Source: Bacteroidales bacterium (GTDB lineage: Bacteria > Bacteroidota > Bacteroidia > Bacteroidales > P3). From it: DNA of 56,088 nucleotides. Below the pieces are notes generated by a model. It did not search any database, had not been told where the DNA came from, and saw nothing but the letters and a program-made list of their open reading frames with translations. This document shows, one piece after another, positions 1-56,088 of the stretch. Within the stretch, counting starts at the first letter, position 1. Each line of letters opens with the position of its first letter. Where the stretch lies: assembly GCA_017940465.1 (NCBI GenBank), contig JAGAYN010000012.1:1-56088 (forward strand). The letters run 5' to 3'. Position numbers and translations under genes: made by a program.

Positions 1-158
1 ATCTCCATAGCCTCGCTCGACCACATATCGGATCACCCTACGGACAGCACCTCCTGTCATGCCGCCGCATTGCCCATCTTTACCCATTTGCCCTTTTTCG
101 CACGGTTTTCGAGGCCATATTTAAAGAGGAAAGATACGAAAAAAAAGGGACATGGAAC

Positions 159-184
159 AAAAAAAAGCCTCCCGAGGGGGAGGC
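159..184 (-). terminator. Rho-independent terminator of tRNA-Glu
   Basis: On the minus strand a GC-rich hairpin (arms GCCTCCC and GGGAGGC, 167-184) is followed by a run of eight T, immediately 3' of the tRNA. The 158 bases before it at the window edge hold no gene I can support. Confidence 0.85.
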
Positions 185-185
185 T

Positions 186-262
186 TGGTACCGCATACGA
201 GAGTCGAACTCGTGATCTTCTGCGTGAGAGGCAGATGTCCTGGACCACTAGACGAATGCGGC
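186..262 (-). tRNA. tRNA-Glu (anticodon CTC), CCA encoded
   Basis: The minus strand folds into a full cloverleaf: acceptor GCCGCAT pairs with ATGCGGT (one G-T pair), the anticodon stem TCTGC/GCAGA closes the loop CTCTCAC with anticodon CTC (glutamate, GAG codon), and the T arm ACGAG-TTCGACT-CTCGT is perfect. The 3' CCA is in the DNA (186-188). It has its own promoter and terminator, so it is a single-gene transcript. Confidence 0.95.
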
Positions 263-289
263 AGGCGATTTCTGTTCCGAAATCGGGTG

Positions 290-321
290 CAAAAGTACGA
301 ACATTTTCCGATATGGCCAAA
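290..321 (-). promoter_or_regulatory. Bacteroidota-type promoter of tRNA-Glu
   Basis: Minus-strand TACTTTTG (290-297) matches the -7 box TAnnTTTG, and TTTG (318-321) stands 20 bases upstream as the -33 box. It lies about 30 bases before the tRNA 5' end. Bases 322-490 hold no gene. Confidence 0.8.
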
Positions 322-490
322 TATTTTTTCCAAAAAAGTGTCAGTACGTTAAGTATCAGCCATATATATTTATCCCATCCGACCCGTATCCCCTGCCGGG
401 ATGCCGGCCCGCGGAGCCGGACACTCCCCTTTTCGTCCCCCGGGGCAGTTCGGAAACCATCACCCGAACCTCCGAATCCGAGAGGGACCC

Positions 491-567
491 GGTAGGTATC
501 CTATAGGTATCCGGTAGGTATTTACTTCGACTGAGACCGCTTATGACAGGGTCTGGACCAGTGGCCT
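491..567 (+). repeat. Dispersed 11-base-period element A, copy 1
   Basis: Seven units of 11 bases: three TAGGTATCC-type units, the shared core TATTTACTTCGACTG, then ACCGCTTATG-type units. It ends 45 bases from the stop of the minus-strand regulator gene, so it lies in the 3' flank of that gene. Six other copies in the window have the same orientation. Confidence 0.85.
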
Positions 568-611
568 GAACGGCATTCGGCCCAAATGGGTCCAAAGCAC
601 CCCATAGGGGT

Positions 612-1754
612 TCAGAGCAGGCCAGAGCGTCCGATAGGTGTGTGCATCACCTTCTCGAAAGCCTGCTTCAGCGCGTCGGGGGTGAGGTAGCCGCACTGGT
701 GGGCGATGCGCGAGAGGGTGTCGGGGTCGTCGGGATGGGAGACGTTGGAGAGCAGCGTGGCGGCATGGTCGATGCGGAGGTTGTCCAGGTAGTCGCCGAA
801 CGAGGTGCCGTGGAGGCGGTGGATGGCATCGACCACCTGGTCCTGCGACACATGGAAGTGGTTCGAGAGCTGGAACACAGAGAGGTCGGGGTCGATATAG
901 GCGCTGCGCTCCACATAGGCCGATATCTCCCTCCCCAGCTGCGAAAGGTCGCGGCGCGTGCGGAGTAGGCTCGACGAGAGTTCCTCTTTGAGGGTCTCGG
1001 CCGAGTAGTTGAGCCGGTAGATGGCAAAGCCGAGGATGAGGGTGGCAAGGCCGAGGACGACCGAACTGACGACGGTGAACGGCACGGGGCGCGGCATGTT
1101 GAGCGGGTAGCGGACGGAGGCGACGATGAGGGTGAGCGAGATGAGGAGTATCAGCATGTAGAGACTGCGGTGGCGCGCCACGCGGTGGAGCTCCTGCGGG
1201 AAGTACTCGTTGAGGATGCGGCGGTAGCGGCGCAGGTGGACGATGGTATAGAGCGCCACGAAGAGTACCTCCAGGCTGAAGACGGCGGAGAAGAGGTAGT
1301 AGTGGATGGAGACGATGAGGTTGTAGCGCCACGAGTGGGCGAAGAAGTAGTCGGCCTCGCCATAGGATCCGCGGTTGATCCAGAGGCGGTACATGTCGGC
1401 CCCGCCGATGAGGATGGAGGCGATGAGAAGGACCGCGGTGACCAGCGGCGGGATGACGGCGGCGCGCGAGAGCCGCGTGGCACCGTCGGGACGCGTCAGG
1501 ACGACGGTGGCCAGGACGGCCACAGGCGGAGTGAACAGGGCAAACGCCATGTAGAGCACCAGAAGCAGGTACTCGCCACGGAGGAAGGTGTTGAAAAGGC
1601 ACCCGTAGAGGATGAACGCGATGCCGAGCATCACAGCGGCAGCGATGAGCAGCCACTGCGCCCCCAGGATGCGCCTCCTGGTGAGGACCGTGACCATCGG
1701 CCAGAAGAGGGTGACCAGTCCCAGGATGAGATATGCCAGTGCTGTTGGAGTCAT
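612..1754 (-). CDS. Seven-TM sensor fused to an AraC-type DNA-binding domain
   Basis: A 380-residue membrane-bound regulator. Seven hydrophobic segments are visible (about residues 5-24, 34-54, 62-86, 98-118, 142-171, 197-218, 224-248). A short linker and a C-terminal AraC/XylS double helix-turn-helix follow (about 280-375), with the typical second half IAHQCGYLTPDALKQAFEK. It probably passes a membrane or extracellular signal directly to DNA; the signal is unknown. The gene upstream (1830-2639) is a paralogue without the DNA-binding half, and the two are separated only by a repeat array. The ATG at 1754 is the only good start before the first TM segment. Confidence 0.85.
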   Translation of the reverse strand: MTPTALAYLILGLVTLFWPMVTVLTRRRILGAQWLLIAAAVMLGIAFILYGCLFNTFLRGEYLLLVLYMAFALFTPPVAVLATVVLTRPDGATRLSRAAVIPPLVTAVLLIASILIGGADMYRLWINRGSYGEADYFFAHSWRYNLIVSIHYYLFSAVFSLEVLFVALYTIVHLRRYRRILNEYFPQELHRVARHRSLYMLILLISLTLIVASVRYPLNMPRPVPFTVVSSVVLGLATLILGFAIYRLNYSAETLKEELSSSLLRTRRDLSQLGREISAYVERSAYIDPDLSVFQLSNHFHVSQDQVVDAIHRLHGTSFGDYLDNLRIDHAATLLSNVSHPDDPDTLSRIAHQCGYLTPDALKQAFEKVMHTPIGRSGLL

Positions 1755-1778
1755 ACAAATCGCGAATTTGAGGTTAAG

Positions 1779-1866
1779 GGGTATGGGTTATGGGTTATAG
1801 GTTATGGGTTATAGAGATTCTTCATTTTCTCATTCTTCATTCTTCATTTTCTCATTCTTCATTTTC
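1779..1866 (+). repeat. AT-rich repeat array B, copy 1 (GGGTTAT units and TTCATT units)
   Basis: Four 7-base units of the form RGGTTAT are followed by ATAGAGATTC and then by short TTCATTTTC/TTCATTC units. It fills the gap between the two seven-TM genes and runs into the end of the upstream one, supplying its last codons and stop. The junction GGGTTATAGAGATTCTTCATTTT recurs at 13 kb. Confidence 0.85.
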
Positions 1867-2639
1867 ACAATCTGCGCCAGGTAGCGCGCATCGAAGTCGA
1901 GGGAGTAGGTGTAGCGGCCCAGCAGGAACTGCAGGACGCTGAGGAGCAAGGCGATAGCCACCAGGAGGTACTTCTGGAACGCTGGCCGCAAGGCGATGAT
2001 GAGGACGGCCGCCAGGGCCAGCGGAAGGAACAGCCAGGCGATGATGTGGATCGGGCGGCTGTTGTGCTTGGGGGCGTTGATGCCCTCGGCATAGTAACTG
2101 TTGAAACGGCTCTGGTACACCCTGCACTTGCGCGAAGCCATGAAAAGCAACGGGAGGTCGGTGGCGAGGAGCAGCGCGGTGAAGACCGGATAGGAAAGGA
2201 TGGAGGTGAGGTTCCACAGCGTGTCGCCCTCCAGCGGGAAAAGCATCCGGTAGCGGAACAGGAGGCAGAGGTGCTCGTAGCGGCGCGGACCCAGGAGCAG
2301 GACGAGTAGCGACAGGGCCAGTATGAACAGCAGCGGAAGCACGAGGCTGTGCCGCTGGCGCAGCGAGGAGCCGCGCGGCTCGGTGAGGGCGCAGATGGCG
2401 ATATAGTAGACCGGACCGGCCAGGATGGCCACCAGCTGGAGGAGGTATTGGTAGATGAAGAGGCTGTAGGTGCGTCCCCGCAGGATGACGGTGCCCATCA
2501 CCAGGGCAAACGCCACCATAAGCATCGCCGCCGACAGCAGCAGCTGTGCCCGTGTAGGGTGCTTCTTCCGCGCGAAGATCGCCAGCGGCCACAACGCCGA
2601 GACCACTGCCGGAAGGTATGTGATATAGGTCCAGTGCAT
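1830..2639 (-). CDS. Seven-TM protein, paralogue of the regulator but without HTH
   Basis: 269 residues with about seven hydrophobic segments laid out like those of the gene at 612-1754, ending in a similar last segment and RYTYSLDFDARYL. Where the paralogue continues into its linker and AraC domain, this protein ends with the low-complexity tail KMKNEKMKNEE, which is written by repeat array B. It therefore looks like a membrane sensor cut off at the linker, either by array insertion or by loss of the 3' half. It may be a pseudogene, or a partner that pairs with the full-length protein. It lies 21 bases after ispG and is probably cotranscribed with it. Confidence 0.75.
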   Translation of the reverse strand: MHWTYITYLPAVVSALWPLAIFARKKHPTRAQLLLSAAMLMVAFALVMGTVILRGRTYSLFIYQYLLQLVAILAGPVYYIAICALTEPRGSSLRQRHSLVLPLLFILALSLLVLLLGPRRYEHLCLLFRYRMLFPLEGDTLWNLTSILSYPVFTALLLATDLPLLFMASRKCRVYQSRFNSYYAEGINAPKHNSRPIHIIAWLFLPLALAAVLIIALRPAFQKYLLVAIALLLSVLQFLLGRYTYSLDFDARYLAQIVKMKNEKMKNEE

Positions 2640-2660
2640 ACTTTACAAATTATTCATTCA

Positions 2661-3791
2661 TCATTTTTCATGCTGCTCTATCAGCCTCACCAGTTCGTCC
2701 ACGGCGTCCTCCTGCGGGATGTCGCGTTTCACTATGGTCTTGCCCTTGTAGAGCGTAATCCTGCCGCGGCCGGAGCCCACGTAGCCGTAGTCGGCGTCGG
2801 CCATCTCGCCAGGGCCGTTCACGATGCAGCCCATCACGCCTATCTTCACGCCCACCAGGTGCGCGGTCTTGGCCTTGATGTCCTGCAGGGCCTTCTGGAT
2901 GTCGTATTGCGTGCGCCCGCAGGAAGGGCAGGCGATGTATTCCGGCTGCGTGATGCGTGCGCCGACGGCCTGCAGGATGTCGTAGGCGATGGGCACCTCC
3001 GCCTCGGGGGGCTCGGTGAGGGAGACGCGGATGGTGTCGCCGATGCCGTCGAGCAGCAGCGCGCCGATGCCGGCGGCGCTCTTCAGGCGGCCCTGCATGC
3101 CGTCGCCCGCCTCGGTGACGCCGAGGTGGATGGGATAGTCCATGCCGCGGGCGTGCATCTTCTGCACGAAGAGGCGTGTGCTCTCCGCCATCACCTTCAC
3201 ATTGCTGGCCTTCATGGAGAAGACCAGGTCGTGGAAGTCCTGCGCTTCGCACACCTGTGCGAACTCCAGCGCACTCTGCGCCATGCCCTCCGGCGTGTTG
3301 CCGTAGCGGCTCATGATGCGCTCGCTGAGCGAGCCGTGGTTGGTGCCGATGCGCATGGCGGTATGGTGACGCTTGCAGATGTCGATGAGCGAGGCCATCC
3401 TCTCCCCTATCCTCTTCAGTTCGTCGGCGTATTCCTGTTCGGAGAACTCCAGCTTGCCGGTGTTGCGGTCAGTGTAGTTGCCGGGGTTCACGCGCACTTT
3501 CTCCACCAGTGTGGCGGCGACCTCGGCGGCCTTGGGGTTGAAGTGGATGTCGGCCACCAGCGGTACTTCGCAGCCGCGCCTGAGAAGTTCTTCCTTGATG
3601 CGGCCCAGGTTCTCCGCCGCCTTCACGTCCGGCGCGGTGATGCGCACCAGTTCGCAGCCGGCTTCTACCATGCGCAGTGCCTGCTCCACCGTGGCGTGCG
3701 TGTCCATCGTGTCGGTGTTTGTCATGCTCTGCACGCGGACCGGCGCTCCACCGCCCAGCGTCAGCCTGCCTATATGTATCTGTCTGCTCAT
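2661..3791 (-). CDS. ispG: 4-hydroxy-3-methylbut-2-enyl diphosphate synthase
   Basis: IspG (GcpE) makes HMBPP from methylerythritol cyclodiphosphate in the non-mevalonate isoprenoid pathway, using a [4Fe-4S] cluster. The TIM-barrel part is clear (GCELVRITAPD, VADIHFNPKAA, RVNPGNY, RIGTNHGSLS). The C-terminal cluster domain has CPSCGRTQ and the third cysteine and glutamate in MGCIVNGPGE. At 376 residues it has the short two-domain architecture. The barrel sequence, however, resembles the plant/Chlamydia/Bacteroidota long form, which normally carries an extra domain between barrel and cluster domain (from memory of the family). The gene is followed closely by the seven-TM gene. Confidence 0.95.
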   Translation of the reverse strand: MSRQIHIGRLTLGGGAPVRVQSMTNTDTMDTHATVEQALRMVEAGCELVRITAPDVKAAENLGRIKEELLRRGCEVPLVADIHFNPKAAEVAATLVEKVRVNPGNYTDRNTGKLEFSEQEYADELKRIGERMASLIDICKRHHTAMRIGTNHGSLSERIMSRYGNTPEGMAQSALEFAQVCEAQDFHDLVFSMKASNVKVMAESTRLFVQKMHARGMDYPIHLGVTEAGDGMQGRLKSAAGIGALLLDGIGDTIRVSLTEPPEAEVPIAYDILQAVGARITQPEYIACPSCGRTQYDIQKALQDIKAKTAHLVGVKIGVMGCIVNGPGEMADADYGYVGSGRGRITLYKGKTIVKRDIPQEDAVDELVRLIEQHEK

Positions 3792-3833
3792 CGTGTGTTG
3801 TATCTGTTTGTTGCCGTGTCTGTGTCAGGCGTT

Positions 3834-4727
3834 CTATTTGGCAGACTTCCTGCGCCCCTTGGGCTTGTCGGCGGCGGGCAGGGCCTTGGCCTCCTCGGCG
3901 GGGGCAATGTAGTCGGCAGCCTTCTGGTGTGAAACCACGCTGCGACCTAGACGTTTCTCCATGGTCTGGCGGGCCTCGCGGGCCACGTCGCCGCCCTCCT
4001 GCGCAATGCGCTGGCTCTCGGCCATGCTCTGCGGGTTCGACTGGCGCGAGTACTCGGTGGTGGCCACCTCGGCGAGGGTATTGAGCGCAAGCTCGATGTT
4101 GGTCATGTTGTCGCGCAGGTTCTGCTTGGTGAGGCCTTTGTACTTCTTGTACTCGCCGGTGGTCATGCCGCTCCACGCCTTGGTGAGGACGTTGGTGAGG
4201 ATGGCGAAGTCCTTGGGCTCGTGAATGCCAGAGCGGTGCCACTCGTCGGTCAGCTCCTTGCGCATCTCAATGCTGCGCATGCGCTCGTTGATCCAGCGGT
4301 CACTGTAGCCCTTGCGGCGGTAGTCGTCCACAGCCATCTGGAACGTCAGCTCGGGGTCTATCATCTGGTCCACGCGCTGCGCCCCCACCTCGGCGAGCCA
4401 CCGCTTCACCGGCTCGGCCTTCTTCGACGGGATGGACTGGATGATACGCAGTATCTGCTCCAAATCAGCCACATCGGTCTTGTAACTTTTGCCGTCGGCA
4501 GAAGGTAGTTTCAGTTGCTTACAATTTGTAAGCAACTCATCGGCACCTTCCTGCCGCAGACGTTTTTTGAGCACCGCCCAATAGGTGCTGGCGTTACGTG
4601 TTGTGGGTTGGTCCGTGAGAATTTGAACAACATCCACTACCGAAAAATAGTAGTTTTCTTCTTCATCGTCCCATACAATACGGACCTTCGTGTCCTCAAA
4701 GAGGGTTATTCCGGTCTGCTGTGTCAT
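3834..4727 (-). CDS. BRO-N family antirepressor-like protein
   Basis: 297 residues from the ATG at 4727. A TTG at 4757 would lengthen it but lies inside a palindrome. The N-terminal half matches the BRO-N fold of phage antirepressors (YFSVVDVVQILTDQ, YWAVLKKRL, then a segment ending RWLAEVGAQRVDQMIDPE). The C-terminal half has the helical form seen in chromosomal relatives and ends in a lysine-rich tail. Such proteins bind DNA and control phage or accessory genes; the target here is unknown. It stands alone between ispG and a small DUF2027-like gene and is probably a domesticated phage gene. Confidence 0.8.
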   Translation of the reverse strand: MTQQTGITLFEDTKVRIVWDDEEENYYFSVVDVVQILTDQPTTRNASTYWAVLKKRLRQEGADELLTNCKQLKLPSADGKSYKTDVADLEQILRIIQSIPSKKAEPVKRWLAEVGAQRVDQMIDPELTFQMAVDDYRRKGYSDRWINERMRSIEMRKELTDEWHRSGIHEPKDFAILTNVLTKAWSGMTTGEYKKYKGLTKQNLRDNMTNIELALNTLAEVATTEYSRQSNPQSMAESQRIAQEGGDVAREARQTMEKRLGRSVVSHQKAADYIAPAEEAKALPAADKPKGRRKSAK

Positions 4728-4749
4728 AACATTATAATATATTTCAGTT

Positions 4750-4766
4750 GGTGACAAATTGTCACC
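4750..4766. promoter_or_regulatory. 17-base perfect palindrome, candidate operator
   Basis: GGTGACAAATTGTCACC has 8-base arms around one central base. It sits 23 bases upstream of the BRO-type gene's ATG, next to an AT-rich TATATTATAATG stretch that could be its promoter. The position suits autoregulation; this is an inference. Confidence 0.6.
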
Positions 4767-4775
4767 AGTTCACAC

Positions 4776-5147
4776 TTACGATATCCTCGCTATCGTCCGT
4801 TGCAGCGACAGCACCTGGGCCTTGAGTTGCTTGATCTGGTCCGTCAGGTTGGCGTTCTGGTTCTTGAGGCGGCGCACCTCGGCTTCCAGTTCGTCGATGG
4901 TGGGGAATGCCAGGCCGGTCTCCACGGGTTCCGCTACGGGTTGGGGGCGGCGGCCGATGCTTTCGTCATTGAATGCCTTGGCCTTGCCTTCCTGGTCGGC
5001 CATGCGGATGAGCTCGGACGGCTGCATCGGCATGTCGAAACCGGTGTCGTCTTCCACGTAGACGGTGGTGCCGTCGATTCGTTTCACCACTCCTCCGCCC
5101 ACGGCGTTGAGGAATTTCACTTTGTCGCCTATCTTGAATGTGGTCAT
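4776..5147 (-). CDS. Small DUF2027-like protein with coiled coil
   Basis: 123 residues. The first about 50 (FKIGDKVKFLNAVGGGVVKRI...GFDMPM) match the N-terminal KOW-like part of Bacteroidota DUF2027 proteins. Those are usually about three times longer and end in an Smr domain. Here only a heptad-rich coiled coil follows (about 80-120, ELEAEVRRLKNQNANLTDQI). The function is unknown. Nothing in the sequence suggests a frameshift, so it is either a genuine short form or an old truncation. Confidence 0.75.
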   Translation of the reverse strand: MTTFKIGDKVKFLNAVGGGVVKRIDGTTVYVEDDTGFDMPMQPSELIRMADQEGKAKAFNDESIGRRPQPVAEPVETGLAFPTIDELEAEVRRLKNQNANLTDQIKQLKAQVLSLQRTIARIS

Positions 5148-5181
5148 ATCGTGTTGGGTTTTTGCAGGTATATAAAGGGGT

Positions 5182-5247
5182 TGCTGTAGGTATCCCCTAG
5201 GTCTGTTCTATAACTGTTCTATAACTGTTCCTTAATTGTTCTTTAAC
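5182..5247 (+). repeat. 11-base array C, copy 1 (TGTTCTATAAC units)
   Basis: Six units of exactly 11 bases: two resemble the TAGGTATCC units of element A and four are TGTTCTATAAC variants. The array starts in the gap after mpl and provides the last codons and stop of that gene. The same units recur at 12.8 kb in the same orientation. Confidence 0.85.
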
Positions 5248-6596
5248 TGGAGTTCGGCGGCCAGGGCGGCGAAGTCGATGCCGTCGAAGTTGCCGCTGGA
5301 CATCATGAGCAGGTTCCGGTCCTCCCAGGGCAACGCCTTGAGGCACTGGACCATGGCGCCGCTGTCGGTGAACACCTGCACCTCGGGGTCGGCGAAGGCG
5401 GCGCGCACGGCGTCGGGGTCCAGGTCGGGCAGGTGCTTCAACTGCAGGGCGTGGCGGCTGAAGTAGACGTAGCGCACGTCCGCCAGGTCCATCGTGTGGG
5501 CGTACTGGCGGAGGAATTCCTGCGTCAGCGAGCTGAAGGTGTGCAGTTCCATGCAGGCCACCAGTCTGCGCCCGGGGTACTGTTCGCGCATGGCCTGGAT
5601 GGTGGCGCGCAGTTTGGAGGGTGCGTGGGCGAAGTCCTTGTAGAGGGCGAAGCGGTCGGTGGCTTTCACCAACTCGAGCCGTTTCGAGGCGCCCTCGAAG
5701 GTGGCGATGGCCTCGTCGAACTGTGCGTCGCCGATGCCCACCTCGCGGCAGGCCAGCCGTGCGGCGGTGAGGTTCAGCAGGTTGTGGTGCCCGAAGATGC
5801 GCAGGGGCACGCGCGGGCGGGCCAGGTAGGTTACCCCCTCCGCCACCTCGTGCTCCGGGCAGCGGTAGGGCAGCCTCCGGAGGTCGGTGCGAAGGTTCTC
5901 CGTGGCCACGCGCCGCACCTCTGCATCCTCGTCGCAATAGATGAGTGTGCCGCCGGGCGATATCAGGTCGATGAACCGCGCGAACTGCTGGCGGTAGATG
6001 TCGAACGTCGGGAAGACGTTGATATGGTCCCACTCGATGCCGGTGACGATGGCTACGTCGGGGTGGTAGAGGTGGAACTTGGGGCGGCGGTCGATGGGCG
6101 AGGTCAGGTACTCGTCGCCCTCTATGACCATCACCCGCGCCGTTTCCGACAGGCGCACCATCACATCGAAGCCCTTCAGCTGCGCTCCCACCATGTAGTC
6201 GGTCTCCACGCCGCAGTGGCGCAGGACATGCAGAATCATGGCCGTGGTGGTGGTCTTGCCGTGGCTGCCGCCCACGACGATGCGCCGCTTGTCCTTCGAC
6301 TGCTCGTAGAGGTATTCCGGGTAGCTGTAAATCTTCAGCCCCAGCTCCTGCGCCCGCAGCAGCTCGGGATTGTCCTCGCGCGCGTGCATGCCCAGCACCA
6401 CGGCATCCAGGTCCTCCGTGATTCGTTCGGGGTACCACCCCTCCTCCGCCGGAAGCAGGCCGTGGCGTGCAAGGCGCGACCTCGCGGGGTCGAAGATCTC
6501 GTCGTCGCTGCCCGTCACGGCTATCCCTTTCTGGCACAGCGCGATGGCCAGGTTGTGCATCGCCGAGCCACCGATGGCTATAAAGTGAACTTTCAT
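5232..6596 (-). CDS. mpl: UDP-MurNAc:L-Ala-gamma-D-Glu-mDAP ligase
   Basis: This cytoplasmic Mur-ligase family enzyme re-attaches recovered tripeptide to UDP-N-acetylmuramate in peptidoglycan recycling. The start is HFIAIGGSAMHNLA (nucleotide-sugar domain), the ATP loop is GGSHGKTTTT, and the central domain has VIEGDEY and GIEWDHINVFP. The Mpl/MurC-like C-terminal domain is complete. I chose the ATG at 6596 (454 residues); the frame also opens at a TTG at 6608. The last residues QLKNN are encoded by repeat array C. Confidence 0.93.
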   Translation of the reverse strand: MKVHFIAIGGSAMHNLAIALCQKGIAVTGSDDEIFDPARSRLARHGLLPAEEGWYPERITEDLDAVVLGMHAREDNPELLRAQELGLKIYSYPEYLYEQSKDKRRIVVGGSHGKTTTTAMILHVLRHCGVETDYMVGAQLKGFDVMVRLSETARVMVIEGDEYLTSPIDRRPKFHLYHPDVAIVTGIEWDHINVFPTFDIYRQQFARFIDLISPGGTLIYCDEDAEVRRVATENLRTDLRRLPYRCPEHEVAEGVTYLARPRVPLRIFGHHNLLNLTAARLACREVGIGDAQFDEAIATFEGASKRLELVKATDRFALYKDFAHAPSKLRATIQAMREQYPGRRLVACMELHTFSSLTQEFLRQYAHTMDLADVRYVYFSRHALQLKHLPDLDPDAVRAAFADPEVQVFTDSGAMVQCLKALPWEDRNLLMMSSGNFDGIDFAALAAELQLKNN

Positions 6597-6716
6597 CCGT
6601 CTTGCCAATTATTTAATATCTGTAACGCGCCGCCGCACGAAATATTATGCCGGCCTCCGATTTTTTTGCCCGCCGGGGCGACTTCGGCCTGCGGCCGTCG
6701 CCCGTGCGGAAACTAA

Positions 6717-6749
6717 TTTTCCACGGAAAGAAAAAAAGGTGTATCTTTG
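6717..6749 (+). promoter_or_regulatory. Promoter of the structured RNA
   Basis: TATCTTTG (6742-6749) matches the -7 box TAnnTTTG exactly. The -33 region is only an approximate match (TTTT at 6717-6720, spacing 21). Transcription would begin near 6755 and run to the right. Confidence 0.65.
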
Positions 6750-6754
6750 CAGTG

Positions 6755-7031
6755 TCAAACACCCGGGCCTTTGACGGGTAAGCGGGTGGGCGACAGGACA
6801 TTATGAAGAAGACGTTGTAACAGCGTTTATCTGCGGCATCTCGAATCTCGCAAGTTCACAATGGTATCGCAATAACGCAATGTGCTTCGTCCATGGTACG
6901 GCATACGACGGCGTGGAACCGCCTGTATGCCTGCAGCGTGGGCTTCGGGCATTGCTTATTCTATACCATGGGGCAATGCGAGAGCCCGAGATGCGGGATA
7001 AGTGATGATACAGATACCCGCGCTCTTTTTT
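6755..7031 (+). ncRNA. Rod-shaped structured RNA, 6S-RNA-like or a leader RNA
   Basis: The stretch folds as one long irregular rod. Nested pairings are GCGGGT 6782-6787 with 7016-7021; TTATC 6827-6831 with 6997-7001; GCATCTCG 6836-6843 with 6987-6994; TCTCGC 6846-6851 with 6978-6983; ATGGTAT 6861-6867 with 6963-6969; AATAA 6871-6875 with 6956-6960; GCAATG 6877-6882 with 6950-6955; and an apical hairpin GGCATAC 6900-6906 with 6925-6931. A hairpin GTCAAA/TTTGAC lies at 6754-6775, and a T run at 7026-7031 ends it. A long bulged hairpin with its own promoter suits 6S RNA, but the 6S identity is a guess. It could also be the leader of the protease operon that starts 77 bases later. Confidence 0.65.
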
Positions 7032-7107
7032 ATATTGTTTTCATTGGAAACCAAACATTTCCCGGCCCAGGGTATCGGCCGGAACAAAAACACCAATGCT
7101 CAACACC

Positions 7108-7662
7108 ATGAAAAAGAGTCTCATGATGTTGGCCATGCTGATGCCGACGATGCTCACCATGGCCTGCAGCGACCTCACAGGCCGCAAAAAGTCACCCCTC
7201 CTGCCCAACCCGGGCCCCGACGCCGCCGTCTACGCCGTGCTCGGAAAAACCATGTCCGACGTGCTTTTCAACCCCCAGCGCGTCACAGTCTACACTCTCA
7301 AACCCAAGGCCACACCCGACTCCGCCGACTTCCAGGTCGAACCCCACTGGGTGCGCGACAGCCTCATCGGACAACTCACCCCGCAGATGATCGGCGTCCT
7401 GCAGTTCGTCCTCATCGGCAACCCCCAATCCTACAGCGACGACGCCATCCAGGTGCGCTCCCCCTACTTCCCTGCCCTGGAATTTGAATTCACCCAGAAG
7501 AAGCAGACGGTGCACGTCATCGTCTCGCTCTCCAACTTCACCTGGACCGTCATCTACGACGACAAGCGCCAGTTCAACTACAACTATCCCGACAAGGAGC
7601 TCATCAACCGCTTCTGCCATCAGTATTTACCCCAAACCAACGGAAAGGAGAATAAAAAATGA
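7108..7662 (+). CDS. Exported lipoprotein, first gene of the protease operon
   Basis: About 184 residues from ATG 7108; an in-frame ATG at 7096 is less likely because MKKSLMM begins the signal peptide. The signal peptide ends in the lipobox LTMAC, so the protein should be lipid-anchored in the periplasm or outer membrane. The body is compact and alpha/beta (a strand-rich stretch around FEFTQKKQTVHVIVSLSNF), without a motif I recognise. Its stop overlaps the protease start by four bases (ATGA), so the two are translationally coupled. Confidence 0.75.
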   Translation: MKKSLMMLAMLMPTMLTMACSDLTGRKKSPLLPNPGPDAAVYAVLGKTMSDVLFNPQRVTVYTLKPKATPDSADFQVEPHWVRDSLIGQLTPQMIGVLQFVLIGNPQSYSDDAIQVRSPYFPALEFEFTQKKQTVHVIVSLSNFTWTVIYDDKRQFNYNYPDKELINRFCHQYLPQTNGKENKK

Positions 7663-8834
7663 AGACCCTTAAAACCCTGGCCCTCACGGCCATGCTGCTT
7701 GCCACCGTATCGACCTACGGGCAGACCCTGCACATTTTCAACTATTGCAACACCCTCGACAGCCGTATCGGAGAGAGTGTCAAAGTCGACCACGAACGAT
7801 TGACACGTGAAGCCCTGCTTATCGGAGCCTGCATCAATTACGAGACAGCATCCTATAACGGCATTGGATCCGCCTGCTCGAAGGAGAATCTCATGAGCGA
7901 CCTGGACAACCTGCGCTGTGGCAAGGACGACATCGTCTTGTTCTACTACTCCGGTCACGGTGTCCGTTCCACGCAAGACCAAAGTCCCTTCCCGCAAATG
8001 ATGCTCAAATATGAGGCTTATCAGCAAGACAAGTTTGTGCCCGTCCACACTGTTGTGGAGAAACTCTCCTCCAAAGGGGCACGTCTGGTCATCGTGCTGA
8101 CCGACTGCTGCAACAGCGAAAGCAGCATGGTCTCCGCTAAAGGGGAAAGCCCTCTGAGCAGGGACAATTCGGCGATTGACTACGAGAAAATCGAAGCCGC
8201 ATACAAAAAACTCTTCCTCGAAAACAAGGGTATCATTGTTGCCACCAGCAGCAAGGCCGGGCAAACTTCCGAATGTGCCGTCTTGGAACAGATCATCGAC
8301 GGGAGGAAACAATTTAAACATCTCGGTGGCGTATTCTCACTTGGATTATTTGAATATGCACTGTATTATGCCGTCCTCGGCCGCATACCTACCCAATGGG
8401 ACTCCATCATGTACCATACCAGTGACTTTATCAGCAGAAAAGGATACACTCAGGTCCCCTACTACGAAGCCAGACTCTCTTCCCAGCCCACAGCGATTCC
8501 CACACAAACTCCTTCACAAGCGCAACCCACTGTCCACGCCATAGACAATGACTTCGCCAAGGACATCAGCCGCCTGATTGATGCTGGGCAGCGTCCCGCA
8601 CAACGCCTGAGCCTGGCCGATGAACTGTCACAGAAATATTTCTCACAAGGAGCCAAGGTGGCCACCGTCGGACGAAACGGCAGCACCGTGGTCGACTACG
8701 AGAACGCCGCCGATTGGCTGCAACGGATTGCATCCTCCAAGAATATAATAAGTATAAATATAATAAAGGAATCCAAAAACAATCAAGGGATGCGCCAATA
8801 TATCACAGTCCAGGAAATACGAAACAAAAAATAA
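7659..8834 (+). CDS. Exported caspase-fold protease (peptidase C14 family)
   Basis: 391 residues with a Sec signal peptide of about 21. The C14 domain spans roughly 25-280. The catalytic His lies in LFYYSGHGVR (His100) and the Cys in VLTDCCNSES, where by analogy with metacaspases Cys151 is the nucleophile. A proline/glutamine-rich linker (about 285-300) leads to a C-terminal domain of about 90 residues that I do not recognise. Family members cut after basic or acidic residues and are usually activated by processing; the substrate here is unknown. Most bacterial C14 proteins are cytoplasmic, so export is notable. It shares an operon with five other exported proteins. Confidence 0.88.
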   Translation: MKTLKTLALTAMLLATVSTYGQTLHIFNYCNTLDSRIGESVKVDHERLTREALLIGACINYETASYNGIGSACSKENLMSDLDNLRCGKDDIVLFYYSGHGVRSTQDQSPFPQMMLKYEAYQQDKFVPVHTVVEKLSSKGARLVIVLTDCCNSESSMVSAKGESPLSRDNSAIDYEKIEAAYKKLFLENKGIIVATSSKAGQTSECAVLEQIIDGRKQFKHLGGVFSLGLFEYALYYAVLGRIPTQWDSIMYHTSDFISRKGYTQVPYYEARLSSQPTAIPTQTPSQAQPTVHAIDNDFAKDISRLIDAGQRPAQRLSLADELSQKYFSQGAKVATVGRNGSTVVDYENAADWLQRIASSKNIISINIIKESKNNQGMRQYITVQEIRNKK

Positions 8835-8840
8835 AAACCC

Positions 8841-9542
8841 ATGAAAAAACAGACTCTGACCCTATCCTTGGGATTGTTGCTGTCCTCGACAATCTTCGCA
8901 CAGAACGTCAACCTGGTAACGGAAAACGGCAAACTGACCGAAGCCGAACAGGAAGAAATCACAGAACGCATCAAGGTAAAAATTGAAGACTTTGTACGTT
9001 ACCAGGGTGACCTGGCCACCAAATCCCCCGAACTGACCCCGGCCGTCAAGAACGCCTCGAAACAGAAGGCATTGGACCTCTTTGTCGAGAAAGGTGACCC
9101 CTATTGGGAAATGAATCCCATAACCGGCAAAAAGGAGAGACTCAACAGCGGTGTCAAAATGTGGATAATTCCCTCAAAAAAGTTTCCTGAAGTTAAAAAG
9201 TGGAAACTGATGAAAGGAAATGCCAAATCGGTTGGGTATCTGGACGGCCTAATCAGAAGAAGCCAGCGCAGCGATGGCTACAAACAAATCGTCATAGAAC
9301 AGGCCGACGCCGTACGTGTAGACACGTTCAGGGAAGTGGCCCCCAATAAATTCGAGGCCGTCGCCTACGTAGTGCAGCACTTCTGCGGATACAGCTCCGA
9401 CGGGTTTGTCCGCTATGAGGACTACACTCTCAAAAGAATCAAGATATACATTGAGAGGAAAGCGGAGATTACCCCTGACGGAAATGCTGTTATGGTGTAT
9501 TATATCCTGTTAGGCGACATACAGAGCGACGATATATGGTAA
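8841..9542 (+). CDS. Exported protein of unknown function
   Basis: 233 residues with a signal peptide ending near STIFAQ. The mature part starts with a charged helix (EAEQEEITERIKVKIEDF) and continues as mixed alpha/beta with no motif I know. It lies 6 bases after the protease gene and overlaps the next gene by 7 bases, so it is clearly part of the same operon. A periplasmic partner or substrate of the protease is possible but unproven. Confidence 0.7.
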   Translation: MKKQTLTLSLGLLLSSTIFAQNVNLVTENGKLTEAEQEEITERIKVKIEDFVRYQGDLATKSPELTPAVKNASKQKALDLFVEKGDPYWEMNPITGKKERLNSGVKMWIIPSKKFPEVKKWKLMKGNAKSVGYLDGLIRRSQRSDGYKQIVIEQADAVRVDTFREVAPNKFEAVAYVVQHFCGYSSDGFVRYEDYTLKRIKIYIERKAEITPDGNAVMVYYILLGDIQSDDIW

Positions 9543-10342
9543 GACCATCTCTGCAACTTATGACCCTGTTGCTCCTGTTGACTGTGCCCGCCACACTGCG
9601 GGCACAGTCCTGGGGCAGCAACCCCGAACTCAACGCCCTGGCCAACAACATGGTCAAGAGCCTCAACGAGTTCATGCACCGCTTCAATGCCGACGAAGTG
9701 CCGCCCTTCATCACCGACGACGGAAGCGGCAACCTGCGGCGCAAGTGCATCGTCTCTCTCTTCGACCTCGAGCAGGTACCCAACGGCGAGAGTGCCCTCG
9801 CCGACCGCATCACGGACTTCACCGCCACCGCCATCGGCAACGACATCCGCCTGGACATCACCTCGCCCGGCCTCTACGCCGAAGCGCGGTGCCGCTTCTC
9901 CTACAAGAAAAAGGACATCATGCTGAACCTGATACTCGTCTACGAGAACTTCAAGGAGGACTACTGGTGCTGGCGCATAGCCGGCGCCAACGGCCTGGAG
10001 GCGACAGGGCTGGACACCACACGCAACGGATACATCAGTCCTGTCGACCATGCTATGAGTTTCACCGAACTTGAAAAGGCATTCCCGAACACCAGTCATT
10101 TCAGGTCTGCCGACAGCCATATGGACCAACTCTCATGGCTCTCTGCCCTTGCCCAAAGCGGGGTGCTGAAGTTTGAAGGGTGTGAGGCTGTGGTGTACCA
10201 CTTCACCCAGGTGCCTGGATACCTCTTCACTGTGTCGATGCATCCACGGAAAAACATCAACACCGGCTGGCTCATTCACGACCTCGCTGAAACAACCGAC
10301 ATCGGAAAACAAGCATTCATTAACCAATTATTAGGACGATGA
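9536..10342 (+). CDS. Exported protein of unknown function
   Basis: 268 residues with a Sec signal peptide (MTLLLLLTVPATLRAQ). A second in-frame ATG at 9560 would start directly at the hydrophobic core. The mature chain has a helical start (LNALANNMVKSLNEFMHRF) and a strand-rich middle with two tryptophans (EDYWCWRIAG). No known domain is seen. It overlaps both neighbours by 4-7 bases, which points to coupled translation. Confidence 0.7.
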   Translation: MVRPSLQLMTLLLLLTVPATLRAQSWGSNPELNALANNMVKSLNEFMHRFNADEVPPFITDDGSGNLRRKCIVSLFDLEQVPNGESALADRITDFTATAIGNDIRLDITSPGLYAEARCRFSYKKKDIMLNLILVYENFKEDYWCWRIAGANGLEATGLDTTRNGYISPVDHAMSFTELEKAFPNTSHFRSADSHMDQLSWLSALAQSGVLKFEGCEAVVYHFTQVPGYLFTVSMHPRKNINTGWLIHDLAETTDIGKQAFINQLLGR

Positions 10343-11850
10343 GACATAAATTGATACTCATTCTCTCGTTAGCCCTGCTCTCATTCGACGGCAAATGTGA
10401 AGAACTGACCCTAAAGGAGGCACAGTATATAGCCGAACAGTACTACACAGCCCTTGAGACCGTGGCAAAGAACCCGAAGACAGCCTCCTCCATGGAGTCG
10501 TCTGTGGCACGGCTGTTTGGCGACAGTGCCTCCTTCAAATACATGCGTGTGCCAAACGACATAGCATCCATATTCTCTGATTCGCCCCAAAAGGGAAATA
10601 TCGACGCCCAGACCTATTTCACCCGGCTGGCAAACATTGCCAACAGCAAGGACATACGACTACAGCATAAAATCAAACATTGCATCTATCTGGAAGGGCC
10701 GCGCCTGTCCAAGGAAGACAAGGCCGAATACATAGAAGTCGTTGTAAAAAGGGGATTCACAAGGTATGGGGCTGTCCTGAAGGAGTTTACTGAACGAATG
10801 GTACTCAAAATCGACACCAAAGAACCTTTCATACGCAACCCTTATGGCGGAGTGATTGACAATAGCAATGGTGCTATTGCCTCGGCATTCTCCCTCTATA
10901 AACAGAACGAGTACGACGAGGCATTCCGCATGTTCGAGACCGCGCTGAGGATAGACCCCTACAGCGAGGTCGCCTCTATGCGCTTAGGCATTATGGCCAG
11001 CAAAGGCCAAGGCTGCAAGCGGTATCCAAAGAAAGTCCGGGACCACATGGCTGTGTGGTATTTTATGAAGACCGACAAAGGCCATGAAACATTAAAGTAC
11101 TACTACGGTATACAGCGTGAAAATCTGCATGGAGAATATGCTCCCCAAGCCATAATGGACGATAATGTTTTACGTACAGTGCTATCCCATTTTCCCGCTC
11201 TTTTGTCCACTGCAAAAGCCACTTTACAACATCAAGTTTTTCCTCTTGGACATTGCGATGTGCGACCATTTTCACATAACAGGATGCTCTCCATAGACAA
11301 ACGTACGAAACAATTTATATACATAACCCCTCAAGGCAACCGTTTAGGGTATTCAATCTACCAAATGGCTTTTCCATTCGACAATTCAGGGAGGGCTCTT
11401 GTATATGATGGTTCTTACTGGAGATTCATTGACACTGCGGGAAACTCCATTTGGGATACAATCTTCACAATTGGGAGAATCGCCTTATCTCCAAGTAGTC
11501 AGTACATACATACAGATCATAAAATCTACAACAGAATGTCAGGAACACTGACTGAATACCCCAAGGAAACCATAATATGTCATGTTTTCGAAAAACCGAA
11601 TTCCCCCGTATTAACAAAGATAAGGAAAGACAATCTATATGGTATAAGCGGTACAGGTGGAGATCCCATCTATCCTTGCGTTGCAGAAAATCTATTTGTA
11701 ATAAACTGGAACCAAAATGAGGTCACCATATGTGTTAACTACGACGAAAAAAAGGCTAAAGAAATCTTTAGTAGCGAGAACTACCTGGATCAGTTTGACC
11801 CAGAAAAATGGAAAGACTTAGGAAAAATATTAACATTAAAAATAAAATAA
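10339..11850 (+). CDS. Exported TPR and WG-repeat-like protein
   Basis: 503 residues with a signal peptide of about 20. A tetratricopeptide-type helix pair is visible near residues 180-225 (ASAFSLYKQNEYDEAFRMFE and ALRIDPYSEVASMRLGIMA). The C-terminal third (about 320-440) resembles WG/KWG beta repeats, for example GRALVYDGSYWRFIDTAGN. Both are protein-binding scaffolds, so it may organise the other exported products. From here to the end of the operon the DNA becomes more AT-rich than the surroundings, a hint of separate origin. Confidence 0.75.
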   Translation: MRHKLILILSLALLSFDGKCEELTLKEAQYIAEQYYTALETVAKNPKTASSMESSVARLFGDSASFKYMRVPNDIASIFSDSPQKGNIDAQTYFTRLANIANSKDIRLQHKIKHCIYLEGPRLSKEDKAEYIEVVVKRGFTRYGAVLKEFTERMVLKIDTKEPFIRNPYGGVIDNSNGAIASAFSLYKQNEYDEAFRMFETALRIDPYSEVASMRLGIMASKGQGCKRYPKKVRDHMAVWYFMKTDKGHETLKYYYGIQRENLHGEYAPQAIMDDNVLRTVLSHFPALLSTAKATLQHQVFPLGHCDVRPFSHNRMLSIDKRTKQFIYITPQGNRLGYSIYQMAFPFDNSGRALVYDGSYWRFIDTAGNSIWDTIFTIGRIALSPSSQYIHTDHKIYNRMSGTLTEYPKETIICHVFEKPNSPVLTKIRKDNLYGISGTGGDPIYPCVAENLFVINWNQNEVTICVNYDEKKAKEIFSSENYLDQFDPEKWKDLGKILTLKIK

Positions 11851-11857
11851 AAATAGC

Positions 11858-12655
11858 ATGAAAAGTAAAAGTATCGTAATTGCCGCGGTCTTGGCACTGA
11901 TGGCCATTTCAAATCCGGCGCAGGCACAAATCAAAAAAAATGTATGGCAAGGCCATATCAACATCAGAGGCAACTCGTTATTGCCTTGGATTAGTGGGAA
12001 TGTTCTAGCTTTTGTAGGAGTACAGAATCCATTTTACAAGAGATGGATACATGTCATCCCGGAATATGACTTCCACATCCCTAACTGGAGCATCAGCCTG
12101 GATGGAGAGAAACTTCAACTCAATGGTCCCTATTGGTGGCGCTGCCTTCTTACTGGTGACTTCCGCCACGACTACAACTTCTCCCTTGGATATTCCGTCT
12201 ACTGGCGTTCCTTGCAGATTCCGTTCGACGCCCAACTGGGGCTGAACTATGAGTGGCGCGGGGTCAGCATCGCCAATGGATCGCTTGCGGGTCTGCACAA
12301 GACCGAGGCGCTTGTCCCTACGGTCGGCCTCACTTGGCGCATATTGGGCACTGCCATTGAAAGGGAGGATAACATGAACATCCTGTTTGGGGTTACTGCT
12401 TCCTATGTATCTCCAACAAACTACAACGACCCGTTGTACTTGGGCTCCAACGCGGTGAATGGCGGAGCCCGGTTCGGCATATCACTTGGATATGAAGGAG
12501 TCATGGGGGATTATGATATCTTCTCAGACTACAGCGGAATCAGTAAATTGCGAATCACTCTTCGTTATGAATGGGATACCTTTGACTATTTCAACATCCC
12601 CGGAACCAAAGGAAAACTTGGGAATCTGATTCTCTCGTGGGGCTATATATTCTGA
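11858..12655 (+). CDS. Probable outer-membrane beta-barrel protein
   Basis: 265 residues: a signal peptide (cleavage near AQAQ), then alternating amphipathic strands rich in Tyr and Trp, ending in an aromatic strand whose last residue is Phe (LILSWGYIF). That end is typical of outer-membrane barrels. It is the last gene of the operon, 7 bases after the TPR gene and 25 bases before a strong terminator. It may anchor the periplasmic partners or act as an outlet; no specific family is recognised. Confidence 0.72.
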   Translation: MKSKSIVIAAVLALMAISNPAQAQIKKNVWQGHINIRGNSLLPWISGNVLAFVGVQNPFYKRWIHVIPEYDFHIPNWSISLDGEKLQLNGPYWWRCLLTGDFRHDYNFSLGYSVYWRSLQIPFDAQLGLNYEWRGVSIANGSLAGLHKTEALVPTVGLTWRILGTAIEREDNMNILFGVTASYVSPTNYNDPLYLGSNAVNGGARFGISLGYEGVMGDYDIFSDYSGISKLRITLRYEWDTFDYFNIPGTKGKLGNLILSWGYIF

Positions 12656-12680
12656 ACATTTTTGCAGCAGACCATACCAC

Positions 12681-12711
12681 GGACGGGCAAGGGATTGCCC
12701 GTCCTTTTTTT
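12681..12711 (+). terminator. Strong intrinsic terminator of the protease operon
   Basis: Perfect arms GGACGGGCAA and TTGCCCGTCC around a four-base loop are followed by seven T. Confidence 0.93.
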
Positions 12712-12720
12712 GGGGACGGA

Positions 12721-12885
12721 GGCTGAATACTGGGGATGTACTGGGATGATAGCAGGAATGTACTGGGATGATGGTAGGGATGTACTGGGGATTCTCCAGG
12801 GGTTTCCCTGGGGTGCGGGAGGTGTTCCGGAGGGGTGTTCTTCGACTGTTCTATAACTGTTCTATAACTGTTCTTTAACCTAGCG
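12721..12885 (+). repeat. Array of fifteen 11-base units (types E and C copy 2)
   Basis: From 12721 the sequence divides into fifteen units of exactly 11 bases without slippage. First come alternating GGGATGTACT and GGGATGATAG types, then G-rich degenerate units, then ATAACTGTTCT units identical to array C at 5.2 kb. It lies between the operon terminator and the 3' end of the minus-strand HD gene. No coding potential is evident. Confidence 0.85.
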
Positions 12886-12977
12886 GGCGTCGGTGTGGCT
12901 GGCGCACGGCGGGATGGGTGTTCTATGGGGCTGGATCCGAGGGCGATAGCAGGATGGCCCGCGGGGAAATGGTTTTG

Positions 12978-13008
12978 CAAAGATACGGTTTTTTCCCGAC
13001 ATACGCAA
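12978..13008 (-). promoter_or_regulatory. Promoter-like pair with no gene behind it
   Basis: Minus-strand TATCTTTG (12978-12985) has TTGC 19 bases upstream (13005-13008), a good Bacteroidota promoter match. Transcription would run through the 11-base array toward the end of the protease operon, where no minus-strand gene is seen. It may be a relic or drive a small or antisense RNA. Confidence 0.45.
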
Positions 13009-13017
13009 GCGGAATTA

Positions 13018-13098
13018 GTGAAAAATGAAAAATGAAAAATGAAAACGTAGGTTCTGGGTTATAGAGATTCTTCATTTTTCATTATTCATTTTCAATAG
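13018..13098 (+). repeat. AT-rich repeat array B, copy 2, with inverted arms
   Basis: Repeated AAAAATGA units (13018-13044) are followed by the junction GGGTTATAGAGATTC shared with copy 1 and then by TTCATT units (13072-13098). The two flanks are inverted repeats of about 22 bases and could form a long hairpin. The array abuts the stop of the HD gene. Confidence 0.8.
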
Positions 13099-14303
13099 TC
13101 GTCGTCGGGGCGGGGGTAGAAGAAGAAGTATTTGGTGACTTGTTTTTCGAGGAAGTGGCGGTCCAGTTGGTCGCTGGCTTGGCCGATGGGTAGGCAGCGG
13201 CCGTCTTTGTAGAGGACTTTGATTTCGTGGTCGGCGAAGTCGTAGGAGCGGTTGCGGAGCCGGCCGGTGCCGAAGTGGTAGTCGGCGTGGCGGAGGGGGT
13301 GTGCGGCGGCGTAGTCGCGGGCATAGTTTTCGATGTTGGCCTCGGAGTTGTCGATTCTGATGGCTGGCAGGCGGCGGTTGAGGAGTTGTCGGGAGAGGGT
13401 GGAGAGGATTTGGTCGGGTGCGTGCTGCCATTGTTTGATGGCGACGATGACGTCGTCGTCGTCCAGTTCGGCGAAGCGGTCGAGGAGGTCGGTCCGCGAG
13501 CGGAAGTCTTCTTCGCTGTATTGCTGTTCGAGGAAGGGTTGCAGGGCGGTGTGTGTGGCGGGGAGGGTGCCAGCGGCGGCGAGATGGCGTGCACGGCGCA
13601 GGATGGCGAGGAGGAGTTGGTCGGCAGCGATGACGGTTTTGTGCATGTAGACCTGCCAGTACATGAGGCGTCGGGAGATGATGAATTTTTCGACGCTGTA
13701 GATGCCTTTTTCGTCGATGACGAGTTCGTCGCGGTGGACGTTGAGCATGGAGATGATGCGGTCGGTGCCGACGATGCCTTCGCTGACGCCTGTGAAGTAG
13801 CTGTCGCGCCCGAGGTAGTCCAGCCGGTCCATGTCGAGCTGGCTGGAGACGAGTTGGTGGAGGAAGTGTTTTGGGTAGTGGTTGCGGAAGATGGCGATGG
13901 CGGTGTCGAGTTGGCCGCTGGTGTTCATGCGTTGCATGAAGAGGTCGGTCAGTGCTTCGTGCGCGACGTTGACGAGCACGCGTTCAGAGGTGTGCGAGAA
14001 GGGTCCGTGTCCCACGTCGTGGAGGAGGATGGCGAGTTTTGCGCCGCGTTCCTCGTCGGGTGTGATGGTGACGTTTTTCTGGCGCAGCGTCTCCAGGGCG
14101 CGCCCCATGAGGTTGAGGGCACCAAGCATGTGGCTGAAGCGGGTGTGCATGGCGCCGGGGTAGACGAGGTAGGTGAGTCCCAGCTGCTTGATGCGGCGCT
14201 GACGCTGGAAGTAGGGGTGCTCGATGACGGCAAGGATGGCTGGGTCGTCCACGCTGAGGAAGCCGTCGTAGACGGGGTCGTTGATGATCTTGCGCTTGCT
14301 CAT
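13092..14303 (-). CDS. HD-domain phosphohydrolase (dGTPase/SAMHD1-like)
   Basis: 403 residues, cytoplasmic. The HD metal site is intact: HTRFSH near residue 53, LLHDVGHGPFSH near 94, and the distal Asp in DMDRLDYLGRD. The layout is that of the YdhJ/YwfO group related to dNTP triphosphohydrolases, so hydrolysis of a nucleotide phosphate is likely, but the substrate is unknown. It is the last gene of a three-gene operon. Its start overlaps the stop of the C_GCAxxG_C_C gene by four bases. Confidence 0.88.
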   Translation of the reverse strand: MSKRKIINDPVYDGFLSVDDPAILAVIEHPYFQRQRRIKQLGLTYLVYPGAMHTRFSHMLGALNLMGRALETLRQKNVTITPDEERGAKLAILLHDVGHGPFSHTSERVLVNVAHEALTDLFMQRMNTSGQLDTAIAIFRNHYPKHFLHQLVSSQLDMDRLDYLGRDSYFTGVSEGIVGTDRIISMLNVHRDELVIDEKGIYSVEKFIISRRLMYWQVYMHKTVIAADQLLLAILRRARHLAAAGTLPATHTALQPFLEQQYSEEDFRSRTDLLDRFAELDDDDVIVAIKQWQHAPDQILSTLSRQLLNRRLPAIRIDNSEANIENYARDYAAAHPLRHADYHFGTGRLRNRSYDFADHEIKVLYKDGRCLPIGQASDQLDRHFLEKQVTKYFFFYPRPDDDY

Positions 14304-14656
14304 ATCGTGTCGGCTAAGAATCCGGCGGCTTCGGCCACCAGCTCGGGGCAGGGCTTCTTGCCGCTGGCCAGCAGGCGTCCGCAGACGATGTCGCCGTTGC
14401 TCTCGCGGAATTTCTCAATCAAGGTGCGGGTATCGGCCGTGTGGCCCGTGAGGCCGCACACCATGGCCATGCCGCTGACGCAGCCGCAGACCTCCCTTGT
14501 TCCGGCGAGGCCGCGACCGAAGGGAGCGGCCACATTCATGGCGTTCTGCCCGTCGATGGGCAGGCAGTCGGCGTAGGCCATCACCACTGCCTGGCAGCAG
14601 TTGCAGCCTTGGCGGTGCAGGGTGCGCGCCTGCGCGATTCGTTCCTGTTTGTTCAT
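14300..14656 (-). CDS. C_GCAxxG_C_C family redox-type protein
   Basis: 118 residues, starting at MNKQERIAQ. Conserved cysteines of the C_GCAxxG_C_C family are visible: GCNCCQAV near 17-21, CGCVSGMAM near 57-60, and single cysteines in DIVCGRL and KPCPEL. Members are thought to bind iron-sulfur or to be redox active, but no reaction is established. ATGA overlaps link it to the genes on both sides (14300-14303 and 14653-14656). Confidence 0.85.
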   Translation of the reverse strand: MNKQERIAQARTLHRQGCNCCQAVVMAYADCLPIDGQNAMNVAAPFGRGLAGTREVCGCVSGMAMVCGLTGHTADTRTLIEKFRESNGDIVCGRLLASGKKPCPELVAEAAGFLADTI

Positions 14657-15195
14657 TGTCTGATTTGTTTTGTTATTTCCCATATGACTATGGCGGCGGC
14701 GCAGCTGACGTTGAGCGAGTGCTTTGAGCCGTGCTGGGGGATTTCCAGTGCGCCGTCGCAGAGGGCTATCACTTGTTCCTGCACTCCTTCCACTTCGTTG
14801 CCCATGACTATGGCCAGGGGCGCGGCCGGTTCTGTGTTCCACACGTCGCATTCCCCCAGCGGCAGGCTGCCGTGCGCTATTTCCACGGCGTAGACTCTGT
14901 AGCCTCTTTCCTTCAGCCCGTGCACACACTCGACGGTATCCTCGTGGTAGCTCCACTCCACCGTCTCCTCCGCACCGAGGGCGGTCTTGTGGATTTCGCG
15001 GTGGGGCGGCGTGGAGCAGATGCCGCACAGGGCGATGTGTTCCACGCGGAAGGCGTCTGAGGTGCGGAACACAGAGCCTATGTTGTTCTGCGACCGCAGG
15101 TTGTCGAGCACTACGGTGAGCGGCAGTTTCGCGCACTGGCGGAATTCCTCTGCCGTCAGGCGGTGCATCTCGTCGGGGGTGAGTTTCTGTATCAT
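14653..15195 (-). CDS. TrmH/SpoU-family RNA 2'-O-methyltransferase
   Basis: 180 residues with the three SPOUT motifs: NNIGSVFRTSDAF, IVMGNEVEGV and LEIPQHGSKHSLNVSCAAAI. These form the knot that binds S-adenosylmethionine. It lacks the N-terminal substrate-binding domain of RlmB, so it is of the short TrmH/TrmL-like type. The target could be tRNA or rRNA and cannot be told from sequence. It is the first gene of the operon with the C_GCAxxG_C_C and HD genes. Confidence 0.9.
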   Translation of the reverse strand: MIQKLTPDEMHRLTAEEFRQCAKLPLTVVLDNLRSQNNIGSVFRTSDAFRVEHIALCGICSTPPHREIHKTALGAEETVEWSYHEDTVECVHGLKERGYRVYAVEIAHGSLPLGECDVWNTEPAAPLAIVMGNEVEGVQEQVIALCDGALEIPQHGSKHSLNVSCAAAIVIWEITKQIRQ

Positions 15196-15229
15196 GTAAT
15201 TCGAACTTTATCTCCGCTCCTTTCATGGG

Positions 15230-15325
15230 TCAAGCATCGGCATGATAGGAGGAGCGCACCAAGAGCCACGCGCTCCACTCGTAGGCGCGGTAGAAGGTGC
15301 TTTCAGTTGAGGCATTTTCTTTCAT
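15230..15325 (-). pseudogene. Possible 31-codon gene remnant
   Basis: A short minus-strand frame begins MKENASTESTFYRAYEWSAW and ends RSSYHADA. It is aromatic-rich and looks like the tail of a larger protein, but I do not recognise a family. It lies in the gap of about 180 bases between the methyltransferase and the lipoprotein genes. It could be chance. Confidence 0.25.
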
Positions 15326-15379
15326 TTTGAAGTTACCGACGGAGGAAGGCCGTTGCCCGTGGGGGCGAGGGTAAGGTTC

Positions 15380-16057
15380 TCAGCGCGCGGAGCGCACCGG
15401 ACGCACAGATCGGCCGTAGTAGCGGAGGTCGTCGTCCATGCCCTGGTCGCCCGAGTAGAAGTTGAAGTCCCACGCGTCGTACGGGTAGCCCGCGTAGAGC
15501 GACGAGGACCAGTAGTCGCCGTACTCACCCGCGCCGTAGAGCTCGCTGTCCCAGCGGCTGCCGGCGGCGGGCAGGAAGAGGCTATTGCCATTGGCGGCGG
15601 TGAACTTCCTTCCGTTAACGCCGTTCATGGTCGTCCACTCGGCAGTGGTGTTGTTGAAGAGTTCACGCCATTCGTCGGCGGTGGGAATGCGGGCACCGTT
15701 GCCCAACTTCTGCGTGGTCACGTCATCCACGGCCTGCAGGGTGGTCAGGCCGTCGGTGGTGCCGTAGTCAGAGTCGGTGTTGTACTTGGTCAGCGTCTCT
15801 AATCTGCCCTCCGCATCCACGGTGCAGTACTTGTACGTGCTATAGTCGTATACGCTCTTGGTCGCAGTCTCGCCCCAGGCATAGTGGTCACCATACTCCT
15901 CGGGAGCGTTGGCGCCGAGGTTGCACGTGGCCCACAACAGACCAGAGGGCAGCCCAAGGTCCACCCAGTCGCCATTGTTTTTGTCATTGCCGCACGAGGC
16001 AAAAAGCAGCAGACCCATCGCCGCCAAAGCGGCAAAAATAGCCTTTGTCTGTTTCAT
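15380..16057 (-). CDS. Lipoprotein with Fib_succ_major-type domain
   Basis: About 225 residues from ATG 16057. A lipoprotein signal ends LLFASC, then comes the paralogous domain common in Fibrobacter and Bacteroidales surface proteins: DLGLPSGLLWATCNLGA, EEYGDHYAWGE, ARIPTADEWRELF, LPAAGSRW, DYWSSSLYAG and the end GRSVRPVRSAR. The domain resembles C-type-lectin or FGE-like folds and is usually on the cell surface; the ligand is unknown. It stands alone. Confidence 0.88.
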   Translation of the reverse strand: MKQTKAIFAALAAMGLLLFASCGNDKNNGDWVDLGLPSGLLWATCNLGANAPEEYGDHYAWGETATKSVYDYSTYKYCTVDAEGRLETLTKYNTDSDYGTTDGLTTLQAVDDVTTQKLGNGARIPTADEWRELFNNTTAEWTTMNGVNGRKFTAANGNSLFLPAAGSRWDSELYGAGEYGDYWSSSLYAGYPYDAWDFNFYSGDQGMDDDLRYYGRSVRPVRSAR

Positions 16058-16094
16058 AATCTGATTGTTATTTTGGGATATCATACACTATCGT

Positions 16095-16493
16095 TTATTC
16101 AGACAGCCTTTTCTCTATGTCCGCAATCATCTTCTTGGCAGGTTCCAGACGCATGATAACTTCCTCCTCCGTGACGTCGTAGAAGCAGTTGTAGTCGCTC
16201 TCCTCGCGAAGGGTCTCCAAATCGCGGAACAGTTTTCCATACTCCGAAGGGAGCTTCTGTGTATGAATGTAATGTTGACTGAATACCACATTGGCACCTT
16301 TGTGCGACTTCACTTTATGCCCATCACGAATAAGCAGCGAACACACTGCATGAAAGACAGCATAATACATTCTACTCGCAGCACCAGCCCACCGCTCCAG
16401 TTTTACCAAATCAACACACTCGTCCATACAAGCCCAGGCCTTCTCCATCTGTAGCTTGACCATCGTTTCTCTGTCAAGAACCTTCAATGTCAT
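16095..16493 (-). CDS. HEPN-domain toxin of an MNT-HEPN pair
   Basis: 132 residues, all-helical. The HEPN signature is ASRMYYAVFHAVCSLL, where Arg41 and His48 form the Rx6H RNase-type motif, followed by KSHKGAN. HEPN toxins of this type cut or bind RNA and are silenced when the partner nucleotidyltransferase modifies them. The gene overlaps the MNT gene by four bases (16490-16493) and is translated after it, the usual antitoxin-first order. Confidence 0.85.
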   Translation of the reverse strand: MTLKVLDRETMVKLQMEKAWACMDECVDLVKLERWAGAASRMYYAVFHAVCSLLIRDGHKVKSHKGANVVFSQHYIHTQKLPSEYGKLFRDLETLREESDYNCFYDVTEEEVIMRLEPAKKMIADIEKRLSE

Positions 16494-16807
16494 ATCAAAA
16501 CTTTTTTGTCTTCTTCAACTGTGGACTGAAATGGGGCGAACCGCCATCTATTCCAGTCTTTTCGTGTGTATAAATGTGCATTTATCGCTTCGCCGAACCC
16601 CGTTCCCCAATAGAAAAGCGGATAACCGTACTTCTCATTGTCGTCAAAGTCCAGCTTCTCTTTGTCAAGCAATATGAGCAGATCATAGTCGCTGTCAGGC
16701 CGGGCGTCGCCGCGGGCACGTGAGCCGTAGAGCCACAGCGAACTGCCTTCGGGCAGTATCTTCCTGCCCAGTTCGGTAATTCCCTTTATCACATCTTCCT
16801 GCTTCAT
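16490..16807 (-). CDS. Minimal nucleotidyltransferase (MNT) antitoxin
   Basis: 105 residues. The polymerase-beta-type motif is intact: GSRARGDARPDSDYDLLIL, with Gly28-Ser29 and the catalytic pair Asp40 and Asp42. MNT antitoxins add AMP to a tyrosine of the HEPN toxin. It lies 29 bases after sufB, in the place where other suf genes would be expected. Confidence 0.87.
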   Translation of the reverse strand: MKQEDVIKGITELGRKILPEGSSLWLYGSRARGDARPDSDYDLLILLDKEKLDFDDNEKYGYPLFYWGTGFGEAINAHLYTRKDWNRWRFAPFQSTVEEDKKVLI

Positions 16808-16836
16808 GGTGAATCGTTTTTTTTACGATAAATGTA

Positions 16837-18285
16837 TTAACCGACACTTCCTTCCAGAGAGATTGACAATAGCTTCTGTGCCTCGACGGCGAACTCCATG
16901 GGGAGTTTCTTCAGCACGTCTTTGGCGTAGCCGTTGACGATGAGGCCCACGGCGCTCTCGGCGCTGATGCCGCGCTGCTGGCAGTAGAAGAGTTGGTCCT
17001 CGCTGATTTTGCTGGTGGTGGCCTCGTGTTCGAGGATGGCGGAGCGGTTGTCGGCCTTGATGTAGGGCCAGGTGTGGGCGCCGCACTGGTCGCCCAGCAG
17101 GAGGCTGTCGCATTGCGAGTAGTTGCGTGCATTGTCGGCCCCCTTGCCTATCTGCACCAGTCCGCGGTAACTGTTGTGGCTCTTGCCGGCGCTGATGCCT
17201 TTGGACATGATGGTGCTATGGGTGTTCTTGCCGACGTGTATCATTTTGGTGCCGGTGTCGGCCTGCTGGTAGTTGTTGGTGACGGCCACGCTGTAGAATT
17301 CCGCCGTGCTGTCGTCGCCCTGCAGGATGCAGCTGGGATATTTCCACGTCACGGCGCTGCCGGTTTCCACCTGGGTCCAGCTCAGTTTCGAGTGCGACCC
17401 CTTGCAGATGCCGCGTTTGGTGACGAAGTTGTAGATGCCGCCTTTGCCGTTCTTGTCGCCTGGGTACCAGTTCTGCACGGTGGAGTATTTCACCTCGGCG
17501 TCCTTCATCACCACTATCTCCACGATGGCGGCATGCAGCTGGTTCTCGTCGCGTTGCGGGGCGGTGCAGCCTTCCATGTAGGAGACGTAGGCGCCTTCGT
17601 CGGCCACGATGAGCGTGCGCTCGAACTGGCCTGTACCTTTGGCGTTGATACGGAAGTAGGAGGAGAGTTCCATCGGGCAGCGCACCCCTTTGGGGATGTA
17701 GCAGAAGGAGCCGTCGGAGAAGACGGCGCTGTTGAGGGCGGCGAAGAAGTTGTCGGTGCTGGGCACCACGCTTCCCAGGTACTTGCGCACGAGGTCCGGA
17801 TGTTTCTGCACCGCCTCGCTGATGGGCATGAAGACGATGCCCTTCTCCTCCAGCGCCTTCTGGCTGGTGGTCTTCACGCTGACGGAGTCCATGATGGCGT
17901 CGTAGGCCACGCCGGCCAGCGCCTCGCGTTCGCGGAGCGGTATGCCGAGTTTGTCGAAGGTGGCCAGCAGTTCGGGGTCCACCTCGTCCATGCTTTTCTT
18001 CTTTTCCTGCTTGGGTGCGGCGAAGTAGATGATGTCCTGGTAGTTGGGCGATTCGTATTCCAGGTGGGCCCAGTCAGGCTCCTTCATCTTCTGCCAGCGG
18101 CGGAATGCCTCCAGCCGGAACTCCAGCAGCCATTCCGGCTCGTTCTTTTTCTGCGATATGAGGCGCACCACCTCTTCGTCGAGGCCCTTGCGGATGGTGT
18201 CCGTGGCGATGTCGGTGGTGAAGCCGAACTCGTAATCCTTGTTGGTAACTTCTTGGATGATATCTTTTTCGTTCTCTTCCATCAT
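16837..18285 (-). CDS. sufB: Fe-S cluster assembly scaffold SufB
   Basis: 482 residues, cytoplasmic. SufB works with SufC (ATPase) and SufD to build and deliver Fe-S clusters. Family features run along the length: NPEW-like [69 protein letters not shown], and the C-terminal [20 protein letters not shown]. The start is one of two adjacent ATGs (18285, 18282), about 25 bases after the promoter. No sufC, sufD or sufS is adjacent; a toxin-antitoxin pair follows instead. Confidence 0.95.
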
Positions 18286-18310
18286 GATGTATGCACGATA
18301 ATTTGCAATG

Positions 18311-18318
18311 CAAAGGTA
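18311..18318 (-). promoter_or_regulatory. -7 box of the sufB promoter
   Basis: Minus-strand TACCTTTG fits TAnnTTTG about 26 bases upstream of the sufB ATG. No clear -33 TTTG is visible. Confidence 0.6.
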
Positions 18319-18349
18319 CAAAAAAAGTCCGACACGTTGTCAGTTTTTT

Positions 18350-20191
18350 TCATTTTCTGCGGGGAAAGAGGCGGGGGATGTAGGCGGCGAGGCCCGAGCG
18401 GCGGAGGGAGTCGATGATGTCGCGCTGCGCCTCGGGCTTGTAGAAGAAGAAGAGGCGGCGCTGGTCGGCCTTGTCGGCAGGGGCGGTGGCGACGTAGACG
18501 GGGCGCATGGTGGCGGGGTCGATGCCGGTGTGGTACATCTCGGTGGCGAGGGTCATGGGCGTGGGGGTGAAGTCCTGGATCTGCTCCAGCCGGTAGCCCA
18601 TCTTCTTCATCTCGACGGCCAGGTCGGCCATGTCCTGCAGGCGGCAGCCGGGGTGGCTGCTGATGAAGTAGGGGATGAGCTGGTAGCGCAGCCCTGCCTG
18701 GCGGCAGATGTCGTCGAAGCGCCGCTTGGTCTCCTTGAAGAGCGAGAAGGGGGGCTTGCGCATGAGGGCAAGGACGTGGTCCGATGTGTGCTCGGGAGCC
18801 ACCTTGAGGCGGCCGCTGGTGTGGCGTGTCACCACCTGGCGGAAGTATTCCCAGCCGCCGTTGGCGTCGGTGAAGAGGTCGCACCGGATGCCGCTGCCCA
18901 CGTAGAGGTGCTTCACCTTGGGGTGCGAAGCCACCTTGCGCAGCAGGGCGGTCATGGGGCGGTGGTCGCTGTCGAGGTTGTTGCAGAGCGAGGGCATGGA
19001 GCAGCTGTAGCGCGCGCATTTCTTGCAGAGTTCCTGGTTCCTGCCCTTCATGCGCCACATGTTGGCCGAGGGGCCGCCGAGGTCGGTCAGCACGCCGTGG
19101 AAGTCCGCGTCCTGCGTGATGAGTTCCACCTCGCGGAGGATGGAGGCCTCGCTGCGCGAGGCTATCTGCTTGCCCTGGTGGGCGCTGATGGTGCAGAACG
19201 AGCAGCCGCCGAAGCAGCCGCGGTGGGTGTTCACGCTCCAGCGTATCATCTCGAAGGCCGGTATCGCGCCGCGTTTCTTGTACTTGGGGTGCGGCAGGCG
19301 GAGGTAGGGCAGGTCGAACGAGGCGTCTATCTCCCCGGTGCTCATCGGGGGCTCCGGCGGGTTGACCACCACCAGGCCGTCGCCGTGCCGCTGCACCAGC
19401 GTCGCCGCCTCCACCTTGTTGCTCTCGCGCTCGATGATGTGGTAGTTCTCCGCCTCGCAGCGCTTGCTTTTGAGGCAGGCTTCGTAGGGGTGGAGCTCGA
19501 TGAGGCGGGGATTCGTCGGATTATTCGGATTGTTCTGATTAATCGGAGTACTCTGATTATTCGGATTACCCCTCCCCACCCTCTCATAGTAGGCCACCTG
19601 CGGCAGGCGCCGGCAGGCATCCACCCCCAGCCCTTGGTCCAGCAGGCGGGCGATCTTCACCACCGTGCGCTCGCCCATGCCGTAGTTCATCAGGTCGGCA
19701 GGCGTGTCGGCGAGTATGGAGGGGAAGAGGCGGTCGTCCCAATAGTCGTAGTGCGCCAGGCGGCGCATGGAGGCTTCGATGCCGCCGAGGACGACGGGCA
19801 CGTCGGGGTAGAGCCGCTTGAGGATGCGCGTGTAGACGTAGGCTGCCCTGTCCGGCCGGAAGCCGGCCTGGCCGCCGGGCGTGTAGGCGTCGTCGCTGCG
19901 CAGGCGGCGCGCGGCGGTGTAGTGGTTCACCATGCTGTCCATCGCCCCGCCGGTGACGCCGAAGAAGAGGCGCGGGGGGCCGAACTTGCGGAAGTCGCGC
20001 AGGTCGTCCCTCCAGTTCGGCTGCGGGATGAGGGCCACGCGGTAGCCCGCCGCCTCCAGCGTCCGCCCGATGACGGCGGCCCCGAACGAGGGATGGTCCA
20101 CGTAGGCATCGCCCGTCACCAGCACCACGTCCACCCTCCCCCACCCCAGACGCTTCACCTCCTCCAACGTTATCGGCAAAAAATGCGGCAT
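18350..20191 (-). CDS. YgiQ-type radical SAM protein
   Basis: 613 residues. An N-terminal domain (about 1-300, WGRVDVVLVTGDAYVDHPSF, GGIEASMRRLAHYDYW) precedes the radical SAM barrel with the cluster motif CFGGCSFC. The YgiQ-type C-terminal half has KVAPEHTSDHVL, YFISSHPGC and QDFTPTPMTLATEMYHTG. The reaction of this family is not known. Residues about 208-227 (NPNNQSTPINQNNPNNPTNP) are an extra Asn/Pro stretch encoded by a 9-base tandem repeat that also occurs in feoB. A promoter lies at 20291-20321. Confidence 0.92.
   Translation of the reverse strand: MPHFLPITLEEVKRLGWGRVDVVLVTGDAYVDHPSFGAAVIGRTLEAAGYRVALIPQPNWRDDLRDFRKFGPPRLFFGVTGGAMDSMVNHYTAARRLRSDDAYTPGGQAGFRPDRAAYVYTRILKRLYPDVPVVLGGIEASMRRLAHYDYWDDRLFPSILADTPADLMNYGMGERTVVKIARLLDQGLGVDACRRLPQVAYYERVGRGNPNNQSTPINQNNPNNPTNPRLIELHPYEACLKSKRCEAENYHIIERESNKVEAATLVQRHGDGLVVVNPPEPPMSTGEIDASFDLPYLRLPHPKYKKRGAIPAFEMIRWSVNTHRGCFGGCSFCTISAHQGKQIASRSEASILREVELITQDADFHGVLTDLGGPSANMWRMKGRNQELCKKCARYSCSMPSLCNNLDSDHRPMTALLRKVASHPKVKHLYVGSGIRCDLFTDANGGWEYFRQVVTRHTSGRLKVAPEHTSDHVLALMRKPPFSLFKETKRRFDDICRQAGLRYQLIPYFISSHPGCRLQDMADLAVEMKKMGYRLEQIQDFTPTPMTLATEMYHTGIDPATMRPVYVATAPADKADQRRLFFFYKPEAQRDIIDSLRRSGLAAYIPRLFPRRK
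19511..19570 (+). repeat. 9-base tandem repeat inside the YgiQ-type gene
   Basis: Six full units and a partial one of ATTATTCGG type. On the coding strand they read as Asn-Asn-Pro-like triplets. The 9-base period keeps the frame open. The reverse complement of the same unit makes up the insert in feoB at 48306-48368. Confidence 0.88.
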
Positions 20192-20290
20192 TCCAGTTCC
20201 TTTATCGTCTTCAATCCGTCCCCCGGCGTCCGCGGCACAAGCGGCACAGGGCGACGCCTACCGGCGGCGGCGCGGGGGATTATCCGGCGG

Positions 20291-20321
20291 CAAAGATACG
20301 ACTTTCCTCGGACATGGCCAA
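20291..20321 (-). promoter_or_regulatory. Promoter of the YgiQ-type gene
   Basis: Minus-strand TATCTTTG (20291-20298) has TTGG (20318-20321) exactly 19 bases upstream. The leader to the ATG at 20191 is about 90 bases. Confidence 0.7.
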
Positions 20322-20331
20322 GTGTTATTTT

Positions 20332-20943
20332 TCAACAGTGCGGGTCGAGGGGGCGGTAGAGGGTGTCGGAGGTGCGGCCCTGGGAGGAGCGGAGGAAGGC
20401 GTAGAGGTGGAGCGTACACGAGGCCCAGCCCTCGGGCAGCGAGAGGGTGAGGGCACCGGCGCCGCGTGGGACGGGGGGCGCCAGCTGACCGGCGCCGGCG
20501 GCGGGGCAGAGGACGAAGAGGTGGAACTCGTCGGCGGCACGGCCGCGAGTGGCGCGGCTGTCGAAGGCTACGGCGAGGGTGCCGCCCTCGATGTGCGCCG
20601 AGACGAGGTCCACCGGTGGCACCGGCCCATGGCTGACCACGAGGCTCGCGTAGTCCACCTGCCCGTCGGCAAGGACGCAGTCCTTGTTGAGGTGCTTGAA
20701 GAGGGCGTAGGTGCTGTTCTTCTCGCGCACGGCGAGGGCGTGGAGCCCTATGAGATGCGCCTCCTTCATGCAGGACGAAAGCCTGGAGACGGTGGCAAAG
20801 GCGAGGCGGTGGGCCTGCTGGGCCTCGGTGCGGGGATTGTGGACATGCTGCGGCATGGAGCGCTCGCAGGGGCGTCCGTGCCAGGTGTAGTGGATTTTGT
20901 CGCCGAGCTTGCCGCTCAGCGTGCTGCCTGTTTTTCGTGCCAT
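20332..20943 (-). CDS. DUF6266 family protein
   Basis: About 203 residues starting MARKTGSTLSGKLGDKIHYT. An upstream in-frame ATG at 20976 is less like the family start. The N-terminal pattern (Gly-rich SGKLGDK, then RPCERSMPQHVHNPRTEAQ and a helical segment) matches DUF6266 proteins, and the gene at 45988-46641 is a distant paralogue. The C-terminal half is a predicted beta sandwich. The function is unknown; these genes are often found in variable regions of Bacteroidales genomes. Confidence 0.75.
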   Translation of the reverse strand: MARKTGSTLSGKLGDKIHYTWHGRPCERSMPQHVHNPRTEAQQAHRLAFATVSRLSSCMKEAHLIGLHALAVREKNSTYALFKHLNKDCVLADGQVDYASLVVSHGPVPPVDLVSAHIEGGTLAVAFDSRATRGRAADEFHLFVLCPAAGAGQLAPPVPRGAGALTLSLPEGWASCTLHLYAFLRSSQGRTSDTLYRPLDPHC

Positions 20944-20987
20944 GGTGGTTGTGTTTGCGGAACCGCCCCGCAGCATCGACGGACTGT

Positions 20988-21086
20988 TCCCGGACCATAC
21001 ACGGAGCTATCACGGAGTATTCTCGGAGCAATCATGGAGTTGGTATAGACTTGGTATAGGGTTGGTATGGGGTTGGTGCGGGATGG
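20988..21086 (+). repeat. Array D, nine 11-base units
   Basis: Nine consecutive 11-base units: four of the CACGGAGTAT type, then GTATAGGGTTG-type units. It lies between the pgk terminator and the DUF6266 gene. The unit sequence differs from arrays A and C but the period is the same. Confidence 0.8.
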
Positions 21087-21171
21087 CGTGGGTCAATAAT
21101 GCTGTCGGAACCGGTTTATTATGGGAAACGGCGCGGGGGATGTTTTATTGTGCCGCGGACTGTCTTTTTTC

Positions 21172-21209
21172 TAAAAACAGGAAGCCGGCGCGCCTGAGGG
21201 CGTGCCGGC
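21172..21209 (-). terminator. Terminator of pgk
   Basis: An 11-base-pair stem, GCCGGCGCGCC with GGCGTGCCGGC (one G-T pair), closes a TGAG loop. On the minus strand it is followed by a T-rich stretch TTCCTGTTTTTAG, 32 bases after the pgk stop. Confidence 0.8.
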
Positions 21210-21240
21210 CTTGGGGGATTGCGTCCTGTGTGCGGTGGTG

Positions 21241-22437
21241 TCAGCCTTGGATGGCCTTGATGCCGGGGAGGACCTTGCCCTCGAGGTACTCTAACATGGC
21301 GCCGCCGCCGGTGGAGACGTAGGACATCTGGTCGGCCAGGTGCATCTGCTTCACGGCGGCCACCGAGTCGCCACCGCCCACGGCGGCGAAGCAGCCCTGC
21401 TTGCAGGCGTCGGCCACGCTCTGGGCAATGTCGCGCGTGCCCTTGGCGAAGGTGTCCAGTTCAAAGACACCGGCGGGGCCGTTCCAGAGGATGGTCTTGC
21501 TCTGCATGATAATGTCGCGGATGGCCTTGCAGCTCTCGGGGCCGCAGTCCATGCTCTCCCACCCGTCCGGCACCTCGCCGCTGGGGACGATCTGCGTGTT
21601 GGCATCGTTGCCGAACTTGTCGCCGATGACGCTGTCGACCGGCAGATAGTAGCGCACGCCCTTCTCGTCCATGCGGCGCATGAGCTCGCGGGCGAGGTCC
21701 AGTTTGTCGTCCTCGCAGATGGAGTTGCCGATGCGGCCGCCGAGGGCCTTGGTGAAGGTGTAGCGCATGCCGCCGATGATAATCATGTTGTCCACCTTGT
21801 CCAGCAGGTTCTCCAGGATGCCGATCTTGCTGCTCACCTTGCTGCCGCCGATGATGGCAGTGAAGGGGCGCGGGGCGCCGTGCATGAGTTTCTCGAGGTT
21901 GCGCACCTCGTTCTCCATGAGGAAGCCGAAGTATTTGGCCTCGGGGAAGAAGCGTGCTATGACAGCGGTGGAGGCGTGCTCGCGGTGGGCGGTGCCGAAG
22001 GCGTCGTTGATGTAGCAGTCGCCCAGGGCCGCCAACTGGCGTGCGAGGTCATCGCCACCCTTGGTCTCCTCGGGGTAGAAGCGGATGTTCTCCAGCAGCA
22101 TCACCTCGCCGCCCTTCAGTTCCTTGGCCATGGCCTCGGGCTTGCCGCTCCCGAGCAGTTCCTGCGTGAACTTCACGGGGCGTTTCACGAGGGTTTCGAG
22201 GTACTTGGCCACAGGCTCGAGGGTGAGTTCAGGCTCGAAACCGCCCTTCTTGGGGCGGCCGAAGTGGGCCATGATGATGACGGCGGCACCGTCCTTGAGC
22301 AGTTTCTCGATGGTGGGCATCGATTCGCGCATGCGGGTGTCGTCGGTGATTTCCTTCCTATCGTTCATCGGGACGTTGAAGTCCACACGGAGCAGCACCT
22401 TGCGGCCTGCAAAGTTGATATCCTTGATTGAGGTCAT
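21241..22437 (-). CDS. pgk: Phosphoglycerate kinase
   Basis: 398 residues. It transfers phosphate from 1,3-bisphosphoglycerate to ADP in glycolysis, in the cytoplasm. The substrate-binding start KVLLRVDFNVPMND, AHFGRPK, the hinge region around IGGSKVSSKIGIL, the nucleotide site WNGPAGVFELDTFAKGT, and the end GGGDSVAAVKQ...STGGGAMLEYLEGK are all intact. It follows atpB by 21 bases in the same direction, so the two may be cotranscribed. It has its own terminator. Confidence 0.97.
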   Translation of the reverse strand: MTSIKDINFAGRKVLLRVDFNVPMNDRKEITDDTRMRESMPTIEKLLKDGAAVIIMAHFGRPKKGGFEPELTLEPVAKYLETLVKRPVKFTQELLGSGKPEAMAKELKGGEVMLLENIRFYPEETKGGDDLARQLAALGDCYINDAFGTAHREHASTAVIARFFPEAKYFGFLMENEVRNLEKLMHGAPRPFTAIIGGSKVSSKIGILENLLDKVDNMIIIGGMRYTFTKALGGRIGNSICEDDKLDLARELMRRMDEKGVRYYLPVDSVIGDKFGNDANTQIVPSGEVPDGWESMDCGPESCKAIRDIIMQSKTILWNGPAGVFELDTFAKGTRDIAQSVADACKQGCFAAVGGGDSVAAVKQMHLADQMSYVSTGGGAMLEYLEGKVLPGIKAIQG

Positions 22438-22458
22438 TGTATTGTATTTTAGATGTTT

Positions 22459-23550
22459 CTATTCTGCGGGATGAGGCTCGGCGTGGTGGGGTTCGGCCAC
22501 AGCCATGCCGATGTAGAGGGCGGTGAGCATGGTGAAGACGAAGGCCTGGATGTAGACCACCAGGCACTCCAGCAGCGAGATGAACACGCTCAGGAAGATA
22601 CTCACCACCGAGGCGGCACCGCCCACGGCCACGCCGCCGATGTTGCTCAATATGAAGATCAGCGCAACGAAGGAGAGTATCATGATGTGTCCGGCCGTCA
22701 TATTGGCGAAGAGTCGTATCATGAGCACTATGGGCTTGGTAAAGACACCGATGACCTCCACCAAGGGCATAAGGGGGAACACCTTGAGCCACGCCGGTAC
22801 GCCCGGGGTGTTGAATATGTCCGTCCAGTAATGGCGGTTGCCGCTGATGTTGGTTATCAGGAAGGTAATGAGGGCAAGGATGCCGGTGACTGCCAGGTTG
22901 CCCGTGATGTTGGCCCCCGCCGGGAAGAAGGGAATGAGGCCCAGAATGTTGCAGAAGAATATAAAAAAGAAGAGGGTGAGGAGGTAAGGGAGGTAGCGAC
23001 GGTAGTGGGCTTCGCCAACCATGGGCCGTGCGATGCTGTCGCGCACAAAGACCACCAGCATCTCCACCAGGCCCTGCAGCACCCCCTGGGGCGCCTGGTC
23101 GGGGCGGCGCTGGTAGGCACGCTTGGCGGCAAAGACGATGACGATGAGGAGGATGACCGCAATGACTATGGCGGCGGATGTCTTTGTGAGGCTCAGGTCG
23201 ATGGGGGCCTTGCCGTCGATTACGTTGCCCTCCTCGTCGACGCACACGATGACCTCGCGCTCGGAGCCGCCGCCGGTGAGGCGATAGCCCTTGTAGTCGG
23301 CGTGGCCGTGGTGGAACTTGCTGGACATAAAGACGTCCACATTGCCGTCGTTGATGAGGATGACGGGCAGGGGGATGGCCACAGCATGTTCGGCACCGTC
23401 GCTGGATCTGTAGTCCAGTATGTGCCAGGAATGGGCGTCGGTGACGTGTCCGATAATCATTGAGCCGGCGTCGAACCCGTCGTCGGCGCGCGCGGCCAGC
23501 GGCAAAGCCAGGAAGAAGGCGGCCATGGCCAGAGCAAGCATTCGTTTCAT
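22459..23550 (-). CDS. atpB: ATP synthase F0 subunit a
   Basis: 363 residues in the inner membrane. It starts with a signal peptide (LALAMAAFFLALPLAARA) and a periplasmic domain of about 130 residues, as is usual in Bacteroidota. Five or six TM helices follow. The essential arginine lies in KPIVLMIRLFANMTAGHIM. The usual neighbours atpE, atpF, atpH and atpA are missing on both sides: pgk follows and an 82-residue unknown gene precedes. Confidence 0.94.
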   Translation of the reverse strand: MKRMLALAMAAFFLALPLAARADDGFDAGSMIIGHVTDAHSWHILDYRSSDGAEHAVAIPLPVILINDGNVDVFMSSKFHHGHADYKGYRLTGGGSEREVIVCVDEEGNVIDGKAPIDLSLTKTSAAIVIAVILLIVIVFAAKRAYQRRPDQAPQGVLQGLVEMLVVFVRDSIARPMVGEAHYRRYLPYLLTLFFFIFFCNILGLIPFFPAGANITGNLAVTGILALITFLITNISGNRHYWTDIFNTPGVPAWLKVFPLMPLVEVIGVFTKPIVLMIRLFANMTAGHIMILSFVALIFILSNIGGVAVGGAASVVSIFLSVFISLLECLVVYIQAFVFTMLTALYIGMAVAEPHHAEPHPAE

Positions 23551-23555
23551 TGTGT

Positions 23556-23804
23556 CTATTCTTTGTGTTTCACAACGGTGGTGTTGTCAAAGATATCTAT
23601 CTGGAGGGTGTCGAAAAGGCCGAGTTGCTTCTTGTCCACGCGGCCCTGCACGGCGGCCGCATTCTCGCGGAGCGACTGGCGGACCAGGCGGTGCAGGGCG
23701 GTGGGGCGGTCGATGGCGTTGCTGTCGGCATAGGCCGTCAAGCGGCGCATCTCGCACTCGGAGAGGGTGACGGTATAGCGCTTGGGTTTGTGGCTTTTCG
23801 ACAT
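23556..23804 (-). CDS. Small protein, possibly ribbon-helix-helix
   Basis: 82 residues. The first half (RYTVTLSECEMRRLTAYADS then a second helix DRPTALHRLVRQSL) has the strand-helix-helix pattern of CopG/Arc-like DNA-binding proteins; the C-terminal 25 residues are not recognised. It ends 5 bases before atpB and follows the DUF2723 gene by 19 bases, so it lies within a minus-strand transcription unit. Function unknown. Confidence 0.6.
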   Translation of the reverse strand: MSKSHKPKRYTVTLSECEMRRLTAYADSNAIDRPTALHRLVRQSLRENAAAVQGRVDKKQLGLFDTLQIDIFDNTTVVKHKE

Positions 23805-23823
23805 CGCAGAAGGTGCGTTCTGT

Positions 23824-26800
23824 TTAGTTGTAGATGAGGTTGCTGTAGGGCGTCATCAGGGCCTCCACCTCCTTGACCAACGGCTCGCTCTGCAGCACGT
23901 CGCGGGCCTGGTCGCGCAGGAGGGCGAGGACCTGCAGGTCGTGGCGCATTTGCAAACGCACGCCAGCAGCCTTCTCGCCACGGAAGCGGGAGAGGTAGTT
24001 GAGCTCCTGCCGGTAGCGGTTGAAGACACTCTGCCACTGGCTCGTGGCGCGCTCGCGTCCGTAGACGTCGTTGTAGAGGCTTATGACATCGATGTAGTTG
24101 TCGCCCGACAGGGGGAGGTAGGCATAGTAGAAGTCGACAGGGAAGTTGGCCTCGGGGAAATTCTTGTCGAAGAGGTCCAGCAGGCGGCGGGCCTTGTCGT
24201 TGTTGCCCTTGCGGCTCTCGTCGCTGGCGAGCACCAGAAGCGTCTGGTGCAGAACGGGGACGAACTGCTGGCGGCTGACGGGATCGATGTATATGGCGCG
24301 GTCGAGGTTGCCCCACCGGAGCGGCTGGCCGTCGACGCCATTTAGGAAGTAGTCGGCCGAGTTGTCGGTAAAGCGCTGCGTCTTCTCGTAGGGGATGAAC
24401 TTGTAGTTCATGCCGTCCTGGATGGTGTGCCTGTAGATGGGTGGGAAAATTTCGGGGATGCGCGACGAGCCGGGATTCATGATGTTGAGGTCGCGCATGA
24501 ACTTGTTGGTACCGATGATGTCCAGGAGCATGAGTTCATGACGGTAGAGGACCTGCTTCTTGATTTCCCAACGTATCACGGGATTGACGCGGTCGGCCAT
24601 GTCGGCCGGTATGACTCCCTTGGCGACGAGGGCGGGGATGTCCAGCGTGATCTTGAATCGCTTGGTGGGCAGCACGATGATCTTCTCGCCGCTGCGCTGG
24701 TCCTGCATGGTAAAGCGGTCGGGGTTGTCGCGCATCAAGGCGAGAATGGTATCCACTTCCAGGTACTCTTCCGAACGGTCCATGATGTAGGTGCGGTCGT
24801 TGCCAAGGCTGTAGAAGTCCTTGGTGAGCGTGAACGGCAGCGGGTCGCTGTCGTAGAGCTTGTTGAACAACTGCTCGACATACCACGACATGCCGGAGAG
24901 GGTGTAGTTGAGAATGCGCACATCTGTGCGGGTACCCTCCACCTCCTGCACGTACCAGAGGGGGAATGTATCGTTGTCGCCGAAGGTGATGAGGATGCCG
25001 TTCTTGCCGATGTTCTTGAGGTAGTTCTCGGCAAAGTCGCGGGCAGCGGTCTTCTCCGAGCGGTCATGGTCGTCCCAGTTCTGGGCGGCCATCAGGCAGG
25101 GGACACCGGCCATGCAAAGCACGAAGACCACCGGCAGCACCAAACGGCCCATCTTCTCCCGGTTGTTCTTGAAGAGGAGGGTGAGCCATTCGGTCAAAGC
25201 CATCACTCCCAATCCAATCCATATCGCGAAGAAGCTGAAGGAACCCACAAAGGCATAGTCGCGTTCACGCGGCTGACGCGGCGGCATGTTCAGGTAGATG
25301 GCGATGGCCAGTCCGGTCATGAAGAACATGATGAACACGATGAAGGCATCCTTCGGGTGGCGACGTATGTGATACACCAGACCGATAATGCCGAGGATGA
25401 GGGGCAGCAGGTAATAGACGTTGCGACTCTTGTCGTTGGCCATGTGGTCGGGCATCTGGTCCTGTGGGCCGAGACGCGCCTCGTCGAGGAACTTGATACC
25501 GCTGATCCAGTTGCCTCGCATATAGTCGCGTGTGCCGTCATCGTTGAAATAATGTCCTTGGTCGTCGTTCTGACGGCCGGCGAAGTTCCACATGAAGTAG
25601 CGCCAGTACATCCACCCCATCTGGTAACGGTGGAAGAATGTCATGTTCTGGCCCATGGTGGGCTTCTGACCGGCATAGGTCTTGCCGGCCCAGAACTCGT
25701 AGTAGCGGGGGTGCTGGCGGTCGGTATCGCTGCTCCACATACGCGGGAAGAAGCCGGTATGCTCCTGCTTGTAGATGTATTTCTGCGCGTAGGCGGCAGG
25801 GATGTAGCGGTCGCGCCCCTTCTCATCGGTGCCGCGGACATACTTGGTATAGCCCTGTTTCGCGTCAATGGGCAGGCCGGCAGTGTAGAACTGGCCGGTG
25901 AGCAACGGGGTGTCCCCATACTGCTCGCGGCCCAGATAGGCACGCATCGACACGGCATCCTTCGGGGCGTTTTCGTTGAGCGGCGTGTTGGTGTTGGCGC
26001 GGATGACGAGGACGAAGAAGGTGCTGTATCCGATAACGAGCATGGCGAAGCTGAGCACGGCGGCGTTGATCACGGGGTGACCCTTCTTCTGCGTGTACCA
26101 CAGCCCCCACACCACCAAGGCGGCCAGCAGGGTGAAGAAGAAGATGGTGCCGCTGTTGAACGGCAGATGAAAGGTGTTCACGAAGAGCACGTCCACGGCC
26201 GAGTCTACATTCACGATGCCAGGGATGATGCCCCACAGGATGATGCCGAGGGTAAGCACCGAGAGCAGTCCCGTAATAATGAAGCCTTTCACCGTGGTCT
26301 TCTCCCATTTTTTGAAGTATACCACGTAGAATATGGCAGGCACGGTCAGGAGGTTCAGCAGGTGGACGCCGATGGCCACACCCACCAGCAGCGAGATAAG
26401 GATGAGCCACCGCAGCGAGTGCGGGTCGTCGCTCTGCTCTTCCCACTTCAGGATGGCCCAGAACACCAGGGCGGTGAAGAACGACGACATGGCGTACACC
26501 TCACCCTCCACGGCCGAGAACCAGAATGTGTCGCTGAACGTATAGGCCAGCGACCCCACGATGCCGGCCGCAAACACGGCCCACGTGCGCCAGTCCTTCA
26601 GGCTGGGATTCTTCGGATCGGGCAGCAGGTGCTTGCCAAGCATGGTGATGGCCCAGAAGAGGAAGAGTATGGTCATGCCGCTGCACACGGCCGACATCAC
26701 ATTCACCGCATGGGCTGCCGTCTCGGGACTGCTGAACATCGAGAACAGGCGTCCGATGAGTTGGAACGTGGGTGCTCCCGGGGGGTGACCCACCTGGAGC

Positions 26801-26934
26801 TTATAGGCCGTGGCTATGTACTCGCCACAGTCCCACCACGAGGCGGTGGCCTCGGCGGTCATGATGTACACCGTGCAGGCTATCAGTCCGATTAGCCATC
26901 CGATGATGTTGTTTGCGAGATGGTATTGCTTCAT
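23824..26934 (-). CDS. DUF2723 membrane protein (GT-C-like)
   Basis: 1036 residues. The N-terminal half has about a dozen TM helices and the family signature SWWDCGEYIATAYKLQVGHP followed by PGAPTFQLIGRLFS, with the acidic residue expected of GT-C type glycosyltransferases that use polyprenyl sugar donors. The C-terminal soluble half (from about residue 640, with FGDNDTFPLWYVQEVEG) probably faces the periplasm. These proteins are common in Bacteroidota and are suspected to glycosylate exported proteins or envelope polymers; the exact reaction is not known. Confidence 0.9.
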   Translation of the reverse strand: MKQYHLANNIIGWLIGLIACTVYIMTAEATASWWDCGEYIATAYKLQVGHPPGAPTFQLIGRLFSMFSSPETAAHAVNVMSAVCSGMTILFLFWAITMLGKHLLPDPKNPSLKDWRTWAVFAAGIVGSLAYTFSDTFWFSAVEGEVYAMSSFFTALVFWAILKWEEQSDDPHSLRWLILISLLVGVAIGVHLLNLLTVPAIFYVVYFKKWEKTTVKGFIITGLLSVLTLGIILWGIIPGIVNVDSAVDVLFVNTFHLPFNSGTIFFFTLLAALVVWGLWYTQKKGHPVINAAVLSFAMLVIGYSTFFVLVIRANTNTPLNENAPKDAVSMRAYLGREQYGDTPLLTGQFYTAGLPIDAKQGYTKYVRGTDEKGRDRYIPAAYAQKYIYKQEHTGFFPRMWSSDTDRQHPRYYEFWAGKTYAGQKPTMGQNMTFFHRYQMGWMYWRYFMWNFAGRQNDDQGHYFNDDGTRDYMRGNWISGIKFLDEARLGPQDQMPDHMANDKSRNVYYLLPLILGIIGLVYHIRRHPKDAFIVFIMFFMTGLAIAIYLNMPPRQPRERDYAFVGSFSFFAIWIGLGVMALTEWLTLLFKNNREKMGRLVLPVVFVLCMAGVPCLMAAQNWDDHDRSEKTAARDFAENYLKNIGKNGILITFGDNDTFPLWYVQEVEGTRTDVRILNYTLSGMSWYVEQLFNKLYDSDPLPFTLTKDFYSLGNDRTYIMDRSEEYLEVDTILALMRDNPDRFTMQDQRSGEKIIVLPTKRFKITLDIPALVAKGVIPADMADRVNPVIRWEIKKQVLYRHELMLLDIIGTNKFMRDLNIMNPGSSRIPEIFPPIYRHTIQDGMNYKFIPYEKTQRFTDNSADYFLNGVDGQPLRWGNLDRAIYIDPVSRQQFVPVLHQTLLVLASDESRKGNNDKARRLLDLFDKNFPEANFPVDFYYAYLPLSGDNYIDVISLYNDVYGRERATSQWQSVFNRYRQELNYLSRFRGEKAAGVRLQMRHDLQVLALLRDQARDVLQSEPLVKEVEALMTPYSNLIYN

Positions 26935-26982
26935 ATCAGTTGAATAGTTGTTTATTGTTGTCTCTGTTGTATTTATCCGGAA

Positions 26983-28227
26983 TCAGTCGCGCAGTATAGG
27001 CATCGTCATGCAGCGCGCGCCGCCACCGGCCCGGGGCAGCTCGCAGCCTGGGAAGGCAGCCACGAACTTGTCGTAGCCCTGCATGTCCACGCGTCCCTCC
27101 ACGATATCCTCGGCATTGAGGATGGCGAAGCCGGCCTTGTCGAGGGCGTCGATGGTATGCGTGTTGCGGCGGTAGCCCATCACCTTGCCGTCGCCCAGGG
27201 CGAAGAAGTTGGCCCCGCTGTGCCACTGCTCGCGCAGCTGGTGCCACGGGTCGGAACCTCCTCCTATCACAGGCTCTATCTCCCAGCCCTGCGCCTCGAG
27301 GCCCTTGATGATGTTGGGGTATTGCTTGTAGCTGATCCTGCCCCCCTCGATGGTGATGAGGGTGGTGTCCTTGCCGGCGAAGAGGCCCGTCTTGCGGAGC
27401 ATCGGCTCGAACACCATGCACTGGTGCCGGCCCAGGAAGGTGAACACCATGTCCAGATGGATGAAGCTCTCCGGGCTCTGCGGCAGTTCCTGCACCAGTA
27501 TGCTGAACCTCTCGCGTTCCCCGGCGAAGGTCTGGGCCAGGTACTTGATGCCCTTGGTATTGGTTCGGATGCCCTGTCCGATGCAGAGCATATCCGGCGA
27601 GGCAATCTGCACGTCGCCCCCTTCGGTCCTTGCGTCGCGGTTCCACTCCATGGCGTTCAGCGTCCCCACCTTGAAGAAGTGGCGGAAGATGGCCTCATAG
27701 ATGAGGGTCTCGCGCTCGCGCACCTCGAAACTCATCGAGTTCACCAGCACACGGTTGTAGACCGTCGACGAGGCGTCACGCGTGAAGAAGAGGTTGTAGA
27801 GCGGTTTCAGCAGGTAGCGTTCCTCGCTGATGCAGTCCCAGTCGGGCTTTTCGTACCCTTCGACGAGCACTTTGGCCAACTCCTCGCTGGGCAAGGTCAT
27901 CAGCTGCCCGGCCAGGCTCTCGTCGCAGTTGTCCATGTCGCAACTCTCCTCCACCAGGTGGCGGCGCACCTCGGCGTCGTCCAGCAGCGCGGTGAGGATA
28001 TCCTGCACGTAGTAGACCTGGGTCCACTTCTCCAGCACTCCGCTGAAGTAGTGGTACTCTGTATCCACAATCGGCTTGTTCAATATGTCGCTATAGAGGG
28101 CGTGGGCAGCGTTGAGGGGGGTCATGCGCTCGATTTCGACACCCGGCCTATGCAGCAGCACTGCGCGCAACCGGCCTGTCTCCGAGGCCACATTCACCTC
28201 GCACGGGAGCATCTTTCGTTCTGTCAT
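26983..28227 (-). CDS. arcA: Arginine deiminase
   Basis: 414 residues, cytoplasmic. It hydrolyses arginine to citrulline and ammonia. The guanidino-modifying fold is complete: FTRDAS, EGGDVQI, the catalytic His in SFIHLDMVFTFLG, and the nucleophilic Cys in GGARCMTMPILRD near the C-terminus. No arcB, arcC or antiporter gene is nearby, so its energy or acid-stress role cannot be confirmed from this window. A perfect promoter lies at 28290-28320. Confidence 0.95.
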   Translation of the reverse strand: MTERKMLPCEVNVASETGRLRAVLLHRPGVEIERMTPLNAAHALYSDILNKPIVDTEYHYFSGVLEKWTQVYYVQDILTALLDDAEVRRHLVEESCDMDNCDESLAGQLMTLPSEELAKVLVEGYEKPDWDCISEERYLLKPLYNLFFTRDASSTVYNRVLVNSMSFEVRERETLIYEAIFRHFFKVGTLNAMEWNRDARTEGGDVQIASPDMLCIGQGIRTNTKGIKYLAQTFAGERERFSILVQELPQSPESFIHLDMVFTFLGRHQCMVFEPMLRKTGLFAGKDTTLITIEGGRISYKQYPNIIKGLEAQGWEIEPVIGGGSDPWHQLREQWHSGANFFALGDGKVMGYRRNTHTIDALDKAGFAILNAEDIVEGRVDMQGYDKFVAAFPGCELPRAGGGARCMTMPILRD

Positions 28228-28289
28228 TACAGTTCTTATTCATTAATACACAATACGTTCGCCAATCCTTGACGAATGTCGTGGAAGTG

Positions 28290-28320
28290 CAAATATACAC
28301 ATTTTTCCCCAACTGCCAAA
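28290..28320 (-). promoter_or_regulatory. Promoter of arginine deiminase
   Basis: Minus-strand TATATTTG (28290-28297) has TTTG (28317-28320) exactly 19 bases upstream, a full consensus match. The leader to the ATG is about 60 bases. Confidence 0.88.
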
Positions 28321-28446
28321 GGCAATGTTGCACTTTTTTTCCACACCGCAAGGCGCCGTCGGTTGAAAACCGTTGCAAACCGATGGTATACAGCCACTTG
28401 AGACCGAACCTCCGACTCGCAGCCGCTCCCCGCCCGCCGGCGACCC

Positions 28447-28512
28447 TATAGGTATCCTCCAGGTATCCCCTATGTATTTACTTCGACTGAGAACCGATAT
28501 GACCCCTTATGA
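28447..28512 (+). repeat. Dispersed 11-base-period element A, copy 2
   Basis: Six 11-base units including the core TATTTACTTCGACTG followed by AGAACCGATATG. It ends 34 bases from the stop of the minus-strand YebC gene. The rest of 28321-28446 shows no gene. Confidence 0.85.
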
Positions 28513-28545
28513 GCCATTGGGCAAAAATAGGGGCCACGCGGCACC

Positions 28546-29256
28546 CTATGCCATGTTGTGGAACACGTTCACCACGTCGTCGTCGTTCTCCAGTCGCTCC
28601 AGCAGCCCGTTGACATCCTCCTGCTCCTCGGGCGAGAGTTCGCGCAGGGTGAGCGGGATGCGCTCGAACTTGAAACTTTTAATTTCCAACCCCTTGTCTT
28701 CCAGGAATTTGGAAATAGGCCCATAGTTCTTGAAGTCGGCCGAGACGACGATTTCGTCCTCGTCGCGGAACACCTCGTCAATGTCGCAGTCGATGAGTTC
28801 CAGCTCCAACTCGTCCATGTCGATGCTCTCCTGCCAGGCCACGGTGAAGGTGCACTTGCGCTCGAAGAGGAAATCGTTCATGCCCATCGTGCCCAGTTCG
28901 CCCTTGCCGCGGACGAAGGCGGCGCGGATGTTGGCCACGGTGCGCGTGGGGTTGTCGGTGGCGGTCTCCACCACGACAGCTACGCCGTGCGGACCCTTGC
29001 CGTCGTAGACCACCTCCTTGTAGTCCGACGTGTCCTTCGACGTGGCCCGCTTGATGGCGCGTTCCACGTTCTCCTTGGGCATCGACTCGCTCTTGGCGGT
29101 CTGCATCAAAAGGCGCAGCCTCAGGTTGGCCGAGGGGTCCGGTCCGCCGGCCTTGACGGCGATCTCGATCTCCTTCCCGATGCGGGTGAAGGTGCGGGCC
29201 ATGTTGCCCCAACGTTTCAGTTTGCGTGCTTTGCGGTATTCAAATGCGCGACCCAT
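28546..29256 (-). CDS. YebC/PmpR-family protein
   Basis: 236 residues. The start GRAFEYRKARKLKRWGNMAR is a slightly diverged form of the family's GHSKW entry. Then come ARTFTRIGKEIEIAVK, GPDPSANLRLR, MPKENVERAIKRA and YDGKGPHGVAVVVE, all YebC hallmarks. Relatives act as transcription regulators or help ribosomes through stalls. It is a single gene, 13 bases after the SulP gene. Confidence 0.93.
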   Translation of the reverse strand: MGRAFEYRKARKLKRWGNMARTFTRIGKEIEIAVKAGGPDPSANLRLRLLMQTAKSESMPKENVERAIKRATSKDTSDYKEVVYDGKGPHGVAVVVETATDNPTRTVANIRAAFVRGKGELGTMGMNDFLFERKCTFTVAWQESIDMDELELELIDCDIDEVFRDEDEIVVSADFKNYGPISKFLEDKGLEIKSFKFERIPLTLRELSPEEQEDVNGLLERLENDDDVVNVFHNMA

Positions 29257-29269
29257 AATGTGTAGTGTA

Positions 29270-30970
29270 TTAATTGTTATTGTTTAATGTTTCCTTGAGA
29301 TATTCTGTACAAGCCTCGAAAGTTGCGAAAGTGTGGCTTTCCGGCACCAAGTCGGGTATGACGTTCATCTTGCGGAGCATGTACATGGGCTGGGGCTGGA
29401 TGATGGTCATCAGCACCTGCACCCCGCGGGCCTGCAGGTCCTTGATGGCCTCCTCCATGGCGTAGAGGCCGCTCTGGTCCATGAACGACACCAGACGCAT
29501 CCTGATAATCACTATCTTCGCCTCCTCGGGCACCGTCTGCATCACCTCCTTGAACTTATTGATAGTGCCGAAGAATATCGGCCCGTTGAGGCGCTGGATG
29601 TAGATGCGGTGCGCCACCGTGTCGGGCATGCCGTGCTCGTCGTCCCAAGGGCTCTCCTTGTCGAATCCGGTCATTTCCTGGCTGCTGTAGCCGCCCTCCA
29701 CCAGGTCCGACGCCCGTTTCATGAAGAGCACGCAGGCGATGACCATGCCGATGCCCACGGCCGTCAGCAGGTCCACAAAGACCGTCAGCAGGAACACCAC
29801 CACCAGCACAAAGGCGTCGGCGCGCGGTATCTTGAGCAGGTCCCTGAAACCCTTGAAGTCGATGATGCCCCAGCCCACAGTGATAAGGATGCCGGCCAGG
29901 ACGGACAGCGGCACATATTTCACCAGGCTTCCGAGGCCCAGCAGGATGGCCAGCAGGAGCACCGCGTGGGTCATGCCGGAGAGCTGCGTGCGGCCCCCGC
30001 TCTTCACATTCACCACCGTCCGCATCGTGGCACCGGCACCAGGCAGTCCACAGAAGAAGCCCGCCACGGCATTGCCTATCCCCTGCCCTATCAACTCGCG
30101 GTTGCTGTCGTGCTTGGTCTTGGTGATATTGTCGGCCACCACCGAGGTGAGCAGCGTGTCTATGGAGCCCAGCCCGGCCAGCGTCAGGCCTGGCACGATG
30201 GCCCCCATCAGCAGGCTGCCCCAATCCAGGCCTGCCAGCGACACCCCCTCCTTGGCGAAGAAGGGCATCGGCAGACCTGCCGGGATACGGCCTATGGTCA
30301 ATGCCTCGGGCATGCTGCAGAAGAGCGACACGATGGTCATGACCACCAACGCCACCAGCGTGGCGGGCACCTTCCGGGTCACCTTGGGAATGAGGAGGAT
30401 GATGGCCACGGTGCCGAGGCCGAGCAGGAGCGAGGTGAGCGAGATGCCGTCGGCCACGCGCTGGGGAAGCTGCGTCACCATGTCCACCACCAGCACGGGC
30501 GACTTCAGCCCCACCAGCGGATACAGCTGCTGAAGGATGATTATCACACCGATACCGCTCATGAAACCCGAAAGGACAGGATACGGAATATACCGCACAT
30601 ACTTGCCTATCTTGATGACGCCGAAGAGTATCTGGAACAGGCCGCAGAAGAGGCCCGCCAGGGCCATGGCGATGAGCACCGCCGAGAAACTCTGCTGCGC
30701 GGCCCACACGCCGGAGATGAGCGAGGCGGTGATGACGGTCATCGGCCCCGTAGGTCCCGATATCTGGCTGTGCGTGCCGCCGAAGAGCGCAGCGAAGAAG
30801 CCGAGGAGCGTGGCACCCACCAGGCCGGCGTAGGCACCCATGCTGGAGGCGTCGGGCGAGTCCACCCCGCCGAAAGCCTGTATGCCGAAGGCCAGCGCCA
30901 GCGGCAATGCGACGATGCCGGCGGTGATGCCGCCGAAGAGGTCGCCCTTGATGTTGTTGGTCTGTATCAT
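29270..30970 (-). CDS. SulP-family anion transporter with STAS domain
   Basis: 566 residues. About 12-14 TM helices fill the first 430 (GDLFGGITAGIVALPLALAF, GLFAALFGG-like FFAALFGGTHSQISGPTGPM, GFMSGIGVIIILQQ). The cytoplasmic STAS domain spans about 440-560 (FFGTINKFKEVM, IIRMRLVSFMDQSGLYAMEE). Members carry sulfate, bicarbonate or C4-dicarboxylates; the substrate is not decided here. Confidence 0.93.
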   Translation of the reverse strand: MIQTNNIKGDLFGGITAGIVALPLALAFGIQAFGGVDSPDASSMGAYAGLVGATLLGFFAALFGGTHSQISGPTGPMTVITASLISGVWAAQQSFSAVLIAMALAGLFCGLFQILFGVIKIGKYVRYIPYPVLSGFMSGIGVIIILQQLYPLVGLKSPVLVVDMVTQLPQRVADGISLTSLLLGLGTVAIILLIPKVTRKVPATLVALVVMTIVSLFCSMPEALTIGRIPAGLPMPFFAKEGVSLAGLDWGSLLMGAIVPGLTLAGLGSIDTLLTSVVADNITKTKHDSNRELIGQGIGNAVAGFFCGLPGAGATMRTVVNVKSGGRTQLSGMTHAVLLLAILLGLGSLVKYVPLSVLAGILITVGWGIIDFKGFRDLLKIPRADAFVLVVVFLLTVFVDLLTAVGIGMVIACVLFMKRASDLVEGGYSSQEMTGFDKESPWDDEHGMPDTVAHRIYIQRLNGPIFFGTINKFKEVMQTVPEEAKIVIIRMRLVSFMDQSGLYAMEEAIKDLQARGVQVLMTIIQPQPMYMLRKMNVIPDLVPESHTFATFEACTEYLKETLNNNN

Positions 30971-31007
30971 CTCGTAGTTTTGTTTGGCTCTCCATCCGGC
31001 AGGGACC

Positions 31008-31079
31008 CTGTAGGTATCCCATAGGTATCCTGTAGGTATTTACTTCGACTGTGACCCCTTATGGACGGATATGAACCGT
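31008..31079 (+). repeat. Dispersed 11-base-period element A, copy 3
   Basis: Six 11-base units with the core TATTTACTTCGACTG. It ends 34 bases from the stop of the minus-strand PAP2 gene and lies in the 142-base gap before the SulP gene. Confidence 0.85.
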
Positions 31080-31112
31080 TTGTTTACTTCAGTTTTTCTA
31101 TCTGTTTCGTTT

Positions 31113-31739
31113 TCAATTCCATAGATAATATGACACACTCACGGAGAGGATGCCCAGCCCCGCGCCACCCAGCACGTCGCTGAACCAGTGGCGGCTGTTG
31201 TACATGCGCATGACGCCCACCAGCGCGGCCATGCCGTAGCTCACATAGGCCACCCACGGGTGGCGCTTCCCATACTCGCGGCGCAGCACCTCGGCCCCGG
31301 CGACGGCGGCGAAGGTGTGTCCGCTGGGGAAACTGGTGTTGGCGCTTCCGTCGGGCCTCGGCACCTGGTAGAGCAGCTTGCCCGTCTCGATGGCGGCCAG
31401 CCCCACAAGGCATGCCGTGCCGGTCAGCAGGGCCACCTGGCCGGGGTTGTGTTCGCTCTCCAGGCCCGCCAGGTGCAGCACATAGGGCATGAGGGAGGGG
31501 ACGAACTGGAGGTAGTCGTCGAAATGCAAAGGCTTGGCGTCGGCCAGCCCGAATTTGTCGTAAAGGCTGATTTCGTGGTCGTGAAACTCCGGCCGGATGG
31601 ATATCAGGGTGCCGGCGGAATAGAGCGAGGCGCCCACCAGCGGCATCACACGCGGCCGCAGGCGGTGCGACACCGTGTCCCGCTGCGCCTGGAGCGTCAG
31701 CGGCAGCAGCATGGCCAGGATGGCAATCCAGCGTCTCAT
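31113..31739 (-). CDS. PAP2-type phosphatase
   Basis: 208 residues with a signal peptide or first TM helix and several membrane segments. All three acid-phosphatase motifs are present: KLLYQVPRP, SFPSGHTF and NSRHWFSDVLGG. Members remove phosphate from lipids such as undecaprenyl diphosphate, phosphatidate or lipid A at the periplasmic face. Its ATG overlaps the stop of the ComB gene by four bases. Confidence 0.9.
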   Translation of the reverse strand: MRRWIAILAMLLPLTLQAQRDTVSHRLRPRVMPLVGASLYSAGTLISIRPEFHDHEISLYDKFGLADAKPLHFDDYLQFVPSLMPYVLHLAGLESEHNPGQVALLTGTACLVGLAAIETGKLLYQVPRPDGSANTSFPSGHTFAAVAGAEVLRREYGKRHPWVAYVSYGMAALVGVMRMYNSRHWFSDVLGGAGLGILSVSVSYYLWN

Positions 31740-32431
31740 AGCACCAGCCTCCCCTCTTGATAGACCGGCACCACCGGGCAGGTGTCCGTGCGGAACGCGA
31801 AGGGGATGTCCTCCTCCACGCCGATGCGGCGCAGGCGGTGCACATGGGCGGCGTTCTGACAGTACTGGTAGGGGTCCGCCTTGGCCTTCTGCCAGAGGGT
31901 GAGGGCCATCGTGGCGGCGTCGCCTTTGAGGGTGGCCCCGAGCCGCTCGATGAGGGCTCCGGCGAAGAGGGTGTCCTCGGTGCAGAAGTCATTCTTCCAC
32001 CCGCTGCAGAGCACCACCACATCCCGCTCCTCCCTGCACAGCCGCTCGGTCACGGCTGTGAGGTTGGCGAAAGCCCCCACGAGGGTGAGGTCGGCGTCGG
32101 CACCCTTCAGGATGGCCACGGTGCCGTTGGTGGTGCTGTAGGCCAGCCGTACCCCGTGCATGTCCTGCCGCAGGTAGGCGGTAGGAGAATTGCCGTACTC
32201 CGCGTCGCCCACACGCTCCCCGTTGCGCTCGGCAGCCAGCGCGAAGCCCAGGCTGCGGTAGCGCTGGAGGTCGTCCAGGCTGTCCAGCGGCACCACACAC
32301 TCGCACCCCGCCTGGAAAGCGGCGCAGATGGAGGTCGTGGCGCGGAGGATGTCCACGGCCACGGTGGCGTGGCGGCTGACTATGGTTCGGTAGGGGTAAA
32401 GGGCCGGAGTGAGTGAAACCTCAATTCTCAT
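31736..32431 (-). CDS. comB: 2-phosphosulfolactate phosphatase family (ComB)
   Basis: 231 residues from ATG 32431. Family features: VAVDILRATTSICAAFQAG, NSPTAYL, LAYSTTNGTVAI, LCSGWKNDFCTEDTLFAGAL. In coenzyme M making, ComB removes phosphate from 2-phosphosulfolactate. No other com genes are nearby, and the role in Bacteroidales is unclear (sulfolactate or another small phosphoester). It forms a four-gene chain with the DUF4810, DUF799 and PAP2 genes; the ATG overlaps the DUF799 stop by one base. Confidence 0.88.
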   Translation of the reverse strand: MRIEVSLTPALYPYRTIVSRHATVAVDILRATTSICAAFQAGCECVVPLDSLDDLQRYRSLGFALAAERNGERVGDAEYGNSPTAYLRQDMHGVRLAYSTTNGTVAILKGADADLTLVGAFANLTAVTERLCREERDVVVLCSGWKNDFCTEDTLFAGALIERLGATLKGDAATMALTLWQKAKADPYQYCQNAAHVHRLRRIGVEEDIPFAFRTDTCPVVPVYQEGRLVL

Positions 32432-33189
32432 TATTGGTCGGTTTTGCTGATCTGCACCGTTCCGTCGGCGTTGATTTTCAATGTGAAGTATTCCGGATGC
32501 GCCGGCTCGTACTGCTCGGTGGCGGTGGCACGCGCGCGGCGGCCCGAAGGGAGGTCCTTCAGGACATAGCGGTTCAGTATCTCCACCAGCCGGCACCGCT
32601 GCGCCGTCTCGAGGTCGCAGCCATAGCGGTCGGAAAAGGCTCGGTCCTCGGGCAACGGAAGCGGACTCGCCTTGAAGTCGAAGGGGAGCGTTTTGGTGGC
32701 GTGGGCATCGACATGGAGCATCTCGTGCCCCGTCTCCGTCGAACGCAGGGCGTATTCCACCTCCACCGACCAGCTGTTGGCCGTCTGCCGCCACTCCTTG
32801 AGGGTGATGAACAGCACGGCGTCGATGCCCAGCAGGGAGTGGTAGTCGCTGATGTCCTCATTGCGCAGCTGCTTGCCCGAGCGGTGCTCCGTGGCGGCGA
32901 TCTGGGCCGACGCCAGGGGGCCGGGGACATAATAGCCGCGGTAGACCAGCGGGTCGGCGGCCGTGAGGTAGAGTTGCTGGGCGGCGGTGTTGAGCGACTG
33001 GTTGAAGAGCGAGTCCTCCGTCGTCCGCACCACACGCCGCATGCTCATGTCCGCCAGCGGCGCGATATAGATGGTGGCGGGCTGCTCGCGATAGAGGTCG
33101 TTGTAGTACGAAAGCCGCTTCTCACTCTTGCACGAAGCCGCTGCCAGCACAAGAAGCAGTATCCCGATATATGTCCGATACCTTCTCAT
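32431..33189 (-). CDS. DUF799-type lipoprotein
   Basis: About 252 residues from ATG 33189. An earlier start would add a highly basic extension before the signal. The lipobox is LAAASC. The body has TIYIAPLADMS, VRTTEDSLFNQSLN, DYHSLLGIDAVLFITLKEW and EVEYALRSTETG, which match the DUF799/GNA1162 lipoproteins. These usually sit with a DUF4810 lipoprotein and a CsgG-like outer-membrane pore. Here the DUF4810 partner is upstream but no CsgG gene is present. Confidence 0.82.
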   Translation of the reverse strand: MRRYRTYIGILLLVLAAASCKSEKRLSYYNDLYREQPATIYIAPLADMSMRRVVRTTEDSLFNQSLNTAAQQLYLTAADPLVYRGYYVPGPLASAQIAATEHRSGKQLRNEDISDYHSLLGIDAVLFITLKEWRQTANSWSVEVEYALRSTETGHEMLHVDAHATKTLPFDFKASPLPLPEDRAFSDRYGCDLETAQRCRLVEILNRYVLKDLPSGRRARATATEQYEPAHPEYFTLKINADGTVQISKTDQ

Positions 33190-33190
33190 G

Positions 33191-33961
33191 CTACCTCTTC
33201 TTGTCTTGTTTTCGTTGTTTCTCCTTTTCCTTCTTGGCTGCCTTGCGGGCCTTCTCCTGCTCCTTCTTGGCCTTCGCACGGTCGCTCTTGGCCTGCTCGC
33301 GGGCTTTCACCTTGGCCCGCTTGGCGGCGGCAATGGAGTCCTGCACCGCCTGTTTGCGCTGCGCCTCCTGGGCTTGTGCCTGCTCCAGGAGCTCGCGCTT
33401 CTGCGTGGCTGTGAGGCGGATGGGAAGCTGCACGGAATCGACGGGCGTCTGCATCTGCAGCCAGAGGGTGTCCGTGCTGTCAATGACGGGAGCCACATAG
33501 GGCAACGGCCGCAAGGCGGTGAGGGAATCGTAGGCCAGCGTTTCCACCCGGTCCAGATCGGCCTTGGGATTGGACGGGCGCAGCGTGTCGCCCAGCAGGT
33601 CGGGCATCAGGCGCTGCTTGATACGTTGCACCATGGCCCTGCTTTCCGGGAAGGCCGCCACCTCGGCATTGAGCATGCGGCAGGCCGCCTCCTTCTGCCC
33701 CATCAGCGCCAGCGCCACGCCATAGTCGGCGTACATGCCGGGGTGCAACGTGTCGGCCTTGACGGCCGACTGGATGCTCCGCGAGAGCTCCGCCGCCAGG
33801 GTGTGGAGGCTGCCATAGGTGTGCTGTGTCTGATAGGCAAGCAACTCGGCACGCGGCATGCCGGCATAACGCCCCGAACAGGCCGCCACAACAAGGAACG
33901 CCGCCGCCACGCACAAGCCTGCCGGCAACCCTGACCTCGTTCTCTTTCCGTTGTTTCCCAT
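33191..33961 (-). CDS. DUF4810-type lipoprotein with long basic tail
   Basis: 256 residues. The signal peptide has the lipobox VVAAC. The conserved part (about 45-110, YADYGVALALMGQKEAACRM then LNAEVAAFPES) fits DUF4810. The last about 90 residues are a Lys/Ala/Glu-rich coiled coil ending KQRKQDKKR, an extension not typical of the family. It is one base from the DUF799 gene and is probably the first gene of the unit, just after rnpB. Confidence 0.8.
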   Translation of the reverse strand: MGNNGKRTRSGLPAGLCVAAAFLVVAACSGRYAGMPRAELLAYQTQHTYGSLHTLAAELSRSIQSAVKADTLHPGMYADYGVALALMGQKEAACRMLNAEVAAFPESRAMVQRIKQRLMPDLLGDTLRPSNPKADLDRVETLAYDSLTALRPLPYVAPVIDSTDTLWLQMQTPVDSVQLPIRLTATQKRELLEQAQAQEAQRKQAVQDSIAAAKRAKVKAREQAKSDRAKAKKEQEKARKAAKKEKEKQRKQDKKR

Positions 33962-33981
33962 GGTCGTTTTTCTCTGTTCAA

Positions 33982-34356
33982 AAAATAGCGGTGCCTGTAA
34001 GCCGGGTTCTGTCGTGTCCTATCATTAATCTCGGGCCGCCGTCGCCGACGGTCTCTATCGACCTACCCCCCGACAGTGCAGGCGAGCCGGCCCGCTGCCC
34101 GTAGGCTTGTCGGTGTATTTGGTCTTTCAGCCCATGAGGCTTGCCATCGCGCCCGTCACCGGGACGTGTCGTGGGCTCTTACCCCGCGTTTTCACCCTTA
34201 CCCCCGCATGGGGCGGAGGCGGTCTGTTTTCTGTGGCGCTTGCTGTAGCCATATCGTTACAATACAGCCCCTTCCCGTTAGGAAGCATGGTGGCTCGCGC
34301 TGCCCGGACTTTCCTCCCGACACAGGGTCGGGCGATAGGATAGCCGCCGCTATTTC
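33982..34356 (-). ncRNA. rnpB: RNase P RNA (class A)
   Basis: The minus strand carries the conserved GAGGAAAGTCCGGGC near the 5' end and the 3' segment ACAGAACCCGGCTTACAG. The ends pair as helix P1 (AAATAGCGG with CCGCTATTT), and the pairing is followed by a T run that ends transcription. The length of about 375 fits class A. It is the catalytic RNA that trims tRNA 5' ends. The ends are set from P1 and may be off by a few bases. Confidence 0.95.
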
Positions 34357-34361
34357 GGGTG

Positions 34362-34369
34362 CAAAGATA
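34362..34369 (-). promoter_or_regulatory. -7 box of the rnpB promoter
   Basis: Minus-strand TATCTTTG lies 6 bases upstream of the inferred RNA start. The -33 region is weak. Confidence 0.65.
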
Positions 34370-34421
34370 CGACTTTTTTTTGAATTGGATACTTTTTAGC
34401 CTCCACCGGCTGAAAATCAGC

Positions 34422-35267
34422 CTATCTCAGGAGGGTCACCGTCCCCTTGCGCTGCACGGCCCTCCCCTCGCTGTCGCGGAATTGGGCCACCCACACATAG
34501 GCCCCCTGCGGGAGCTGGGTGCCGTTCATGCTGCCGTCCCATCGGAAGTCGGCATCGGTGCTGGAGTAGACCTGGCGGCCGCCACGGTTGTAGATATAGA
34601 CCTTGAAATCACTGACCGGAGAGGAATAGCTGAGGCCGAAGGTGCGGTTGCGCTCATCGTCGTCGGAGAGGCTGATGACATTGGGAGCCCACACCATGTC
34701 GGCCACCTCCATTTCCGGCTCTTCCGGCTGGGGTTCCTTGCTGGCGGCGACAGGGGTCGGGTCGGCCACCACCGGCTCTGCCTCCTGTGTTCCGGGCACC
34801 TCATGGCGCGGAATGACAGGCAGTTCCGAGACCGTTAGCGGCTGTGCCGCCGGGGCACTGCTGACTATCGGCTGGAGCTCGGCGGCCTGGCCGGAGGCCA
34901 CCTCTTGCTGCACCGGACGCACGGCCGTGGGGGCCGGTACCGGAGCGGCGGCCACATCGGAGGGCGCCGCCGCGGGTTGCGCGGCGGTGCCGGTCGGCAC
35001 CTCTGTGGAGACAACGGCCATATCGGCAGGGGCCTCCTGCTGCCGCGGAGCCACGGCGGGGATGTCGCGCTGCTGCACCAGCAGGGTCTTGGAGGCTTGT
35101 CCGTCGCGATGGGAAAGGGTGGCACGGACAGCCACCAGGGCCGCCACGGCTACCACCACCGTGGCCGCCACGCCCGCACGACGCATCAGGCGGCGACGGC
35201 GCAGGCGGCGCTGTATGTTTTCAAAAAGACCCTCGTCGGGTTGCTCTCGGTAGTCTTTCAGGTTCAT
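34422..35267 (-). CDS. Probable anti-sigma protein with CHU_C-like domain
   Basis: 281 residues. A short basic cytoplasmic start (about 1-30, DEGLFENIQRRLRRRRLMRR) precedes one TM helix (about 31-48) and a long Pro/Ala/Val-rich linker. The C-terminal domain (about 190-281) reads PNVISLSDDDERNRTF, VYIYNRGGRQVYSS, WDGSMNGTQLPQGAYVWVAQ, which is the gliding-motility C-terminal (CHU_C) pattern. It starts 14 bases after the ECF sigma gene, as anti-sigma factors do. A sorting-type domain on a membrane-anchored protein is unusual and may sense or bind rather than be exported. Confidence 0.75.
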   Translation of the reverse strand: MNLKDYREQPDEGLFENIQRRLRRRRLMRRAGVAATVVVAVAALVAVRATLSHRDGQASKTLLVQQRDIPAVAPRQQEAPADMAVVSTEVPTGTAAQPAAAPSDVAAAPVPAPTAVRPVQQEVASGQAAELQPIVSSAPAAQPLTVSELPVIPRHEVPGTQEAEPVVADPTPVAASKEPQPEEPEMEVADMVWAPNVISLSDDDERNRTFGLSYSSPVSDFKVYIYNRGGRQVYSSTDADFRWDGSMNGTQLPQGAYVWVAQFRDSEGRAVQRKGTVTLLR

Positions 35268-35281
35268 TTCTTATCCTTGTG

Positions 35282-35800
35282 CTATTTGTTTCTGTTCAAT
35301 ATCTCTTTCAGGCGCGACTTGGCACGGCTCAGGTTGGCGCGGACGGTGTGTTCGCTGCATTGGAGGCGGGCTGCCACCTCGCTGTAGCTGTAGTCCTCCA
35401 CCTCCACCAGGTTGAACACCGTGCGTTGCTGGGGCGGAAGCTGCTGCAGGGCGCCCACCACCTCTTCCAGGGCGAAGGGGTCGAGCGGCAGGCTCACGGG
35501 CGTGTCCGCCACCTCGTCCAGCGGCAGCGGGCTGCGGTGCCGCTTGCAATGGTTCACGCAGCGGTTCACCATCACCTTGTACACCCATGCCCCCACGCTC
35601 TCCGGCTTCTTGAGGCGCCCGATGTTTTCAAAGACCTTGATGAAGCCGTCCTGCAGGAGGTCCTGGGCGGTGTGCCTGTCGCGTGCATAGCGCATACAGA
35701 CACCCAGGGCCATTGGAGAGAGTGCATCGTAGAGGGCCCGCTGGGCATGGGGGTCGCCACGGCGGCAACCTTCGACGAGTTGTGTGTAGTCAGGCTCCAT
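35282..35800 (-). CDS. ECF RNA polymerase sigma factor
   Basis: 172 residues. Region 2 (about 20-85: QRALYDALSPMALGVCMRYA, DLLQDGFIKVFENI, VGAWVYKVMVNRC) binds core enzyme and the -10 region. Region 4 (about 115-168: QLPPQQRTVFNLVEVEDYSY, EVAARLQCSEHTVRANLSRA) is a helix-turn-helix. It is a typical ECF factor in an operon with its membrane partner. The regulon is not visible from here. Confidence 0.93.
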   Translation of the reverse strand: MEPDYTQLVEGCRRGDPHAQRALYDALSPMALGVCMRYARDRHTAQDLLQDGFIKVFENIGRLKKPESVGAWVYKVMVNRCVNHCKRHRSPLPLDEVADTPVSLPLDPFALEEVVGALQQLPPQQRTVFNLVEVEDYSYSEVAARLQCSEHTVRANLSRAKSRLKEILNRNK

Positions 35801-35840
35801 GTTGTCTTATAGACACGCAGGGGGTGCGTTTGATGCACAT

Positions 35841-36515
35841 TTAACTTTTTTTAACACTTACCTCCTGTACGGTGAGGATGCCGTCGCCGACGGTGAAGCG
35901 CACCTCATGGCCGCCGAAGGGGAAGCCGTAGGTGCGCGTGGGGTCGTTCTGGTAGTGCGGACGGGGGTCGAGGGCGAGGGTCTGGCGGAGCGCCTCGCGT
36001 TCGGCAGGCGGCAAGGCGGCGAGGTGTCCGCAGGGGTCCTCCACCATGAGGGTGGCCTGCGGGGCATCGGGGGCGAAGCCGCTGCGGGCCTCGGGGTGTG
36101 CGTCGGCGTAAGGGAGATAGGGCTTGATGTCGAGGATGGGGGTGCCGTCCACCAGGTCGGCGCCTTCCACCAGGAGCGTGGGGCCGAGGTCGGGCAGGAT
36201 TTCAACGGCCAGCAGGCGCACCGCCGAGAGCCCTATGGGGTTGGGCCTGAAGGGGCTGCGCGAAGCGAAGACCCCTACCCTCCTGTTGCCGCCCAGGCGC
36301 GGCGGGCGCACCGTGGGGCTCCACCCGGACCGCTCGGCCCGGTGGAACTGCCACAGGAGCCACACATAGTCGAACTCCTCCAGTCCGCGCACGGCTTCCG
36401 CCACGCGATATTCCGGCTCGAAGACCACCCGGCAGCGGTAGCCCGCCAGACCCGCCTGGCGGGGCACTCCGAACTTGGTGGCGAATGGGCTCTCGATGTG
36501 GGCTATTTTTAACAT
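35841..36515 (-). CDS. trmO: tRNA (N6-threonylcarbamoyl-A37) methyltransferase TrmO
   Basis: About 224 residues from ATG 36515. The frame continues upstream into repeat element A but that part is not protein-like. Family features: IAHIESPFATKFGVPRQAG, EEFDYVWLLWQFH, GVFASRSPFRPNPIGLSAVR, DGTPILDIKPYLPYAD. TrmO uses S-adenosylmethionine to methylate t6A37 of tRNA-Thr. It is a single gene. Confidence 0.92.
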   Translation of the reverse strand: MLKIAHIESPFATKFGVPRQAGLAGYRCRVVFEPEYRVAEAVRGLEEFDYVWLLWQFHRAERSGWSPTVRPPRLGGNRRVGVFASRSPFRPNPIGLSAVRLLAVEILPDLGPTLLVEGADLVDGTPILDIKPYLPYADAHPEARSGFAPDAPQATLMVEDPCGHLAALPPAEREALRQTLALDPRPHYQNDPTRTYGFPFGGHEVRFTVGDGILTVQEVSVKKS

Positions 36516-36540
36516 AATTTTAACAAAAACAGGAGGCATC

Positions 36541-36639
36541 CGGCAGGTATCCTCTAAGTATCCCATAGGTATCCTCTAAGTATTTACTTCGACTGTGAAC
36601 CGCTATGAACGCTTATGGACCACTGACCCGTTATGGACC
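36541..36639 (+). repeat. Dispersed 11-base-period element A, copy 4
   Basis: Nine 11-base units: four TAGGTATCC-type, the core TATTTACTTCGACTG, then GAACCGCTAT, GAACGCTTATG and GACCACTGACC units. It lies between the trmO start and the stop of the aldo-keto reductase (38 bases from that stop). Confidence 0.85.
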
Positions 36640-36676
36640 GGCAGGCGGCGCGGCGGAGCCGAAAGGCGGAGGGGGG

Positions 36677-37699
36677 CTACTGCGGGCGGCGGCTCCAGAA
36701 CTGCATGAAGTCTTCCTTGTTCTGCACGAGGAGGTTAGGGGTGTCGAGGCCGTAGGGGCAGTGCTCGACGCAATGGTTGCAGTGGAGGCAGCCGTCGATC
36801 TGCTCCATCTTGTGGAGCCACTCCTCGGTGAGGTAGACGCTGTGTGGCGCGCGGCGTAGGAAGAGGGACATGCGGTTGCAGTCCTGGATCTGGATGCCGG
36901 CGGGACAGGGCTGGCAGTAGGCGCATCCGCGGCAGAAGTTGCCCTGCAGTTCCTGTCGGTCGCGGTCGATGAGGGTCTGGAGGTCGGGCGTGAGCGAGGG
37001 GGGATTGTCCTGGAAGGCGAGCCATTCGGTGAGCTCCTCCTCCTTCTGTATGCCCCAGATGGGTGCCACGTGGGGATACTGCGCCAGGAAGGCGTAGGCG
37101 GCGGCGGCATGGGTGATGAGGCCGCCGGCGAGCCCCTTCATAGCGATGAAGCCCATGCCTGCCTGCCGGGTGCGCTCCACGATGGAGAGTTCTTCTTGCG
37201 TGGCCAGGTAGGAGAAGGGGTACTGGAGGGTCTCGTACAGGCCGCATTCGATAGCCTGGAGGGCCACGTTCTGGCGGTGGTTGGTGATACCGATATGGCG
37301 CACCTTGCCCTCCCGCTGCGCCTGGAGCATGGCCTCATAGAGGCCGGTGCCGTCGCCAGGGAGGGGGCAGAAAGCGGGGTTGTGGAACTGGTAGAGGTCC
37401 ACATAGTCAGTGCGCAGCAAGCGCAGGCTGGTCTCCAGGTCGGCCCGGAAGGCGGCGGCGGTGGTGGCGCCGGTCTTGGTGCTGATCACCACGTCGGACC
37501 GGCGCCCCTCGAGGGCGACGCCCAGCTTGGCCTCGCTGTCGGTGTAGAAGCGGGCTGTGTCGAAATAGTACATGCCTCCGTCCAGCGCACGGCGTATCAG
37601 GCGGACGGCGTCGGCTTCCGGAATACGCTGGATGGGCAGCGCCCCGAATCCGTTTCGGGGAACGATGAGGCCCGTGCGGCCAAGGGTGATCTTCTCCAA
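36677..37699 (-). CDS. Aldo-keto reductase with ferredoxin-like domain
   Basis: 340 residues. The AKR barrel (about 1-245) has NGFGALPIQRI, GGMYYFDTARFYTDSE with the catalytic Tyr, and LRTDYVDLYQFHNP. The C-terminal part carries two cysteine groups, CRGCAYCQPCPAGI and CLHCNHCVEHCPYGL, that fit [4Fe-4S] clusters. This group of Fe-S aldo-keto reductases is common in anaerobes; electron donor and substrate are unknown. It follows the giant secreted gene after repeat array B. Confidence 0.92.
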   Translation of the reverse strand: MEKITLGRTGLIVPRNGFGALPIQRIPEADAVRLIRRALDGGMYYFDTARFYTDSEAKLGVALEGRRSDVVISTKTGATTAAAFRADLETSLRLLRTDYVDLYQFHNPAFCPLPGDGTGLYEAMLQAQREGKVRHIGITNHRQNVALQAIECGLYETLQYPFSYLATQEELSIVERTRQAGMGFIAMKGLAGGLITHAAAAYAFLAQYPHVAPIWGIQKEEELTEWLAFQDNPPSLTPDLQTLIDRDRQELQGNFCRGCAYCQPCPAGIQIQDCNRMSLFLRRAPHSVYLTEEWLHKMEQIDGCLHCNHCVEHCPYGLDTPNLLVQNKEDFMQFWSRRPQ

Positions 37700-37702
37700 A
37701 CC

Positions 37703-37775
37703 TCTTTTAACTTAAGAATGAAAAATATAAATTAAAAAAAAATCTATAACCTATAACCCATAACCTATAACCTAT
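37703..37775 (-). repeat. AT-rich repeat array B, copy 3
   Basis: On the minus strand it reads as TAGGTTA/TGGGTTA 7-base units and then a T-rich TTCATTC end. It is in the opposite orientation to copies at 1.8 and 13 kb. It starts within the stop codon of the giant gene and fills the gap to the aldo-keto reductase. Confidence 0.8.
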
Positions 37776-40700
37776 CTAATGACGGTGATTCTGCGCGGCG
37801 TGTCGCTGCCCACCTGGACCAGGTAGACACCCGTGCCGGGAAGGACGGTCTGGAGGTGCGGGGCGACGGCGGCATGGCTGACCACCAGACGGCCCACGGC
37901 GTCGAACACACGCACGCTCCGACCCTCGGCACCCTCCACATGGAGGATGTTGGCCTCGGTGCGGATGCGCACTCCGTCCTGCTCCACGTCGTCGATGCCC
38001 ACACTGGCGATGAAGTGCGCCTCGAGGGTGACGTCTTCAGTCAGCACGAAGGAGAAGGTCTCGTTGGCAATGTGGGCTGCCCAGGGGAGCGAGTTGCTGG
38101 TCCAGTAGCCGAAGGCGTAGCCGTCATGGGCCTGGGCCACCACGAAGACCGTGTCGCCAAAGTGGCCGCTGTTGGTAGTGGCACCGGCAATGGTGACCAG
38201 CACACGGCCCGTGTTGAGCGGATATGCCTGGGCGGTGACGGTGTAGCGCACATCCTCGGCCTCGGTGAAGGCCATGAGGGTGACGTCCTCCTCGGGAAGG
38301 AAGGTGTAGCAGGGGTCGGTGGAGAGAAGCGTGCCGTAGATGTCGTGCCAGCTGCGGAAGATGTAGCCCTGGTCCGGGAAGGCACAGACGGTGACGCTGT
38401 CGCCATAGCGGAAGGTGCCCGCGCCGAAGAGGGTGGCATGGCCGCCCTCGAGGGAGACGGTGTAGCGGTCCACATCGAAGAAGGCTATTAGGATAGTGTC
38501 GGAGGTGACGGTGACGGTGCGCAGGGCATCGGTGCTGCCGTCGCTCCAGCGGAGGAACCTGCCGTGCTGGGAGGGGGTGGCCTCGAGGGTGACCTCGGTG
38601 CCGGGGTAGACGGTGGTGGCGGAGCAGCTGACGGTGCCGAGGTCACTGTCGGCACTCACGGCGGCCACCACATACTGGTTCACCTCGGTGAAGAGGGCCA
38701 CCAGATGGACGTTCTCCGTGAGGGTCAGCGTGCGGACGCTGTCGCTCACGCCGTCGCTCCAGGCCACGAAGCGGTAGCGGGCGGTGTCGGAGGTGCGGGC
38801 GGTGAGCGTGACGCTCTCGTTATAGCTGTAGACATTCTGCAGCGGATCCACCAGCACACTGCCCATGGCCGCATCGCTGGGCACGGCGGTGAGGAAGAGG
38901 TCGATGGAGAAGTTGGCGGTGAGGACGGTGTCCTGCGTGAGGGTGAAGGTGTAGTTCTCGCCAGCCACGCCGTTGCTCCAGCCCTCGAACGGACAGTTGG
39001 TATTGCCCACTGCCAGGAGGCTCACCTCGCTGCCATAGGGCAGGCTGAGGGGGATGCCGTTGGCGATGCCAGCCACATAGCCACGCTCGGGATGACTGAC
39101 ATTGACCTGGATGCTCACGCTGTCCTGCGCGAAGAGGGCCACGGCGATGAAGTCGGCCCCGTTGAGGGTGATGGTGCGCACAGTGTCGGTGGAGCCGTTG
39201 TCGCTCCATCGGAGGAAGTGGCAATGCGGTGCCGGACGGGCAATGACAGTGTGTGTGGTGCCGTTGTCCACGCTGTAGGCCGAGCCCAGGGCTTCACCCA
39301 GGGTGGGATCGCTGCTGACCACGGCCACAGAGTACTTGTCGGCCTCGTCGAAGATGGCCATCACACTGCGGTCCTCGGTCATGCTGACAGTACGCACGGG
39401 CGCGGTGGTGCCATCCTCCCAGGCCACGAAGCGGTAGAGGTTCGTGTCGTGATTGACATAGCTCACGTCCACCGTCTCGCCATAGCGGTAGAAACTCTTG
39501 GCAGGCGAAAGGGTGATATGGCCTTTGAGGTTGTCGTTGGTGGCAGTGTCGATACGGTAGTCGGCGCTGTCGAAGTAGGCGGTGAGGCCGGTGATGTCCT
39601 CGCTGACCACAATGATGCGCGGGTTGAGCGTGTCGCCATCGCTCCACGAGGCGAACTGCACCCCCTGGTTGGGCGTAGCCAGCAGGAGGAGGCGCGTGTC
39701 GTAGACATAGCGGCCATTGACGGCGGTGTTCACCGAACCATAGTCCGGATCGGCATCGACCAGCTGCACATTGAAACTATCGCGCACAAAGATGGCGGTG
39801 TAGGCGACATTGGTGTCCCACGTGATGACGCGGCTGGCGGTGATTACACCGTCGCTCCAGCGCAGGAAGTGGCAATGGGGGTTGGCGAAAGCCTCGAGGC
39901 GCGAAGCCTGCGACCCATAGGGACGCGTGTCGCTACCGGTAACATATCCGAACGAAGGCTCGTTGGGTGTGCCGGTGATGGTGTAGCGGCGCGGCGAGCA
40001 GTGGGCAATGTAGTTCTCGGTGCTGTCCACCACGATGGTACGTGGGTTGAAGGTGCTGCCGTCGCCCCAATGACTGAACTCATAGTGGGTGTTCGGCGTG
40101 GCGGAAATGACCACAGAGTCGCCATAGGGGTAAGTACCGCTGCCGGTGGTGGTGGCAAAGATGCCGCTGACCTGTATGTCGACATTGGTGGTGGCGAAAC
40201 TGGCAGTGACGGTGGTGTCGCCGGTGATGTGCACGGTGAGCGTGGGCATCGAGGAGGGCTGGCCATTCCATCCCTCGAAGTACTGGCCCTCGAAGGCCAC
40301 GGCAGTGAGCACAGCATCGGTGTTGTACTCATACATGCCGGCACCGGTGACATAGCCCTTGTTGCGGTCATTCACCTCCACGGACAGTCCGTAGCGTTCC
40401 GGAGCAAAAATGGCGGTAAGCGTAAGGCTCTCGGTCATGGTGATAATGCGGAGGTTGAGGGCCGAGTCGGCAGTGCCGTCGCTCCACTTCACAAAGCGGT
40501 AATGCGGTGCGGGAGTGGCCCGTATGATAGCCACCTCGCCGGGATAGTAACTGGTGCGGTCGGTGCTGACGGTGCCCCAGGCAGTGTTGCTGCTGCTGAT
40601 GGTGAGGTTGTACTGGTCCTTCTCGCGATAGACAGCGGTGATGGTGAGCGAACTGTCCACCGAATAATCCAGCACGGCGCTGGTGTCGCCGCTATGACTC

Positions 40701-43700
40701 CAGCCCACGAACTCATAGCGCAGGCTGTCCAGCAGGCGTGTGACGGCATGGATGGGGTCGCCGAACTTGTAGTCGCCCTCAATGTCGCCGCCCACAATCT
40801 CACCCATGCCGGGCGTGGCGGTGACCAGGACATGGTAATTGGTCTTATAGAAGCAGGCTTTGAAGTAGGCATCCTCGAAGGCCTGGTAGGTATAGATGCG
40901 GCTGCGGCTGACGGTGTCGCCTGCGCTATTGACCCACGCCTTGAAGCTCCACCCGTCGAGGGTGTCGGCCGTGAGGGTGACGGTGCCGCTATAGTATATC
41001 TCGCCACTGACAGCTACGCTGCCATGCAGCGGGTCGTCCACTCCCGCCGTGATGCTGAGGGCCTCGGCCCCGAAGATGGCAGTGTAGGTCTTGTTGCCCG
41101 TCACAAGGGGACGGTAGGGGTTGTCCGTGCTGCCGTCGTCCCAACGGATGAAGAAGTAGTGGTCGTATGGGGTGGCTTCGAGGAAGGCATTGCTCCCGTA
41201 GCCGTAGACAGCCGTGCCGTCCACCGCACCCCACGTGCGCATATTGGCCACGGCGGAAATCTCCATCATGTCGGGCTGGAAGTAGGCGGTATAAGTGCGC
41301 GTGGAGCCATTGCTGCCCCAGGCGGTGATGATCTGGGTGGGAGCGGTGTTGCTGTTGCTCCAGTTGTGGAAGCTGTAATGGGTATTGGCCGTAGCCACCA
41401 GCCCCACAGTGTCGCCCACCGCCACACGCATGCTGGTAGGCCCTCCCTGCGTGCGGAGGTACACATTGCCACGCTCGGCATAGGAGGTGTTCACCACCAC
41501 GGTGATGGAGTCACGCTCGAAGTTGGCGATAAGGTTCTTGTTGCCGTCGACATTGACGGTGAGGGGATTGGCATTGGAAAAGGCGCTGCCTCGCCACTGG
41601 ACGAAACGCACATTGCGTTCCGGAGTGGCCACGAGGGTAACCTGCGAACCATACTCGTATATGCCCGTGCCATTGACACTGCCCAGCGTGGGCTCATTGA
41701 CAGTGGCCGTCACCTGATACTTCTTGGGCGTAAGCACACCTGCAACCACCTGGCTCTCCGTACCGGCCACCACCTCGGCCACACGCACCATGCCGCTGGA
41801 AGAGACATTGGCGGGAGCGGGAACCCACTGGAAGTCGTAGTGGGTGGTATCGGTAAGGGATGCCATGACGGTAACAGTCTCGCCAGGATTGACAATGCCG
41901 CTGGCGGGCACGGTGACGATGGTACCCAGGCTGGGAATGCTCAAGGTACCCACGATGCGCACCTGCGTCTCATCACAGAAGTAGGCGGTGATCACAGCGT
42001 CACTCTCCACGGTATAGTTATAGGTGGCGGTGAGGGTACCGTCACTCCATCCGGCGAAGGTGTAGCCCGGCGCAGGGGTGGCCACAAGGGTCACCTGCGA
42101 CCCATAGGCGTAGTCTCCTCCCGTAGTGTTCACCGACCCAAACGCCGCGTCATTGACATTCACAGTAAGCGTGTTGGTATCGGGAGCGAATTCGGCAGTG
42201 AAAGAGTTCTGCGTGATCTCGTTGGAATAGTTGAATGGGCGGGGATTGTCAGTACGTCCGTCGCTCCAACTCTTAAAATGGTAATGCGGATAGGCGTATG
42301 CCCGCTGGGTGCTCATGTCGCCAATGGTGCCATATTCAGGACCCACAACATAGCCCCAATCGGGTTGCCCGGAGGAAACCCTCACCAGACCAAGCGTAGC
42401 GGCATAGACCGTGTCGGCATCTGTGTAGGCACCCTCGCATAATTTGTCTATATAGAAAACATAATTGTAACCCGAAACGAGACCTTCAGCCTGGTAGTTC
42501 TGCGCATGGATGCCGGTAACAGTGGTCGTATCCGTCTGCCCAATCACAACATATCTTACACGATAGGTCTCGCCTTGATTCTGTAGCCCAGACCAGGTGA
42601 AGCGCACAGAACGGGCCTCCAGGTGAGAGGAGTCGATGGCAGCCTGTATCGGCATCTTGCAGGCGGGCGAAGGATCTACAGCCACGCTATAGAATGCCAG
42701 AAAGGTTTCTGCGCCCGATGTCGGTACAGCGCGGAATGCCAGACGGGCACCGTAAGGGATAGTCTCAAAATCTTCTTCAAGGTCTATGCGATGATAGGTC
42801 TCTTGCGAGATAGTGCCAAGGGGAACAAAGGAAGAGGCATCGTTGGGGTCGATGATATAGCCGTATTGGGCAGTGATGTCATTCCCCTTGACGCAGTTGA
42901 AGGACAGCACACTATTCTCGACACTTGTCGCCATGACTGGAAGCACGGCCACAGCGGGTTCACTGCCCCCTTTGGTCTGCATCATTAAATAACGGCCGTT
43001 CGAGACGTAGATTTTCGGATAGTCGGATTCCGTGGCACTGAGGTTAGGGAAAGCCCAGCACATAGGGAGATTGTTGGCGGGATGGTAGGTAGGATATGCG
43101 TCGCATGAGGTAAAGTCGTCGCTATAGGGAAGGTCCTGGGGAGTGCAGACGGTGGTGAAGCGGATGCTGGCGGGAGCAAATGAGGTGTCGCCGTCTCCGC
43201 AAATCGAACGCACGTATGCGTCGTAACGTTGCGTGGGCTGGAGGCCACGCAGGGTTACCGTCGTGTCGGCCGTGACAGTCGTCACGCCGGTTCCACGCAC
43301 AAATCCCTCTTCGCCATATTCGATATGGTAGGCCACAGGGATGGATTCCTCCGGCTTGCTCCACTTCAATTCCACACTTGTGCGGGTCTCGAGGCCCGTA
43401 ACGAGGTTCAGCGGAGGACGGCATCCCGCGTTCGGGGTGACCGTGATCTTGATATTGGCCAGCATGGCATTGCGCGTGTTGGCGGCGGCCGTGCCGGGAT
43501 GCCCGGTGGCATCGTTCATCATCATGAAGACACCGGTCTTGCCCGACATATTGGTAAAGCCGTAGTTCATCGAGCTTGAGGCCGAAGCTCCGTCGCGGAG
43601 CACCGCTATGACGAGGTTCTCCATGCCGTTGTAGTCATACGGCGTGTCGAGCTCTATGGTGTGCCATCCTGCCGCCAGCGGCTGGGCCTCGTTGCCGGAG

Positions 43701-44074
43701 TAAACCTCCGTGAGGTCCGACATGGGCACCCAATCGCTTTTCGTGGAGGTCACATCCATGGTGGTGGTACCCATGTAGATGGTGATGTTCGGGGCCACAA
43801 AGGTGGCGGGAACGGCTTTGCTCTGGAACGCAATGGCGCTGATCACGCCTCCGGCAGGGAGGTCGAAGTTGCTGGCATTGTAAATGCTTTGGGTCCAGGC
43901 CTTGGCTTTCGAGTTGCCGAACGGCGTATTCGCATTGGCCGTCGCACCTGTGCCAATCGTAACCACTTCAGCACCCTGTGCAGCAGCCGGCATCGCATGG
44001 CCGGTCATCAGTAACAACACTCCAAGGCATGCGCCTTGGATCATGGTTTTGACAAACTTCAATGTCTGTTTCAT
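37772..44074 (-). CDS. Giant secreted InlB-type-repeat protein with T9SS tail
   Basis: 2100 residues. A signal peptide (about 1-33, ending MPAAAQG) leads to an N-terminal adhesin-like beta domain (about 40-215), a fibronectin-III domain (about 217-305, PLNLVTGLETRTSVELKWSK) and a second beta domain with FnIII (about 310-570). Then come about 18-20 repeats of 70-75 residues of the divergent InlB B-repeat type, each with a core like GSVNTTGGDYAYGSQVTLVA and HYRFVKWSDG. The end is a type-A sorting domain (LHVEGAEGRSVRVFDAVGRL ... GVYLVQVGS). It should be exported by the type IX system and held at the cell surface, probably as an adhesin. Confidence 0.92.
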   Translation of the reverse strand: MKQTLKFVKTMIQGACLGVLLLMTGHAMPAAAQGAEVVTIGTGATANANTPFGNSKAKAWTQSIYNASNFDLPAGGVISAIAFQSKAVPATFVAPNITIYMGTTTMDVTSTKSDWVPMSDLTEVYSGNEAQPLAAGWHTIELDTPYDYNGMENLVIAVLRDGASASSSMNYGFTNMSGKTGVFMMMNDATGHPGTAAANTRNAMLANIKITVTPNAGCRPPLNLVTGLETRTSVELKWSKPEESIPVAYHIEYGEEGFVRGTGVTTVTADTTVTLRGLQPTQRYDAYVRSICGDGDTSFAPASIRFTTVCTPQDLPYSDDFTSCDAYPTYHPANNLPMCWAFPNLSATESDYPKIYVSNGRYLMMQTKGGSEPAVAVLPVMATSVENSVLSFNCVKGNDITAQYGYIIDPNDASSFVPLGTISQETYHRIDLEEDFETIPYGARLAFRAVPTSGAETFLAFYSVAVDPSPACKMPIQAAIDSSHLEARSVRFTWSGLQNQGETYRVRYVVIGQTDTTTVTGIHAQNYQAEGLVSGYNYVFYIDKLCEGAYTDADTVYAATLGLVRVSSGQPDWGYVVGPEYGTIGDMSTQRAYAYPHYHFKSWSDGRTDNPRPFNYSNEITQNSFTAEFAPDTNTLTVNVNDAAFGSVNTTGGDYAYGSQVTLVATPAPGYTFAGWSDGTLTATYNYTVESDAVITAYFCDETQVRIVGTLSIPSLGTIVTVPASGIVNPGETVTVMASLTDTTHYDFQWVPAPANVSSSGMVRVAEVVAGTESQVVAGVLTPKKYQVTATVNEPTLGSVNGTGIYEYGSQVTLVATPERNVRFVQWRGSAFSNANPLTVNVDGNKNLIANFERDSITVVVNTSYAERGNVYLRTQGGPTSMRVAVGDTVGLVATANTHYSFHNWSNSNTAPTQIITAWGSNGSTRTYTAYFQPDMMEISAVANMRTWGAVDGTAVYGYGSNAFLEATPYDHYFFIRWDDGSTDNPYRPLVTGNKTYTAIFGAEALSITAGVDDPLHGSVAVSGEIYYSGTVTLTADTLDGWSFKAWVNSAGDTVSRSRIYTYQAFEDAYFKACFYKTNYHVLVTATPGMGEIVGGDIEGDYKFGDPIHAVTRLLDSLRYEFVGWSHSGDTSAVLDYSVDSSLTITAVYREKDQYNLTISSSNTAWGTVSTDRTSYYPGEVAIIRATPAPHYRFVKWSDGTADSALNLRIITMTESLTLTAIFAPERYGLSVEVNDRNKGYVTGAGMYEYNTDAVLTAVAFEGQYFEGWNGQPSSMPTLTVHITGDTTVTASFATTNVDIQVSGIFATTTGSGTYPYGDSVVISATPNTHYEFSHWGDGSTFNPRTIVVDSTENYIAHCSPRRYTITGTPNEPSFGYVTGSDTRPYGSQASRLEAFANPHCHFLRWSDGVITASRVITWDTNVAYTAIFVRDSFNVQLVDADPDYGSVNTAVNGRYVYDTRLLLLATPNQGVQFASWSDGDTLNPRIIVVSEDITGLTAYFDSADYRIDTATNDNLKGHITLSPAKSFYRYGETVDVSYVNHDTNLYRFVAWEDGTTAPVRTVSMTEDRSVMAIFDEADKYSVAVVSSDPTLGEALGSAYSVDNGTTHTVIARPAPHCHFLRWSDNGSTDTVRTITLNGADFIAVALFAQDSVSIQVNVSHPERGYVAGIANGIPLSLPYGSEVSLLAVGNTNCPFEGWSNGVAGENYTFTLTQDTVLTANFSIDLFLTAVPSDAAMGSVLVDPLQNVYSYNESVTLTARTSDTARYRFVAWSDGVSDSVRTLTLTENVHLVALFTEVNQYVVAAVSADSDLGTVSCSATTVYPGTEVTLEATPSQHGRFLRWSDGSTDALRTVTVTSDTILIAFFDVDRYTVSLEGGHATLFGAGTFRYGDSVTVCAFPDQGYIFRSWHDIYGTLLSTDPCYTFLPEEDVTLMAFTEAEDVRYTVTAQAYPLNTGRVLVTIAGATTNSGHFGDTVFVVAQAHDGYAFGYWTSNSLPWAAHIANETFSFVLTEDVTLEAHFIASVGIDDVEQDGVRIRTEANILHVEGAEGRSVRVFDAVGRLVVSHAAVAPHLQTVLPGTGVYLVQVGSDTPRRITVIR

Positions 44075-44135
44075 ATCGCGTATTTATTTATATTATAAAT
44101 CATTACACCCACTCCCCACAGAATGGATGGAAGTG

Positions 44136-44143
44136 CAAAGGTA
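44136..44143 (-). promoter_or_regulatory. -7 box before the giant secreted gene
   Basis: Minus-strand TACCTTTG lies about 60 bases upstream of the ATG at 44074. A clear -33 box is not visible. Confidence 0.55.
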
Positions 44144-44227
44144 CAAATATTTTCGCTACCTTGAACTATTTTTATATTAACAATACTTAAAAAGCCTCCC
44201 CGTCCACCCCCCCACCCTCCGGGCACC

Positions 44228-44301
44228 CTGTAGGTATCCTCCAGGTATCTACAAGGTATTTACTTCGACTGAGAACCGATATGGACCGTTATGAGCCACT
44301 T
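44228..44301 (+). repeat. Dispersed 11-base-period element A, copy 5
   Basis: Units CTGTAGGTATC, CTCCAGGTATC and TACAAGGTATT, then the core TATTTACTTCGACTG and ACCGATATGG-type units. Its right end overlaps the last codons and stop of the minus-strand gene at 44289. Confidence 0.85.
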
Positions 44302-45029
44302 GTGCGCCTGGGGATGGTGTTGCGGAGGAGGCGCAGCTGGTTGCCGTCGCGCATGACGCCGTGCTCCAAGCGGCTGTAGGTGAAGGCTTTGCCGTGGCGG
44401 TCGACGAAGAGGCTGGCGGCAGTCACCCAGCGGCCCGTCGGCCCGTTTCCGGCGCGGCACAGCGCACCCGGCTCCTCCAGCAGGGCCGCCACCCAGCAGT
44501 GCAGCGCGTTCTGCCCTTTGAGCCACTTCACCGTGCGGCGCCGGCGGAAAAGGTCCTCGCCCGGGCGGTAGTAGCCCAGCCCCTGGCGGAGGTCGGCCTT
44601 CACGTCCGGACGCGCCTCGATGTAGCCCATCTCCACGAGGCGTTCCGCCATGTCCTCGATGGCGTCCATGAGGTGGCCCTCCGGTGGCCGCGCCGCCTCG
44701 AAACGCAGCTCGGCAAAGGCGGCGCCGTTCTCCCACACCTTGTTTTTGCGCACACCGCTATCACACCGACGCTCTCTGGGAGGCTTCAGGGAGAGCCGCC
44801 GCTGCTCGAAACGCCCGATGGCCTCGATGCGGTCCAGACAGGCCTGCCCGAAGGCCAGGTCGAAGTGGCGCTCGCTGCACTCGTAGAGGATGCGCTTCTG
44901 CTCCCCATAGTCGGCTCCCGAGGCTACCAGGGCCTTGTAGACAGCGGCCTCCAGCGCCTGCCCGTCGGCAGACGCTCCGGCCTCGACCGTGAGTCCGTAG
45001 TCCTTTTTCAGCCATTCACTCGGTTCCAT
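44289..45029 (-). CDS. Protein of unknown function
   Basis: About 246 residues from MEPSEWLKKDYG (45029); an in-frame ATG at 45050 is possible. It is rich in Arg, Glu and Leu and mainly helical, with no signal peptide. A conserved-looking segment is TVKWLKGQNALHCWVAALL. I recognise no family. It is divergent from an HTH gene next to DUF6266, so it may belong to an accessory or mobile cluster. The stop codon lies inside repeat element A. Confidence 0.65.
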   Translation of the reverse strand: MEPSEWLKKDYGLTVEAGASADGQALEAAVYKALVASGADYGEQKRILYECSERHFDLAFGQACLDRIEAIGRFEQRRLSLKPPRERRCDSGVRKNKVWENGAAFAELRFEAARPPEGHLMDAIEDMAERLVEMGYIEARPDVKADLRQGLGYYRPGEDLFRRRRTVKWLKGQNALHCWVAALLEEPGALCRAGNGPTGRWVTAASLFVDRHGKAFTYSRLEHGVMRDGNQLRLLRNTIPRRTSGS

Positions 45030-45112
45030 CGCAGGGAAAGGAAGTCGCAAAAACGTATATAACGCCTGTATTCCAGACGGTTAGTTCTTCTTGGTTGGTT
45101 GGATTTCCTTTG

Positions 45113-45143
45113 CAAAAATAATCATTCCCAACCACTCCGCAAA
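45113..45143 (-). promoter_or_regulatory. Promoter of the unknown gene 44289-45029
   Basis: Minus-strand TATTTTTG (45113-45120) with TTTG (45140-45143) exactly 19 bases upstream, a full consensus match. Confidence 0.85.
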
Positions 45144-45250
45144 GAAAAGATATCAACAAAATACCAACAACATTACACCATTATAACACCACCTCCCACA
45201 CCGTTCCCACACACCGGAAAACGCCCTCTCCGCTTCGTTGCGGAAAGCGC

Positions 45251-45258
45251 TACTTTTG
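45251..45258 (+). promoter_or_regulatory. -7 box of the HTH gene promoter
   Basis: TACTTTTG on the plus strand lies 66 bases before the ATG at 45324. The -33 region is not clear. Together with the minus-strand promoter it makes a divergent control region of about 290 bases. Confidence 0.55.
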
Positions 45259-45323
45259 CCGACGAATTCGATGCGCAGCGAATCAGCAGACAGAAAAACA
45301 ATCATCAAAAAATTGCAACAACC

Positions 45324-45779
45324 ATGAAATTACACGAATTGCAGCGGCTTGCCAAAGCCCTCGACATCGACATCGAACAACCGTCGAACCTCATCTACAT
45401 CTTCTACAGCACACCCGACGGACGGGTGAACACACTGACCGTGAGCATGAAACGCGCCAAGTTGCCCAACGGGCGCAACATGAGCGACGCCGACCTGGCC
45501 GCCCTCATGCAGGAGTATCCCGACGCCCGCGACGGCCGCATCATGGCCGTGGAACGCCCGCGCGGCAACCTGCACCGATGGGTGGACCGCGAGGACGTGA
45601 AGCAGATCCTCCACACCTCCACCTCTACCATCAAACGCTGGGAACGCCTCGGCCTGCTGCACCCCTCACGTATGGGCCGCAGGATATACTACGACGCCGG
45701 AGAGGTGGACCGCGTGCTGGAAAGCAACATCATCCAGGAGAACGGACGGCTGGACAAAACCGCCCTCGACCTGCACTGA
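45324..45779 (+). CDS. Helix-turn-helix (HTH_17/MerR-like) protein
   Basis: 151 residues from MKLHELQRLAKALDIDI. An N-terminal region of about 75 residues is not recognised. The C-terminal half (about 86-145: WVDREDVKQILHTSTSTIKR, LGLLHPSRMGRRIYYDAGEV) is an excisionase/MerR-like winged HTH. It may control the two neighbours, one divergent and one (DUF6266) about 200 bases downstream. Confidence 0.78.
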   Translation: MKLHELQRLAKALDIDIEQPSNLIYIFYSTPDGRVNTLTVSMKRAKLPNGRNMSDADLAALMQEYPDARDGRIMAVERPRGNLHRWVDREDVKQILHTSTSTIKRWERLGLLHPSRMGRRIYYDAGEVDRVLESNIIQENGRLDKTALDLH

Positions 45780-45987
45780 GGGCGCCGATGCCCAAAGGGT
45801 CCATAGCGGACTTTATCGGTCCAGGTACGACTTTATCGGCTCGATTCCGGACACCTCGGCCAAAGGACCTTATATTGCAAATGTCGTCGCGACCGACACC
45901 GCCCCGACGCCCGACGGGGCCAAGGGCAAACCAACAACAATTCAAACCAAACAATTCATCAATCAAAAAAAAGAAAGGAAAAAAATC

Positions 45988-46641
45988 ATGGGAAAAATCA
46001 ATCAAGGTATCCTCGACGGATTCAACGGAAAAGTGGGCACAGTGGTAGGCTACTTCTGGAAAGGCAAGCCGGTGATGCGCGGCTACAAGCGCTTCATGCA
46101 CGACAAGCACTCTGAGGCCCAGATGATCGTCCGCCTGCGGTTCGCCATCCTGAGCGAGCTCGCCTCGGCCTTCCGCCCGGCGGCACTGGTGGGCTTCAAA
46201 AGCCGCTCCAAGTCGCGCGGCAATACCGAGGTGAACAACTTCATGCAGCTCAACTGGGACGCCGTGCAGGCCTTCAACACCGCCGACGTCGCCATCGACT
46301 ACGCCGCCCTCCAGCTCGCCTCCGGCAGCCTGCCGCCCGTCCAGTTCGGCTCCGCCAAGTTCGACACACCCCTGACGGTAGAGGCCTCCTTCGCCCCAGG
46401 GTCCGACCTGCCCGGCGCCAGCAACGACGACCACGTCTACCTCTTCGCCTACAACCCAGCCACCAAGATGGGCGTCATCGGCAAGGCGGCCACCCGCGCC
46501 GCAGGCAAGGCATCCGTCACCGTCCCCTCCACATGGTCCGGCGAGACCGTCCACGTATGGGGCCTCGTCTCCGGCGGCGCACCCGACACCATCGGCCGCA
46601 GCGCCGCCAGCACCTACCTCGGCGAGGGCGACATGGCCTGA
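45988..46641 (+). CDS. DUF6266 family protein
   Basis: 217 residues. The start MGKINQGILDGFNGKVGTVV and PVMRGYKRFMHDKHSEAQM are clear DUF6266 hallmarks, followed by a helical part and a C-terminal beta domain (DHVYLFAYNPATKMGV). The function is unknown; the fold may be that of a small structural or binding protein. It is distantly related to the gene at 20332-20943. A strong terminator follows. Confidence 0.85.
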   Translation: MGKINQGILDGFNGKVGTVVGYFWKGKPVMRGYKRFMHDKHSEAQMIVRLRFAILSELASAFRPAALVGFKSRSKSRGNTEVNNFMQLNWDAVQAFNTADVAIDYAALQLASGSLPPVQFGSAKFDTPLTVEASFAPGSDLPGASNDDHVYLFAYNPATKMGVIGKAATRAAGKASVTVPSTWSGETVHVWGLVSGGAPDTIGRSAASTYLGEGDMA

Positions 46642-46664
46642 AGCCCGCACCCTGCCCGAAAATC

Positions 46665-46693
46665 AAAGCCCCGGGATGCCATCCCGGGGCTTT
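46665..46693. terminator. Two-way terminator between convergent genes
   Basis: Perfect 13-base arms AAAGCCCCGGGAT and ATCCCGGGGCTTT around a GCC loop, between the DUF6266 gene and the convergent lipoprotein gene. Both strands end in a short T run, so it can serve both. Confidence 0.9.
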
Positions 46694-46729
46694 GTTCTAT
46701 TCATTTCTATTCCAATTGCGAGACTTGTA

Positions 46730-47620
46730 CTATTCCACATTGTCCAACTCTTGATCGGTGCGGAGTGAGGCAAAGTTGATATTCATCCATTTCCCCTTCT
46801 GCAACACCACATCACTTCCATTGCGGCCTGCAGTATAGGTTACATCATCTCCAACATGGAATACAATTTGATTTATCCGGACAGAATTGCCCAACATCGG
46901 TATTACCATATATGCACGACCTTCTGCATTCACCTCGAAAGCGCGATAAGTATCACCCTCATCTCCAAGTATAATACTGGTCGTGTTGTCGTCCATAGGG
47001 ACAATGGTACAATCTGCACCGACAATCCCATTGGTTTCACTCCCATCATAGTCTATGTCCACATATGCATTAGTCTCCCCGGCAAACTCCATGGGGAAAG
47101 CCATGCCAATCACAGCGCAGCAGGGATACATAATCATTTTATTGCTGGTGGTAGCCACTGCCAATGGTATCATGTCTGAATAATCCACATTGCTGTACCT
47201 GCAATTAACCGCATCCCAACTCACCGTCGTCTGCCTGGACTTACCTACATAACAGCAATAAAAATGACCATTGACAGGAAGCACTTGCGTCATGGGATCG
47301 GTTTGCTTCAATGCCTTCCACACGTCTCCATCCCTCTTCAGCATGAACAAGTGGCCATTGACCAAAATGTAATCTCCCTCTTCCCACCAGGCACCTTGCG
47401 AGTTGAGGCTCACTTTGGAACCGCCAGTGGACGAAAATTCGGGCAGTGAGACAATGAACTCTGTATAGCCCTCCTCCGGAGAGGGGTCAGTCGTGGGATC
47501 GGGCGTAGGCTCCGGGATGGGTGCAGGGGTAGGTTGCACATCTGTCTTTTCAGTGTCGCAAGATGTTGCAGCCAACATCGCCACAACAGCTGCCATGAGA
47601 ATAAATCCACATTTTTTCAT
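46730..47620 (-). CDS. Lipoprotein, possibly fimbrillin-like
   Basis: 296 residues. The signal ends LAATSC, then a Pro-rich spacer (PTPAPIPEPTPDP) and a beta-rich body. The segment SLNSQGAWWEEGDYILVNG resembles the W-x-x-GD-x-I motif seen in fimbrillin-family proteins. It is probably on the cell surface. The DNA is more AT-rich than the neighbouring housekeeping genes. It is 35 bases after a small companion gene in the same direction. Confidence 0.65.
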   Translation of the reverse strand: MKKCGFILMAAVVAMLAATSCDTEKTDVQPTPAPIPEPTPDPTTDPSPEEGYTEFIVSLPEFSSTGGSKVSLNSQGAWWEEGDYILVNGHLFMLKRDGDVWKALKQTDPMTQVLPVNGHFYCCYVGKSRQTTVSWDAVNCRYSNVDYSDMIPLAVATTSNKMIMYPCCAVIGMAFPMEFAGETNAYVDIDYDGSETNGIVGADCTIVPMDDNTTSIILGDEGDTYRAFEVNAEGRAYMVIPMLGNSVRINQIVFHVGDDVTYTAGRNGSDVVLQKGKWMNINFASLRTDQELDNVE

Positions 47621-47655
47621 AAGGAACTATTCTTTGTTGTAATAGAAAAAAAAAA

Positions 47656-47940
47656 TTAGAACCAGCCGCCACCATCCCCGTACTCGAAGTAACCGGCAGC
47701 CATACCACCGCTCGCATAACCACTTTCATTGTTTCCTGATATGCGTTGGTCGGTAGCAAACAGGTTGTTGTTTTCCATGTCCAGCGTTATCAACTCGCCT
47801 ACCTGCCTGTCGAGGTTTCTGGCCCAACCTCTGACGGGGTTGGGGTCGTTAGGGTCTGAGGATGACACAAACCCTCTCTCCATCCGGAATTCCACCACGG
47901 TCAAGCAAGGGGCTATATACATGTTTTTAGTGCTTTCCAC
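47656..47940 (-). CDS. Small companion protein ending GGGWF
   Basis: 94 residues with no signal peptide. The start NMYIAPCLTVVEFRMERGFV and the glycine-rich end YGDGGGWF match a class of short Bacteroidales proteins usually found just before a surface lipoprotein gene, as here. Their function is not known. A promoter box lies at 48024-48031. Confidence 0.65.
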   Translation of the reverse strand: MESTKNMYIAPCLTVVEFRMERGFVSSSDPNDPNPVRGWARNLDRQVGELITLDMENNNLFATDQRISGNNESGYASGGMAAGYFEYGDGGGWF

Positions 47941-48023
47941 AGTTATTAATCTTTCCTCTATCTATAAGATTATCAGTTCGAAACAAAGACCGGAAACGCT
48001 GCTTCCGTCTCTGTTTCAACTGG

Positions 48024-48031
48024 CAAAGGTA
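48024..48031 (-). promoter_or_regulatory. -7 box before the small companion gene
   Basis: Minus-strand TACCTTTG, about 85 bases upstream of the ATG at 47940. The -33 region is weak. Confidence 0.55.
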
Positions 48032-48077
48032 CGAAGTTTTTTCAATATAACTGTTAAACTCTGTTAAATTTTCATCC

Positions 48078-50522
48078 TCACAGCAACAAACTCCCCAACT
48101 GGAACACCAATGCGGAGACCACCCAGGCCAACCCGATAGTGTAGGCCATGGTGAAAACCGCCCACTTCCAGCGGCCGCTCTCGTTCTTGATGGCCACCAC
48201 AGTGGAAAGGCAGGGCATATAGAGCAGGATGAATAGCAGCATCGAGAAAGCCGAAAGGGGGGTCATGTGGTCGCGTATCAGCGACGCTATGCGGAAATCA
48301 TCGGCATCCTCAGAATATTCAGAAGACTCGGAATACTCTGAACAATCAGAGCCATCGGAATAATCCGAAGTGCTGTAGAGCACCCCCATCGTGCTGGCCA
48401 CCACCTCCTTGGCAAAGACGCCCGAAAGCAGCGCCACCGACTGGCGCCAGTCGAAGCCACAGGGGCGCATGGCAGGCTCTATCGTCTTGCCTATCTTGGC
48501 CATATAGCTGTTCTCGGCCTGCTGCTTGGGGTCCTCGTGGTAAGGGAAGTAGCTGAGTGCCCACACGATGATGCTCGCCCCCAGGATGATGGTAGCCATC
48601 TTCTTGAGGTATTCCTTGCCCTTCTCCCACGTGTGGCGCAGCACCGCCTTGGCGGTGGGCAGACGGTAGGGTGGCAGCTCCATGACGAAAGGCAGGCTGT
48701 CGCCCTTGACAAAATAGCGGCTGAACAACTTGGCCATCAGCACACTCATCACCATCCCGAGCAGATAAAGCCCCATGATGACGTAGGCGGCATGGGTGGA
48801 GAAGAATGCAGAACAGAGAATGACGTAGACCGGTATGCGGGCCGAACAGCTCATCATCGGGATGACCAGCATGGTGAGCAGCCTCGACTTGCGGTCCTCG
48901 ATGGTGCGCGTGGCCATGATGGCCGGCACATTGCACCCGAAGCCCATAATCATCGGTATGAAGCTCTTGCCGTGCAGCCCCATGCGATGCATCAACTTGT
49001 CCATGATGAATGCCGCGCGGGCCATATAGCCGCTGTCCTCCATGAAGGAGATGAACAGGTACAATATCAATATATTGGGCAGGAACACCAGCACGGATCC
49101 CACGCCGGCAATGATGCCATCCACCACCAGGCTCCGCCAGGGGCCCTCGCTCATCCCCTCCCCTATCCTCTCGCCCAACCAGGCAAACAGGCCGTCGATC
49201 CAGTCCATCGGATAGGCACCCAGCGTGAAGGTGCACCAGAAGGTGACGAACATGAAGAGGAGAAACACCGGGTAGCCCAGCCAACGGTGGGTGACAATGG
49301 AGTCCAGTCGGTCGGTGAGACTGTGGAGGGTGCTCTTCTCATTCCTGACATAGCATTCGGCCAAGGCTCCGCGCACAAAGGCATATTTGGCATCCGTAAT
49401 GGCGCTCTCGATATCCTGATGCCCGGACTCCACATCCACCTTGTGCCCATTGTCCACCACATTTTCCACCAATCGACGCCCGCTGCCCTTCTTGTATCCC
49501 TCTGCAATCTGGTCACGCAACTGCAGGGCGCTCCCGTCGGGGTCGCGTTCTGCGGCGTAGCGTTCCAGCTGGCTGTCGTGCTCCAACAACTTGATAGCCA
49601 GGAATCGGGTTGATATTTCGTCGCTGAAGCCATGCTCGTACAGGTGGGTACGCAGCTGCTTGATGTGGCGCTCCAGGTAACGCCCGTGGTTGACATGAAT
49701 GTGGCGGTAGCCGCCTCCCTCGAACACCTCTATAATCTTGTCGAAAAGCGACCCGATGCCCTGCCCGCTGCGTCCCGTGGTGGGCACGATGGGCATACCA
49801 AGCAGGGTGCTCAACTGCTCGATATCCAGCCGGTCGCCGCTCTTCTGCAGCTCATCGTACATATTGAGCGCCATCACCATCGTGATGTCCATGTCAATGA
49901 GCTGGGTGGTGAGGTAGAGGTTGCGCTCCAGGTTGCTGCCGTCCACCACGTTGAGGATGATATCGGGATTCTTCTCCAATATATGGCGGCGCACATAGAG
50001 CTCCTCGGGCGAGTAGGCCGAGAGGCTGTAGGTGCCGGGCAGGTCGGTGAGGTTGAACGTGTAGCCGCCGTATTTGAACGTGCCCACCTTCTCGTCCACC
50101 GTCACACCGCTGTAGTTGCCCACACGCTCGTGGGCGTGGGCGGCCACGTTGAAGATGCTCGTCTTGCCGCAGTTGGGATTGCCCACCAGGGCCACGTTGA
50201 TGGTCCTGCTGCGCTCCTTCGCGATGTGTTGCAACGTGGTCTCCTCGGCCTCCAGCGCACGGAAATCGTCGTGATTCGCTATCTCCCGTTCCGCCTCCTC
50301 GGGCGTGACAATCTCCACCTTCATGGCGTCGCTGTGGCGCAACGACACCTCGAAATTCATGATCCGGTACTTGATCGGGTCGTTCAGCGGCGCATTCAGC
50401 ACCGACGTGACCTCCACCCCTTTGATGAAACCCATCTCGATGATGCGCTTGCGGAAGGCTCCATGGCCCGCCACACGCGTCACCACTCCACGCTCACCAG
50501 TTTGTAAATCAGACAGTAGCAT
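48078..50522 (-). CDS. feoB: Ferrous iron transporter, FeoA-FeoB fusion
   Basis: 814 residues from ATG 50522; an upstream start would run through the promoter. An N-terminal FeoA-like SH3 domain (about 1-75, LQTGERGVVTRVAGHG) is fused to the FeoB G domain (P loop GNPNCGKTS, LTDLPGTYSLSAYSPEE), then the membrane part with GFGCNVPAIMATRTI. It takes up Fe(II) across the inner membrane. Residues about 719-739 are an added Ser/Asp/Glu/Tyr stretch (YSTSDYSDGSDCSEYSES) in a loop near the C-terminus, encoded by a 9-base repeat. Confidence 0.95.
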   Translation of the reverse strand: MLLSDLQTGERGVVTRVAGHGAFRKRIIEMGFIKGVEVTSVLNAPLNDPIKYRIMNFEVSLRHSDAMKVEIVTPEEAEREIANHDDFRALEAEETTLQHIAKERSRTINVALVGNPNCGKTSIFNVAAHAHERVGNYSGVTVDEKVGTFKYGGYTFNLTDLPGTYSLSAYSPEELYVRRHILEKNPDIILNVVDGSNLERNLYLTTQLIDMDITMVMALNMYDELQKSGDRLDIEQLSTLLGMPIVPTTGRSGQGIGSLFDKIIEVFEGGGYRHIHVNHGRYLERHIKQLRTHLYEHGFSDEISTRFLAIKLLEHDSQLERYAAERDPDGSALQLRDQIAEGYKKGSGRRLVENVVDNGHKVDVESGHQDIESAITDAKYAFVRGALAECYVRNEKSTLHSLTDRLDSIVTHRWLGYPVFLLFMFVTFWCTFTLGAYPMDWIDGLFAWLGERIGEGMSEGPWRSLVVDGIIAGVGSVLVFLPNILILYLFISFMEDSGYMARAAFIMDKLMHRMGLHGKSFIPMIMGFGCNVPAIMATRTIEDRKSRLLTMLVIPMMSCSARIPVYVILCSAFFSTHAAYVIMGLYLLGMVMSVLMAKLFSRYFVKGDSLPFVMELPPYRLPTAKAVLRHTWEKGKEYLKKMATIILGASIIVWALSYFPYHEDPKQQAENSYMAKIGKTIEPAMRPCGFDWRQSVALLSGVFAKEVVASTMGVLYSTSDYSDGSDCSEYSESSEYSEDADDFRIASLIRDHMTPLSAFSMLLFILLYMPCLSTVVAIKNESGRWKWAVFTMAYTIGLAWVVSALVFQLGSLLL
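48306..48368 (-). repeat. 9-base tandem repeat inside feoB
   Basis: Seven units of nine bases (plus-strand form ATAATCCGA), coding Ser-Asp/Glu-X triplets on the minus strand. The same unit in reverse complement makes the Asn/Pro insert in the YgiQ-type gene at 19511-19570. Confidence 0.88.
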
Positions 50523-50547
50523 AAAAGCATATTTAGTTTTCCGTATG

Positions 50548-50555
50548 CAAAAATA
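50548..50555 (-). promoter_or_regulatory. -7 box of feoB
   Basis: Minus-strand TATTTTTG, 26 bases before the feoB ATG. No clear -33 box. Confidence 0.6.
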
Positions 50556-50718
50556 CGAAAAAAACACCACACCGCCCCTCACCACTTTTAGTGAATCCCC
50601 CGCCCTCCCTCCGGCATCCCCTTCCCGCCACCCTCACATTCCTACCCAAACGCCTCACTCCACCTTCCGAACATCCATCCCCACCCCCCGAACGCCCCAG
50701 CCACCCTCCAGCCACCCT

Positions 50719-50804
50719 ATAGGTATCCGGTAGGTATCCTGTAGGTATCCAGTAGGTATTTACTTCGACTGTGAACCGTTATGAACGCTTATGGACCACT
50801 GGCC
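50719..50804 (+). repeat. Dispersed 11-base-period element A, copy 6
   Basis: Four TAGGTATCC-type units, the core TATTTACTTCGACTG, then GAACCGTTATG, AACGCTTATGG and ACCACTGGCCC. It lies in the divergent gap between feoB and the TIR operon, the one copy not 3' of a gene. The CCACCCTCCAGCCACCCTA stretch before it also has 11-base spacing. Confidence 0.85.
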
Positions 50805-50839
50805 CGGTTTTCACACTTTCCGTGCCTCGGAAAAAAGAT

Positions 50840-50870
50840 TTTGCACACTGGGATTTTATTCGTATATTTG
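50840..50870 (+). promoter_or_regulatory. Promoter of the TIR operon
   Basis: TTTG (50840-50843), 19 bases, TATATTTG (50863-50870): a full match to the Bacteroidota promoter. It is 42 bases before the ATG at 50913. Confidence 0.9.
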
Positions 50871-50912
50871 CAAACTCGATCTGCATATTTATATATATGT
50901 AAAACACTGACT

Positions 50913-52733
50913 ATGAAGAAAAAATATACGTTCTATCTCTTCTTGCTGGCTCTGATTGCGGGCCTTGAGGCGACGGCGCAGGAAACTGCCGCAGGCGAGG
51001 ACGACTGGTGCATCGACCGCCCCGACCTGCTCCAGATGATTCATGCCCCGCTGAGCGACCCCAACAACACAACACTCATCGACATGATGGACGCCAAAGG
51101 CTTCCAGCTGGGAAGCGACGTCGTGCACCGCATCGACACCGTGAGCGGCATCGCCCTCTCCTACCGCTGCCAGGTGTGGTACGCCAACGTGAGCGGCCAG
51201 CTGATGCCCGCCGTTTACGTCGGCGAGTCGGAACAGGGGCTGCCCAACGTCATCATCCTCAACCTCGACTACAGCCGCGAATGCACCTCGCAGCTCACCA
51301 ACGCCTTCCACGAGAGCGGCTACATGTACGACGGCCGCCGCAACGTATACACCGGCCGCGACGCCTACGAGAAACACTCCGGCCTCTACGAAGCGGAATA
51401 CATCGAGGATGCCGACGGCCGACGCCTGGCCGTGCGCTTTGAGAGCGATATCGCCGCCTACGTCAAGAAAGAGTCCGACCGCCGCAAGGCCCTCGTCGAG
51501 AACCGCCTCCACCGTGCCGACGAGCTGGCCAAAAGCCACCGCTACCACCTCGCCTTCACCACGCTCGACACCCTCTTCGGCTGGTACGAGCCGATGGACG
51601 AACACCTCTACCAAGCCCGGCAGGACATCGAACGCATGCAGGTGGCCCACTACCGCGCCGAACTGAAACGCGCCGTGAACGCCGACGGCGACCTCGAGGC
51701 CGGCATCCGCTGGTGCGACTCCCTGGCACGGGTGAACGCCGCCGACGACTCCATAGGGCTGGTGCGCCAGGTGCTGGTGGAACAGACGCAGGGCCGCTAC
51801 CCCAAGTACTCCACCTTCATGCCGCAAAACTACCGCTCCGTCGTCGACCGCCTCAACGACATCATCAACAAAGAGATACACGACAACCGCCTCCCCAAGG
51901 CACAGTCGATGAACTTTGAGTTCAACTTCATCACCACCCACGAAAACCGCTCCAACGGCAGCATCCAGATCAGTATGGAGCGCTCCTTCCTGCAGTCGCG
52001 CTCGAAAGAGAAGAGCCGCAACGAAGAACTGCAGACATTGGTGGACAACCTGGCCGCGCTTGACCTCATCGAGCCCGTCTCCCGCTACGGCATCACCATC
52101 AACACCCGCGAACAGTTGTCCGGACGCATAGAATGGCAGCAGAGCGAGGTGACCCTCAAAGGCGACGAGCTGGCAAACCGCAAGGACCTCAAAATCTATG
52201 TGGACAGCATCGACAACCGCTACTTCACCAACAGCGACCCCACCGCCGTGGGCAAAAACCGCATGAGGCTTCCCTACCGCAGGGACTACACCTTCGGCAT
52301 CACCCGCAAACAGTACGACGGCTCGCTCTACACCGACGTCACGCTGACCAAGTTCAAGACCTCCGGCCCCCTGGCCTGGATGCCCTCGCTCCTCATCCCC
52401 GGCCTCGGCACCAAGAAGCAGGGCCGCATCTCCACCGTCTCCGCCCGCGCCATCCCCTTCTTCCTCTTCGCCGGCATGTCGGCCGCAGGCTTCGTCCTCA
52501 AATCGCAGGACTACGAACGCACCGAATGGGGCGACGGACCCTTCTGGAAACACAAGAACTTCGACAATGCGCTCGCCTTCGGCGGACTGGCCGTTTCCGG
52601 CACCATCTACCTCACCGACCTCATAGAAAGCATCAACGCCACCGTGGTGAACCGCTCGCGCTCCAAAAAACTGCGCCAGGAACTGCGCTCGCACAACATC
52701 GACGTCCGCATCGACGAAATCCAGATCCACTAA
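50913..52733 (+). CDS. Exported protein, first gene of the TIR operon
   Basis: 606 residues from ATG 50913, with a signal peptide (about 1-23, ending LEATAQ). A mixed alpha/beta N-terminal part (about 30-200) is followed by helices that look like degenerate TPRs (about 205-330). The C-terminal part has three hydrophobic segments (about 490-590: LAWMPSLLIPGLG, ARAIPFFLFAGMSAAGFVL, ALAFGGLAVSGTIYLTDLI). It may therefore be membrane-attached from the periplasmic side. No family is recognised. An 18-base gap to the TIR gene suggests cotranscription. Confidence 0.75.
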   Translation: MKKKYTFYLFLLALIAGLEATAQETAAGEDDWCIDRPDLLQMIHAPLSDPNNTTLIDMMDAKGFQLGSDVVHRIDTVSGIALSYRCQVWYANVSGQLMPAVYVGESEQGLPNVIILNLDYSRECTSQLTNAFHESGYMYDGRRNVYTGRDAYEKHSGLYEAEYIEDADGRRLAVRFESDIAAYVKKESDRRKALVENRLHRADELAKSHRYHLAFTTLDTLFGWYEPMDEHLYQARQDIERMQVAHYRAELKRAVNADGDLEAGIRWCDSLARVNAADDSIGLVRQVLVEQTQGRYPKYSTFMPQNYRSVVDRLNDIINKEIHDNRLPKAQSMNFEFNFITTHENRSNGSIQISMERSFLQSRSKEKSRNEELQTLVDNLAALDLIEPVSRYGITINTREQLSGRIEWQQSEVTLKGDELANRKDLKIYVDSIDNRYFTNSDPTAVGKNRMRLPYRRDYTFGITRKQYDGSLYTDVTLTKFKTSGPLAWMPSLLIPGLGTKKQGRISTVSARAIPFFLFAGMSAAGFVLKSQDYERTEWGDGPFWKHKNFDNALAFGGLAVSGTIYLTDLIESINATVVNRSRSKKLRQELRSHNIDVRIDEIQIH

Positions 52734-52751
52734 CCCGCAACGAGCCCAACG

Positions 52752-53687
52752 ATGGAACGTCAGATATTCATAAGCTACTCCACCCTGGACCGCGACATCG
52801 CCTACAAGATCGTCCAGTATCTTGAATCCAACGGACACCCCTGCTGGATCGCCCCGCGCAACATCGCCTCTGGAATGGACTACACTGACGTCATCAACGA
52901 CGCCATCCAGAACTGCTCGGCACTGCTGCTGGTATTCTCCGAGCACTCGGAAAAATCGCAGTTCGTGAAAAAAGAACTCGCCACCGCGGTATCCTACAAC
53001 AAAACCATCCTGCCCTTCAAAATCTCGCAGGTGGAACTCAAAGGCGGCTTCCTGTTCATGCTGACCAACGTGCAATGGATCGACGCCACCTCGCGCCCCG
53101 AAAGCAAATTCCCCCAAATCATCGACGGCCTCTCCGGAAAGATGTCTGCAGACGACATCCCCACCACCCCCGAACCGCCCAGACGCAAATGGGGCCTCGT
53201 CGCATCCCTGGCATCCCTGGCAGCCGTGGTTGTGGCCGCCGTGCTGGCCCTCGTGCTGCTGCTCCCCTCGAAAGGCGAGGCGGAAGCGGCAGCGCCCGCC
53301 GTGGACACCCCGAAGGTCGCCGAACCGGAACCGCCCGCCGCCCCAGCCGTGGAAGAAGCCGCCACACAGCCTGCCGCTCCTGCCAAAGCCGCACCCTCCA
53401 AGCGTTCTCCTCAGCCCTCCGCCACAAAGGAGACAGCCAAAGAACCCGTCAAGGCAGAGCCCGAACCCATAGTGGAACCCGTGGCGGAACCTGCGGCAGA
53501 GCCTGCCACAACCACCCCCGCCCGCAAGGCTGACAACGACCGCGCTGTGAAAATGGGCAAAGCCCGACGCTACCTGAACAACAAGAAATACCAAGCCGCC
53601 CTCACCCTATTCGAGGAGCTGAAGCAGGAAAACCCGTCGGACAAGGCCCTCGACGCACTCATCGACGAGTGCCGCAGAAATCTCTAA
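52752..53687 (+). CDS. Membrane-anchored TIR-domain protein
   Basis: 311 residues. The TIR domain fills about 1-130: RQIFISYSTLDRDIA, GHPCWIAPRNIASGMDYTDV, ALLLVFSEHSEKSQFVKKEL. Glu75 in FVKKEL lies where active TIR NADases have their catalytic glutamate. One TM helix (about 148-172) is followed by a Pro/Ala/Glu-rich stalk (175-265) and a TPR-like helix pair (about 270-311, ARRYLNNKKYQAALTLFEEL). With TIR inside and the stalk outside, it could link a periplasmic signal to nucleotide making. It lies in one operon with an RCK/RyR protein 15 bases downstream. Confidence 0.87.
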   Translation: MERQIFISYSTLDRDIAYKIVQYLESNGHPCWIAPRNIASGMDYTDVINDAIQNCSALLLVFSEHSEKSQFVKKELATAVSYNKTILPFKISQVELKGGFLFMLTNVQWIDATSRPESKFPQIIDGLSGKMSADDIPTTPEPPRRKWGLVASLASLAAVVVAAVLALVLLLPSKGEAEAAAPAVDTPKVAEPEPPAAPAVEEAATQPAAPAKAAPSKRSPQPSATKETAKEPVKAEPEPIVEPVAEPAAEPATTTPARKADNDRAVKMGKARRYLNNKKYQAALTLFEELKQENPSDKALDALIDECRRNL

Positions 53688-53702
53688 CCAAACCCCTTCA
53701 CC

Positions 53703-55553
53703 ATGTTCAGACTGCGCCTTTGGATGAACCGCCTGCTGCAAAGCGGCATGCGAGGCTACCTGCTGGTGCTTGCCACGGCAGTGCTGGCACTGGCCTGCCT
53801 TGTCGCCATAGGCTCACTCATCGACAGCAAAGTGTGGTGGAACACCTTCTACGCCCTCGGCATCAATCCCGTCGAGAACGACCCCTCCCATCCCCACCTA
53901 TGGCTCTACTTCCTCCTGGGCGTATGCGGCGCACTCGTCTTCGGAGGCCTGATGGTAACCGTGTTCACCAGCGGCGTGGAACGCTACGTGGAGCGCATCC
54001 GCGAAGGGCAGGTACGCTACAAGCACCTGCGCAACCACATAGTCATCATCGGATGGAGCCCCGCCACCGTGAGCCTCATCAGCCAACTCTGCCAAAAACA
54101 CCCCCATGCCAAAGTGCTGCTCCTCTGCCCCTCCTCGCCCACCGGAGTAAGGGCGGAACTCATCTCCTCCCTCGCCCCCCGACAAGAACGGCGCGTCATC
54201 ATCTACGCCCTGGGAAACCTCGGCCTCGCCGACCAACTGCCTCTCCTGTGCCTCCACAACGCCATCGAACTCCACCTCACCCTCGACGACACCCTCTCCA
54301 CCTCCCGGCAACTGGCACAACTCACCCTCCTGCAACCCATCGCGCAACTGCTCTCGCACAAAAAACGCCGCGCCGCCGACCCTCTGCGCATCAACGTAAT
54401 GGTCAATGACGTAGAAACCCACCACCTCCTCCAACGGCTGGGCATCCCCAAAGAATACTATGGCCCCGACGACGGCCAGCAGACACTCGACATACGTATC
54501 TTCAACTTTTACGAGAACTGGGGCCGGCTCCTATGGGGCTACCCGGGCAAAGCGGGCTACGACCCACTGGATTTCGAGCCTATCGAGGAGGGTGACAGGC
54601 AGGTGCACCTCGTCATCGCAGGCATGGGCAACATGGGAACGGCGCTCCTCCTGCAGGCGCTGCGCGTATGCCACTACCCAAGCCCCAAGCCCACCCTCAT
54701 CACCATCATCGACCCCCAAGCCCCCATTCTCCAGCAACGCCTCCACACCCTGCTGCCCAATCTGGACGCAATCCACAATATCCACATCGAATTCCTCGAC
54801 GGCCTCCTGGAGTCCCCGACCGCAAGACAGCGCATCGCGGAATGGGCCGCGGACGAAAGCCGTCTCCTCACCATCGCCATCTGCCTCCCCGATCCGGACC
54901 AGGCACTGAAAGCGGCGCTGACCCTCCCGGAACCCGTCTTCTACCAACCCTCCGCCCGTCGCACCAGGACACGCGTTCTCGTGCGGCAGGCACTACCCCA
55001 ACCGCCAGCCTCCCTCATACCCACCGACCAATACCCCAACCTGCATCTCTTCGGCTCACTGCCCGAAGGCTTCGACATCGACCTGCTCGACGACCGCCTC
55101 CCCATCACCATCAACGGCCTCTACTGGGACAACCTCTTCGGCTCCTTCACCCACGCCACCTCCACACCAGAGCCGACTCCGCCCTCCGCCCTCCTGACAC
55201 CCAACTATGAAAAGTGGCAGCAGCTTTGGTTCGACATAAACAAGACACCCGAAGCATCCAAGATCGCCTCGCGCTACCAGGCCGACCGCTTCCGCTCACT
55301 GATCGCCATCCTCCAGCGCCACCATGCCGCCCCCGACGACACCCTCGTCGAGCGCCTGGCTGAAAGCGAACACCTCCGCTGGGTCGCCGAACGCACCCTC
55401 GCCGGCTGGCGTGCCACACTCCCAGGCGAACAGCGCTCCAACACCCTCAAACTCCATCCCAGCCTCATCCCCTACCAACAACTGACTGAATCCGAAAAGC
55501 AAAAAGACCGCAACGTCATCGCCTTTGCCGCCACCCTCGCCACCCCCCTCTGA
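53703..55553 (+). CDS. Two-TM channel-like protein with RCK/TrkA-N and RyR domains
   Basis: 616 residues. Two TM helices (about 18-40 and 66-89) flank a short re-entrant-like segment, SKVWWNTFYALGINPVEND, in the position of a pore loop but without TVGYG. This resembles CASTOR/POLLUX-type channels. Two Rossmann-like domains follow: HIVIIGWSPATVSLISQL (about 111-270) and HLVIAGMGNMGTALLLQAL (about 305-430). The end (about 510-610) is a RyR domain: AESEHLRWVAERTLAGWR, LHPSLIPYQQLTESEKQKDR. RyR domains have been proposed to bind nucleotides from NAD metabolism. The partner TIR gene precedes. Confidence 0.82.
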   Translation: MFRLRLWMNRLLQSGMRGYLLVLATAVLALACLVAIGSLIDSKVWWNTFYALGINPVENDPSHPHLWLYFLLGVCGALVFGGLMVTVFTSGVERYVERIREGQVRYKHLRNHIVIIGWSPATVSLISQLCQKHPHAKVLLLCPSSPTGVRAELISSLAPRQERRVIIYALGNLGLADQLPLLCLHNAIELHLTLDDTLSTSRQLAQLTLLQPIAQLLSHKKRRAADPLRINVMVNDVETHHLLQRLGIPKEYYGPDDGQQTLDIRIFNFYENWGRLLWGYPGKAGYDPLDFEPIEEGDRQVHLVIAGMGNMGTALLLQALRVCHYPSPKPTLITIIDPQAPILQQRLHTLLPNLDAIHNIHIEFLDGLLESPTARQRIAEWAADESRLLTIAICLPDPDQALKAALTLPEPVFYQPSARRTRTRVLVRQALPQPPASLIPTDQYPNLHLFGSLPEGFDIDLLDDRLPITINGLYWDNLFGSFTHATSTPEPTPPSALLTPNYEKWQQLWFDINKTPEASKIASRYQADRFRSLIAILQRHHAAPDDTLVERLAESEHLRWVAERTLAGWRATLPGEQRSNTLKLHPSLIPYQQLTESEKQKDRNVIAFAATLATPL

Positions 55554-55617
55554 ACCCCGAACTCCCCCCTCCGCCCTCCGCACCCACCTCCGAACTCCTA
55601 ACTCCGCCCTCCGCACT

Positions 55618-55694
55618 CGGTAGGTATTTGGTAGGTATCCGGTAGGTATTTACTTCGACTGAGAACCGATATGGACGCTTATGGACCGTTTGCC
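55618..55694 (+). repeat. Dispersed 11-base-period element A, copy 7
   Basis: Seven 11-base units with the core TATTTACTTCGACTG and ACCGATATGG, GACGCTTATG units. It lies between the ends of the convergent RyR gene and the sorting-tail gene. The preceding 55554-55617 is a C-rich stretch with CTCCGAACTCC-like repeats and no gene. Confidence 0.85.
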
Positions 55695-55700
55695 GCGAAA

Positions 55701-55755
55701 TGGTCGCTGCAAAAACGGCGAGGGAGGCGTGACAGCAATGCCGTGCCTCCCTCGC
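55701..55755 (-). terminator. Terminator of the sorting-tail gene
   Basis: Arms GCGAGGGAGGC and GCCTCCCTCGC around a loop of about 16 bases, then CGTTTTTGC on the minus strand, 25 bases after the stop. Confidence 0.8.
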
Positions 55756-55779
55756 GGAACGTCATTCCGTTTGTTCTAT

Positions 55780-56088
55780 CTATTTGACTATTAGGCGTCT
55801 GGCATCGTTCCCCTCGGCGGAGCGGAGGTGCAGCGTGTACACCCCGGCCGGCACGCCCTGCAACTCAATCCTGGCGTGGCCGCCCTCGAGCCGCTGCGAG
55901 AGGTGCAGGCGGCCCTGCGCGTCGCGCAGTTCCAGGCTGCCCTCGGGCACCTCGGCCGTCACCTCGACATACTCATTGGCCGGGTTGGGCTTCACCTCCA
56001 GCGCCACGGGCTCCATGTCGGGACGGATGCCGACGGTGGCCGGCAGGCGGTAGCCGGGGCTCCAGGGGCTCCAGACGGTCATGTTGCC
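55780..56088 (-). CDS. T9SS-sorted protein, C-terminal part (truncated by window)
   Basis: The frame is open to the window end, so only the last about 100 residues are seen. They form a type-A sorting domain: VKPNPANEYVEVTAEVPEGS, LELRDAQGRLHLSQRLEGG, GVPAGVYTLHLRSAEG, ending RRLIVK. The protein should be exported by the type IX system. The domain carried upstream cannot be known from this window. Confidence 0.85.
   Translation of the reverse strand, partial: GNMTVWSPWSPGYRLPATVGIRPDMEPVALEVKPNPANEYVEVTAEVPEGSLELRDAQGRLHLSQRLEGGHARIELQGVPAGVYTLHLRSAEGNDARRLIVK

Follow-up and report, generated by a model that had tools for sequence, protein, structure and literature searches.

We analysed a stretch of 56,088 nucleotides of DNA from a Bacteroidales bacterium (contig JAGAYN010000012.1, hereafter "the window") and found three co-directed genes on the plus strand (50913-52733, 52752-53687 and 53703-55553), with gaps of 18 bases between genes 1 and 2 and 15 bases between genes 2 and 3. 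The features of this operon are as follows:

50840..50870, plus strand: Bacteroidetes-type promoter TTTG-N19-TATATTTG (consensus match)
50913..52733, plus strand: gene 1, 606 aa, no known family; the N terminus resembles a signal peptide (by eye)
52752..53687, plus strand: gene 2, TIR-TM-stalk-TPR-like protein, 311 aa (Pfam)
52764..53117, plus strand: TIR domain of gene 2, residues 5-122, with Glu75 (TIR_2, E = 9.8e-22)
53184..53288, plus strand: TM segment of the TIR protein, residues 145-179 (hydropathy)
53535..53684, plus strand: C-terminal TPR-like tail of the TIR protein, residues 262-311 (TPR_2, E = 0.035, below cut-off)
53703..55553, plus strand: gene 3, 2TM-RCK-type channel-like protein with a C-terminal RyR domain, 616 aa
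53733..53981, plus strand: two TM segments of gene 3, residues about 11-30 and 64-93, flanking a pore-like loop (hydropathy)
55338..55520, plus strand: RyR domain of gene 3, residues 546-606, with His557, Trp560, His585 and Asp602 (PF02026, E = 3.1e-11)

The promoter was found with the pattern TTTG-N17-23-TAnnTTTG, the Bacteroidetes-type consensus. This is the sole plus-strand match in 50585-55553, and there are four matches in the whole window over both strands. Because the promoter sits within a longer ORF (from 50781), the start of gene 1 was set at the ATG at 50913. A promoter match likewise precedes gene 1 in the close relative L032 (genome G004); the stretch searched at the other 8, more distant gene 1 loci contained no match to the consensus. 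The coordinates and the consensus match bear out the original prediction of one promoter followed by three closely spaced plus-strand genes. An antisense ORF of 901 aa overlaps the TIR gene.

The domains which had been predicted for the TIR and channel proteins, TIR_2 and RyR, both exceeded the Pfam cut-offs; in gene 2 ThsB_TIR did so as well, just. The TIR protein has the single TM helix expected of it. The catalytic-type glutamate proposed at Glu75 was upheld by conservation, with 64 of the 67 TIR domain hits carrying E in this column and 3 having a gap (some loci are counted twice). From the domain and Glu75, the window's TIR is predicted to be of the kind which makes signal molecules from NAD.

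Gene 3 has the two-TM-then-RCK layout of RCK channels, as judged by hydropathy and a profile match to BK. A third hydrophobic segment (residues 165-184), located inside the first Rossmann domain, is unlikely to be a TM. The second Rossmann domain contains GMGNMG at residues 307-312 (a GxGxxG motif, identified by eye), and residues 304-385 gave a weak match to NAD_binding_9 (E = 0.015, below cut-off). The TVGYG potassium filter is absent from the sequence of the pore-like loop. A channel-family profile built from 21 sequences, including that of the window, matched BK over the TM plus RCK1 regions (E = 0.0013) and DMI1 over RCK (E = 8.8e-5), with weak matches to CASTOR, MthK and the "TrkA domain protein" 4gx0 (GsuK). 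The description of this protein as CASTOR-like therefore holds as a remote relationship, but Castor_Poll_mid was not matched in the window protein (Pfam, E up to 1), and the similarity to BK and CASTOR is modest. The C-terminal RyR domain, which is known from animal calcium channels, was confirmed by the HMM search (43.8 bits against a curated PF02026 cut-off of 27.4), and no further RyR domains were found in the protein by Pfam.

Gene 1 had no relative in Pfam, PADLOC, NCBIfam or PDB. A PRTRC_E match, found in 3 of 10 homologues (best E = 2e-4) and not in the window protein, was judged unreliable. It had been predicted to be an exported protein acting as the sensor. The signal-peptide-like N terminus agrees with this, but simple export does not fit the two hydrophobic segments in the C-terminal part (residues 511-529 and 553-571), which suggest membrane anchoring; 8 of the 10 homologues have both segments and the remaining 2 have one of them. 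Among the genomes searched, gene 1 is confined to the window's genus and is present in 10 of the 148, a count which includes the window's own genome. In all 10 it directly precedes a TIR-TM gene, the encoded TIR protein ends in a similar TPR-like tail (by eye), and an RCK-RyR-family gene is also present. The gene 1-TIR pair and the channel gene are on separate contigs in 4 of these genomes and divergent in 2. This is more specific than the sensor role which had been proposed: gene 1 follows the TIR-TM-TPR protein, not the channel.

The original prediction called for a check of whether the three genes stay together, and we found them kept together elsewhere, in a rumen relative where they are retained between unrelated flanks. 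DNA similarity between the window and RUG13023 is confined to the three genes, and their exact order was found in one other genome. The window's genome (94% complete) contains a single TIR_2 match and a single RyR match, both within the operon.

We also compared the neighbourhoods of RCK-RyR-family genes more widely, making the TIR search on all ORFs. Across 148 genomes, 13 of the 34 near-full-length RCK-RyR-family genes had a Pfam TIR_2 match at a distance of 8 kb or less, where 0.38 would be expected from TIR density. In a wider set of 75 distinct proteins (80 ORFs merged at 90% identity, with RCK ORFs under 500 aa left out), 33 had a TIR within 10 kb, as found with a profile whose seed included TIRs of these very loci and which may favour them; the Pfam-based count is free of this bias. 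The nearby TIR is on the channel gene's strand in 29 of the 33 cases, two of the 33 nearest hits are short pieces of 67 and 75 aa, and a same-strand TIR lies within 200 bases of 15 of the 75. It should be noted that 42 of the 75 had no TIR within 10 kb, that a TIR was still absent for 16 of the 28 flanked by 8 kb or more on each side, and that none was found at several Bacteroides, Phocaeicola, Barnesiella and Heminiphilus loci. As controls we used CASTOR-like channel genes lacking RyR, namely the 20 strongest matches in the class sample which covered the N-terminal channel part only, and none of them had a TIR within 10 kb (Fisher 1e-4, ignoring relatedness); these controls are mostly from other families, some have flanks under 10 kb, the CASTOR domain was checked in L134 alone, and the weaker or fragmentary matches G521, G354, G227, G164, G510, G259 and G225:C53 were left out. 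Genome G304 has both kinds of channel, with a TIR only beside the RyR-like one.

RyR was called in 22 of the 75 family members by Pfam (E of 0.001 or better) and in 44 by a local profile; for members without a profile match the assignment rests on four conserved columns. A TIR was adjacent in 14 of the 44 with a local RyR-profile match vs 1 of the 31 without (P = 0.003, ignoring relatedness), and 9 of those 31 nonetheless had a TIR within 10 kb. Outside the window's taxonomic order, the class-wide sample gave an adjacent TIR at 3 of 4 RCK-RyR-like genes, a count which uses only these four of 20 further loci that were chosen from hit lists, some of them for TIR, gene 1 or RyR. The TIR partners include the architectures SIR2-TIR, TIR x3, TIR-WD40, TIR-FGE, TIR-Sel1 and TIR-TPR. 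Taken as a whole, the pattern of a TIR beside an RyR channel suggests an immune-type or stress switch.

The window's H557, W560, H585 and D602 are equivalent to H75, W78, H100 and D117 of the phage protein RyDEP, an equivalence set by residue spacing. In RyDEP these four residues bind cyclic ADP-ribose (PMC13232231; 2026 preprint). HWHD at the RyDEP spacing was found in 60 of the 75 family proteins. The domains, the TIR adjacency and the conservation of HWHD support the proposal that an RyR domain on a channel-like protein reads a TIR product, and an ADP-ribose-type TIR signal gating the RyR channel is, on these features, the most likely arrangement.

The neighbours of the operon look like housekeeping genes. 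No convincing defence gene was found among them (ten ORFs scanned with Pfam and ten with PADLOC, eight being shared), the sole PADLOC match being a weak one to dGTPase (7e-5). The expected proximity to known defence genes therefore failed at the window, where a defence island has no support, and was partly recovered in some relatives, in which further TIR, NACHT-like, MADS-like and E1-E2-like genes adjoin. A mobile cassette was also rejected: the repeat on both flanks of the operon marks no special cassette because the genome contains 115 copies. As to carriage by plasmids or viruses, also rejected, the P0003 search gave 1 match in 72,556 plasmid records, covering the RyR part only, and 2 in 50,697 phage records. 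Both of the latter are unverified scaffolds from faeces; one of them ends in a partial RCK gene as well and could be of bacterial origin. The patterns matched 60 stretches of viral_contigs, and no relative was found in that set.

Building on the domains, key residues, operon layout and the co-conservation of TIR with RCK-RyR genes and of gene 1 with TIR-TM-TPR genes, we infer the catalysis, ligand, gating, ion, trigger and defence role as follows. Gene 1, membrane-anchored and with a periplasmic part, would sense an envelope cue together with the TIR protein's periplasmic stalk and TPR-like tail. From NAD+ the cytoplasmic TIR domain would then make a signal of the ADP-ribose type, probably one of the cyclic ADP-ribose isomers, which the C-terminal RyR domain of the 2TM-RCK protein would bind to gate the pore, and the altered ion flow would stop growth or protect the envelope. 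We lean slightly towards this reading of the operon as a membrane-bound, Thoeris-like TIR unit with a channel effector. A broader proposal, which we hold more tentatively and place a little short of even, is that diverse TIRs across Bacteroidia make a cyclic ADP-ribose-type messenger which directly gates a 2TM RCK channel through RyR, with the window's form wired to a periplasmic sensor, and that this is the prokaryotic equivalent, and perhaps a precursor, of animal cyclic ADP-ribose control of ryanodine receptors.

RyR could instead be an off-switch: like RyDEP in phages it would hydrolyse the TIR product or sequester it, and the channel part would be regulated for another purpose. The spacing of His557 and Asp602 matches the RyDEP catalytic dyad, and separate small RyR genes, which could act in this way, lie within 10 kb of 36 of the 75 family members. 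However, this dyad does not prove catalysis, because none of the eight other homologues tested showed cleavage and six of them bound the signals (PMC13232231), and fusion to a 2TM-RCK protein suits a receptor better. We regard the off-switch as unlikely.

Still less likely is that the operon is a housekeeping module for envelope or osmotic stress, in which TIR is a protein-protein adaptor and there is no nucleotide signal; the periplasmic or membrane-bound appearance of gene 1 and the TIR tail and the housekeeping look of the neighbours would agree with this, but the patchy distribution of gene 1, the retained glutamate and the many architectures of the TIR partners would not. We give the lowest probability to a channel which senses NAD+ loss, where TIR would act simply as an NADase and NAD(H) would be read by the second Rossmann domain. 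The GxGxxG motif and the weak NAD_binding_9 match point in that direction, but this account leaves unexplained the conserved HWHD, the association of TIR adjacency with a recognisable RyR, and the lack of a TIR beside RCK channels without RyR.

Among the titles and abstract openings searched we found no paper on a TIR next to an RyR/RCK protein, and we claim no wider absence; one earlier study reportedly treats nucleotide-centred conflict systems. Whether cyclic ADP-ribose has a direct action on ryanodine receptors has long been debated. Recent work implicates cyclic ADP-ribose for these receptors and leaves direct interaction to future work (PMC13232231). As the small bacterial protein combines a pore-like region and one RyR domain beside a probable signal maker, the question of whether an RyR domain can convert a cyclic ADP-ribose signal into gating of a channel becomes a two-protein test. 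If the preferred reading is true, a channel effector would be added to TIR immune signalling, and a possible target would be suggested for phage-carried RyR-domain proteins.

Like CASTOR/POLLUX/DMI1, BK and MthK, gene 3 has a 2TM pore-like region followed by RCK/Rossmann domains; unlike them it lacks Castor_Poll_mid and TVGYG and has a C-terminal RyR instead. The window's RyR aligns to the Repeat12/R12 region of animal ryanodine receptors (RyR1/RyR3 chains; 5c30, 3.2e-9, and 9c1e, 4.2e-9), but gene 3 encodes only 616 aa, two TM and a single RyR repeat. The DUF4062 family (Swarozyc) is reported to comprise TIR-like NADases (PMC13174449), and at locus L061 a small RyR gene and an RCK-RyR-family gene have upstream of them a DUF4062-TPR gene, which also gives a sub-threshold match to NACHT; this is a different TIR-like family which is absent from the window. 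RyDEP and other phage RyR proteins share the PF02026 domain and the equally spaced H-W-H-D, but RyDEP is a free-standing phage counter-defence protein, whereas the window's RyR ends a channel-like protein beside a probable signal maker (PMC13232231). As in Thoeris (ThsB TIR with ThsA or other effectors), pairing is modular and a TIR with a catalytic Glu stands beside a partner which plausibly binds cyclic ADP-ribose. Known Thoeris effector types include SIR2-SLOG, TM-Macro and caspase, and no such domain was found in the three operon proteins. Unlike Thoeris, the operon has a third gene (gene 1), its TIR protein is membrane-bound and carries a periplasmic tail, and the partner is a 2TM-RCK-RyR protein.

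The operon lies near the 3' end of the window, where one promoter, three genes and the gaps between them (18 and 15 bases) were all re-found as described in the original prediction.

50913 to 52733, + strand: gene 1 (606 aa)
52752 to 53687, + strand: gene 2, TIR protein with one TM segment, stalk and TPR-like tail
53703 to 55553, + strand: gene 3 (616 aa), 2TM-RCK-type channel-like protein ending in a RyR domain

As had been proposed, gene 2 encodes a TIR domain (Pfam TIR_2, 9.8e-22; the ThsB_TIR score was slightly over the cut-off) and gene 3 ends in a RyR domain (Pfam HMM, 3.1e-11), which aligned by phmmer with RyR1 and RyR3 chains and with 'Putative ryanodine receptor' entries (3nrt, 6uag). 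In the window's own genome TIR_2 and RyR each match once, in both cases within the operon. Gene 1 has, by eye, a signal-peptide-like N terminus, with two hydrophobic segments in its C-terminal part; no known relative was found in Pfam, PADLOC, NCBIfam or the PDB, either as a single query or with nine homologues. On the - strand a 901-aa ORF (50889-53594), antisense to gene 1 and to the greater part of gene 2, confounds longest-ORF gene calling and is probably a by-product of base composition. In the titles and abstract openings covered by text searches of the literature, no description of TIR with RyR/RCK was found; one TIR-systems preprint may include the type.

In a 21-sequence alignment, the family of gene 3 (RCK-RyR) has two TM segments, two Rossmann-type domains and a RyR-like C terminus. 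The resulting profile matched BK channels across the TM segments and RCK1 (E 0.0013) and DMI1 (E 8.8e-5), and gave weak matches to CASTOR, MthK and a TrkA-domain channel protein; because of these matches gene 3 is, by profile, distantly related to CASTOR and BK, and the label 'CASTOR-like' holds as remote kinship. Its pore loop is unusual and lacks TVGYG. The first 250 profile positions matched mostly proteins of 630-720 aa in a class-wide sample, with Castor_Poll_mid present in the single one examined.

Genes of this family are often found close to TIR genes. Among 148 genomes, 13 of 34 near-full-length channel genes had a TIR_2 match within 8 kb, against 0.38 expected from TIR density (Pfam). 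In a wider set of 75 distinct proteins (the 148-genome loci, 58 loci from named Bacteroidales records and 20 fetched loci), 33 had a TIR within 10 kb, on the same strand in 29, and 15 had a same-strand TIR within 200 bases; for 36 a separate RyR gene lay no more than 10 kb away. Of the 28 loci with 8 kb or more of flank on each side, 12 had a TIR. Twenty CASTOR-like genes without RyR served as a control and had no TIR in their fetched flanks (0/20; Fisher 1e-4, a test which ignores relatedness). RyR was recognised in 22 of the 75 by Pfam and in 44 by a local profile; judged by sequence, not every member is a plain RyR protein. An adjacent TIR accompanied 14/44 members with recognisable RyR vs 1/31 without (p 0.003), and a TIR within 10 kb 24/44 vs 9/31 (p 0.035), both tests ignoring relatedness. 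Taken together, the counts on RyR recognition cut both ways and leave the likelihood of the preferred reading as it was. The TIR partners have many different architectures, as would be expected of interchangeable signal makers. Beyond the window's order, three of four RCK-RyR-like genes in the class-wide sample adjoin a TIR gene, with the Pfam RyR score above cut-off in one of the four (G184) and below it in two. RyR is rare across the class (PF02026 in 7/396 genomes, over cut-off in 4).

Several other TIR-type proteins were seen near these genes:

L061 locus, 6190-10776: DUF4062-TPR protein (NACHT match below threshold), upstream of small RyR and RCK-RyR-family genes
L063 9316-10674, L099 13520-14920 and L122 12503-13825: C-terminal-TIR proteins near small RyR and RCK-RyR-family genes
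L058 9037-10539 and L060 8532-10031: TIR plus FGE-sulfatase-like protein, the channel gene lying between it and the gene 1-TIR pair

PMC13174449 reports the family of the DUF4062-TPR protein as TIR-like NADases. Only one protein was examined from each of the other groups: the N-terminal part is SIR2-like in L063, and TIR_2 is slightly below cut-off in L058.

Homologues of gene 1 were found in 10 of the 148 genomes (the window's own counted), all of one genus, and in all ten a TIR gene follows directly. A near-full-length RCK-RyR-family gene was present in 10/10 of these genomes vs 29/148 over the whole set, lying within 5 kb in six. All ten linked TIR proteins have the same layout: a TIR domain, one TM segment, a low-complexity stalk and, judged by eye, a TPR-like tail. 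It is kept also in G018, G039 and G057, whose TIR domains resemble another subtype. That the layout is constant despite the change of subtype points to gene 1 contacting its TIR partner in the periplasmic part. The expectation that the three genes stay together was borne out in G004 (RUG13023, a MAG), which has all three in the same order at 67, 65 and 60% identity. Channel, small RyR, gene 1 and TIR genes are co-directed in a different order in G039 and G057, and the channel gene is divergent in G027 and G079.

When window positions 40001-56088 (blastn) and the window ORFs (tblastn) were compared with the RUG13023 locus, only the operon and a dispersed repeat matched.

514, 28470, 31032, 36576, 44252, 50752 and 55642, all + strand: dispersed repeat GTAGGTATTTACTTCGACT, 0-2 mismatches
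37772-44074, - strand: 2100-aa protein with InlB-type B-repeats (Flg_new_2) and an fn3 domain (Pfam scan)

The seven repeat sites are apparently intergenic, and tandem GGTAGGTATCC-like units precede the repeat at both operon-side sites. The genome holds 115 copies at up to 2 mismatches (reversed control: 0), and in the RUG13023 locus the operon is flanked by a related form.

The best reading of these sequences is a pathway in which a sensor would feed the membrane TIR protein, the TIR would make a nucleotide signal, and the nucleotide would act on an RyR-gated pore. Its weak points are the 42 of 75 RCK-RyR-family genes with no TIR within 10 kb, the exact gene order common to just one other genome, and the neighbours of the operon, which resemble housekeeping genes where known defence genes had been sought.

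RyR domains also occur in phages, with matches in 250 of 50,697 phage records (phages of Salmonella, Pseudomonas, Aeromonas, Arthrobacter, Gordonia and others), mostly annotated as hypothetical or with unrelated names among the 60 matches listed. According to a 2026 preprint (PMC13232231), the phage counter-defence protein RyDEP both binds 2' and 3'cADPR and cleaves them, via H75, W78, H100 and D117, and 6/8 other phage RyR proteins bind the signals without cleavage. At the equivalent positions 60/75 proteins of the channel family have HWHD and 7 have KWHD; among separate RyR ORFs, 33/43 have HWHD and 8 have HWTD. This conservation does not discriminate between receptor, enzyme and sponge. A less likely reading makes the RyR domain an off-switch; it is fused to a channel-like protein and adjacency to TIR tracks the RyR-bearing channels, and for these reasons we prefer a receptor. 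Gene 3 carries the same four residues as RyDEP (H557, W560, H585 and D602) at the same spacing (3, 25, 42) once a three-residue insert is taken out, and as both are kept, its RyR domain likely binds an ADP-ribose signal.
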